NCBI GenBank assembly: GCA_032622095.1
Contig: CP136063.1
Location: forward strand, 30,258,987-30,322,986
Direction of reading: 5' to 3'
Origin: Siphonodentalium dalli
Taxonomy: Eukaryota; Mollusca; Scaphopoda; Gadilida; Siphonodentaliidae
DNA: 64,000 bases
Shown: in pieces, positions 1-64,000 of the stretch
How the letters are laid out: every line of letters begins with the position of its first letter
Numbering within the stretch: position 1 is the stretch's first letter
Notes under the pieces: generated by a model
The model's database searches: none
Told to the model about the DNA's origin: nothing
Seen by the model: the letters and a program-made list of their open reading frames with translations, nothing else
Position numbers and translations under genes: made by a program

Positions 1-299
1 TAACGGTATGTCACTTATCATAATGGGCTGCCTAATGATACTGTTGAAGTTATAGTTTTTCACATTTGAATGCCAAAACAATGCCATAATATTGCAGATA
101 TACTCTGTTTCAAAGTCATTTTTTCTGGTACAAAAAGCTTTTTAGCTCAAATCTATTCACGGCACCTCCTTTAACGATATATGCTCTATATATTATCTCT
201 ATGTTGTTATATCTATTTCTGTCTGCTTTTATGTGAAAAATACCAATTTTGTCAGCCCGTTTCCAGACATTTTTTATGAAACAGACTTTGCCATCCCCT
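1..299. other. Unassigned AT-rich flank upstream of ZNF1
   Basis: I see no gene here. The conserved upstream block found before every ZNF gene in the window begins near 300, so this stretch is left-hand flank. It may belong to a preceding spacer that the window cuts. Confidence 0.5.
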
Positions 300-577
300 T
301 AACTACCAAGCCATTTAGGGTAAAGCATCCTGGTATGTACATATGTACAGTATCTAGATTGATCAAACAACAATTGGATACAGGTCTGACTATCAGTCTG
401 TGCAAAATTTTACGTGTGAACAGTTCACGAATATCTTTAGTCAAGAGACGGAGATCGGTATCTTGAACGGTCTCGCTGCCACGGTCGAGGAGAAATCGTT
501 GAACATCGATGGACCAAGAATGAACTGCAGCTTATCTATAAATATTGCCACTACAAGAGATGAACAGCGGATATATA
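300..577 (+). promoter_or_regulatory. ZNF1 upstream/promoter block, damaged
   Basis: This block is homologous to the regions before the genes at 16660, 25972, 34523, 41481 and 44766. It has the shared GTACATATGTAC palindrome (337-348) and the TATATA motif (572-577). Unlike the other five it lacks the TGACGTCA octamer. It carries one copy of the 'cagcggatatat' motif where the others carry two, which fits a deletion between two direct repeats that removed the octamer. The TATA motif is also separated from the ATG by the insertion at 586-1381. I infer that the original promoter is inactive. Confidence 0.7.
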
Positions 578-585
578 GAACTATG

Positions 586-1381
586 CAAGGGCGTAATTCT
601 GGGTATGGCTGGACGGTTTTGGCCGTACCAATATTTTGCTGGCAAAGGTGAATAATATACTTATAACAGGACCAATGTTAATAATCCTGTCATTCCCACC
701 ACTATGCCCAATTAACTTATTAGTAAGTTATTACGAGTATTGGAACAACGAATTGATCATAATGTTTGATCAGTACACGTAGTTATGAATGATAATTTGC
801 ATCATGTTCCGTGTATACGTGTAGGCATGTGCGTGGTATAGATCTGGCGTTATATATAAACATCACGACCAATGGCCCTTTCAGTCATAACACAAACTCC
901 TTTCCATATTATATAGGGCTGTATGGGCCTATTCCTAAGTTATGCTCCATGGCTAAGCACTGCCAGGAAAGTGCATCGGCCAAATGTGTACGTGGTATGG
1001 ATTTTGGTAAATTTAGTTGTTACGATATATGTATCGCCAATCGTAGGCGTGTTACTATCATGTGCCAAATTCAGTCAATCGCGTATAGGCTATAGAATTT
1101 TTGTTCAACCAGTTAGCACTAAATATTACTTATTTCCATTTTTGTAACCACTTCTATATGCATGTATATATATCAGGAAACCAAGTAAAACGCGTCATTT
1201 TGAATGCAATATTAAAAGATTTCATCAGGCAGGCCTCCGAACCCCCTCTTCTTGTGTTCTCTCCCACTCTTGTGTTCTCTCCCACTTGCTGCTTTGCAGC
1301 TCGGATAATGCTTCACAGCATATGTAAATTGTGCCCATATTATTCGGCCGTACGAATACTGGTATGACCGCTACGCCCCTG
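586..1381. mobile_element. hAT-like non-autonomous element in the ZNF1 5' region
   Basis: The ends are CAAGGGCGTA (586-595) and TACGCCCCTG (1372-1381), a terminal inverted repeat with 9 of 10 bases matching. The flanks GAACTATG (578-585) and GGACTACC (1382-1389) are diverged copies of GGACTATC, the uninterrupted sequence in the paralogous promoters. That gives an 8-bp target duplication, as made by hAT elements. The arithmetic agrees: TATA-to-ATG is 833 bp here and 29 bp in the paralogs, and the 804-bp excess equals 796 bp of element plus 8 bp of duplication. No transposase ORF is visible; short ORFs inside look like chance. Confidence 0.8.
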
Positions 1382-1404
1382 GGACTACCTGACTATTCTA
1401 CACA

Positions 1405-1854
1405 ATGGGAGATGCTAACTTGAATAACAATGAGACCACCAACACAGAGAATAAACGACATCATTGTGATGTATGTGGGAAACTGTTCGCCACTCCAGGC
1501 AGCTTGGTGAGACATAAGATAATCCACACCGGCGATAAGACTCACCATTGTGAAATATGCGGAAAATCATTTAATCAATCGGGCAGCTTGGTGAAACACA
1601 AGAAAATCCACAACGGAGATAAATCTTACCGCTGTGATATATGCGGGAAATCATCTAATACATCAATCGACTTGGTGACACATAAGAGAATCCACACCGG
1701 ATATAAACCTTATCGTTGTGATATATGCGGGAAATCGTTTAATACATCGAGCTACTTGGTGACACATAAGAGAATCCACACCGGAGATAAACCTTATCGT
1801 TGTGATAAATGCGGGAAATCGTTTAATACATCAAGCTACTTGGTGACACATTAG
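1405..1854 (+). CDS. ZNF1: poly-C2H2 zinc-finger protein, surviving 5' ORF (149 aa, 5 fingers)
   Basis: The protein has an 18-residue leader beginning MGDANLNNNETTNTENKR and then C2H2 fingers of form C-x2-C-x12-H-x3-H, joined by TGDKP linkers. The leader and first finger match the intact gene at 25972 almost exactly, which supports this ATG (A at -3, G at +4). C2H2 tandem fingers usually bind DNA in the nucleus. No KRAB, BTB, ZAD or SET effector domain is visible. The ORF ends at a TAG (1852-1854) that replaces the Lys codon after the first zinc His of a finger, so it stops inside finger 5. Fingers continue for another 5.3 kb but are broken. Promoter damage upstream suggests the gene is silent. 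Confidence 0.7.
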   Translation: MGDANLNNNETTNTENKRHHCDVCGKLFATPGSLVRHKIIHTGDKTHHCEICGKSFNQSGSLVKHKKIHNGDKSYRCDICGKSSNTSIDLVTHKRIHTGYKPYRCDICGKSFNTSSYLVTHKRIHTGDKPYRCDKCGKSFNTSSYLVTH

Positions 1855-7133
<5,279 letters not shown>

Positions 7134-7143
7134 ATTCGTGACG

Positions 7144-7647
7144 CTAAAGGCACGTGAGGTCTTAGTGGTCGAAAATATTCATATTTGTTCCAATCACCGT
7201 AAACAGAAAAACATTAATACGCATACAGTTTCGTTCATATTTATACCATGATCGTCGCGTAAACAGCATGTTATCATAGAGATTTACTATATTTTACATA
7301 ATCAAGAGCCTGATTGTGTTACAGAAGACAACACAATGCTGCTGGCTAATCACACACAAATGGCATAAACGCTCTTTATTCATTCCATATCAGGAATTAT
7401 CCCACAAAGAACGCTCATTATGTTTACCATCATAATATAAACAAACACCAGAAAAGTAACTTTTTATGCTTTTGTTTACATAACAATGGTCAAAAATATG
7501 ACAATAACATACTGTTTATGCGATATTTCTTATTTTTATACGGACAAAGTATGTCTACATTTTGTTGTTCTTTCTGTTTGTGGCGGTTTTTGACGGGTGG
7601 AAATATTTTCACAGGATACCCACCGCCAAGGCCAACCGTACCTTTAA
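7144..7647. mobile_element. TTAA-flanked MITE, 504-bp family, copy 1
   Basis: The ends are (C/T)TAAAGGCACGTGAGG on the left and, read in reverse complement, TTAAAGGTACGGTTGG on the right. The uninterrupted site is present after the ZNF3 gene (27485-27488, GACGTTAAATATGTTCG), so this is an insertion at TTAA with target duplication; the left copy has mutated to CTAA. A second copy lies at 49653-50155. It has no transposase ORF. TTAA targets are used by piggyBac and Kolobok transposases, and the sequence alone does not choose between them. Confidence 0.8.
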
Positions 7648-7949
7648 ATATGTTCGTCGACGGAGGATTGGAAACAATCTTAGATTCCAATAACAGAGCG
7701 GAAAATGGGGGCAGAATGAATCTTATCCCTAAATTACTATTTCTTTGGCTTCAAGGGTGAAAGATATTTGATTCGAGTCAAGGAACCTGTCTATCAGAAT
7801 GAATCTTCTTCGCAAATTAGCTTTGCACTATGAACTATGATTGGGAGGCCTTGCTCAAATGATATGCAGTACTAGTATGCAGTGGATTCCGCACATAGAG
7901 TTTGGTGAAAGCTCATGGGAAAATAACCCCAGTGAAGATCCATTTATAC
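7648..7949. other. ZNF 3' flank, shared with units 2 and 3
   Basis: Sequence starting ATATGTTCGTCGA follows the ZNF stop codon and is repeated after the genes at 17409 and 27474. It holds short open frames of under 60 codons that are disrupted between copies. No polyadenylation signal is obvious near the stop codon. Confidence 0.5.
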
Positions 7950-8257
7950 TTACTATTAGAACGGTATACATGAGACCCTATGTATCAGTAGCCCCGTTCT
8001 TACTATTATAACGGTATACATGAGACCCTATGTATCAGTAGCTCCGTTCTTACTATTATAACGGTATACATGAGACCCTATGTATCAGTAGCCCCGTTCT
8101 TACTATTATAACGGTATACATGAGACCCTATGTATCAGTAGCCCCATTCTTAATATTATAACGGTATACATGAGACCCTATGTATCAGTAGCTCCATTCT
8201 TACTATTATAACGGTATACATGAGTCCCAATGTATCAGTAGCTCCATTCCTGTAACC
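7950..8257. repeat. 50-bp minisatellite, about 6 copies (unit 1)
   Basis: Units contain ACGGTATACATGAGACCC and end TATCAGTAGCCCC. The ACGGTATACA motif recurs exactly 50 bp apart (7961, 8011 and so on). The same array occurs after ZNF2 and ZNF3 with about 7 copies. Confidence 0.9.
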
Positions 8258-8815
8258 ACGCCTCGTTGATAGAGGGTAACTAGCGGTTCGTATCAACATG
8301 AGTTATTTCATTAGATATGTATCCGAAATGGTTAATTCTGTTATTCGTGGTCGCATGTTGTTACAAATACCCATAGCGAGCGCCATGTAAGCTTAAATGT
8401 CGTGTTAGATTTAATATAACATACACAATTCCCGTATTCTTTTCCCAAGGATGATAGTCATACAGCCATCCGCCTTAAATCAATCATGTTTATTGTGAAA
8501 TAATTTGCACGACATCCCACCGATTTCGAAGAACAAATCTTACTTGAACGCGAATAAATGTAAAATGTGTCCGACGGCGATCCTCTCACTCGTGGGTACC
8601 AATCTTGTTGTCATTTTAATAGAAATAGAAACACTTATTTAGACGGACGAAGATGGATAACTCTGAACTCAAGTGGTAATAATAACGCAATATTTACCGA
8701 GAACATTCTTTTGATGGCGTGTTCTGGGCCACAAACAATAGAAATAACAAAACTTCAAAAATTGATATCTGATCACTGAGCGTTGATGGGTAGGTTCCTC
8801 GACTCGAATTAATTA
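8258..8815 (+). other. Conserved spacer with a short recurrent reading frame
   Basis: This spacer is shared with 18076-19680, 28142-29206 and 36220-38000. It contains a short open frame (about 8639-8779) reading GRRWITLNSSGNNN... and ending KLQKLISDH before a TGA. The frame is present four times in the window. Of the few differences between copies several are synonymous (ATA/ATT, AAC/AAT, TCT/TCC). It could be a small terminal exon or merely a young duplicate; there is no independent support for translation. Confidence 0.3.
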
Positions 8816-8939
8816 TTCGAAATAAAATTAATATTAATCGATAGAAGCATTTCTGGACAAGAGTCTTCGATTCAGATCTAATATTTTATACCATAGTAAT
8901 TATATAAAACATGCTTACAAAGAGATAATCCTCCTTTAA
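8816..8939. mobile_element. Solo right terminus of the 527-bp TTAA MITE (unit 1)
   Basis: It matches the terminal inverted repeat of the complete elements, from TTCGAAATAAAATTAAT to GATAATCCTCCTTTAA. The rest of the element is missing. Equivalent solo ends lie at 19706-19832, 29242-29366 and 38037-38146, so it was already truncated before the segmental duplications. Confidence 0.7.
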
Positions 8940-8947
8940 CATGAGCT

Positions 8948-9060
8948 GGTAAAGTACGGCAATTTTCTAACGTTGTGATTTTTTTTCGACTCCTAGCTGA
9001 GATACCTTCTGAAATGTGCCAAAATTTGGTATAAAACACAGAAATCAGTATGAAGCTCTA
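8948..9060. repeat. Direct repeat DR1 flanking the 82-bp array (unit 1)
   Basis: A block of about 110 bp (AAAGTACGGCAATTTTC to AATCAGTATGAAGCTC) is repeated in the same orientation at 12541-12646, on the other side of the array. The same pair brackets the arrays in units 2 and 3. Unit 4 has only one copy and no array. Confidence 0.8.
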
Positions 9061-9078
9061 ACATAAAATTCCATGTTG

Positions 9079-12000
9079 ATTAATATATACTATACAGGGG
9101 CCCTAGATGATACATTGGGAGAACGACACCCGAAAAGACATGTGCTTACTGTCGTTCTTCATTAATATATACTATACAGGGGCCCTAGATGATACATGGG
9201 GAGAACGACACCCTAAAAGACATGTGCTTACTGTCGTTCTTCCTTGTGTCACGTGACATGTGCTTACTGTCGTTCTTCATTAATATATACTATAGAGGGG
9301 CCCTAGATGATACATGGGGAGAACGACACCCATAAAGACATGTGCCTACTGTCGTTCTTCATTAATATATACTATACAGGGGCCCTAGATGATACATCGG
9401 GAGAACGACACCCTAAAAGACATGTGCTTACTGTCGTTCTTCATTAATATATACTATAGAGGGGCCCTAGATGATACATGGGGAGAACGACACCCATAAA
9501 GACATGTGCTTACTGTCGTTCTTCCTTGTGTCACGTGACATGTGCTTACTGTCGTTCTTCATTAATATATACTATACAGGGGCCCTAGATGATACGTGGG
9601 GATAACGACACCCTAAAAGACATGTGCTTACTGTCGTTCTTCATTAATATATACTATAGAGGGGCCCTAGATGATACATGGGGAGAACGACACCCTAAAA
9701 GACATGTGCTTACTGTCGTTCTTCCGTGTGTATTACCTTGTTCAATTTATATTATGTATATAACGTCACAATCCATGTTGGTTAATATATACTATACAGG
9801 GGCCCTAAATGATACATGGGGAGAACGACACCCGAAAAGACATGTGCTTACTGTCGTTCTTCATTAATATATACTATACAGGGGCCCTAGATGATACATG
9901 GGGAGAACGACACCCTAAAAGACATGTGCTTACTGTCGTTCTTCCTTGTGTCACGTGACATGTGCTTACTGTCGTTCTTCATTAATATATACTATAGAGG
10001 GGCCCTAGATGATACATGGGGAGAACGACACCCTAAAAGACATGTGCTTACTGTCGTTCTTCATTAATATATACTATACAGGGGCCCTAGATGATACATG
10101 GGGAGAACGACACCCTAAAAGACATGTGCCTACTGTCGTTCTTCATTAATATATACTATACAGGGGCCCTAGATGATACATGGGGAGAACGACACCCTAA
10201 AAGACATGTGCTTACTGTCGTTCTTCATTAATATATACTATACAGGGGCCCTAGATGATACATGGGGAGAACGACACCCTAAAAGACATGTGCTTACTGT
10301 CGTTCTTCATTAATATATACTATACAGGGGCCCTAGATGATACATGGGGAGAACGACACCCATAAAGACATGTGCTTACTGTCGTTCTTCATTAATATAT
10401 ACTATAGAGGGGCCCTAGATGATACATGTGGAGAACGACACCCATATAGACATGTGCCTACTGTCGTTCTTCCTTGTGTCACGTGACATGTGCTTACTGT
10501 CGTTCTTCATTAATATATACTATAGAGGGGCCCTAGATGATACATTGGGAGAACGACACCCTAAAAGACATGTGCTTACTGTCGTTCTTCATTAATATAC
10601 ACTATAGAGGGGCCCTAGATGATACATGTGGAGAACGACACCCTAACAGACATGTGCTTACTGTCGTTCTTCATTAATATACACTATAGAGGGGCCCTAG
10701 ATGATACATGGGGATAACGACACCCGAAAAGACATGTGCTTACTGTCGTTCTTCATTAATATATACTATACAGGGGCCCTAGATGATACATGGGGAGAAC
10801 GACACCCATAAAGACATGTGCTTACTGTCGTTCTTCATTAATATATACTATACAGGGGCCCCAGATGATACATGGGGATAACGACACCCTAAAAGACATG
10901 TGCTTACTGTCGTTCTTCATTAATATATACTATAGAGGGGCCCTAGATGATACATGGGGATAACGACACCCGAAAAGACATGTGCTTACTGTCGTTCTTC
11001 ATTAATATATACTATAGAGGGGCCCTAGATGATACATGGGGAGAACGACACCCATATAGACATGTGCCTACTGTCGTTCTTCATTAATATATACTATAGA
11101 GGGGCCCTAAATGATACATGGGGATAACGACACCCGAAAAGACATGTGCTTACTGTCGTTCTTCATTAATATATACTATACAGGGGCCCCAGATGATACA
11201 TGGGGAGAACGACACCCGAAAAGACATGTGCTTACTGTCGTTCTTCATTAATATATACTATAGAGGGGCCCTAGATGATACATGGGCAGAACGACACCCA
11301 TATAGACATGTGCCTACTGTCGTTCTTCATTAATATATACTATAGAGGGGCCCTAAATGATACATGGGGATAACGACACCCGAAAAGACATGTGCTTACT
11401 GTCGTTCTTCATTAATATATACTATACAGGGGCCCTAGATGATACATGGGGAGAACGACACCCGAAAAGACATGTGCTTACTGTCGTTCTTCATTAATAT
11501 ATACTATAGAGGGGCCCTAAATGATACATGGGGATAACGACACCCAAAAAGACATGTGCTTACTGTCGTTCTTCATTAATATATACTATAGAGGGGCCCT
11601 AAATGATACATGGGGAGAACGACACCCTAAAAGACATGTGCTTACTGTCGTTCTTCATTAATATATACTATACAGGGGCCCTAGATGATACATGGGGAGA
11701 ACGACACCCATAAAGACATGTGCTTACTGTCGTTCTTCATTAATATATACTATACAGGGGCCCCAGATGATACATGGGGAGAACGACACCCTAAAAGACA
11801 TGTGCTTACTGTCGTTCTTCATTAATATATACTATAGAGGGGCCCTAGATGATACATGGGGATAACGACACCCGAAAAGACATGTGCTTACTGTCGTTCT
11901 TCATTAATATATACTATACAGGGGCCCTAGATGATACATCGGGAGAACGACACCCGAAAAGACATGTGCTTACTGTCGTTCTTCATTAATATATACTATA

Positions 12001-12466
12001 GAGGGGCCCTAGATGATACATGGGGAGAACGACACCCAAAAAGACATGTGCTTACTGTCGTTCTTCATTAATATATACTATAGAGGGGCCCTAGATGATA
12101 CATGGGGAGAACGACACCCGAAAAGACATGTGCTTACTGTCGTTCTTCGTTAATATATACTATACAGGGGCCCTAGATGATACATGGGGAGAACGACACC
12201 CTAAAAGACATGTGCTTACTGTCGTTCTTCCTTGTGTCACGTGACATGTGCTTACTGTCGTTCTTCATTAATATATACTATAGAGGGGCCCTAGATGATA
12301 CATGGGGAGAACGACACCCTAAAAGACATGTGCTTACTGTCGTTCTTCCTTGTGTCACGTGACATGTGCTTACTGTCGTTCTTCATTAATATATACTATA
12401 CAGCGGCCCTAGATGATACATGGGGAGAACGACACCCGAAAAGACATGTGCTTACTGTCGTTCTTC
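9079..12466. repeat. 82-bp minisatellite, nearly 40 copies
   Basis: The unit runs from ATTAATATATACTATA through GGGGCCCTAGATGATAC to CTGTCGTTCTTC. Some copies carry an extra 36-bp piece containing TCACGTGA. Each unit has a 9-bp inverted repeat, AGAACGACA...TGTCGTTCT, around a loop of about 21 bases, so it can fold into a hairpin. Near 9726-9780 the array's own right and left flanks appear inside it, showing two arrays were joined. The unit is not a multiple of 3, so the short ORFs here are not coding. Only 2-2.5 copies are present in units 2 and 3. Confidence 0.95.
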
Positions 12467-12540
12467 CGTGTGTATTACCTTGTTCAATTTATATTATGTA
12501 TATTATATATTTGGTGGATAAATAAACTATGCTTAAACCA

Positions 12541-12646
12541 AGTACCACAATTTGCTAACGTTGCGATTTTTTTCGACTCCTAGCAGAGGTACCTACTGAA
12601 ATGTGCCAAAATTTGGTATAAAACACAAAAATCAGTATGAGGCTCT
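12541..12646. repeat. Direct repeat DR2 flanking the 82-bp array (unit 1)
   Basis: This is the second copy of the DR1 block, ending AATCAGTATGAGGCTC. The preceding 75 bp (CGTGTGTATTACCTTG onward) is the standard right flank of the array. Confidence 0.8.
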
Positions 12647-12895
12647 TGGGTTGTGAGAAAAATAATCCACCATGACCCGGGAAGTGGGCGTGGAAAAATC
12701 TCACCTTCAGACTATGGGCGAGCCTCGTTTTCGGCAGAAATATATCCCCCATCGGGGTGATATCGTTCCACCCACACCCCAGGTCAGTATGGATAATACT
12801 ATTCTCATCTCAACCCAACTTCTCCTGAACGTGCACTGCACCCACGTTTTTCGCATTCAGAATTTTTATTTCTGACATTCCATTCAGGCTTTCGA

Positions 12896-12972
12896 TTAAA
12901 GGTGCATTATCTCTTTGTAAACATGTAATATATAGTTACCGAAGTATAAAATATTAGATCCGAATCGAAGAG
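12896..12972. mobile_element. Truncated left terminus of the 527-bp TTAA MITE (unit 1)
   Basis: TTAAAGGTGCATTATCTC through GAATCGAAGA matches the left end of the complete elements, then stops abruptly at the border of the CT-rich foldback element. The same junction recurs at 30105-30181, so it was duplicated with the segment. Confidence 0.7.
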
Positions 12973-14485
12973 TTATCTAAGAGTACGTTTATTTTTCTTT
13001 TAGAGTTATTGTTCTTAGGTTTAAAAAAGTGCAGGCCGGCCCCCGCTCCCCCGTTCTACGTGGTGGGGGTCTCATGCACTCCATCCATATCCTGTATTTC
13101 TTACATATTATCCCCTACGTGTATATCGCTCACTCGCTCTTTTGTCCCTCTCCCCTATTGCTCATTTGATCTTCTTCCCTCTTCCCTATTGCTCACTTGC
13201 TCTTTATCATCTCCTCACTTGTTCACTTGCTCTTTTTCCCTCTCCCATATTGCCCACTTGCTCTTCTTTCCTCTCCATATTGCTCACTTGTTTTTCCCCT
13301 CTCCTCACTTGCTCTTCTCTCTCCTCACTTGCTCACTTGTTATTTTTCCCTCTCCTTACTTGCCCACTTGCTCTTTTCCCTCTCATCACTTGCTTTTTTC
13401 CCTTTCCTCACTTGCTCACTTGCTCCTTTTCTTTCTCCTCACTTGCTCTTTTCCCTCTCCCCACTTGCTCTTTTCCCTCTCCTCACTTGCTCTTTTTCCC
13501 TCTCCTCACTTGCTCTTTTCCCCTCTCCTCACTTGCTCTTTTTCCTTTCCTATACTGCTCACTTCCTCTCTCTTTTTCATCTCCCCACTTGCTCACTTCC
13601 TCTTTTTCCCTCTCCCCACTTGCCCACTTGCTCGTTTTACCTCTCCTCACTTGCTGTTTTCCTCTCCTCTATTGCTCACTTCCTCTTTTCCTCTCCTCAC
13701 TTGCTCACTTGTTTTTTCCCTCTCCTCTATTGCTCACTTCCTCTTTTTCCTTTCCCATATTGCTCACTTGCTCTTTTCCCTCTCCTCACTTGCTCGCTCA
13801 CTTGCTCTTTTTCCCTCTCCTCGCTTGCTCACTTGCTCTTTTCCCTTTGCTCACTTGCTCTTTTCCCTTTGCTCACTTGCTCTTTTTCTTTCTCCTCACT
13901 TGCTCACTTGATCTTTTTCCCTCTCCTCACTTGCTCACTTGCTCTTTTTCCCTTTCCTCTATTGCTCACTTCCTCTTTTTCCTCTCCTCACTTGCTCACT
14001 TCCTCTTTTTCCCTCTCCTCACTTGCTCACATGTTCTTTTCCCTCTCCTCTCTTGCTCGTTTTCCCTCTCCTCATTTGCTTTTTTTCTCTCCTCTATTGC
14101 TCATTTCTTCTTTTCCCCTCTTCACTGCCTCACTTGTTTTTCCATCTCCTCTATTGCTCACTGCCTCTTTTTCCTCTCCCCTATTGCCCACTTGCTATTT
14201 TCCATCTCCTCACTTGCTCACTTGCTCTTTTTCCCTCTCTTCACTTGTTCACTTGCTCTTTTCCCTCTCCTCACTTGCTCTTTCTTCCTCTTCTCAGTTG
14301 TTCACTTGTTTTTCCCTCTCATCACTTGCTCACTTGCTCTTTTTCCCTCTCCTCACTGCTCTTTGTCCCTCTCCTCTATTGCTCACTTTCTCTTTTTCCT
14401 CTCCCCATTACTCAGGGGCCGGCCTGCGCTTTTTTAAACCTAAGAACAATAACTCTAAAAGAAAAATAAATGTACTCTTAGATAA
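12973..14485. mobile_element. CT-rich foldback element, copy 1 (1.5 kb)
   Basis: The left arm (12973-13044, TTATCTAAGAGTAC to GGCCGGCCCC) and right arm (14413-14485) are inverted copies of about 71 bp with only a few mismatches. The interior is an almost pure pyrimidine array built on CTCACTTGCTCTTTTCC with variable T runs. The + strand lacks stop codons in several frames, which produces long hydrophobic Leu/Ser/Phe/Cys ORFs that I judge spurious. The arrangement, terminal inverted repeats around a tandem array, is that of a foldback element or satellite-bearing MITE. It has no transposase. Confidence 0.75.
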
Positions 14486-15097
14486 GCGTTTGTATATACC
14501 ACACCACATTCTCTCTTCTTTCCGCTCCTATAGGGACGATAGTTCTTCCCATAATTCGAGATAATGCACGGGTGCGATTTATAAACGATATTTATTAATA
14601 TTTAAGCTTGAGATAATTCAACCGATTTCAAATCATAAAACCAGTAGTGTGAGAAAATATGGTACATTTTAGCCTAAATTATTTACAAATAGATATATCA
14701 CCCCTGGTCAAGTGGTCCTGCTAGTCTGATATGATGTTGGTGATCCTGTTGAATTGGTATGGTGCTGGTAGGGCAAACTGATGCTGTTACAAAAAAGTAC
14801 CATTATTTTTCCTAAAGTTGTCGTTTTGGCTTTGTTTGGCTAAACAGAACGATTTGAGAAAAATGCCAGTGTCTATGAAACATTCAAGAACAATTTTTTT
14901 AAAAACCTCAACAAAGGCTGTGCTAGTGTTTGCAAAACAACATGAATAGCCATCCTGATTATAGTCAAATCACAATTAATACAGCCAGTATTGAAATATT
15001 TTGCAAAATATATGATTTTGAATGTTCGATACAATTATGTTCAGATTATTGGAACACCTCAATCATATGTTTAGAAAAAAATAAGGGTACTTTTTCT
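14486..15097. other. Spacer, no gene seen
   Basis: This is duplicated almost exactly at 32338-32948. It contains short ORFs only; I see no recognisable gene or RNA. Confidence 0.5.
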
Positions 15098-15624
15098 TTA
15101 AGATGTATTATCTCTTTAAATAACAAATTTTTAAAAGTTAAAAATTGCGTTGGTATACAATAATAGATATGAACTGAACACCCCTGTCCAGAAAAGCTTC
15201 TATCAATTAACATTGATTTTATTTCGAATATTAAATCGGGACCGTTCATGTTACTATTTTTAGAACAGACCATTCGGATGATATCATATTGCGATATAGA
15301 GCACTGGGCTTTTTCTACGGCTACGCACCGAAAGTCATAGATCTGTTGTTTGTATTGTTTTGTTCCACAGATATAAGCACTAATAAGTATAACAATTTTG
15401 TCACAAATACACGTTAATTAACAAAAATTTCTGGTCTCTGTTAACGGTAACCACTATTTTTCGTTAGCTGAACAAACACACCTTTTTAGACCAGAAAATA
15501 TTCGAAATAAAATTGATATTAATCGATAGAAGCATTTCCGGACAGGAGTCTTCGATTAAAATCTGATATTTTATACCCCGGTAACTATATAATACATGTT
15601 TACAAAGAGATAATCCACCTTTAA
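15098..15624 (-). mobile_element. TTAA MITE, 527-bp family, complete (unit 1)
   Basis: It is bounded by TTAA at both ends. Long terminal inverted repeats of roughly 130 bp read TTAA(A)GGTGGATTATCTC... in the outward direction. The central part is shared by the copies at 32949, 36750, 40189, 54981 and 57657. It has no ORF of note, so it is non-autonomous. The TTAA target points to a piggyBac- or Kolobok-type source transposase. Confidence 0.8.
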
Positions 15625-16195
15625 CAATGGGAACTATTTTATACCGAAAACGAACACTTTACGAAGGTACTTGGTACGCGTGGAAATGACGATAAATAAA
15701 AAACATTTATGTGATGGGCGATTAACGAAAATTAGTTTTCGACGCCACCGATGAAGAGTTAATATGAAAATAGAATGATAGATTAATACATGCGCAATCA
15801 AGTTTATACTCACCAAACATACATGTATATGCAGGAAATGTGATGATTGTATCAAATATTTATAAACATAACAATAGCAATAAAAATTCAAATTTACGAT
15901 GTGTTCAGTTTGGTTTCTGTTTCAGTTCATTTTGTATCTGTCAATATCATCTGTTGGTTTCAAGCCGAGAGTTCGGGTTCATTTTCCGGCACGAAATTAT
16001 CGCCGTCTCTGGTTCCGGTTACTTAGATTGTATTGACCACAAACCCAATTTTACAAACATCTTGTCTGTAGTTGGTGAAATTTCCATCAGTTGAACGACA
16101 TATATTCTTTATTGGCCCTTTTTGGGGAGACAAATGTTGTGACTCTTAACTGCCCGGTAGCATACTTACTCACATGTAGGCTGTGCATTCAAATA
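15625..16195. other. Spacer leading into the ZNF2 promoter region
   Basis: This matches 33483-34060. It includes a degraded version of the minus-strand exon-like repeat found at 22025-22115; the GGTGAGT donor survives (complement of 15808-15814) but the reading frame before it is broken here. Confidence 0.5.
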
Positions 16196-16659
16196 TCGTT
16201 TCGTGGATGGTGCTTCTAATCACAACCACATATTTAGACGCACGTTTTTGCGCACAAGACGAAATTTCCTTTGTTCGATTGATACGAGATCCTTCCTTAT
16301 GTTCTTCTTTTTAACTATCCACCCATTTAGGGTAAAGCATTCTGGTATATACATATGTACAGTATCTAGATTGATAAAACAACAATTGGATACAGGTCTG
16401 ACTATCAGTCTGTGCAAAATTTCAAGTGTGAACAAGTGAATATCTTTAGCCAAGAGACGGAGATCGGTATCTTGAACGGTGTCATTGCCACGGACGAGGA
16501 GAAATCATTGAACATCGATGGACCAAGAATGAACTGCAGCTTATCTATAAATATAGCCACTACACGAGATAAACAGCGGATATACGGTATATGACTAAAC
16601 GGTATCTGACGTCACGAGACACACAGCGGATATATAGGACTATCTGACTATTCTACACA
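16196..16659 (+). promoter_or_regulatory. ZNF2 promoter region: CRE and TATA box
   Basis: The block conserved before every ZNF gene ends with TGACGTCA (16607-16614), a full palindromic cAMP-response element of the kind bound by CREB/ATF bZIP factors. TATATA follows 24 bp later (16631-16636) and the ATG 29 bp after that. This spacing is identical in the genes at 25972, 34523, 41481 and 44766, although bases between the two motifs vary. A normal TATA-to-start distance would place transcription start at or beside the ATG. Confidence 0.75.
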
Positions 16660-17136
16660 ATGGGGGCTGCTAATCTGAATAACCATGAGACCGCCGGCAC
16701 AGGTAATAAACGACATGACTGTGATGTATGTGGGAAACTGTTCGCCACTTCAGGCAACTTGGTGAGACATAAGAGAATCCACACCGGAGATAAACCTTAT
16801 CGTTGTGATATATGCGGGGAATCATTTATTCGATCTGACATATTGGTGATACATATGAGCATCCACACCGGAGATAAACCTTATCGTTGTGATATATGCG
16901 GGAAATCGTTTAGTACATCGAGCTACTTGGTGACACATAAGAGAATCCACACCGGAGATAAACCTAACCATTGTGATATATGCGTGAAATCGTTTAATAC
17001 TTCGAGCAACTTGGTGACACATAAGAGAATCCACACCGGAGATAAACCTTACCGCTGTGATATATGCGGGAAATCATTTACTCAATCGGGCAGCTTGGTG
17101 AAACATAAGACAATCCACACTGGAGATAAGCGTTAA
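16660..17136 (+). CDS. ZNF2: poly-C2H2 zinc-finger protein, 5' ORF (158 aa, 5 fingers)
   Basis: The leader is MGAANLNNHETAGTGNKR, followed by five complete C2H2 fingers with TGDKP linkers. Leader plus the first two fingers match ZNF4 (34523), including the distinctive FIRSDILVIH helix, so the two are type-B siblings. Finger 4 has Cys-Val after its second Cys instead of Cys-Gly. The ORF stops at a TAA (17134-17136) caused by a 3-bp insertion between fingers 5 and 6. The frame is not shifted and three more fingers follow in phase. Promoter motifs are intact, so a 5-finger product is plausible. Expression is not shown. Confidence 0.65.
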   Translation: MGAANLNNHETAGTGNKRHDCDVCGKLFATSGNLVRHKRIHTGDKPYRCDICGESFIRSDILVIHMSIHTGDKPYRCDICGKSFSTSSYLVTHKRIHTGDKPNHCDICVKSFNTSSNLVTHKRIHTGDKPYRCDICGKSFTQSGSLVKHKTIHTGDKR

Positions 17137-17409
<273 letters not shown>

Positions 17410-17721
17410 ATTCCTGATGTTAAATATGTTCGGCGAAGGAGGATTGGAAACAATCTTAGATTCCAATGACAGAGCGGAAAAGGAGGGCAGAATGAATCTT
17501 ATCCCTAAATTACTATTTATGTGGCTTCAAGGGTAAAAGATATTTGATTTGAGTCGAGGAACCTATCAGAATAAATCTTCTTCGTAAATTAGCTTTGCAC
17601 TATGAACTGTATGATTGGGAGGCCTTGCTCAAATTATATGCAGTACTAGTATGCAGTGGATTCCGCACATAGAGTTTGGTGAAAGCTCATGGGAAAATAA
17701 CCCCAGTGAAGATCCATTTAT
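17410..17721. other. ZNF2 3' flank
   Basis: This is nearly identical to 27475-27788. It lacks the TTAA MITE found at the same place after ZNF1. An open frame reading WEALLKLYAVLVCSGF occurs in units 2 and 3 but is broken in unit 1. I do not recognise it. Confidence 0.5.
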
Positions 17722-18075
17722 ACTTAATATTAGAACGGTATACATGAGACCCTGCGTATCAGTAGCCCCTTTCTTACTATTAGAACGGTATACATGATAC
17801 ACTATGTATCAGTAGCTCCATTCTTACTATTATAACGGTACACATGAGACCCCATGTATCAGTAGCCCCATTCTTACTATTAGAACGGTATACATGAGAC
17901 CCAATGTATCAGTAGCCACGTTCTTACTATTATAACAGTATACATGAGACCCTATGTATCAGTAGCCCCATTCTTAATATTATAACGGTATACACGAGAC
18001 CCTATGTATCAGTAGCTGCATTCTTACTATTAGAACGGTATACATGAGACCCAATGTATCAGTATCTCCATTCCT
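17722..18075. repeat. 50-bp minisatellite, about 7 copies (unit 2)
   Basis: Same unit as at 7950. The order of sequence variants is almost identical to the array at 27789, so the two are very recent duplicates or have been homogenised. An isolated further unit sits near 18477. Confidence 0.9.
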
Positions 18076-18828
18076 GTAACCACGCCTCGTTGATAGAGGG
18101 TAACTAACGATTCGTATCAATATGAGTTATTTCATTAGATATGTATCCGAAATGGTTAATTGGTTAATTCTGTTATTCGTGGTCGCATTTTGTTACAAAT
18201 GTATGCTTAAATGTCGTGTTAGATTTAATATAACATACACATTTCCCGTATTCTTTTCCCAAGGATGATAGTCATACAGCCATCCGCCTTAAATCAATCA
18301 TGTTTATTGTGAAATAATTTGCACGACATCCCACCGATTTCGAAGAACAAATCTTACTTGAACGCGAATAAATGTAAAATGTGTCCGACGGCGATCCTCT
18401 CACTCGTGGGTACCAATCTTGTTGTTATTTTAATAGAAATGACCAATGTTGGGTCCTAGTATTGCAAATATATACTTACTATTAGTACGGTATACATGAG
18501 ACCCAATGTACCAAATATGGTATGTTAGTTTACAACACCAAAATACAGATCTTTCCTGTCCGAGCAGATATATCAACCATACTTTGTCGGTTCGAATTTG
18601 TCATGGTGGTGGTATGCCAGCACCGCCGGTTCAATCTCTTGTTTGCAATTGATTTTGATACATCAAAGTTGTTGGCAGGATATTTTCAAACCAGTGGAAT
18701 AAGATACATACCAATGACCCATTAAAGCACCACCCTCATATGCATATTACTTGGTGTATTTAAGACTTACGAATAAATCACCGATTTGACTCGGAAAATT
18801 GTTATATGTATCATTTTACCATTATCTC

Positions 18829-19428
18829 TTAAAGGGGTACTGTACCCAAGATGTTGTTGTTGGTTTCTATAATCCCCGAGTCGGAGAATAAGGTAACAAC
18901 TTTTCCATTTTTTGAAAGTCTGTTGAGTACGAAGTATTGTTACGGATGGCAAATTTACCGGAATGCAAAAATACAAATTGTCGTTGTCGAGTAATTTTTG
19001 TACAGTTTTCAACCAAATGAATCAAATAAACATTATATTATATGCTTAGTAGTCCCATATACTCATTTAAGTTAGTGTATGGTCACTAGTCAATGAGTGG
19101 CTTGGGTTTTCTCCCCGTATAAGCATAATGTTTCAAACGATCGTGTGTGCAATTGTTTTATTAATCCAGTATCCCTCAATTATAATTTGATTACGTTTTG
19201 TACACGGAAATTCCAATTTTAAGAGACGCCATTTTATGGCTGGAGCCATAAAATCAATTTATATTAAATTATTAACTTTTAAATTATTAAATTTTAAGAT
19301 AGCCTATTAACCTGAGCGTTTACAGAATACATCTTCGACTCAAATTACTTATATTTCTATATAGTATCGATAATAGATCGTTGTTATCACCGGGAATTTA
19401 TTGAAAATGGCGTACAGTACCCCTTTAA
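18829..19428. mobile_element. TTAA MITE, 600-bp family
   Basis: The ends TTAAAGGGGTACTGTAC (left) and GTACAGTACCCCTTTAA (right) form a perfect 17-bp inverted repeat. The empty site is visible in unit 3 (near 28897) and unit 4 (near 37675), both reading TTAAAGGTACTCAATCCG, so this is a recent insertion at TTAA restricted to unit 2. It has no transposase. Confidence 0.85.
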
Positions 19429-19971
19429 AGGTACGCAATCCGATTAAGCACCCCTAACTTACTTTTTCTTTGGCTCTATGGGTAATAATATTTGATTCGA
19501 GAGATGTGTACTAATAATTGCCACAGAAACACTTATTCAGACGGACGAAGATGGATAACTCTGAACTCAAGTGGTAATAATAACGCAATATTTACCGAGA
19601 ACATTCTTTTGATGGCGTGTTCTGGGCCACAAACAATAGAAATAACAAAACTTCAAAAATTGATATCTGATCACTGAGCGTTGATGGGTAGGTTCCTCGA
19701 ATTAATTATTCTAAATAAAATTAATATTAATCGATAGAAGCATTTCTGGACAAGAGTCCTCGATTCAGATCTAATATTTTATACCCCAGTAATTATATAA
19801 AACATGCTTACAAAGAGATAATCCTCCTTTAACATGAACTGGTAAAGTACGGCAATTTTCTAACGTTGTGATTTTTTTTCGACTCCTAGCTGAGATACCT
19901 TCTGAAATGTGCCAAAATTTGGTATAAAACACAGAAATCAGTATGAAGCTCTAACATAAAATTCCATGTTG
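19429..19971. other. Spacer with short recurrent frame, solo MITE end and DR1 (unit 2)
   Basis: This corresponds to 8620-9078. It includes the recurrent frame ending KLQKLISDH (stop near 19677), the solo MITE terminus (19706-19832) and the DR1 block (about 19845-19955). Confidence 0.6.
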
Positions 19972-20170
19972 ATTAATATATACTATACACGGCCCTAGAT
20001 GATACATGGGGATAACGACACCCGAAAAGACATGTGGTTACTGTCGTTCTTCATTAATATATACTATACAGGGGCCCTAGATGATACATGGGGAGAACGA
20101 CACCCTAAAAGACATGTGCTTACTGTCGTTCTTCCTTGTGTCACATGGCATGTGCTTACTGTCGTTCTTC
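19972..20170. repeat. 82-bp minisatellite, about 2.5 copies (unit 2)
   Basis: Same unit as the large array at 9079-12466. DR2 follows at about 20243-20340. Confidence 0.9.
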
Positions 20171-20589
20171 CGTGTGTATTCCGTCGTTTAATTTATATTA
20201 TGTATATTATATATTTGGTGGATAAATAAACTATGCTTAAACCAAGGACCACAATTTGCTAACGTTGCGATCCTAGCTGAGATACCCACTGAAATGTGCC
20301 AAAATTTGGTATAAAACACAAAAATCAGTATGAAGCTCTTGGGTTGGAGAACAATAATCCACCATGACCCGGGAAGTGGGCGTGGAAAAATCTCACCTTC
20401 GTGTTCAGACTATGGACGAGCCTCGTGTTCGGCAGAAATATCTCACTTTATTTCACCAATCAACTTCAATCAATACTTTCTCATATGTTCTGTCCATATA
20501 TTTGTTTACTTATTGTTTGTCTGTTTTATCTAAATTACTCTACCTGTGAAGGTGACTTGATTGTCAATAAACTTGTCTTATCTTATCTG

Positions 20590-21560
20590 AAGTAACGTGC
20601 ATTAGCTGAATTTAGAACTGACAACGCATGTAGAATTGGTCGATTAAAATACAAATTGGCGCGAATTGAATGCGCCAATAATAGTTTTCTTGACCTTCCA
20701 TAATACCTTTTATTGGACGATCCACCCGGTAATTCCGAGTGTTTGTCTATAAACCAAATGGTTTTGTAAAGTTAGTATACGCCCGTTTGAGAAGAACGGT
20801 TGTATTGTGTAAATGGGTTGTCCGGCCGTCTGTCGCCGGTCCGTCCGATTTTGTTTTCCGTATGGTAACTTTAGATTAAATCGATTGAACAGAACCTAAT
20901 TTGGTATGTAGTGTTTACCACATCAAAATACAGATCGAGTTCGAATATATAGGTTTCGTCCGCATGATTGTTACTGAGTTATACCCCTTTTGCGACTTAG
21001 ATTTTACCTGATTTGCGGTTGCCGGATGATAACATTAGATTGAATCGAGAGAACAGAACAAAATTTGGTATGTTAGTTTACCACATCAAAATATAGATCA
21101 GGTTCGAAAATGGGTTACGTCCGCGTGATTGTTAATCAGTTATGTCCCATTTTCGACTTACATTTTACCTGATTTGCCGTTTCCGGGTGATAACTTTTTT
21201 AGACTGAATAAAGTGAACTGAACCACATTTGGTATATTAGTTTTTACCACCCCAAAATACATATCAAGTCCGAATATGGGTTTCGTCCGCATGATTTTGA
21301 CTGAGTTATATCCCTTTTTCGACTTAGATTTTACCTGATGTGTGGTTTCCGGATAATAACTTTAGATTGAATCGAGTGAACAGAACCAAATTTGCATGGT
21401 ATGTTAGTTTATCATACCAAAATACAGATCAAGTTCGAATATGGGTTTCGTCCGCATGATTTTACTGAGTTATGCCCCTTTTCGACTTAGATTTTACCCG
21501 ATATCCGGTTTCCAGATGATAACTTTAGATTGAGTCGAGATAATTTTTCAGTCTAAAATA
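20590..21560. repeat. About 160-bp dispersed/tandem repeat block (unit 2)
   Basis: Four imperfect units are marked by CGACTTAGATTTTACCTGAT, GGTATGTTAGTTTACCAC and TTCGAATATGGGTTTCGTCC, spaced about 160-166 bp apart. This style of repeat is common in molluscan and other lophotrochozoan genomes. It is matched by 38500-39480 in unit 4 and absent from units 1 and 3. Confidence 0.75.
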
Positions 21561-21669
21561 CCACACTTGAAATTATTGTGTTTTATTTTTGTTATTATTT
21601 CGTCTTAAGTCAAAGGTTTCAAACAAATTAAACTAAACCTTGCCTCACTCTACTCCAGAAACGGCGTAG

Positions 21670-21878
21670 TATGCCCCGCCCGATGGTGTGCTAATGTGGA
21701 TGTTTATATACATGGAAAAGGGCACTAACGTGACAATAACATGCAATCTACGCAATATTTATGATTTGTATAAGAACATATATCTGTTATATACTATTCT
21801 TTCGTTTATGGCGGTTTTAGCGGATGTGACTATTTTACCAGCTATTCCCACGACAAAGGTCGCCCGTATCTTTAACGT
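21670..21878. mobile_element. Relic related to the 504-bp TTAA MITE
   Basis: Sequence around TTATGGCGGTTTTAGCGG and ending GTCGCCCGTATCTTTAA is a diverged version of the right half of the elements at 7144 and 49653. A sister copy ends near 39808. Confidence 0.5.
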
Positions 21879-22024
21879 TTATTTGCGACAAAAATACACA
21901 ATAAAAGTTTTGGTCTATGCAGGGCGATAAACGAAATTTAGTTTTCGACGCCACCGATGAAGAGTTAACGTGTATATAGAATGATAGATTAATACATGCA
22001 CAATATAATAAAGTTGATACTCAC

Positions 22025-22115
22025 CAAATATACATGTATATGTAGGAAATGTGATGATTGTATCAAATATTAATGAAAATAACAATAGCAATAGTTTATT
22101 TACATCGCATGCCAT
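22025..22115 (-). other. Possible 5' coding exon with signal peptide (unit 2)
   Basis: On the minus strand an ATG (22113-22115) opens a frame reading MACDVNK, then LLLLLFSLIFD, then TIITFPTYTCIFG, which looks like a secretory signal peptide. It runs directly into GGTGAGTATC, a near-ideal splice donor. A sister copy is at 43170-43260. The donor survives in three further copies (15808, 33671, 39941) where the upstream frame has no ATG or is broken. No downstream exons could be identified, so this may be a fragment carried by the duplication. Confidence 0.3.
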
Positions 22116-22285
22116 TCGAGTCACGTTAAAATTAAACTATTTTTATTTTAAATAATGCGGTGTGAATTTGTGTCATGTCACACGTAAACCGAAACTCATC
22201 AGTCATATTAAATCGTGTCTTGATAAATACTAAAATAGCAGATGATTGAGTATCAAAGCTGCTGACCATAAACATCATTGATGAT

Positions 22286-22658
22286 ATCTATGGGAAGCCA
22301 AATTCAAATTGACATTTAATAAATAATTGCGGTTAAACGCACTAATGAATCTCTAATATCCACATGTATCCTATATTTGTTCCACCCATTGTACCATGGA
22401 CTACATCATTTGAATTATAGGGAGTTTATGTAATGTGGCTAATTGAGCTTAAGCACAATACGGTATATTCCCTATTGCGCTTAAGTGCAATAAGAATATT
22501 GCAATAAGAATATTCTTTATTGTGCTTAAGCGCAATAAGAATACTTATTTTATGTGCTTAAAAGCGCAATATTTAAGAGATTCCTGAATTCCTTAAGCGC
22601 AATTAAATATTTCAAAAGCTCAATTATTTATTAAATGTCAATTTGGCTTCCCATAGAT
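22286..22658. mobile_element. AT-rich palindromic MITE
   Basis: The left end ATCTATGGGAAGCCAAATT (22286 on) and right end AATTTGGCTTCCCATAGAT (to 22658) are inverted repeats of roughly 42 bp that also include TTGACATTTAATAAATAATTG. The interior is full of CGCAATAAGAATA and its complement. A sister at about 43430-43830 has lost part of its left end. Confidence 0.65.
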
Positions 22659-22832
22659 CTCACGCAGTCAATCATTCAATGTTATTTTTTTAACATTTTG
22701 AATTACATGTACAATTTAAAAAATTTGTTATACTAAATTGTATTGTAACTATTGTTATTGTCCTTATTCCCCATACAGCATGTGCAGTTGTGCACATATA
22801 TTATGATAGACTAGTAAGTACTATTAGTACTG

Positions 22833-23138
22833 ACGAAGGGGTCACTCTCACCAAAAAAGTGAAGGGTACACAGGGTTTGAAAATGTGCTGAAGGGAACAC
22901 AGGGTTTGTGATCGACACAAACATCATTACTTAAATTGTGTTTATGGAAGTCTGGATCCCATTAGCAGTTTGTTTTCAGTACATTTTAATATTCATTGGA
23001 ATGTAAACAATTATTCTCTAACAGAAATCATGGTGGATACGAAAACTGAATGTGCAACCTTTATAACGTCATAATAACGACATTTCAAATCCTGTGTACC
23101 CTTCAGCACTTTTTTTGGTGAGAGTGACACCTTCAGCA
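22833..23138. mobile_element. TIR element with GTCACTCTCACC termini
   Basis: The left end GTCACTCTCACCAAAAAAG and right end CTTTTTTTGGTGAGAGTGAC are inverted, with further inverted homology through AAGGGTACACAGG(G/A)TTTG. The terminal core GTCACTCTCACC is shared with the element at 36340. A truncated left end lies near 44010. The boundary of the target duplication is unclear. Confidence 0.6.
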
Positions 23139-25449
23139 TTATTACTCGTACTAGTAGTAGTTAATACTGCACTACTGTCAATATTCTAACAACACTTTAC
23201 ATCAATCATCAATTCAAAAACTGATCGTTTTATGTGTTGAATTTAGTTTAAACTTAAAAAAAAAGCCTGGTTGAATATCTACCATATGGTGCGTCGTTCC
23301 TACCCTCAAGCTGCTGTCATTGAGACGTTCAACGTTATTTTTGCTATTTTGCATGCGAAGATGTAGACTGCTTGAGACCTCGTGGTAGATACATTCACTC
23401 CAGGCATTCAACTTTTTGAATCTAAACTTTGACAATTTAGCCAAACACACTATTTTCATATCAGTGATGATTGATGACACACAATGACATTTCTTACTGT
23501 AGTGTATGATGACCGGATACAGGTAGCTTAAATTAAAGACTTTAAAAAGCCTGACGAAGATCGTTTGTGATGATATAAATATAAATTTATTTAACTTTCA
23601 GGGAAATATGTTAGCTACTCGGAGAAATAATGTGGCGGTGGTAAAATATGTAATATTATCAATATTTTATTAGATCAGAATTATTAGGAATATTTATTAT
23701 TAACAATCTTTTTAACAATAATTACTAAACCATCATTTGTTAATCTACACTGCACGCAAATCTTTGCGTCCCTCTTCCACTTAATTTCTATCTGTTGCCT
23801 TACCTCTTTTAACTTTAGCCCAATCACACCGTGAGTATTTCTCACTCACGTTTGCCGCCATTGATATAGTTAGTTTTCTCATATAAACACAATAGAGCGA
23901 TTTTTTGTTATCGCGGTGCTGTAAATAGTTATAATAGTTGGAAGTCTCCATGTTGGAGCGTTAATGGTATTTCTACTCTTTTATATATTCATACCCTAGT
24001 TCTATATTATATAGTATGTACACATTCTAGATTAGGTATCATCTATCTTTCTAGGGTCTAGTTTCCAGACTTCACATGTAGGTTATTCAACATGATATTC
24101 TTCGGATCCATAGACGTTATCCAATATTACATGTCGCAATGTGATTCATCATCATCGATGTATTGTATCGTGCTGTATGTTATTTTGAGAGAGAAGATAA
24201 CATTGTAATGTATACAACTTTTCTTATTCTGCACCCCAACCAGCCCACCTGCAACTTTCAAGAGTAAAGTGAAATATACGGCCTTAAGTCTTATAGTCTA
24301 TGTGTAGACTGCTAGCTGGAAATATAATAGACATAGAGCTATAATAAGTTAAAGGGCATGTCGACATTACCGACATTCATATGGCATTAGCAGATTGCTG
24401 CATCCAGTAGAATGGTACTATTATAGTATCACACTGTGTTCATGAGTGAGCCACTTAACGGTGCAGCACCTACTGCATGCTAAAACTATAGTTTAAACAG
24501 TTTATATCTTGGCATATATCTACACGTACATGTACATCCAAGTTATAAATTTATCTATCCCTATTTAAAAAAAATGAATAAGCGAAATGTATAACACCAG
24601 CTACATGTACCTATCGCATTAATGTTCAGTTGTCTGTGTCATGTAACAAATAAGCATATTTTAAACAGGTAGGGCCTACATGGATATATCATTTCATCAT
24701 TCATTTGTAAGACAGTTTCTCTAACTGGGACCCACTTATAATTCCATGCAAGACTATAAATATTTTAGCAAATAATTTAACATTAAGAAGTCCATATCCA
24801 TGGTACCACATTCTGACATTAATTATACAGTACTATAGTAAGTGTTGGCAGTGGGTTAAGAAGGGGCAACTTGATGCACTGGAGAATATTTTTATATTCC
24901 ATATACTCTTGACAAATATTTCAAGAAACTGGATTTGAATTCATAATTTGATGACACTCTGTCGAGACACTTCTGACAGATGGAAGCAGGCGCCGGTAAT
25001 TTCTCAACAGATGCCCCGAACAAAGAGTTAATTTCCGTCGCACGTCTTCTTTCATACATTTAGTTTTGTTCAACTTAAACATCGTGATTTGTCTGTCAAG
25101 CAGGAAAAACACACGGCCTTTGATTTATTTCGAGGAGTTGAAAAGCCCGGGGGGGGGGGGGGGGGCATTTTGAATGGGATTCCCCAGTCTAAAATTAGAT
25201 GTATCCGTCCGCACAGTTAAAAAAGTTACCATCCTTATGGCAGTGGTATCTCATCGTAGCTATGAGAGATAACTCTGCCTGGAGTTTGCGTCTGTTGGTC
25301 TCAAGACGCGAGATCCGGTTCATTTTCGGGCACGAAATTATCACGTTTCTGATTCCGGTTACTTAGATTGAATTGATCAGAAACCTAATTTCACTAACAT
25401 CAGTTGAACGACATATATTCTTGCCTCTTTTTGGGGAGAGAATGTTGTG
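23139..25449. other. Unit-2-specific spacer, no gene seen
   Basis: This low-GC region is not repeated elsewhere in the window. It includes a run of 18 or more G (about 25149-25166) and ORFs of up to 88 codons that I do not recognise. I see no supported gene. Confidence 0.5.
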
Positions 25450-25971
25450 ACTTTAAACCGCCCGGTAACACACTTACTCTCATCTAGACTGTGTATTCAT
25501 CTATCGTTTCGTGGATGGTGCTTCTGATCACAACCACATATTTAGACGCACGTTTATTGCGCACAAGACGATATTTCCTTTGTTCGATTGATACGAGATA
25601 ATTCCTTGTCTTCTTCTTCTTTTTAACTATCCACCCATTTAGGGCGAAGCATTCTGGTATGTACATATGTACAGTATCTATATTGATAAACAACAATTGG
25701 ATACAGGTCTGACTATCAGTCTGTGAAAAAATTCAGGTGTGAACAGGTGAATATCTTTAGTCAAGAGACGGAGATCGGTATCTTGAACGGTTTCGCTGCC
25801 ACGGACGAGAAGAAATCGTTGAACATCCATGGACCAAGAATGAACTGCAGCTTATCTATAAATATAGCCACTACATGTACACGAGATAAACAGCGGATAT
25901 ATATGACTACGCGGTATCTGACGTCACGAGATAAACAGCGGATATATAGGACTATCTGACTATTCTACACA
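25450..25971 (+). promoter_or_regulatory. ZNF3 promoter region: CRE and TATA box
   Basis: The conserved upstream block ends with TGACGTCA (25919-25926), TATATA (25943-25948) and the ATG at 25972, with the invariant 24- and 29-bp spacings. Around 25441-25456 it retains the uninterrupted sequence GACTTTAAACCGCCCGG, the empty site for the MITE at 40189. Confidence 0.75.
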
Positions 25972-27474
25972 ATGGGAGATGCTAACCTGAATAACAATGA
26001 GACCACCAACACAGAGAATAAACGACATCATTGTGATGTATGTGGGAAACTGTTCGCCACTCCAGGCAGCTTGGTGAGACATAAGATAATCCACACCGGC
26101 GATAAGACTCACCATTGTGAAATATGCGGAAAATCATTTAATCAATCGGGCAGCTTGGTGAAACACAAGAAAATCCACACCGGAGATAAATCTTACCGCT
26201 GTGATATATGCGGGAAATCATCTAATACATCAATCGACTTGGTGACACATAAGAGAATCCACACCGGATATAAACCTTATCGTTGTGATATATGCGGGAA
26301 ATCGTTTAATACATCGAGCTACTTGGTGACACATAAGAGAATCCACACCGGAGATAAACCTTATCGTTGTGATATATGCGGGAAATCGTTTAATACATCA
26401 AGCGACTTGGTTACACATAATAGAATCCACACCGGAGATAAACCTTATCGTTGTGATATATGTGGGAAATCGTTTAATACATCAAGCTACTTGGTGAAAC
26501 ATAAGAGAATCCACACCGGTGATAAACCTTACCGCTGTGATATATGCGGGAAATCATTTAATCAATCGAGCTACTTGGTGACACATAAGAGAATCCACAC
26601 CGGGGATAAACCTTACCATTGTGAAATATGCGGAAAATCATTTAATCAATCGGGCAGCTTGGTGAAACATAAGACAATCCACACCGGAGATAAACCTTAC
26701 CGCTGTGATATATGCGGGAAATCATTTAATCAATCGAGCGACTTGGTGACACATAATAGAATCCACACCGGAGATGAGCCTTATCGTTGTGAAATATGCG
26801 GGAAATCGTTTAATACATCAAGCTACTTGGTGAAACATAAGAGAATCCACACTGGAGATAAGCATTACCATTGTGATATATGTGGGAAATCATTTAATGA
26901 ATCTGGCAGCTTGGTGAAACATAAGAGAATCCACACTGGAGATAAGCCTTACCATTGTGATATATGCGGGAAATCGTTTAATACATCGAGCGACATGGTG
27001 ACACATAAGAGAATCCACACCGGAGATAAACCTTACCATTGTGATATATGCGGGAAATCGTTTAATACATCAAGCTACTTGGTGACACATAAGAGAATCC
27101 ACACCGGAGATAAACCTTACCATTGTGATATATGCGGGAAATCGTTTAATACATCGAGCGACTTGGTGAAACATAAGAGAATCCACACCGGAGATAAACC
27201 TTACCAATGTGATATATGCGGGAAATCATCTAATACATCGAGCGACTTGGTGACACATAAGAGAATCCACACCGGAGATAAACCTTACCAATGTGATATA
27301 TGCGGGAAATCATCTAATACATCGAGCGACTTGGTGACAGATAAGAGAATCCACACCGGAGATGAACCTTACCGTTGTGATATATGCGGGAAATCATTTG
27401 ATCAATCGAGCATTTTGACGACACATAAAAGAGTCCACACCGGAGATAGCTCCACATACATCTCTCCAAATTGA
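25972..27474 (+). CDS. ZNF3: intact 17-finger C2H2 zinc-finger protein (500 aa)
   Basis: This is the only uninterrupted gene of the cluster, single-exon. The leader (residues 1-18, MGDANLNNNETTNTENKR) is followed by 17 fingers of exactly 28 residues (19-494) and the tail TYISPN. Fingers are C-x2-C-x12-H-x3-H with TGDKP linkers instead of the commoner TGEKP. Finger 16 has Asp for the first zinc His (LVTDKRIH) and is probably non-functional. Fingers 3, 15 and 16 have Ser at the hydrophobic-core Phe position (GKSSNTS). Predicted base-contact positions -1, 3 and 6 are drawn from a small set: T/Q/E/D, Y/S/D/I, and T/K. No effector domain is visible, so repressor or activator cannot be decided. It is probably a nuclear DNA-binding protein. 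The strong start context is ACAATGG. Confidence 0.9.
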   Translation: MGDANLNNNETTNTENKRHHCDVCGKLFATPGSLVRHKIIHTGDKTHHCEICGKSFNQSGSLVKHKKIHTGDKSYRCDICGKSSNTSIDLVTHKRIHTGYKPYRCDICGKSFNTSSYLVTHKRIHTGDKPYRCDICGKSFNTSSDLVTHNRIHTGDKPYRCDICGKSFNTSSYLVKHKRIHTGDKPYRCDICGKSFNQSSYLVTHKRIHTGDKPYHCEICGKSFNQSGSLVKHKTIHTGDKPYRCDICGKSFNQSSDLVTHNRIHTGDEPYRCEICGKSFNTSSYLVKHKRIHTGDKHYHCDICGKSFNESGSLVKHKRIHTGDKPYHCDICGKSFNTSSDMVTHKRIHTGDKPYHCDICGKSFNTSSYLVTHKRIHTGDKPYHCDICGKSFNTSSDLVKHKRIHTGDKPYQCDICGKSSNTSSDLVTHKRIHTGDKPYQCDICGKSSNTSSDLVTDKRIHTGDEPYRCDICGKSFDQSSILTTHKRVHTGDSSTYISPN

Positions 27475-27788
27475 ATTCGTGACGTTAAATATGTTCGTCG
27501 AAGGAGGATTGGAAACAATCTTAGATTCCAATGAGAGTGGAAAAGGAGGGCAGAATGAATCTTATCCCTAAATTACTATTTCTGTGGCTTCAAGGGTAAA
27601 AGTTATTTGATTCGAGTCGAGGAACCTATCCATCAGAATGTATCTTCTTCGTAAATTAGCTTTGCACTATGAACTTTATGATTGGGAGGCCTTGCTCAAA
27701 TTATATGCAGTACTAGTATGCAGTGGATTCCGCACATAGAGTTTGGTGAAAGCTCATGGGAAAATAACCCCAGTGAAGATCCATTTAT
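27475..27788. other. ZNF3 3' flank
   Basis: Nearly identical to the ZNF2 3' flank. It contains the empty TTAA site (27485-27488) for the 504-bp MITE seen after ZNF1. Confidence 0.5.
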
Positions 27789-28141
27789 ACTTACTATTAG
27801 AACGGTATACATGAGACCCTGCGTATCAGTAGCCCCTTTCTTACCATTAGAACGGTATACATGATACACTATGTATCAGTAGCTCCATTCTTACTATTAT
27901 AACGGTACACATGAGACCCCATGTATCAGTAGCCCCATTCTTACTATTAGAACGGTATACATGAGACCCAATGTATCAGTAGCCACGTTCTTACTATTAT
28001 AACAGTATACATGAGACCCTATGTATCAGTAGCCCCATTCTTAATATTATAACGGTATACACGAGACCCTATGTATCAGTAGCTGCATTCTTACTATTAG
28101 AACGGTATACATGAGACCCAATGTATCAGTATCTCCATTCC
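27789..28141. repeat. 50-bp minisatellite, about 7 copies (unit 3)
   Basis: It is almost base-for-base the array at 17722-18075. Confidence 0.9.
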
Positions 28142-29506
28142 TGTAACCACGCCTCGTTGATAGAGGGTAACTAACGATTCGTATCAATATGAGTTATTTC
28201 ATTAGATATGTATCCGAAATGGTTAATTGGTTAATTCTGTTATTCGTGGTCGCATTTTGTTACAAATGTATGCTTAAATGTCATGTTAGATTTAATATAA
28301 CATACACATTTCCCGTATTCTTTTCCCAAGGATGATAGTCATACAGCCATCCGCCTTAAATCAATCATGTTTATTGTGAAATAATTTGCACGACATCCCA
28401 CCGATTTCGAAGAACAAATCTTACTTGAACGCGAATAAATGTAAAATGTGTCCGACGGCGATCCTCTCACTCGTGGGTACCAATCTTGTTGTCATTTTAA
28501 TAGAAATGACCAATGTTGGGTCCTAGTATTGCAAATATATACTTACTGATAGAACGGTATACATGAGACCCAATGTACCAAATATGGTATGTTAGTTTAC
28601 AACACCAAAATACAGATCTTTCCTGTCCGAGCAGATATATCAACCATACTTTGTCGGTTCGAATTTGTCATGGTGGTGGTATGCCAGCACCGCCGGTTCA
28701 ATCTCTTGTTTGCAATTGATTTTGATACATCAAAGTTGTTGGCAGGATATTTTCAAACCAGTGGAATAAGATACATATCAATGACCCATTAAAGCACCAC
28801 CCTCATATGCATATTACTTGGTGTATTTAAGACTTACGAATAAATCACCGATTTGACTCGGAAAATTGTTATATGTATCATTTTACCATCATCTCTTAAA
28901 GGTACTCAATCCGATTAAGCACCCCTAACTTACTTTTTCTTTGGCTCTATGGGTAATAATATTTGATTCGAGTCGATGAACCTATACATCAAAGCTCAGA
29001 GTGGTCAGATATTTATTTTTTACGTTTGTAATTTTCTCGAGATAATTGCCACAGAAACACTTATTCAGACGGACGAAGATGGATAACTCTGAACTCAAGT
29101 GGTAATAATAATGCAATTTTTACCGAGAACATTCTTTTGATGGCGTGTTCTGGGCCACAAACAATAGAAATAACAAAACTTCAAAAATTGATATCTGATC
29201 ACTGAGCGTTGATGGGTAGGTTCCTCGACTCGAATTAATTATTCGAAATAAAATTAATATTAAATCGATAGAAGCATTTCTGGACAAGAGTCTTCGATTC
29301 AGATCTAATATTTTATACCCCAGTAATTATATAAAACATGCTTAGAAAGAGATAATCCTCCTTTAACATGAACTGGTAAAGTACGGCAATTTTCTAACGT
29401 TGCTATTTTTTTCGACTCCGAGCTGAGGTACCTACTGAAATGTGCCAAAATTTGGTATAAAACACAGAAATCAGTATGAAGCTCTAACATAACATTCCAT
29501 GTTGAT
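28142..29506. other. Unit 3 spacer with solo MITE end and DR1
   Basis: This is colinear with unit 2 but lacks the 600-bp TTAA MITE. It includes the recurrent frame ending KLQKLISDH (stop near 29206), the solo MITE terminus (29242-29366) and DR1 (about 29378-29490). Confidence 0.6.
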
Positions 29507-29668
29507 TAATATATACTATACAGGGGCCCTAGATGATACATGGGGAGAACGACACCCGAAAAGACATGTGCTTACTGTCGTTCTTCATTAATATATACTA
29601 TACAGGGGCCCTAGATGATACATGGGGAGAACGACACCCGAAAAGACATGTGCTTACTGTCGTTCTTC
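29507..29668. repeat. 82-bp minisatellite, 2 copies (unit 3)
   Basis: Two units of the same repeat that reaches nearly 40 copies in unit 1. DR2 follows at about 29742-29847. Confidence 0.9.
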
Positions 29669-30104
29669 CGTGTGTATTACCTTGTTCAATTTATATTATG
29701 TATATTATATATTTGGTGGATAAATAAACTATGCTTAAACCAAGTACCACAATTTGCTAACGTTGCGATTTTTTTCGACTTCTAGCAGAGGTAGCTACTG
29801 AAATGTGCCAAAATTTGGTATAAAACACAAAAATCAGTATGAGGCTCTTGGGTTGGGAGAAAAATAATCCACCATGACCCGGGAAGTGGGCGTGGAAAAA
29901 TCTCACCTTCGAGTTCAGACTATGGGCGAGCCTCGTTTTCGGCAGAAATATATCCCCCATCGGGGTGATATCGTTCCACCCCACACCCCAGGTCAATATG
30001 GATAATACTATTCTCATCTCAACCCAACTTCTCCTGAACGTGCACTGCACCCACGTTTTTCGCATTCAGAATTTTTATTTCTGACATTCCATTCAGGCTT
30101 TCGA

Positions 30105-30181
30105 TTAAAGGTGCATTATCTCTTTGTAAACATGTAATATATAGTTACCGGAGTATAAAATATTAGATCCGAATCGAAGAG
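30105..30181. mobile_element. Truncated left terminus of the 527-bp TTAA MITE (unit 3)
   Basis: Same fragment and same junction with the CT-rich element as at 12896-12972. Confidence 0.7.
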
Positions 30182-32337
30182 TTATCTAAGAGTACGTTTA
30201 TTTTTCTTTTAGAGTTATTGTTCTTAGGTTTAAAAAAGTGCAGGCCGGCCCCCGCTCCCCCGTTCTACGTGGTGGGGGTCTCATGCACTCCATCCATATC
30301 CTGTATTTCTTACATATTATCCCCTACGTGTATATCGCTCACTCGCTCTTGTGTCCCTCTCCCCTATTGCTCATTTGATCTTCTTCCCTCTTCCCTATTA
30401 CACACTTGCTCTTTATCGTGTCCTCACTTGTTCACTTGCTCTTTTTCCCTCTCCCATATTGCCCACTTGCTCTTCTTTCCTCTCCATATTGCTCACTTGT
30501 TTTTCCCCTCTCCTCACATGCTCTTCTCTCTCCTCACTTGCTCACTTGCTATTTTTCCCTCTCCTTACTTGGCCACTTGCTCTTTTCCCTCTCATCACTT
30601 GCTTTTTTCCCTTTCCTCACTTGCTCACTTGCTCTTTTTCTTTCTCCTCACTTGCTCTTTTCCCTCTCCCCACTTGCTCTTTTCCCTCTCATCACTTGCT
30701 CTTTTTTCCTCTCCCCACTTGCTCTTTTTCCCTCTCCTCACTTGCTCTTTTTCCTTTCCTATATTGCTCACTTCCTCTTTTTCATCTCCCCACTTGCTCA
30801 CTTCCTCTTTTTCCCTCTCCCCACTTGCTCACTTGCTCGTTTTACCTCTCCTCACTTGCTCTGTTTTCCTCTCCTCTATTGCTCACTTCCTCTTTTCCTC
30901 TCCTCACTTGCTCACTTGTTTTTTCCCTCTCCTCTATTGCTCACTTCCTCTTTTTCCTTTCCCATATTGCTCACTTGCTCTTTTCCCTCTCCTCACTTGC
31001 TCACTCACTTGCTCTTTTTCCCTCTCCTCACTTGCTCACTTGCTCTTTTTCCCTTTGCTCACTTGCTCTTTTCCCTTTGCTCACTTGCTCTTTTTCTTTC
31101 TCCTCACTTGCTCACTTGATCTTTTTCCCTCTCCTCGCTTGCTCACTTGCTCTTTTCCCTTTCCTCTATTGCTCACTTCCTCTTTTTCCTCTCCTCACTT
31201 GCTCACTTCCTCTTTTTCCCTCTCCTCACTTGCTCACATGTTCTTTTCCCTCTCCTCTCTTGCTCGTTTTCCCTCTCCTCATTTGCTTTTTTTCTCTCCT
31301 CTATTGCTCATTTCTTCTTTTCCCCTCTTCGCTGCCTCACTTGTTTTTCCCTCTCCTCTATTGCTCACTTCCTCTTTTTCCTCTCCCCTATTGCCCACTT
31401 GCTATTTTCCATCTCCTCACTTGCTCACTTGCTCTTTTTCCCTCTCCTCACTTGTTCACTTGCTCTTTTCCCTCTCCTCACTTGCTCTTTTTTCCTCTTC
31501 TCAGTTGTTCACTTGTTTTTCCCTTTCATCACTTGCTCACTTGCTCTTTTTCCCTCTCCTCACTTGCTCTTTGTCCCTCTCCTCTATTGCTCACTTCCTC
31601 TTTTTCCTTTCCCATATTGCTCACTTGCTCTTTTCCCTCTCCTCACTTGCTCACTCACTTGCTCTTTTTCCCTCTCATCACTTGCTCGCTTGCTCTTTTT
31701 CCCTTTGCTCACTTGCTCTTTTCCCTTTGCTCACTTGCTCTTTTTCTTTCTCCTGACTTGATCTTTTTCCCTCTCCTCACTTGCTCACTTGCTCTATTTC
31801 CCTTTCCTCTATTGCTCACTTCCTCTTTTTCCTCTCCTCACTTGCTCACTTCCTCTTTTTCCCTCTCCTCACTTGCTCACATGTTCTTTTCCCTCTCCTC
31901 TCATGCTCGTTGTCCCTATCCTCATTTGCTTTTTTTCTCTCCTCTATTGCTCATTTCTTCTTTTCTCCTCTTCACTGCCTCACTTGTTTTTCCCTCTCCT
32001 CTATTGCTCACTTCCTCTTTTTCCTCTCCCCTATTGCCCACTTGCTATTTTCCATCTCCTCACTTGCTCACTTGCTCTTTTTCCCTCTCCTCACTTGTTC
32101 ACTTGCTCTTTTCCCTCTCCTCACTTGCTCTTTTTTCCTCTTCTCAGTTGTTCACTTGTTTTTCCCTTTCATCACTTGCTCACTTGCTCTTTTTCCCTCT
32201 CCTCACTTGCTCTTTGTCCCTCTCCTCTATTGCTCACTTTCTCTTTTTCCTCTCCCCCATTACTCAGGGGCCGGCCTGTGCTTTTTTAAACCTAAGAACA
32301 ATAACTCTAAAAGAAAAATAAATGTACTCTTAGATAA
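30182..32337. mobile_element. CT-rich foldback element, copy 2 (2.2 kb)
   Basis: The same inverted-repeat arms as at 12973-14485 are present (left 30182-30253, right about 32266-32337). The pyrimidine core is about 640 bp longer because a block near 31155-31795 is repeated immediately at 31797-32300. The long ORFs here (up to 656 codons) are compositional artefacts. Confidence 0.75.
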
Positions 32338-32948
32338 GCGTTTGTATATACCACACCACATTCTCTCTTCTTTCCGCTCCTAAAGGGACGATAGTTCTTC
32401 CCATAATTCGAGATAATGCACGGGTGCGATTTATAAACGATATTTATTAATATTTAAGCTTGAGATAATTCAACCGATTTCAAATCATAAAACCAGTAGT
32501 GTGAGAAAATATGGTACATTTTAGCCTAAATTATTTACAAATAGATATATCACCCCTGGTCAAGTGGTCCTGCTAGTCTGATATGATGTTGGTGATCCTG
32601 TTGAATTGGTATGGTGCTGGTAGGGCAAACTGATGCTGTTACAAAAAAGTACCATTATTTTTCCTAAAGTTGTCGTTTTGGCTTTGTTTGGCTAAACAGA
32701 ACGATTTGAGAAAAATGCCAGTGTCTATGAAACATTCAAGAACAATTTAAAAAAAAACCTCAACAAAGGCTGTGCTAGTGTTTGCAAAACAACATGAATA
32801 GCCATCCTGATTATAGTCAAATCACAATTAATACAGCCAGTATTGAAATATTTTGCAAAATATATGATTTTGAATGTTCGATACAATTATGTTCAGATTA
32901 TTGGAACACCTCAATCATATGTTTAGAAAAAAATAAGGGTACTTTTTC
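32338..32948. other. Spacer, no gene seen (unit 3)
   Basis: Near-identical duplicate of 14486-15097. Confidence 0.5.
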
Positions 32949-33482
32949 TTAAAGATGTATTATCTCTTTAAATAACAAATTTTAAAAAGTTAAAAATTGC
33001 GTTGGTATACAATAATAGATATGAACTGAACACCCCTGTCCAGAAAAGCTTCTATCAATTAACATTGATTTTATTTCGAATATTAAATCGGGACCGTTCA
33101 TGTTACTATTTTTAGAACAGACCATTCGGATGATACCATATTGCGATATAGAGCACTGGGCTTTTTCTACGGCTACGCACCGAAAGTCAAATGTCATAGA
33201 TCTGTTGTTTGTATTGTTTTGTTCCACAGATATAAGCACTAATAAGTATAACAATTTTGTCACAAATAAACGTTAATTAACAAAAATTTCTGGTCTCTGT
33301 TAACGGTAACCACTATTTTTCGTTAGCTGAACAAACACACCTTTTTAGACCAGAAAATGTTCGAAATAAAATTGATATTAATCGATAGAAGCATTTCCGG
33401 ACAGGAGTCTTCAATTAAAATCTGATATTTTATACCCCGTAACTATATAATACATGTTTACAAAGAGATAATCCACCTTTAA
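32949..33482 (-). mobile_element. TTAA MITE, 527-bp family, complete (unit 3)
   Basis: Duplicate of the element at 15098-15624, in the same place relative to the next ZNF gene, so it was inherited by segmental duplication and is not a new insertion. Confidence 0.8.
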
Positions 33483-34060
33483 CAATGGGAACTATTTTAT
33501 ACCGAATACGAACACTTTACGAAGGTACTTGGTACACGTGGAAATGACGATAAATAAAAAACATTTATGTGATGGGCGATTAACGAAAATTAGTTTTCGA
33601 CGCCACCGATGAAGAGTTAATATGAAAATAGAATGATAGATTAATACATGCGCAATATAATAAAGTTTATACTCACCAAACATACATGTATATGCAGGAA
33701 ATGTGATGATTGTATCAAATATTTATAAACATAACAATAGCAATAAAAATTCAAATTTACGATGTGTTCAGTTTGGTTTCTGTTTCAGTTCATTTTGTAT
33801 CTGTCAATATCATCTGTTGGTTTCAAGCCGAGAGTTCGGGTTCATTTTCCAGCACGAAATTATCGTCGTCTCTGGTTCCGGTTACTTAGATTGTATTGAC
33901 CACAAACCCAATTTTACAAACATCTTGTCTATAGTTGGTGAAATTTCCATCAGTTGAACGACATATATTCTTTATTGGCCCTTTTTGGGGAGACAAATGT
34001 TGTGACTCTTAACTGCCCGGTAGCATACTTACTCACATGTAGGCTGTGCATTCAAATATC

Positions 34061-34522
34061 GTTTCGTGGATGGTGCTTCTAATCACAACCACATATTTAG
34101 ACGCACGTTTTTGCGCACAAGACGAAATTTCCTTTGTTCGATTGATACGAGATCCTTCCTTATGTTCTTCTTTTTAACTATCCACCCATTTAGGGTAAAG
34201 CATTCTGGTATATACATATGTACAGTATCTAGATTGATAAAACAACAATTGGATACAGGTCTGACTATCAGTCTGTGCAAAATTTTAAGTGTGAACAAGT
34301 GAATATCTTTAGCCAAGAGACGGAGATCGGTATCTTGAACGGTGTCATTGCCACGGACGAGGAGAAATCATTGAACATCGATGGACCAAGAATGAACTGC
34401 AGCTTATCTATAAATATGGCCACTACACGAGATAAACAGCGGATATACGGTATATGACTAATCGGTATCTGACGTCACGAGACACACAGCGGATATATAG
34501 GACTATCTGACTATTCTACACA
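34061..34522 (+). promoter_or_regulatory. ZNF4 promoter region: CRE and TATA box
   Basis: TGACGTCA (34470-34477), TATATA (34494-34499) and the ATG at 34523 keep the invariant 24- and 29-bp spacing. The region is nearly identical to that of ZNF2. Confidence 0.75.
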
Positions 34523-36186
<1,664 letters not shown>

Positions 36187-36339
36187 GTTGGTGACATTTA
36201 ATATGTTCGTCGAAGGAGGATTTGCCTTAAATCAATCATGTTTATTGTGAAATAATTTGCACGACATCCCACCGATTTCGAAGAACAAATCTTACTTGAG
36301 CGCGAATAAATGTAAAATGTGTTGATCCTCTCACTTGTG

Positions 36340-36721
36340 CTGAATAGGTCACTCTCACCGGTTTTCTGTGATAAAGTTACCCAGGTTCCTAATTTTGTGA
36401 TAAAGTTACCCAGGTTGGTGAGAATTGTGATAAAGTTACCCAGGTTAAGCAAATATCACAATATCAACTCGATTTAAAAGTGACAGAGGGAAATATTGTT
36501 CAGTTTTGGCAAGTAATAGCCCTTATCAAGCATAAATTAAGACATATTAGTACTGTAGTTCGTCATTTTGATCACAAAAATCAATAATTTGTTGCTAAAC
36601 ATGAACTATTATTAACCTGGGTAACTTTATCACATTCTCCTCCAACCTGGGTAACTTTATCACAATTTCAGGAACCTGGGTAACTTTATCACAGAAAACC
36701 GGTGAGAGTGACCTATTCAAC
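36340..36721. mobile_element. MULE-like TIR element with internal triplicated motif
   Basis: The target CTCACTTGTG is duplicated on both sides (36330-36339 and 36722-36731). The uninterrupted paralogous site reads CTCTCACTCGTGGGTACC in units 1-3. The termini share TGAATAGGTCACTCTCACCGG in inverted orientation. Each arm carries three spaced copies of GATAAAGTTACCCAGGTT. A 9-10 bp duplication with long inverted repeats is typical of Mutator-like elements. It has no transposase. Confidence 0.75.
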
Positions 36722-36749
36722 CTCACTTGTGGGTACCAATCTTCTCATT

Positions 36750-37279
36750 TTAAAGGTAGATTATCTCTTTGTAAACATGTATTATATAGTTACCGGGGTA
36801 TAAAATATTAGATTTGAATCGAAGACTCCTGTCCGGAAATGCTTCTATCGATTAGTATTAATTTTTTTTCGAATATTATCTGCTATAAAAAGGTGTGTTT
36901 TTTTCAGCTAACAAACAATAGTGATTATTGTTAACAGAGACCAGAAATTATATTGTGCAATTTTGTCGCAAATAAACGTTAATTATACTCATTATCGCTT
37001 ATATCTGTGGAACAAAACAATACAGACAACCAATCTGTGACATTTGAAATTCGTTGCGTAGCCGTCGGAATAGCCCAGTGCTCCTATATCGCAATACGTT
37101 GTCATCCGAATGGTCGGTTCTAAAAATAGTAACATAAACGGGCCCGATTTAATATTCGAAATAAAATCAATATTAATTGATAGAAGCTTTTCCGGGCATA
37201 GTTCTTCAGTTCATATCTATTATTTTATACCCAAGCAACTATTTAAAATTTGTTATTTAAAGAGATAATCCATCTTTAA
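36750..37279 (+). mobile_element. TTAA MITE, 527-bp family, complete (unit 4)
   Basis: It is inserted at the TTAA of CATTTTAATAGAAATGACC; the empty site is at about 18427 and 28495 in units 2 and 3. TTAA is present on both sides, with long terminal inverted repeats. It lies only 28 bp from the MULE-like element, so two insertions hit this spot independently. Confidence 0.85.
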
Positions 37280-38499
37280 TAGAAATGACCAATGTTAGGT
37301 CCTAGTATTTCAAATATATACTTACTATTAGAATGGTATACATGAGACCCAATGTACCAAATTGGTATGTTAGTTTACGACACGAAAAATACAGATCTTT
37401 CCTGTCCGAGGAGATATATCAACCATACTTTGTGGGTTCTAATTTGTCATGGTGGTTGTATGCCAGTACCGCCGGTTCAAGCTCTTGTTTGCAATTGATT
37501 TTAATACATCAAAGTTGTTGGCAGGATATTTTCAAACCAGTGGAATAATATACATACCAATGACCTATTAAGGCACCACCCTCATATGCATATTACTTGG
37601 TGTATTTAAGACGTACGAATAAATCACCGATTTGACTCGGAAATTTGTTATATGTATCATTTTACCATCATCTATTAAAGGTACTCAATCCGATTAAGCA
37701 CCCCTAACTTACTTTTTCTTTGGCTCTATGGGTAATAATATTTGATTCGAGTCGATGAACCTATACATCAAAGCTCAGAGTGATCAGATATTGATTTTTG
37801 ACGTTTTTTATTTTCTCGAGATGTGTAGTTCTACTAATAATTGTCACAGAAACAATTATTCAGACGGACGAAGATGGATAACTCTGAACTCAAGTGGTAA
37901 TAATAACGCAATTTTTACCGAGAACATTCTTTTGATGGCGTGTTCTGGGCCACAAACAATAGAAATAACAAAACTTCAAAAATTGATATCCGATCACTGA
38001 GCGTTGATGGGTAGGTTCCTCGACTCGAATTAATTATTCGAAATATAATTAATATTAAATCGATAGAAGCATTTTGATTCAGATCTAATATTTTATACCC
38101 GAGTAATCATATAATACATGCTTACAGAGAGATAATCCTCCTTTAACATGAACTGGTAAAGCACGGCAATTTTCTAACGTTGCTATTTTTTTCGACTCCG
38201 ATATGAGGTACCTACTGAAATGTGCCAAAATTTGCTATAAAACACAAAAATCAGTATGAGGCTCTTGCGTTGGAGAAAAATAATCCACCATGACTCGGGA
38301 AGTGGGCGTGGAAAAATCTCACCTTCGAGTTCAGACTATGGACGAGCCTCGTGTTCGGCAGAAATATCTCACTTTATTTCACCAATCAACTTCAATCAAT
38401 ACTTTCTCATATGTTCTGTCCATCTATTTGTTTACGTGTTGTTTGTTTTATATAAATTACTCTACCTGTGAAGGTGACTTGATTGTCAATAAACTTATC
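37280..38499. other. Unit 4 spacer: recurrent frame, solo MITE end and single DR
   Basis: This is colinear with units 2 and 3. It carries the recurrent frame ending KLQKLISDH (stop near 38000) and the solo MITE terminus (38037-38146). It then has one DR block (about 38155-38268) whose left side resembles DR1 and right side DR2. There is no 82-bp array at all. Confidence 0.6.
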
Positions 38500-39480
38500 T
38501 TATCTTATCTGAAGTAACGTGCATTAGTTGAATTTAGAACTGACAACGCGTGTAGAATGGGTCGATTAAAATACAAATTGGCGCGACTTGAATGCGACAA
38601 TAATAGTTTTCTTGGCCTTCCATAATACATTTTATTGGACGATCCACCCGGTAATTCCGAGGGTTTGTCTATAATCCAAATGGTTTTGTAAAGTTTGTAT
38701 ACGCCCGTTTGAGAAAAACGGTTGTATTGTGTAAATGGGCTGTCCGGCCGTCTGTCGCCGGTCCGTCCGATTTTGTTTTCCGTATGGTGACTTTAGATTA
38801 AATCGAGTGAACATAACCTAATTTGGTATGTAGTGTTTACCACATCAAAATACAAATCGAGTTCGAATTTTTAGATTTCGTCCTCATGATTGTTACTGAG
38901 TTATACCCCTTTAGCGACATAGATTTTACATGATTTGCGGTTGCCGGATGATAACATCAGATTGAATCGAGAGAACAGAACAAAATTTGATATGTTAGTT
39001 TACCACATCAAAATATAGATCAGGTTCGAATATGGGTTACGTCCGCGTGATTGTTAATGAGTTATGTCCGATTTTCGACTTACATTTTACCTGATTTGCG
39101 GTTTCCGTGTGATAATTTGTTTAGACTGAATTAAGTGAACTGAACCACATTTGGTATATTAGTTTACCACCCCAAAATACATATCAAGTCCGAATATGGG
39201 TTTCGTCCGCATGATTTTGACTGAGCTATATCCCTTTTTCGACTTAGATTTTACCTGATGTGTGGTTTCCGGATAATAACATTAGATTCAAAGTTGAATC
39301 GAGTGAACAGAATCAAATTTGGAATGTTAGTTTATCATACCAAAATACAGATCAAGTTTGAATATGGGTTTCCTCCGCATGATTTTACTGAGTTATGCCA
39401 CTTTTCGAATTAGATTTTACCCTATATGCGGTTTCCAGATGATAACTTTTGATTAAGTCGAGAGAATTTTCAGTCAAAAA
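38500..39480. repeat. About 160-bp dispersed/tandem repeat block (unit 4)
   Basis: Sister of the block at 20590-21560, with the same order of units and scattered differences. Confidence 0.75.
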
Positions 39481-40188
39481 TACCACACTTGAAATTATTG
39501 TGTTTTATTTTTGTTATTATTTCGTCTTAAGTCAAAAGTTTCAAACAAATTAAACTAAACCTTGCCTCAATCTACTCCAGAAATGGCGTAGTAGGCCTAT
39601 GCCCCGCCCGACGGTGTGCTAATGTGGATGTTTATATACATGGAAAAGGGCACCAACGTGACAATAACATGCAATATACGCAATATTTATGATTTGTATA
39701 AGAAAAAGATATATCTGTTATATTATGTTCGTTCTGTTTATGGCGGGTTTACAGGATGTGACTATTTTACCAGCTATTCCCACGACAAAGGTCGCCCGTA
39801 TATTTAACGTTTATTTGCGACAAAATTACCCAATAAAATTTCTGGTCTATGCAGGGCGAATAACGAAATTTAGTTTTGATGAATAGTTAATGTGTATATA
39901 GAATGATAGATTAATACATGCACAATATAATAAAGTTTATACTCACCAAATATACATGTATATATAGGAAATGTGATGATTGTATCAAATATTAATGAAA
40001 ATAACAATAGCAATAAAAATTCAAATTTACCATGTGTTCAGTTTGGTTTCTGTTTCAGTTCATTTTGTATCTGTCAATATCGTCTGTTGGTCTCAAGACG
40101 AGAGATCCGGTTCATTTTCCTAATTTCACTAACATCTTGTCTCTATTTGGTGGAATACCCATTTTTTGGGGGAGAGAATGTTGTGACT
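39481..40188. other. Spacer before the ZNF5 region, no gene seen
   Basis: It matches 21560-22060 and then 15840-16140. It includes a relic of the 504-bp MITE (to about 39808) and a degraded copy of the minus-strand exon-like repeat (donor complement at 39941-39946). Confidence 0.5.
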
Positions 40189-40716
40189 TTAAAGGTTGAT
40201 TATCTCTTTGTAACCATGTATTATATAGTTACCGGGGTATAAAATATTAGATTTGAATCGAAGACTCCTGTCCGGAAATGCTTCTATCGATTAATATTAA
40301 TTTTATTTCGAATATTTTCTGGTGAAAAAAGGTGTGTTTGTGCAGCTAACGAACAATAGTGGTTACTGTTAACAGAGACCAGAAATTATATTGTGCAATT
40401 TTGTCACAAATAAACGTTAATTATACTCATTATCGCTTATATCTGTGGAACAAAACAATACAAACAACCAATCTGTGACATTTGACATTCGTTGCGTAGC
40501 CGTAGGAGCAGCCCAGTGCTCTATATCGCAATACGGTCTCATCCGAATGGTCGGTTCTAAAAATAGTAACATAAACGGGCCCGATTTAATATTCGAAATA
40601 AAATCGATATTAATTAATAGAAGCTTTTCCAGACATAGGTCTTCAGTTCATATCTATTATTTTATACCCACGCAACTATTTAAAATTTGTTATTTAAAGA
40701 GATAATCCACCTTTAA
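40189..40716 (+). mobile_element. TTAA MITE, 527-bp family, complete (unit 5 upstream)
   Basis: It is inserted in the conserved ZNF upstream region at GACTTTAAA. The uninterrupted version is at 25448-25456 (GACTTTAAACCGCCCGG). TTAA flanks both ends and the terminal inverted repeats are long. This is a clean example of the family's target choice. Confidence 0.85.
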
Positions 40717-41480
40717 ACTGACGGTAGCACACTTACTCACTTGTAGGCTGTGTATTCATCTATCGTTTCGTGGATGGTGCTTCTAATCACAACCACATAT
40801 TTAGACGCACGCTTTTGCGCACAAGACGATATTTCCTTTGTTCGATTGATACAAGATCCTTCCTTATCTTCTTCTTTTTAACTATCCACCCACTTAGGGT
40901 GAAGCATTCTGGTATGTACATATGTACAGTATCTAGATTGATAAAGCAACAATTGGATACATGTCACGGAGACGAGCAGGTCTGTGCAAAATTTCCCATG
41001 TGAACAGTTCACGAATATCTTTAGTCAAGAGACGGAGATCGGTATCTTGAACGGTCTCGCTGCCACGGACGAGGAGAAATCATTGAACATCGATGGACCA
41101 AGAATGAACTGCTGCTTATCTATAAATATAGCCACTACACGAGATAAACAGCGGATACATGTATAGGACTATCTGACGTCACGAGATAAACCGCGGATAT
41201 ATATGACTAATCGGTATCTGACATCACAAGATAAACAGCGCATATATAGGACGTGTGAACAATTCACGAATATCTTTAGCCAAGAGACGGAGATCGGTAT
41301 CTTGAACGGTCTCGCTGCCACGGACGAGGAGAAATCGTTGAACACCGATGGACCCAGAATGGACTGCAGCTTATCTATAAATATAGCCACTACACGAGAT
41401 AAACATGGATACATGTATAGGACTATCTGACGTCACGAGTTAAACCGCGGATATATATGACTATCTGACTATTCTACACA
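40717..41480 (+). promoter_or_regulatory. ZNF5 promoter region, tandemly duplicated
   Basis: A block of about 255 bp is repeated (40999-41253 and 41254 onward). There are therefore two CRE/TATA modules: TGACGTCA at 41174-41181 with TATATA at 41198, and TGACGTCA at 41428-41435 with TATATA at 41452. Both keep the 24-bp spacing. The proximal one is 29 bp from the ATG, as in the other genes. Confidence 0.75.
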
Positions 41481-42293
41481 ATGGGAGATGCTAACCTGAA
41501 TAACCATGAGACCGCCAACACAGAGAATAAACGACATGACTGTGACGTATGCGGGAAACTGTTCGCCACTTCAGGCAGCTTGGTGAGACATAAGAGAATC
41601 CACACCGGAGATAAGCCTCACCATTGTGAAATATGCGGAAACTCATTTAACCAATCGGGCAGCTTGGTGAAACATAAGAGAATCCACACCGGAGATAAGC
41701 GTTACCATTGTGATATATGTGCGAAATCATTTATTGAATCGGGCAGCTTGGTGACACATAAGAGAATCCACACCGGGGATAAACCTTACCATTGTGAAAT
41801 ATGCGGAAAATCATTTAATCAATCGGGCAGCTTGGTGAAACATAAGACAATCCACACCGGAGATAAACCTTACCGCTGTGATATATGCGGGAAATCATTT
41901 AATCAATCCAGCGAGTTGGTGACACATAAGAGAATCCACACCGGAGATAAGCCTTATCGTTGTGAAATATGCGGAAAATCATTTAATCAATCGAGCAGCT
42001 TGGTGAAACATAAGAGAATCCACACTGGAGATAAGCCTTACCATTGTGATATATGTGGGAAATCATTTATTGAATCGGGCAGCTTGGTGACACATAAGAG
42101 AATCCACACCGGAGATAAACCTTATCGTTGTGATATATGCCGGAAATCGTTTAATACATCGAGCAACTTGGTGACACATAAGAGAATCCACACCGGAGAT
42201 GAACCTTACCGTTGTGATATATGCGGAAAATCATTTAATCAATCGGGCAGCTTGTTGAAACATAAGATAATCCACACTGGAGATAAGCTTTAA
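41481..42293 (+). CDS. ZNF5: C2H2 zinc-finger protein, 5' ORF (270 aa, 9 fingers)
   Basis: The leader MGDANLNNHETANTENKR is intermediate between the A and B types. Nine intact C2H2 fingers follow, dominated by QSGSLVK and ESGSLVT helices. The ORF ends at a TAA (42291-42293) created by a 3-bp insertion between fingers, TTTAATACCATTG. The same kind of insertion at the same place in a finger ends the ZNF2 ORF. Fingers continue in phase after it. The promoter is intact and doubled. Confidence 0.7.
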   Translation: MGDANLNNHETANTENKRHDCDVCGKLFATSGSLVRHKRIHTGDKPHHCEICGNSFNQSGSLVKHKRIHTGDKRYHCDICAKSFIESGSLVTHKRIHTGDKPYHCEICGKSFNQSGSLVKHKTIHTGDKPYRCDICGKSFNQSSELVTHKRIHTGDKPYRCEICGKSFNQSSSLVKHKRIHTGDKPYHCDICGKSFIESGSLVTHKRIHTGDKPYRCDICRKSFNTSSNLVTHKRIHTGDEPYRCDICGKSFNQSGSLLKHKIIHTGDKL

Positions 42294-42820
<527 letters not shown>

Positions 42821-42840
42821 ATTCGTGACGTTAAATATGT

Positions 42841-43018
42841 TCTCATCCGAATGGTCGGTTCTAAAAATAGTAACATAAACGGGCCCGATTTAATATTCGG
42901 AATAAAATCAATATTAATTGATAGAAGCTTTTCCGGACATAGGTCTTCAGTTCATATCTATTATTTTATACCCACGCAACTATTTAAAATTTGTTATTTA
43001 AAGAGATAATCCATCTTA
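42841..43018 (+). mobile_element. Truncated 527-bp TTAA MITE (right part only)
   Basis: Sequence from CTCATCCGAATGGTCGG to GATAATCCATCTTAAA matches the right third of complete elements. The left part is missing and the join is with the ZNF5 3' flank. Confidence 0.7.
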
Positions 43019-44280
43019 AACGTTTATTTGCGTCAAAATTACACAATAGCATTTTTGGTCTATGCAGGGCGATAAACGGAATTTAGTTTTCGACGCCACC
43101 GATGAAGAGTTAACGTGTATATAGAATGATAGATTAATACATGCACAATATAATAAAGTTGATACTCACCAAATATACATGTATAAGTAAGAAATGTGAT
43201 GATTGTATCAAATATTAATGAAAATAACAATAGCAATAGTTTAGTTACATCGCATGCCATTCGAGTCACGTTAAAATTAAACTAGTTTTATTTTAAATAA
43301 TGCGGTGTGAATTTGTGTCATGTCACACGTAAACCGAAACTCATGAGTCATGTTAAATCGTGTCTTGATAAATACTAACATAGCAGATGATTGAGTATAA
43401 AAGCTGATGACCATAGACATCATTGACATTTAATAGATAATTGCGTTAAACGCACTAATGAATCTCTAATATCCACATGTATCCTATATTTGTTCCACCC
43501 ATTGTACCATGGACTACATCATTTGATTTATAGGGAGTTTATGTAATGTTGCTAATTGACCTTAAGAACAATAAGGAATATTCCTTATTGCGCTTAAGTG
43601 CAATAAGAATATTGCAATAAGAATATTCTTTATTGTGCTTAAGCGCAATAAGAATACTTATTTTATGTGCTTAAAAGCGCAATATTTAAGAGATTCCTGA
43701 ATTCCTTAAGGACAATTAAATATTTCCTTATTGCGATTAAGCCCTAATAGGAGCTTTCCATATTGCGCTTTCATTATTGCATTTTTAAAAGCTCAATTAT
43801 TTATTAAATGTCAATTTGGCTTCCCATAGATCTCACGCAGTCCATCATTCAATGTTATTTTTTTAACATTTTGAATTACATGTACAATTAAAAATATTTG
43901 TTATACTAAATTATATTGTAACTATTGTTATTGTCCTTATTCCCCATACATCATGTGCAGTTGTGGGCATATTTTATGATAGACTAGTAAGTACTATTAG
44001 TACTGACGAAGGGGTCACTCTCACCAAACAAAAGTGAAGAATACACAAAACTTAATCGAAGCGCCATATCGAAGAATTCGAAATCGTGTGAATGTTTTCG
44101 GCGCGAAAAGTTTTTATACCCGATATTAGAATTATGGGAAATCCAAGAGAATCATGGGAAGTTCAAAGGTCACTATAGTTCGTATAGCAGAAGTGTACCG
44201 GTATCGTCGGAGTTATATATAGTCTATAGAGTAAATATTTCCGGTTTAGTAATTATACATTTTGATAACAAAATTGCCCT
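43019..44280. other. Module-B spacer after ZNF5
   Basis: Colinear with 21880-22870: minus-strand exon-like repeat, AT-palindrome MITE relic (about 43430-43830) and the left end of the GTCACTCTCACC element (near 44010). The last 250 bp before 44280 are not repeated in the window. Confidence 0.5.
43170..43260 (-). other. Possible 5' coding exon with signal peptide (unit 5)
   Basis: Sister of 22025-22115. The ATG is at 43258-43260, the frame reads MACDVTK then LLLLLFSLIFD, and the GGTGAGTATC donor is retained. Two residues differ from the other copy (N to T, P to L). Confidence 0.3.
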
Positions 44281-44765
44281 ATCGTTTCGTGGATGGTGCT
44301 TCTAATCACAACCACATATTTAGACGCACGTTTATTGTGCACAAGACGATATTTCCTTTGTTAAAATTGATACGAGATCCTTCCTTATCTTCTTCTTCTT
44401 TTTAACTATCCACCCATTTATGGAGAAGCATTCTGGTATCTACATACCGGGACATGTGCAGTATCTAGTTTGATAAACCAACAATTGGATACATGTCACG
44501 GAGATGTCTGACTCAGTCTGTGCAAAATTTTACGTGTGAACAGTTCACGAATATCTTTAGCCAAGAGACGGAGATCGGTATCTTGAACGGTCTCGCTGCC
44601 ACGGACGAGGAGAAATCGTTGAACATCGATGGACCAATAATGAACTGCAGCTTACATGTATCTATAAATATAGCCACTACACAAGATAAACAGAATAGGA
44701 CTAATCGGTATCTGACGTCACGAGGTAAACAGCGGATATATAGGACTATCTGACTATTCCACATA
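44281..44765 (+). promoter_or_regulatory. ZNF6 promoter region: CRE and TATA box
   Basis: TGACGTCA (44713-44720), TATATA (44737-44742) and the ATG at 44766 keep the invariant 24- and 29-bp spacing despite several indels further upstream. Confidence 0.75.
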
Positions 44766-45500
44766 ATGGGAGATGTTAACATGAATAACCATGAGACCAC
44801 CAATACAGACAATAAACGACATCATTGTGACGTGTGCGGGAAACTGTTCGCCACTCAAGGCAGCTTGGTGAGACATAAGATAATCCACGCCGGAGATAAG
44901 CCTCACCGTTGTGAAATATGCGGAAAATCATTTATTCAATCGAGCCACATGGTGACACATAAGAGAATCCACACCGGAGATAAGCCTTATCGTTGTGATA
45001 TATGTGGGAAATCATTTAATCAATCGTCCCACTTAGTGACACATAAGAGAATCCACACTGGAGATAAACCTTACCATTGTGATATATGCGGGAAATCATC
45101 TAATACACCGAGCAACTTGGTGACACATAAGAGAATCCACACCGGAGATAAACCTTATCGCTGTGATATATGCGGGAAATCATCTAATACACCGAGCGAC
45201 TTGGTGACACATATGAGAATCCACAACGGAGATAAGCCTTATGGTTGTGAAATATGCGGAAAATCATTTAATCAATCTGGCAGCTTGGTAACACATATGA
45301 GAATCCACACCGGAGATAAACCTTACCATTGTGATTTATGCGGGAAATCGTTTAATACTTCGAGCAGCTTAGTAACACATATGAGAATCCACACCGGAGA
45401 TAAACCTTACCATTGTGATATATGCGGGAAATCGTTTAATACTTCGAGCATCTTGGTAACACATCAGAGAATCCACACTGGAGATGAACCTTATCGTTGA
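44766..45500 (+). CDS. ZNF6: C2H2 zinc-finger protein, 5' ORF (244 aa, 8 fingers)
   Basis: The leader MGDVNMNNHETTNTDNKR is followed by eight C2H2 fingers. All eight keep the four zinc ligands; fingers 4 and 5 have Ser at the core Phe position. The ORF ends where the first Cys codon of finger 9 (TGT) has become TGA (45498-45500). The promoter is intact, so an 8-finger product is plausible. Confidence 0.7.
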   Translation: MGDVNMNNHETTNTDNKRHHCDVCGKLFATQGSLVRHKIIHAGDKPHRCEICGKSFIQSSHMVTHKRIHTGDKPYRCDICGKSFNQSSHLVTHKRIHTGDKPYHCDICGKSSNTPSNLVTHKRIHTGDKPYRCDICGKSSNTPSDLVTHMRIHNGDKPYGCEICGKSFNQSGSLVTHMRIHTGDKPYHCDLCGKSFNTSSSLVTHMRIHTGDKPYHCDICGKSFNTSSILVTHQRIHTGDEPYR

Positions 45501-46016
<516 letters not shown>

Positions 46017-46082
46017 ATTTGTTACGTTAAATATGTTCGTCGAAGGAGGATTGGAAACAATCTTATATTTGTTTTTTTGTGA

Positions 46083-46350
46083 TACCCATAACATATGAGC
46101 AGAGGGATGCTCGTATCCCGGTTCCACAGTAGAGGCACCCCTGTCTTGGATTCCGGTAGTGGAACATCACTAATGGTATCCAGAGCAGTCTACCTTACGG
46201 CAATTTACAAATGTCATGATAAGAGTAACAAAAGCATAGAATATAACAGTCTAGACTACCTTGGATTAAGCGCTTGATCATATTATTGTGTAAAAACCAA
46301 CTAATAACGTAAACGCTCTTTATTCATGACATGGCATATCGCCGGAAACG
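46083..46350. repeat. Direct repeat R, left copy (about 270 bp)
   Basis: TTGTGATACCCATAACATA through GGCATATCGCCGGAAAC is repeated in the same orientation at 52833-53103. The pair brackets the 6.5-kb non-ZNF region. The flanks show no target duplication, so I do not call them LTRs. Confidence 0.8.
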
Positions 46351-48334
46351 AATCAACAAGGTATATAACTCATATTAAAATTGGTCGGGCGGATTCCAAA
46401 TCCGAACTTTACCCGTTTACTAGTTCAGTAAATTTCCAGACCAAATCCAGCCAATTCAGTTGAACCCACCAAACCCCTCATAGGGAGATGAACAAGGGAG
46501 AGAATACCAAAAAAATGGGGCCATAGCTATATATGGTAGAAGTTGGCCAACGGTCCCAGATTATGGACCCGACCTGTCTCTGTATATAGTATACCCAAAT
46601 ACCAAATTACATGTTATCCAGTTGATACTATATAAAGTTATTATCCATAAATCAAAATCGAATAGATGGTTGGACAGACCGACAGACGGACAGATAAATA
46701 ATTTAATGTGTCCATGTTAATTTTTTAATTTAAACATATCATGTTGCACGGTGACTTTGAGTTTCCGATATTATGCATCACATCCAATGGTATTAAACAA
46801 TACACACACAAACACACACACACACACACACATGTATATGTATGCGTGCTTAGGGTGGAAATTCCAGATAATCGTAACAATCATGCTTAATATCCATCCT
46901 TAGCATATTACCGTCGAAAACACGCTTTTTGGGTGATATTGTATGATTATGGAGTTAATTATCAGAAAGTAACCACATTGTTACAAGAGGTAAACATTCC
47001 GGTGTTGATTACTCACACTATCGTGGCAAGGTTGTTTTGTTATCTAGTCATCGGGGGTACCGCTGTTCATATGGGGATGATAGCCCATATACTATACCTG
47101 TTATTAAACCATAGCATTTATAAGGATTAAGAACCGTTTGCATACAAAGTTATATGGGGACAGACCCAAGAGAAAATATAAGTGTTTATTTAGGAGGGAC
47201 TTAATTTTAGTTTGTCTATATATACATATACACATTAGACAACACAATGCAACGCTCTTTATCAATGGGTTTCCTTTATATTGTATATATAAATACTGTA
47301 TTCTCTACACAGTATATACTAGTAATAGGTTATAGATCTTAAACAATATCGTGATTTAGCCTAATGTTATATAATTTGGAAAAGGTTTACTACGATCATG
47401 CCGAAAATGGTCTGTAAAATGTTGGGAATCAGAAAATAAATAACCAGCATGGGTCATCGAGGAGAGCATCTCTAGCTTAAACGAACTTCACATACAGAAC
47501 GTTTCTTTGTGGTTTCGGTTCTGTACGCTCCCGACCTAATATGATCACTAGAGAAAGAACCGTGCAGTTCAAAATTACCGAACTACACCCCAGCTGAAAA
47601 TGCGCCAAAAGTAACCTCGTAATCAAGCACACGTAGATTTTCAAACGATTGATCGCGCGCGATGGTGCACCAAAAAAACCGTACAGTATAAACCTGTATG
47701 TCGCGTACAGGTATACATAATATGTAAGTTTTTAATTGTTTATTTTTGTTCCATCCTGGATATAGGTTGGATTTATCGCTCATCTGAATAGCAATTATTC
47801 AGAACCAGGTCTTGGAAGTTCAGATAAAGTTGACAATATTAAATTTATAGGAATCGAGCTGTCAAGTAGAATGAAACAAAGTTACCTTAATTTGTTGATT
47901 TACATGGTCGAAGTGTTATCCATTGTCCAAGGCATATATATAAACACGTATGGTGGCGAATAGACATCCACCACACCCACAAGGAAAACAAACAATGTCT
48001 GAATGTTTACAGACAAAATGGAACCGGACATTGTATTGCAGAAGATGTTTGTTTGGGAAAATGACGTTGATGAGTCATATGACGTAATCGCGCGCGACGT
48101 CGTTGATGTGTGCTGTTAACCACCGACCTGCCAAATTAGTTATAGATACTGATGCAGTATCCAGAAAAGGAACAGTGTTTACCGTGGCATGGATTGTTTA
48201 TTAAATCAATGTATTGCAGCCCAAGGTATATCTAGGTGAAACAGAAAACAACAAACCATAAAAAGCAGTCAAACTCAAAATTTAATATGACTAAATATAA
48301 TGTAAGGGTTGTCCCTATAAACTGAGTTATTCTT
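46351..48334. other. Spacer with microsatellite, no gene seen
   Basis: It contains an (AC)n run (about 46801-46831) and ORFs under 70 codons. Nothing is recognisable. Confidence 0.5.
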
Positions 48335-48784
48335 AGTCCAGCAGCCAAGAGCCGAATTTTGGCCTAACCCAAAATTCTCTGTTAAAGTTTTTTTCTCGGC
48401 GGAAAATTCATTAGTAGTATCTCGGCAAATGTTTTCCGGTTGATGTGCTCTTGTAACCCTTGGGGAAATATAAATATTCAACATTGCAACAACCTACCCA
48501 AAACGGCATATGGCCATACGGGTGTGATCATGTTTTATTCAGTAGCAGAAGTTGGAAATCACGTAAGAACGTTTGTTTATGTACGTATGTTCACACCAGA
48601 TCACAAAAATATCAAGATCTTACTTTTATAGGATTATACAAAATGGCTGTCATACAATCTACATTTTCATGTTACGAAAATGTACACTTTCGAAACATGA
48701 CTCAATGGTGAAGCCCAATAATATAGACCGGATTTTGTTATGTCACGTGTTCTCATATGCATGTAGAACAAAAATAGGTCAAGT

Positions 48785-51700
48785 ATGTCGAAATGCTTAT
48801 TCAAATTCCATTACAAAGAAGCTTGCAATAGCAATGAAAAGTGCACTGAAAATGCCGGTGAGGGGCGCATACACTCTATAATATACGCGGGCAAAATATA
48901 TGGCGATGGCCTGCATGAAACTCTCGAACAAAGTCTTAATATAGACAGCAAAATTAAAGTGTCGTTTCACAGAAATTGTGCTTCCAGATACACATCAAAA
49001 ACTAATGTTGAAGCATCCAAACGCAGCAATTCACCAGCTATTCTACCGACACGTTCACGTAGGTCAGCCGGCAACTTTAATTTCCAACTGATTGTCTATA
49101 CTGTGGTGAGACATGTATTGTCGAAAAAGAACCCAGACATCCAGATCGATGGCGTCCTGCTTTCATTTACCGATCAACGCAAACAGTAGAAAGAAGCCGT
49201 ATAAGGTCGCTCTTGTGAAGAAGTGTGATTTGCGACGAGAATAGTGGGCAGAAGAGGTTCGGGGTGAAATTCAGAGTGTGGTTAGTGATTTGCACGTTGT
49301 CGGGGCAAGGTACCACAGAGACTGTATGACATGTTAGCATGTATGCATTTGCCCATGAGTTATTGTGGATCCATCGGGTCACTGATGATGGGAACCGGCC
49401 TGACAGAAATTTTAGAGTCGACTTTTGGCGGAGTCTTAAAAATGCTTAAAGGCAAAAAATATAAGAGCTTTGCGTCTGTTGACAGAGGAGTTATGCGATG
49501 CATGTGTGACCTCTTGGTTGTTCTGGAGGCATCCGTAAGTGAGAGCAGAACCGCTATGCTCTGGATTGAATGTCTAATCAAGCCCATGTTCATAATACTG
49601 AGATATATTAGAGCAGAGCGGGAATCTGATTGGCCGCTCCATCTAGACACCATTAAAGGCACGTGAGGCCTTAGTTGTCGAAAATAGTCATATTTTTTCC
49701 AATCACCGTAAACAGAAAAACATTAAAACGCATACAGTTTCGTTCATATATACCATGACCATCGCGTAAACAGCATGTTATCATAAATATTTACTATATT
49801 TTACCTAAGCAAGAGCTTGATTGTGTTACAGAAGACAACACAATGCTGCTGGCTAGTCACACACAAATGGCATAAACGCTCTTTATTCGTTCCATATCAG
49901 GAATTCACCAACAAAGAACGCTCTTTATGTTTACCATCATAATATAAACAAACACCAGAAAAGTAACTTTTTTATGCTTTTGTTTACATAACAATGGTCA
50001 AAAATATGACAATAACATACTGTTTATGCGATATTTCTTATTTGTATACGGACAAAGTCTGTCTACATTTGGTTGTTCTTTCTGTTTGTGGCGGTTTTTG
50101 ACGGGTGGAAATATTTTCACAGGATACCCACCGCCAAGGCCAACCGTACCTTTAAGGAGATGATTCCTCTTTTCTTCGCGGCTGGACACACTCAATATGC
50201 CAGATATGCATCCTTTACCTGCGGTCAATGGAATCACTAGCTGATGATGCTCAGGTGCCATTCATGAAGGGTGAGCACACTGTGCACTACAATAGTGGCA
50301 TTTTAATGGCATTTGGAGTGACATGGCGATTGAGACCACCTTCATACGATATGGTCATGGACGCTCAGGTATAATCGGCATCACGCTGAAACCAGAGAGT
50401 GTTCGTACATGGGCATACAGTTTGAATACATGCAATTGTCTGATATACGATTTGGATTGTATGCGAGAGAAAGGAGGCAGACATGTCATAAAGAAGAATT
50501 AAGTTCAAGAATAAAGGTTGACAAGGCTGATCGCGATTCACTAAAGCATAAGCTGGAGCTGTGCATTGACCCACTTGATCCGAAGCAGCATCCACAAGGG
50601 ATCGTCAATGTGGAGTCCGGACGAGTGACTACCCATTCCTCCGCCAATGTAGATACGGCGGTGGAACTTGGACGAGAACAGATGATAAATTTCGAAAAAG
50701 ATTGGCCGTCCAGTTTCCATAATGCAATAAACCGGAACGTGAAAAAAAATTCAGCAGCTAGTAAGCATATAAACATTGGCAACATACAACTTTTCGACAC
50801 AGAAGTGATCTATGCGAGGGCAATGGGATTGAAGAATAGTACGAGGAGCTTGGATATTGATGACATCCTTTCGTATGAGCTATCGCCTATCCACCTTCCA
50901 TGTTTGAGTCTAACGGGCATATGAAGGAAGCAAAGTCCAAATCAATCTTGAAGAATGCGCTACGTGTTGTCATCATTGCTGACGTACCAAAGGGCGAGTG
51001 TCAGCCACGCCACCTTCCTAGACGACTGTGCAATTCTATGGACAGTACGATGGCCACCGCTGGGAGTAGTGCAAGATTTCCTTGATGAATATCGGTCTTA
51101 TACTTACAACACTAAGAAAGAAAACAGATGTATACTTGATATTCGATAGGTATAATAAACTCAGCATCAAAGAATCGACGCGATTAGCCCGAGACAAAGG
51201 GGCTAGCAGAGTCTTCACACTCAAGCAAAACACGAGGCTACCTCCACAAAAAGTTATCCTGACAGTGAGTGACAACAAAGCACAGCTTATTGACATGATT
51301 GTTAATGATCTCCAGGTACACCAGGAATGTTTTGCCAATACAAATAAACGACTCGTAGTAACCGGAAAGGATTCCATTCCTGAAGATATTAATAAGGGCA
51401 TATGTATCAATAGGCCTGATCTCATATCGACCCACGATGTAGGAGATACTCTCATTGTTCAACGGGTTGCAAGAGTAGCCGCCCAAACATCGTTAGTTGT
51501 GGCAGATGACACTGACATATTTGTAATGTTACTCCATTTCCTTTATCATGGTGATTTATCCGGCCATATACTGATGGTACCACCGGCAAAGGGACGGATC
51601 ACAATAAACATCAATGAAACGCTCAAAGCTCACATAAATATCGCTCGTGACCTTTTATCAATGCATGGACTCACCTGATGTGACACTGTCGTGGCTCTAC

Positions 51701-52255
51701 ATGGCATAGGGAAATGTACTGCCCTTAAGATTCTCAAAGTTAGAAATCACAATCGAACAAATAATAGTGTGCCATCTGCTGCAATAGAGAGAGTTGTAGG
51801 TGTGGCTAAGTCATTTATTTTGGATTGCTATGGACAACCAATTTGCCAATCAACCACAGATGCTCGACGGAAGATATGGTCCAACAAAGTTAGCCGCAGC
51901 ATGGCTGCAGCGCCATAACTGATTTCTCTACCTCCAGCCGACGATGCTTTAATGGAAAATATTAAACGCGCCCACTTACACGTAAGTGTATGGAGACATT
52001 CGCTTGAGGACACACCTGCTGATCTCAATTCAACTGATTATGGCTGGTCGAGAGAGAACGTTCACTCGTCCCAACCATTGTCCCAACTCGGAAATCACTA
52101 GCTCATGAGACTATACTAAAACCCATTAGATGTTGTTGTGCTTCAAAGTTTAAATTACACGGCGTTCTGTTCGTGTGAGGGGACGGTCGGTGTACGAACG
52201 AGCTGACACATCAACATGACGAGGAAGATACTGATGACATACACTGACTGTTCTA
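48785..52255 (+). pseudogene. Broken large invertebrate protein with XPG/PIN-like nuclease region
   Basis: Pieces in order: an N-terminal Cys/His region (KIYGDGLHETLEQ, FHRNCASRYTSK near 48960-49010; CLYCGETC and HPDRWRPAF near 49095-49160 after a frameshift; RYHRDCM near 49310), a middle part (SDWPLHLDTIK near 49630, interrupted by the 503-bp MITE, then MIPLFFAAGHTQYARY near 50160 and YGHGRSGIIGITLKPE near 50350), and a C-terminal part (TDVYLIFDRYNK, LPPQKVILTV, VVADDTDIFVMLLHF near 51500-51540, GIGKCTALKIL near 51703). Paired Asp residues followed by a Gly-x-Gly helix-hairpin-helix motif resemble FEN1/XPG nucleases. The order matches a large uncharacterised family I recall from several invertebrate genomes. 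A TGA (51676-51678) replaces a Gly codon just before CDTV, and several frameshifts show it is dead. Confidence 0.7.
49653..50155. mobile_element. TTAA MITE, 504-bp family, copy 2
   Basis: It is inserted inside the transposon pseudogene. Removing it together with one TTAA joins the frame DTIK and EMIPLFFAAGH across the site, proving a TTAA target duplication. Ends are as in the copy at 7144-7647. Confidence 0.85.
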
Positions 52256-52747
52256 GGTAAATTATTTCTTCAATACACCAATGCTGATGTACATATGTCA
52301 TAATAATTCTTTTGTTTATGTCCTAATGACATGTTGTTACCAAATAAAGCAAAAATGTTAAATGTCCGAAGCAATGCCTTGATAGACTCGCAACAGTTAC
52401 GATTTGAGAAATTAGTGCGGCCATTTTGGCAGCCATCTTGAGTATTTAATAGTATATTTTGTCCAGTTAATGTAATTTGTCACAACATGTCATAATGGAT
52501 ACATCTTATCGTATTTCTGCTGCCATATATACTGTTATTGATACGGACTTGCCGCTAACATGGTCAAGGTATACACACTATTTAAGACCTTCGGGCACTC
52601 AGCGGCCATTTTGAATAAAAAAAGTTCCCCAAAGGTTACACATCCACATCAACCGGAATATCAATAACGACACCCCCGTGATGCATTATCAACAGAGAAA
52701 AAAACTTTAACAGAGAATTTTGGGTTAGACCCCAGTTCTGCTGGACT

Positions 52748-52832
52748 ATAAACTGTCAAACGTCTAATGATCAAAAGACTCATCTAAAGCGGGTGACCAG
52801 GAACACCGAGTTCCATATCATATTAGTTTTGT
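52748..52832. other. Short spacer between transposon and repeat R
   Basis: Unique sequence; nothing recognised. Confidence 0.4.
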
Positions 52833-53103
52833 GATACCCATAACATATGAGCAGAGGGATGCTCGTATCCCGGTTCCACAGTAGATGCACCCCTTTCTTG
52901 GATTCCGGTAGTGGAACATCACTAATGGTATCCAGTGCAGTCTACCTTACGGCAGTTTACAAATGTCATGATAAGAGTAACAAAAGCATAGAATATAACA
53001 GTCTAGACTACCTTGGATTAAGGACCCTTGAGCATATTCTTGTGTAAAAACCAACTAATAACGTAAACGCTCTTTATTCATGACGTGGCATATCGCCGGA
53101 AAC
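52833..53103. repeat. Direct repeat R, right copy
   Basis: About 270 bp and nearly identical to 46083-46350. It ends directly against a relic of the ZNF upstream region. Confidence 0.8.
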
Positions 53104-53283
53104 ATCTTCTCTGTAATTAGTGAAATACCCGATCAATTGAACGACAAATATTCTTTATTGTCCCTTTTTGAGGAGATGATTGTTGTGACCCTAAACTGCC
53201 CGGTATTGCATACTTACAGAACAGAATAGGATATTTCCATCGTCCTTTGTTTGAATAATACTTGATCAATCCTATTCTACACG
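53104..53283 (+). promoter_or_regulatory. Diverged ZNF upstream block before ZNF7
   Basis: TTGAACGACAAATATTCTTTATTG and CTAAACTGCCCGGTA correspond to 16090-16170, and CTATTCTACACGATG to the promoter end of other units. The CRE/TATA segment is missing. Confidence 0.6.
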
Positions 53284-54757
<1,474 letters not shown>

Positions 54758-54980
54758 CGCGATGATAAATCAAACCTTTCCGTATGAGGAAACTGTGTGT
54801 TAATTTACTGAATCTTTATTTGTCACGTCCGTTATTATGAATAGGTTAATGTCCCGGATACTGCTTTCTACATTATACACGGCAGTCAATTGTTTTTTCG
54901 CCTGTTTGCTTTTGTTTCGTTAACAAGGGGCTGTAGGTAAGTTTGTGATTTTATTTGATATTTCTTTCCGAGTTCTGAAT

Positions 54981-55507
54981 TTAAAGATGCATTATCTCTT
55001 TAAATAACAAATTTTAAATAGTTGCGTGGGTATAAAATAATAGATATGAACTGAAGACCTATGTCCGGAAAAGCTTCTATCAATTAATATTGATTTTATT
55101 TCGAATATTAAATCGGGCCCGTTTATGTTACAATTTTTAGAACCGACCATTCGGATGAGACCGTATTGCGATATAGAGCACTGGGCTGTTCCTGCTGCTA
55201 CGCAACGAATGTCAAATGTCACAGATTGGTTGTGTGTATTGTTTTGTTCCACATATATAAGCGATAATGAGTATAATTAACGTTTATTTGTGACAAAATT
55301 GCACAATATAATTTCTGGTCTCTGTTAACAGTAACCACTATTGTTCGTTGGCTGAACAAACACACATTTTAGACTAGAAAATATTCGAAATAAAATTAAT
55401 ATTAATCGATAGAAGCATTTCCGGACAGGAGTCTTCGATTCAAATCTAATATTTTATACCCCAGTAACTATATAATACATGTTTACAAAGAGATAATCCA
55501 CCTTTAA
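54981..55507 (-). mobile_element. TTAA MITE, 527-bp family, complete
   Basis: TTAA is present at both ends with the long terminal inverted repeats and the shared central part. It is one of the two best-preserved copies. Confidence 0.8.
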
Positions 55508-56500
55508 AGTGATACTAACAATATAAAATGACTTAGCCAAGCTGTCATGCAATCCACCTTTAATTCCAGCTTACGATCGACTATACTATCTATCTCATCC
55601 CTAGGCGCATCTTTCCTTATTTTGTTTCCACCAATCCGGTTTTGTTTTGGTTATAGCTTATACGTCGGTGCGTTTTTATGCCCCCGACTTGAAGTCGGCG
55701 GGTATATAGTCGACGTCTCCGTCTGTACGTCCTTCCATTTTACATTGTTGTTCAGCAACCGCTGGGCAGATTTACATGATATTTGGTATGGTGATAGAGC
55801 ATCATGGGGGAACAGCTACATGCATAGCGCGGGTTTCGTCCATCCATTTTCACCTGCGTTATGGCCCTTTTTTGACTTAGAAAATTCAATTTTGTCCGTC
55901 CGTGAAAACATTTTGCATTATTGTTCAGCAACCGCTGTGCAGATTTATCTGATATTTGATATGGTGATAGAGCAGCATATGGGAAAAGCTACATGCATAG
56001 CGCGGGTTTCGTCCATCCATTTTCACTTGCGTTATGGCCCTTTTTTACTTAGAAAATTCAATTTTTCTCTTGTTTTTTTAAGTTTCCAGATGATAGCGTG
56101 AGCTTTGGTGGTACGATTGCAAATCCCGTATTTTTGTGGATCAGTTATATGTCAAATGCGAATTTGGGTATGAACTGATGATTTTTGCCAGAGTTGCCCT
56201 TTTTCAACTTGGAAAATTTGAATTTTTTCTTGTCTTGGGTTTCCGGATCGCTTGTTTTTGGGTTTCCGCATCCATGCTTAATCCGAATTTCTACCGTTGG
56301 TGGGGGGGGCAATGTCACGCGACAGCATACCTCTTGTATAGTATATTGTGTAGTGCCGCTGTATGGTATACTAGGGCCATGCGAATAGTTTTATCTTTCG
56401 TCTGTTTCGGTTTGATTCGAATCATCGGTACAAGTCTCGTGACTGGTATAACTGATTTAGGGGGCGGTTAGTGCCATATACATTACCCCGTCACAGATAG
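55508..56500. repeat. Dispersed repeat with a tandem duplication of about 170 bp
   Basis: Two units (about 55735-55900 and 55905-56060) share CTACATGCATAGCGCGGG, TTTCGTCCATCCATTTTCAC and GTTCAGCAACCGCTG. The 184-codon ORF across them is a product of the repeat and I do not treat it as a gene. Confidence 0.6.
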
Positions 56501-57590
56501 CTCAGCTCTAACAATATAGAAGCTGGTTTGAGCCCTATCATAAAGAGACTGACCGGAATCGTGTATCTGGGTAAGTGTGTGAGTTGGTTTCTGGGGGTCG
56601 TTTGTTTCAACACTCAGTGGGACGATTACTCGGCGAAATTACACCTCTGTGTGGTTTTTGCTCTACCGGTAAATTTATAACGTCGTGTAGAACGACGATT
56701 ATCCCTAACAAACAAACCAACCAATTTAGCAAATTTGTAATTTTGTCGAACTTAGCTACATGATTGTGATTCTTACTGACTTGGTTATTGGTTAATGTAC
56801 TGTTTCATTATTTTAAAGTAGTTATAGTCATACACATTTGGTTGAAACTATCGATAATGTCTAGAATATATACCGATAATCATTTATTATCGTTACCAAT
56901 TGGACCAATGGATGCTGGTATTGTAACATACTCGGGTTATGTCTACATATTCATTGTTGATACCAGTCATACCACTGATGCAATATCGAGATTCGAGTTT
57001 CGATTGGCTTGACTGATTTCATTCGAGATTCGATTATAATTGAAATTGCTCGATTCGGATATCCCTAGGCATTACATATCGTGGGTTGTACGGTTTTAAT
57101 CCAGACACACTCGGATTCGTATTAGGCTTTGAATTAGTGTGGACTAATTTGCAGTTGCCTCAGTCTGATAATTTCTCTGCGTATAAACTTTGAACGAGTA
57201 TAGTGCATTGCCATTCATTCTACTATACGTAGATGGATTGTACATGTATATTTTGATTTGTTGTTATTTATTATGTTCCACCCGACAATAGATAAAGGCA
57301 TTCTTTTATCACAATTATTGAAACTGCAATTTATAAGATTGGTCATCGGTCGCATATTTTTCTTAGTATTAAACAGGGACGGAACGAACTGCATGGTAGT
57401 TTGGTCAATGAACGGAAGAAAGTGAACTTGCAAAAGATATCAAAACGTGTGCATTTATGTAGAAAACACTACGACAATGACCACTGTCACATGAAACTAC
57501 GCGAGACTGGTGTCCATTTATGTATACATAAATGCACACGGTGTGCATCTATGTATAAAACATTACAACGACCCCATTAGCGGTAGTGTA
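56501..57590. other. No gene seen
   Basis: Only short ORFs; a small palindromic patch (TTTATGTATACATAAA) lies near 57518. Confidence 0.5.
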
Positions 57591-57656
57591 GACTCACATG
57601 TAGGCTGTGTATTCATTTATCGTTTTGTGAATGGTGCTTCTAAACACAACCCCATA
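57591..57656 (+). other. Orphan fragment of the ZNF upstream region
   Basis: GTAGGCTGTGTATTCATTTATCG and GAATGGTGCTTCTAAACACAACC match the upstream block of the ZNF genes (compare 40742-40795). No ZNF follows; a MITE is inserted at its end. Confidence 0.65.
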
Positions 57657-58106
57657 TTAAAGATGGATTATCTCTTTAAATAACAAATTTTAAATAGTTG
57701 CGTGGGTATAAAATAATAGATATGAACTGAAGACCTATGTCCGGAAAAGCTTCTATCAATTAGGCCTAATATTGATTTTATTTCGAATATTAAATCGGGC
57801 CCGTTTATGTTACTATTTTTAGAACCGACCATTCGGATGAGACCGTATTGAGATATAAGCGATAATGAGTATAATTAACGTTTATTTGTGGCAAAGTTGC
57901 ACAATATAATTTCTGGTCTCTGTTAACAGTAACCACTATTGTTCGTTAGCTGAACAAACACACCTTTTTAGACCAGAAAATATTCGAAATAAAATTAATA
58001 TCAATCGATAGAAGCATTTCCGGACAGGAGTCTTCGATTCAAATCTAATATTTTATAACCCGGTAACTATATAATACATGTTTACAAAGAGATAATCCAC
58101 CTTTAA
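57657..58106 (-). mobile_element. TTAA MITE, 527-bp family, internally deleted (450 bp)
   Basis: Both TTAA ends and terminal inverted repeats are present. About 75 bp of the centre is missing between ACCGTATTG and GATATAAGCG. Confidence 0.8.
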
Positions 58107-58250
58107 CGCTTATAACTATGGAATAAAACAATGCAACTAATCAATCTGGGACATTGGTGCTCGTTACGTAACAATAGGAACATCCTAATGTTCTCTATCG
58201 CCATTTCGTATCACCCGAATAAACGGGCCCAATAACATTTTCGAAATATG
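58107..58250 (+). mobile_element. Diverged internal fragment of the 527-bp TTAA MITE
   Basis: CGCTTATAACTATGGAAT through AAACGGGCCCAATAACA resembles the centre of complete copies (compare 40433-40590) with many changes. It directly abuts the preceding element. Confidence 0.5.
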
Positions 58251-58739
58251 TGTATTGTCATTCGATATTAACTTGTTTACTTTAGTAAAAAGGGAAATAG
58301 TATACAACAAACTTATAGCCTGGGAGATAACTTACAAAAATGCCACAATAGGCGTGTTGTTTCATCCTATTGCAATCACCCATAATCATCCATTATCATT
58401 TTTTGTAAAATATTCATCTTGTTCTGTATTGGGAATAAATATTGTTTGCACCAACTGATAGCCTGAAAATAATTTATAACCCATTGGGAGCCCGTTGTGA
58501 AAATTTGCAGTAGGTCCCTATTTGCGGAGATCCCTGAACTCGCGGAGTTCCCCTAAAATGGTAGAAATATGTTGATTTTAATTAGTGAACGGGTGCGTAT
58601 ATGTGATACGTATTTTTAAAAAATAACGACACGATTTATAGCAGGAACACAATGACTCCGATTTTTGATCCGCATTTAGAGACTTCTGGTGTGGTGAATT
58701 AGAAACCTGCAATAATAAGGCATAGTTTTAAAAATAATT

Positions 58740-58889
58740 TTAAAGGTGGATTATCTCTTTGTAAACATGTATTATATAGTTACCGGGGTATAAAATATTA
58801 GATTTGAATCGAAGACTCCTGTCCGGAAATGCTTCTATCGATTAATATTAATTTTATTTCGAATATTTTCTGGTCTAAAAAGGTGTGTT
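58740..58889 (+). mobile_element. Solo left terminus of the 527-bp TTAA MITE
   Basis: TTAAAGGTGGATTATCTC through TTTTCTGGTCTAAAAAGG is an excellent match to the left end of complete copies. No right end follows. Confidence 0.7.
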
Positions 58890-59380
58890 TAGTTGTTTAA
58901 CGGAATTCTGAGGCAGTTCATTCATGTAACCAATTATATATTTTACAATTTTTTTTATAATTTATATTTATGCGTAATAACATAATATTGAGGACGTTAC
59001 CATTTATGATTATGGGTTTCTTCTTGCTACATGCCCACCGTTCTATTGTCCGTCATAAGCACTCGCATATTAAACAATAAATTCAATTAATTGAGGAAAA
59101 ACACCCACTGTCCTGAGTGGTACTGATGAGCTATTGGAGGGTCTACCACTTCGCATGCAAAATAACATTGAATGTCTCAAGGACATCAACAGCTTGAAGA
59201 TGGGAATGACCCACCATATATAGTAGATATTTAACCAGGCTCTGCTTAAGATTGTTAATTGATGACCGATGTACATGTACTGTACACACAAATAGTAATA
59301 ATAATTAACGTTATGATTTTGAAACTAGCCATGATAGAATATTGACAGTAAGGTCCCAGATAGCACACGTACGTTGGGCC
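58890..59380. other. No gene seen
   Basis: AT-rich sequence with short ORFs only. Confidence 0.4.
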
Positions 59381-59700
59381 AACGTTGGAATAATTACGTT
59401 GGCCCAACGTCGGCTTTTGTGGTTGGTACGACGATGGCCAGACGTCGACTTGCGTTGGAATAATTACGTTGGCCCAACGTCGGCTTTTGTGGTTGGTACG
59501 ATGGCCCAACGTCGACTTGCGTTGGAATAATTACGTTGGCGCAACGTCGGCTTTTGTGGTTGATACAACGATGGCGCAACGTCGACATGCGTCAGATTTT
59601 GCGCGTTTCAAACATGGCTACGTCGGCCCGACGTTGGACAACCAACGTTGGTGCAACGTTGGTTTTACCACTGGTTTAACGTTGGCCCGCCGTTGAAAAC
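59381..59700. repeat. GTTGG-rich palindromic tandem repeat
   Basis: Units of about 66-70 bp begin TAATTACGTTGGCCCAACGTCGGC (59391, 59461, 59527) and are full of ACGTTGG/CCAACGT inverted motifs. Overlapping ORFs on both strands are shadows of this symmetry. Confidence 0.85.
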
Positions 59701-62700
59701 GTAACGCACTAGGCGATATGTGAGGTTAGTAGGTGCGTTAAATGTCGACGTTGGACCAAGGATGGCCCAACGTTGTCCATAGTGTGGAGAAATCGGTCGA
59801 TTACGTCGTAGAGTCATTTTAACGTCACCCTTAACTGGTCGCGTGTTTCTTTTTCAAATAACGCTTTGGTTTGTTGATTGAACTTGCATTTGTGCTCTGA
59901 GTGAGCTTCTCGGTTTAATGGATTATTATTTGGATAATGCACCACGGAACACCATCATCAGCTATAGGGACCCGAAGAATTACCGGTAAGTACTTTAGTT
60001 GAGAATATCATGCCGAATAACATGGAATTTCAACGATAAGCGTGCGTCGTCGGATTCATTTCCTCCACAACCAACTTAAAGTTTGAATTTGAAGTTTAAC
60101 CCTTCAATTCTCAGAAACGAAAACAAATAAATTTATGTCAGTTTCGTGTGATGGCATCCGACTGTATAAGGAAGAAAATGTCATTTTAATTACTATCTAA
60201 ATTTCACGATCCATGTGTGATAATGCATGGATTTAGGGACATGGCGGTAGGGGTGTTGCACGGGTGTCTCACATTCCCCACCCTACCACAGGTTTGGTCA
60301 AAATTTTCAACAGTTGGATATTTCATACATGACACAACATTAATTGGAACTTTCGCACGGTCACACCAACATTCAACAATATTATAGGTTGAGATTGTTC
60401 TCGTATATTGATTTTCCAACAATTATTAATTGTTTTTGGAACATCATTTGCACATTGTCCGACTTTTGGTAAACAAAATTGACTGAAATGGCATCAGTTG
60501 GAAATTTTACGACCTTAGGGTGGGGGGGTGTCTCAGGTTGGAAATTTCCAACAATTGGAATTCTTGAGGCCAGTCTAGATGTTAGGAGTTAGCTATTTTC
60601 AGGTTCGGATCTCAAAATGTTCTCAGTGTATTCCGTTCCTCTTCTGGTTGTGGCAACGATACTACTGATCCATTTATAATAATGCTAACATCTAGGCTGT
60701 GGGAGCAGTAACTTTTGGGGAAATAAAACCCCAAAGGGGGTTGCAGTTGAAAATTCCAAAGTGGATGCACATTGCACCCCTCCCCAACGCTGAAATCCAT
60801 CCAACCACGTCCCTAATCATGGATTTCAATGGATAACTAAGTTCAGCCTACGACAGTGGACACCGTTCGACTTTCAGTTGTATACCCTAATAGGCTAAAT
60901 GCTTATAGTTGTTGGGGGTGTACGTGTACTGCCAGAATAGGAATTTACGATTGCAACACCCCCTTTCGTTGAAGAAAATGCTCAAGCTGCAAACCAGAGT
61001 TCAGTCCCCTCGCTACGGTGTCTGTCGCCCTGTTATGTAGGAGATTGATTTATGCATGGAGTTTGCCAAAATTTAATGCTAAGTAACTATATTCGAACAA
61101 CCTCCCCTTAATTCGGTATTTTCCAACCGGTACCTTGAATCCACTTGTCGGTTTGCGCTCCAAAATACACACCTAATAATATTCTCTTGTGGATTTTTCC
61201 CCGTATCGAAATAGGTCGATAAATAAATGTCACAGAAAGATGCATTGAAGTCATAACAAATACAAGATTGAATACGATGTTTGGGTCCCAACAAAAAATC
61301 AGCTATTTACACGGAGCGTTCCGTGTTTGTCTATATATTCCTGATATGTTATAAATAAAGAGCGTTCGTTTCACTTCTGTGCGAAAAATTTAAAACAGCT
61401 GGAAAATGACAATGGAAAGTACTTACTAGAGCATATGACGCCAATGTATCAATATTTTGTCGACTAGGCCATTCTTGTGTGATTACCAGTACATACTTAA
61501 TCGGAGGAGGGGGGGGCTTATATTGAGGTGTGAAAGGGTCTATCTGCTCTTTCGAGTATGATTCCCGGGGAAGTTTTTAGTTTCTGAAACATATACATGT
61601 ACCTATTTATGGTCTCCGAATCAGTGACGTGGCTACATGGTCTTTGTTATGGTGTGTCAACGTTGAATTTCCTCTTGAACCAGACACCAAACTCCTTCGC
61701 GAGTTTCCATTTGCACCCCCCCCCCTTTGCATTGAAACTTTCCAACCGGCATCCAATCTTTTCAACTGTTGGCAATTTCCAAATTGAATTAGACTGGAAC
61801 ATTTCCAAAATGGTGTTCATTTCAGACAACAATTTTTACTAAAGTCTAAAGTTGAAAAAATATGATACCGTAGGTGTAAACAAAAATATTCCTACTGATT
61901 GTTGGAAAATCAAACAATGAAAACACGCACTTAAAGTTACCAAGTAATGATGTGTGAGACATGAAATTTTCAACTCTTTTTTACAATGACTCGCGTCACA
62001 GGGGTTTGAAACTCGCTCCGCTGCCCAGCAATGGGCATACACCCATAGTTGCAAAAAAATAATTTCATTTTACAAACTTTACATTACGTACGTATCATTT
62101 GACATTGTTTACGTCAAAGAAGCACGTCATATTGATACGTTGTGCCAATGTTCAAATGGCTGGAGCTGTTGGAAGGAAGTTATTAAGTTGTCACAATAAT
62201 TATTTCAGTTGTAGTGTAGGCATATATAGTCGTAACGTTGAGTAATTTTAGGATTTATGTATTTGGTTTGGGTCAATTTGTGTATTGATGCCTCGCCCAC
62301 AAACGACCAATGACTACATAATGGACGTTGTCACTGTATTAAATGCCGTGTGTCCCTAAAATATAAATTTGAACACCCCCCCCCCCCAATAATATACATG
62401 ATTAGTTATTATTGGGCGGGTAATGCAACATCTTGGGGATATGTGGGACGTGGCGGCAGGGGGCGGCGACATGCACAACTTTTGGAAATTTTTAATAATT
62501 TTGGCGATACATATGGGCATTTTTATCCAATAATAACATATTACCCATCCCATATTTTGTCTGAGGTATTCATAATAATTAATTACTTGGCTTGAGGCAC
62601 AAAGCTACCAACTAAAATAGTTTGTTGTTCTAACCAGTAGGCCTACATTTAGAGCAGTTTGTCAGAAAGGCGGTCTGCTACCAACATGATGTTGTCGAGT

Positions 62701-64000
62701 CCCCACCCCCGTAGTCCGCACGCTCCTGACAGTAAGGATTTAATATCTGTGACAATGTGGGTTGGAATAAATATGGTAATGTGTGCAAAAATGGATGTGG
62801 CGACAGGTGTTTGAACATTGAGGTGTTACCACCCTCTCCAATTTTTGTCAAACTTTTCAACATTTTGGAATTTTCAATAACTTAAATTAATGTCGTGTCA
62901 GTCATGAAATGCCTAACTGCTGAACATTTTGGTCAAAGTTAATGGGGAGGGACAACCTTACCCGTATGTCTCTGACCTGACAGTAAGATTGCCCACTCTT
63001 GGAGTTTGTGGGTTAGAACAAATAATTAGGGTGATCGCAACATGGATGTGGCGATAGAGGTCGAGGTATTACCCCTCCCCCCAATAATTTCAACATTTTA
63101 AATTTTCAATAACTTTATAAGTTGAACATCTTAGGCAAAATCTGTTTGAGATCATTTCGATAGTTTACATTTCCAAATTTCTAATGAATATCGTGGCAGC
63201 CACGGAATGCCTAACGTTTTGGTCATTATTATGCGGTGAGCTAATTTCAAGATTTGGAATTTTCGATAACATAAGTTGAATTTCAGGCAAAATCTTTCTG
63301 AGATCGTCTGGATAGTTTCGGTTCCCAGCAGATATGTAATAATTAGAGTACATTATATTATTTTCTACAAAGACTATATTATAGCAATTAAATGGTAGTG
63401 TGTTGGATTTCAAACTCAGCATCGAATGGGGAGACCAGATGAAACTTGGTCAAGTTGGGAAAACAGATTGGTTCACGGGTGGTTGCAATTTAACCCCTCA
63501 ACAAATGAAGGCTTTCTGTCAAAGTCCCTGACATATTACCCCCCCCCCCCCGTTCTCAAATCCCGTTCTGCATATCAATTCCGATTTGTCACTAAATGCT
63601 GAGATTTTTTATAAAGCAAGTTTTCAAACCGCTGTTTAATATTCATCTTACTAGTATTATAAAATGGGCATTGAAAAACAAACGCTCTTTGTCGTTAATG
63701 ATACGGCAGACAACACAAAACCTGCTAAAATAATTACTCGATATCTTGCGAATTTACTAATATGTTCGGTTTCATATTTGCTGTGGGAAATTTCCAATGA
63801 GCAGAAACTTACGATGTACTGGCTCTTGTCGGATCTGTGCAATTTTATTAATGAACTGATTGACAATTTTGCTAGTAATTGACACCGACGAGAGTGAGCA
63901 GTACGTATGCTTAGCGAGTTTTGAGAATCCGTGACCAATTGGTTGATTGAGACGATCCTGGGTATTGGGTATATACGATAATTACTTGCTGTTCTCACGA
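59701..64000. other. Gene-poor right flank
   Basis: Recurring fragments such as GGAATTTTCAATAACTT, GAAATGCCTAAC and GTCAAAATTTTCAAC appear near 60300, 62870, 63100 and 63250, suggesting an old degraded repeat. Poly-C runs lie near 61722, 62380 and 63541. A 72-codon frame (63664-63882) is unrecognised. No gene can be supported. Confidence 0.45.

Follow-up and report, generated by a model that had tools for sequence, protein, structure and literature searches.

Organization of the locus

The 64-kb window, i.e., the whole stretch of DNA analyzed here, contains between positions 48335 and 52747 a broken gene enclosed by imperfect terminal inverted repeats and split by a second, nested element (Table 1). 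The paired termini span 138 nt and are 74% complementary, with a local alignment score of 99 compared with a maximum of 27 among 1000 shuffles. In a gapped alignment the pairing extends further outward, reaching TAGTCCAGCA on both sides. A previous reading of this DNA, made from the sequence only, had placed inverted repeats of about 125 bp around a broken gene; the alignments corroborate these repeats, and the boundary proposed for the element agrees with ours within 1-2 bases.

The best-paired boundary, 48335/52747, which is set from a single copy, shows only TA/TA and no visible target duplication of 3-4 bp. A 10-bp direct repeat, CTATAAACTG, provides an alternative candidate, and it occurs exactly twice within the window. 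When about 20,000 pairs of 30-mers were drawn at random from the nearby flanks, 0.12% shared a run of at least 10 bases. The repeat may nevertheless be due to chance, since its left copy lies about a dozen bases off register. By blastn, neither the element nor its ends recur in the window, the matches being relatives of the nested element and short alignments at chance level.

Table 1. Coordinates of the element, its boundaries, the pieces of its gene and the nested insertion.
Feature	Position	Strand	Description
10-bp direct repeat CTATAAACTG, left copy	48315-48324	+	lies 9 bases outside TAGTCC; candidate for an alternative target duplication
TA, left boundary	48334-48335		possible 2-bp target duplication or inverted-repeat tip
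Left terminal inverted repeat	48335-48487	+	outermost AGTCCAGCAG...; well-aligned part 48350-48487
Gene piece 1	48785-49030	+	frame 3; N-terminal Cys/His-containing stretch ending HRNCASRYTS...; zinc-binding-like by eye
Gene pieces 2-3	49093-49334	+	frames 2 then 1; second Cys/His-containing stretch, CLYCGETC...ARYHRDCMTC
Gene piece 4	49355-49656	+	frame 3; ends WPLHLDTIK at the nested insertion
Nested non-autonomous element	49653-50155		TTAA copies at 49653-49656 and 50152-50155; inverted ends TAAAGG(C/T)ACG
Gene pieces 5-6	50151-50299	+	frames 1 then 3; KEMIPLFFAAGHTQYARYA and MESLADDAQVPFMKGEHTVHYNSG
Gene piece 7	50302-50472	+	frame 2; FNGIWSDMAIETTFIRYGHG...
Gene piece 8	50484-50900	+	frame 1; ~139 aa within the open stretch of 196 codons at 50334-50924
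Gene piece 9	51015-51119	+	frame 1; FLDDCAILWTVRWPP...; possible N-terminal acidic nuclease motif (putative)
Gene piece 10	51118-51918	+	frame 2; XPG/FEN1-like region VYLIFDRY...VVADDTDIF...CDTVVALHGIGKCTALKIL
C-terminal continuation	51919-52098	+	same frame as piece 10; LPPADDALMENIKRAHLHVSVWRHS...YGWSRE
Right terminal inverted repeat	52605-52747	-	...CTGCTGGACT; well-aligned part 52605-52742
10-bp direct repeat CTATAAACTG, right copy	52746-52755	+	overlaps the element's right end
TA, right boundary	52747-52748		possible 2-bp target duplication or inverted-repeat tip

A decayed gene between the repeats

Three-frame translation of the element yields a plus-strand chain of coding-like pieces that runs from 48785 to about 52098, all of them sharing one direction and together filling the interval between the terminal repeats. 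The pieces were given a putative order by position and, in part, by analogy with related uncharacterised proteins. The gene is extensively decayed: apart from the nested insertion, some nine changes of frame and three or more in-frame stops were counted on this translation. The longest stop-to-stop stretches inside the element still reach 202 and 196 codons; among 2000 simulated dinucleotide-matched sequences (median 100, maximum 212), a longest stretch of 202 was attained in two. One stop-to-stop stretch of 140 is present on the minus strand. The chain of pieces and the rarity of such open stretches by chance substantiate the broken gene that the sequence-only reading had proposed.

The Cys/His stretches at the N-terminus are putative zinc-binding regions, the second of which (pieces 2-3) is interrupted by one frame change and an in-frame TAG. 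The central region of the gene is made up of KEMIPLFFAAGHTQYARYA and FNGIWSDMAIETTFIRYGHG followed by ~139 aa from piece 8. The 196-codon stretch that contains piece 8 overlaps piece 7, in a different frame, at its beginning. Piece 10 has an in-frame TGA at 51676-51678 as well as the stop at 51916-51918. When five gene pieces were compared with the window by tblastn, self-matches were the only ones with E below 0.4. A Pfam search of seven gene pieces with E up to 1 returned neither XPG nor any other nuclease, and nothing above a family cut-off.

A nested element interrupts the gene

The gene is split by a nested element of ~495 bp that had escaped the sequence-only reading. A second copy, at 7145-7647, matches it with 95% identity across 504 positions. 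This other copy has TTAA at its right end and CTAA on its left, so that only one of the pair shows a perfect four-base duplication. Partial and weaker matches were found at 21703-21875, at 39631-39807 and, over 48 nt, at 61337-61384. Joining the flanks of the nested element restores a single TTAA and the open reading HLDTIKEMIPLFFAA, from which it follows that this element inserted into the gene and, therefore, that the host element predates the insertion. A 16-base stretch within the nested element (49873-49888) also recurs exactly at 46310-46325 and 53064-53079.

Probable likeness of the C-terminal part to XPG/FEN1 nucleases

The motifs VVADDTDIF and GIGKCTALKIL, on which an XPG/FEN1-like end had been proposed, are indeed present, at 51496-51522 and 51703-51735, in a single frame and with the TGA of piece 10 directly before CDTVVALHGIGK. 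Three core motifs of the XPG/FEN1 nucleases, DxD, GxD and the GIG turn, occur in order in the 3' part of the gene, the G of GxD corresponding to the TGA stop in the window sequence. The likeness was quantified with a profile built from eight solved segments of FEN1, EXO1, XPG and GEN1. With the TGA read as G, the fragment scored 18.3 bits, a value reached by none of 5000 shuffles (best 11.8), HMMER scores being reported for 3409 of the 5001 sequences. Since the glycine at the stop had been chosen, which favours a nuclease reading, the test was repeated with X at this position; the score was then 13.7 bits, and one of 20,000 shuffles equalled or exceeded it (14.1). The masked fragment ranks first among 629 sequences, namely the fragment itself and the window's 628 ORFs with a length of at least 40 aa. 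The runner-up is its own 79-aa sub-piece (8.7), and the best unrelated ORF scores 2.2.

Most of the profile signal derives from the GxD...GIG...A stretch. Six residues separate the GxD aspartate from the glycine turn, as in three of the eight references (EXO1, XPG and 1rxv), while the other five have seven. The distance between DxD and GxD is 56 residues, within the 49-61 of the references. On the other hand, the ExE position reads HDVGDT, with one acid only, and lies 21 residues from DxD compared with 19 in all eight references.

Family and structure searches were negative. No XPG match was obtained for the fragment in Pfam with E up to 10, so that it is not detectable by the curated family profile, and a PDB sequence search returned no nuclease. 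Pfam matches to unrelated families below the cut-off (DUF5492, Sugar-bind, EB and a beta-solenoid) and PDB matches to aspartate semialdehyde dehydrogenase and yckF were rejected as chance. An AlphaFold model from the single sequence of the broken fragment had a mean pLDDT of 34 and an uninformative fold. Taken together, the C-terminal part probably resembles an XPG/FEN1 nuclease core. The nuclease-like end is thus supported by the ordered motifs and the profile, though unseen by the Pfam and PDB sequence searches.

Search for relatives

Relatives were sought in viral, phage, plasmid and prokaryote collections, which are improbable sources of an invertebrate gene, and no intact homolog emerged from them. 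By tblastn, neither the XPG-like piece in phages nor a central gene piece in plasmids found a relative. Pattern scans of viral contigs likewise yielded none; in two of these scans 46 and 6 stretches fit a short pattern, without any being confirmed. Two pattern scans of prokaryote genome contigs gave none and one, respectively. The latter, on a contig of 3.4 kb from a Sumerlaeota bin, was rejected, since its minus-strand match falls within a long frame that by eye resembles a glycosyltransferase. The XPG family (PF00867) gave no hit in the single genome searched, that of this bin; 4 of the 14 control genomes were positive, and no loci were returned.

Identity of the element and alternative explanations

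We consider it likely that 48335-52747 represents a dead, presumably once mobile and autonomous cut-and-paste DNA transposon, most probably of the AcademX type. The AcademX nuclease is of the XPG type. The sequence-only reading had also regarded the gene as transposon-borne and possibly Academ-type; the position of the gene between terminal inverted repeats is borne out. The 3-4 bp duplication is not seen at the boundary, and the Academ assignment is plausible but unproved.

The TA that flanks both best-paired ends, the restriction of CTATAAACTG to the two ends and the missing 3-4 bp duplication would also suit a non-Academ DNA transposon that carries an XPG/FEN1-like nuclease and belongs to another or unnamed superfamily making TA or ~10-bp target duplications. 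We regard this as unlikely: the copy is old and single, so its target duplication may have decayed, the left CTATAAACTG is off-register, and, to our knowledge, no eukaryotic group of DNA transposons other than Academ has an XPG-type nuclease. It is quite unlikely, in turn, that the XPG/FEN1 likeness is coincidental and that the region has some other fold, e.g., an RNase H-like transposase core, and comes from another DNA transposon. Such a coincidence would be in keeping with the weak absolute score of the masked fragment, the imperfect ExE motif and the lack of a match in either Pfam or PDB, but it has to contend with several motifs in the correct order and with a masked score that one in 20,000 shuffles, and none of the 628 window ORFs, could reach. 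These two readings overlap in part, and our estimates therefore need not total one.

Very unlikely is a decayed host gene, either an XPG-family repair paralogue or a processed pseudogene, that came to lie by chance between unrelated inverted repeats. Although XPG-like motifs are common to cellular repair enzymes and no homolog is demonstrated to be mobile here, the gene occupies the whole space between repeats whose pairing is far beyond chance, and none of the seven gene pieces matches a Pfam family above its cut-off. In addition, the longest open stretches of the near flanks measure no more than 84 aa (47300-48334) and 77 aa (52748-53374).

As an AcademX-type transposon, the element would have been ~3.9 kb long once intact (4.4 kb including the nested insert) and would have encoded a single protein of, very roughly, 900-1000 residues. 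Both the joining of the pieces into one ordered protein and the function of each domain are inferred. The N-terminal Cys/His stretches would probably bind DNA at the terminal repeats, the central region may contain the transposase core, and the XPG/FEN1-like part could act as a metal-dependent nuclease helping to cut or process the element ends. If the FEN1-like domain is indeed the end-cutting enzyme, the chemistry of transposition would be unusual, which a dead copy cannot show. We deem highly improbable the more far-reaching proposal of a nuclease-bearing lineage distinct from AcademX, with TA or ~10-bp duplications and a FEN1-like domain acting in transposition, whose transposases would account for many 'hypothetical' invertebrate proteins.

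Genes of this build are annotated as uncharacterised proteins in invertebrate gene sets. For annotation, it would be advisable to check such genes for terminal repeats and to mask them as transposons.

Genomic neighbourhood

C2H2 zinc-finger reading frames are numerous among the longer ORFs of the window (1393-6873, 16648-17136, 25960-27474, 34511-35764, 41469-42293, 44754-45500 and 53375-54705). Several of them share a near-identical start, some are interrupted by stops, and the cluster probably consists of recent tandem duplicates. In style, these reading frames are suggestive of a coleoid cephalopod. Expansions of C2H2 genes have been described in coleoid cephalopods (PMC12513265). The regions 12958-14564 and 30167-32383 are repetitive, begin with the same sequence and have long open frames in several frames (LAHLLF and SLSS repeats); they likely represent a duplicated tandem repeat and not genes.

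Comparison with known systems

Like the FEN1, XPG, EXO1 and GEN1 nucleases, the C-terminal part presents the DxD, GxD and GIG turn in the same order, with a D-to-turn spacing shared by three of the eight references and a DxD-GxD distance inside their range, and its profile score lies above nearly all shuffles. It differs from them in being embedded in a long protein whose remaining pieces match no known family, and in being a decayed copy that lacks one ExE acid, has a different ExE-DxD spacing and falls below Pfam detection.

Two Academ lineages are distinguished: AcademX carries a nuclease and has target duplications of 3-4 bp, and AcademH carries a helicase and has duplications of 9-10 bp (PMC10045372). 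The length of Academ elements is a few kb, with a mean of 5565 bp for the curated bivalve consensuses, and a survey of molluscs found them almost exclusively in bivalves (PMC10294476). In the main text of a paper on Octopus vulgaris repeats, the string 'academ' appears only within 'Academic Press' (PMC13282606). An old Academ-like remnant would widen this range slightly if its host were a cephalopod. No paper joining 'Academ' and 'XPG' as whole words was found in the full texts searched, which represent a minor share of the literature.

A possible 9-10 bp target duplication, here the out-of-register CTATAAACTG, would be shared with AcademH. In contrast to AcademH, the element has a nuclease-like end, and Pfam detected no helicase family in the seven gene pieces, which are decayed and incomplete. 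As a nuclease-bearing Academ lineage, AcademX, is already in print (PMC10045372), the element would not be new in kind; it is probably an ordinary genomic fossil of the Academ kind and not a new system. Compared with published descriptions of AcademX, the element is shorter (~3.9 kb without the nested insert) and shows no visible 3-4 bp duplication, while both have terminal inverted repeats and one long gene that includes a nuclease-like domain.
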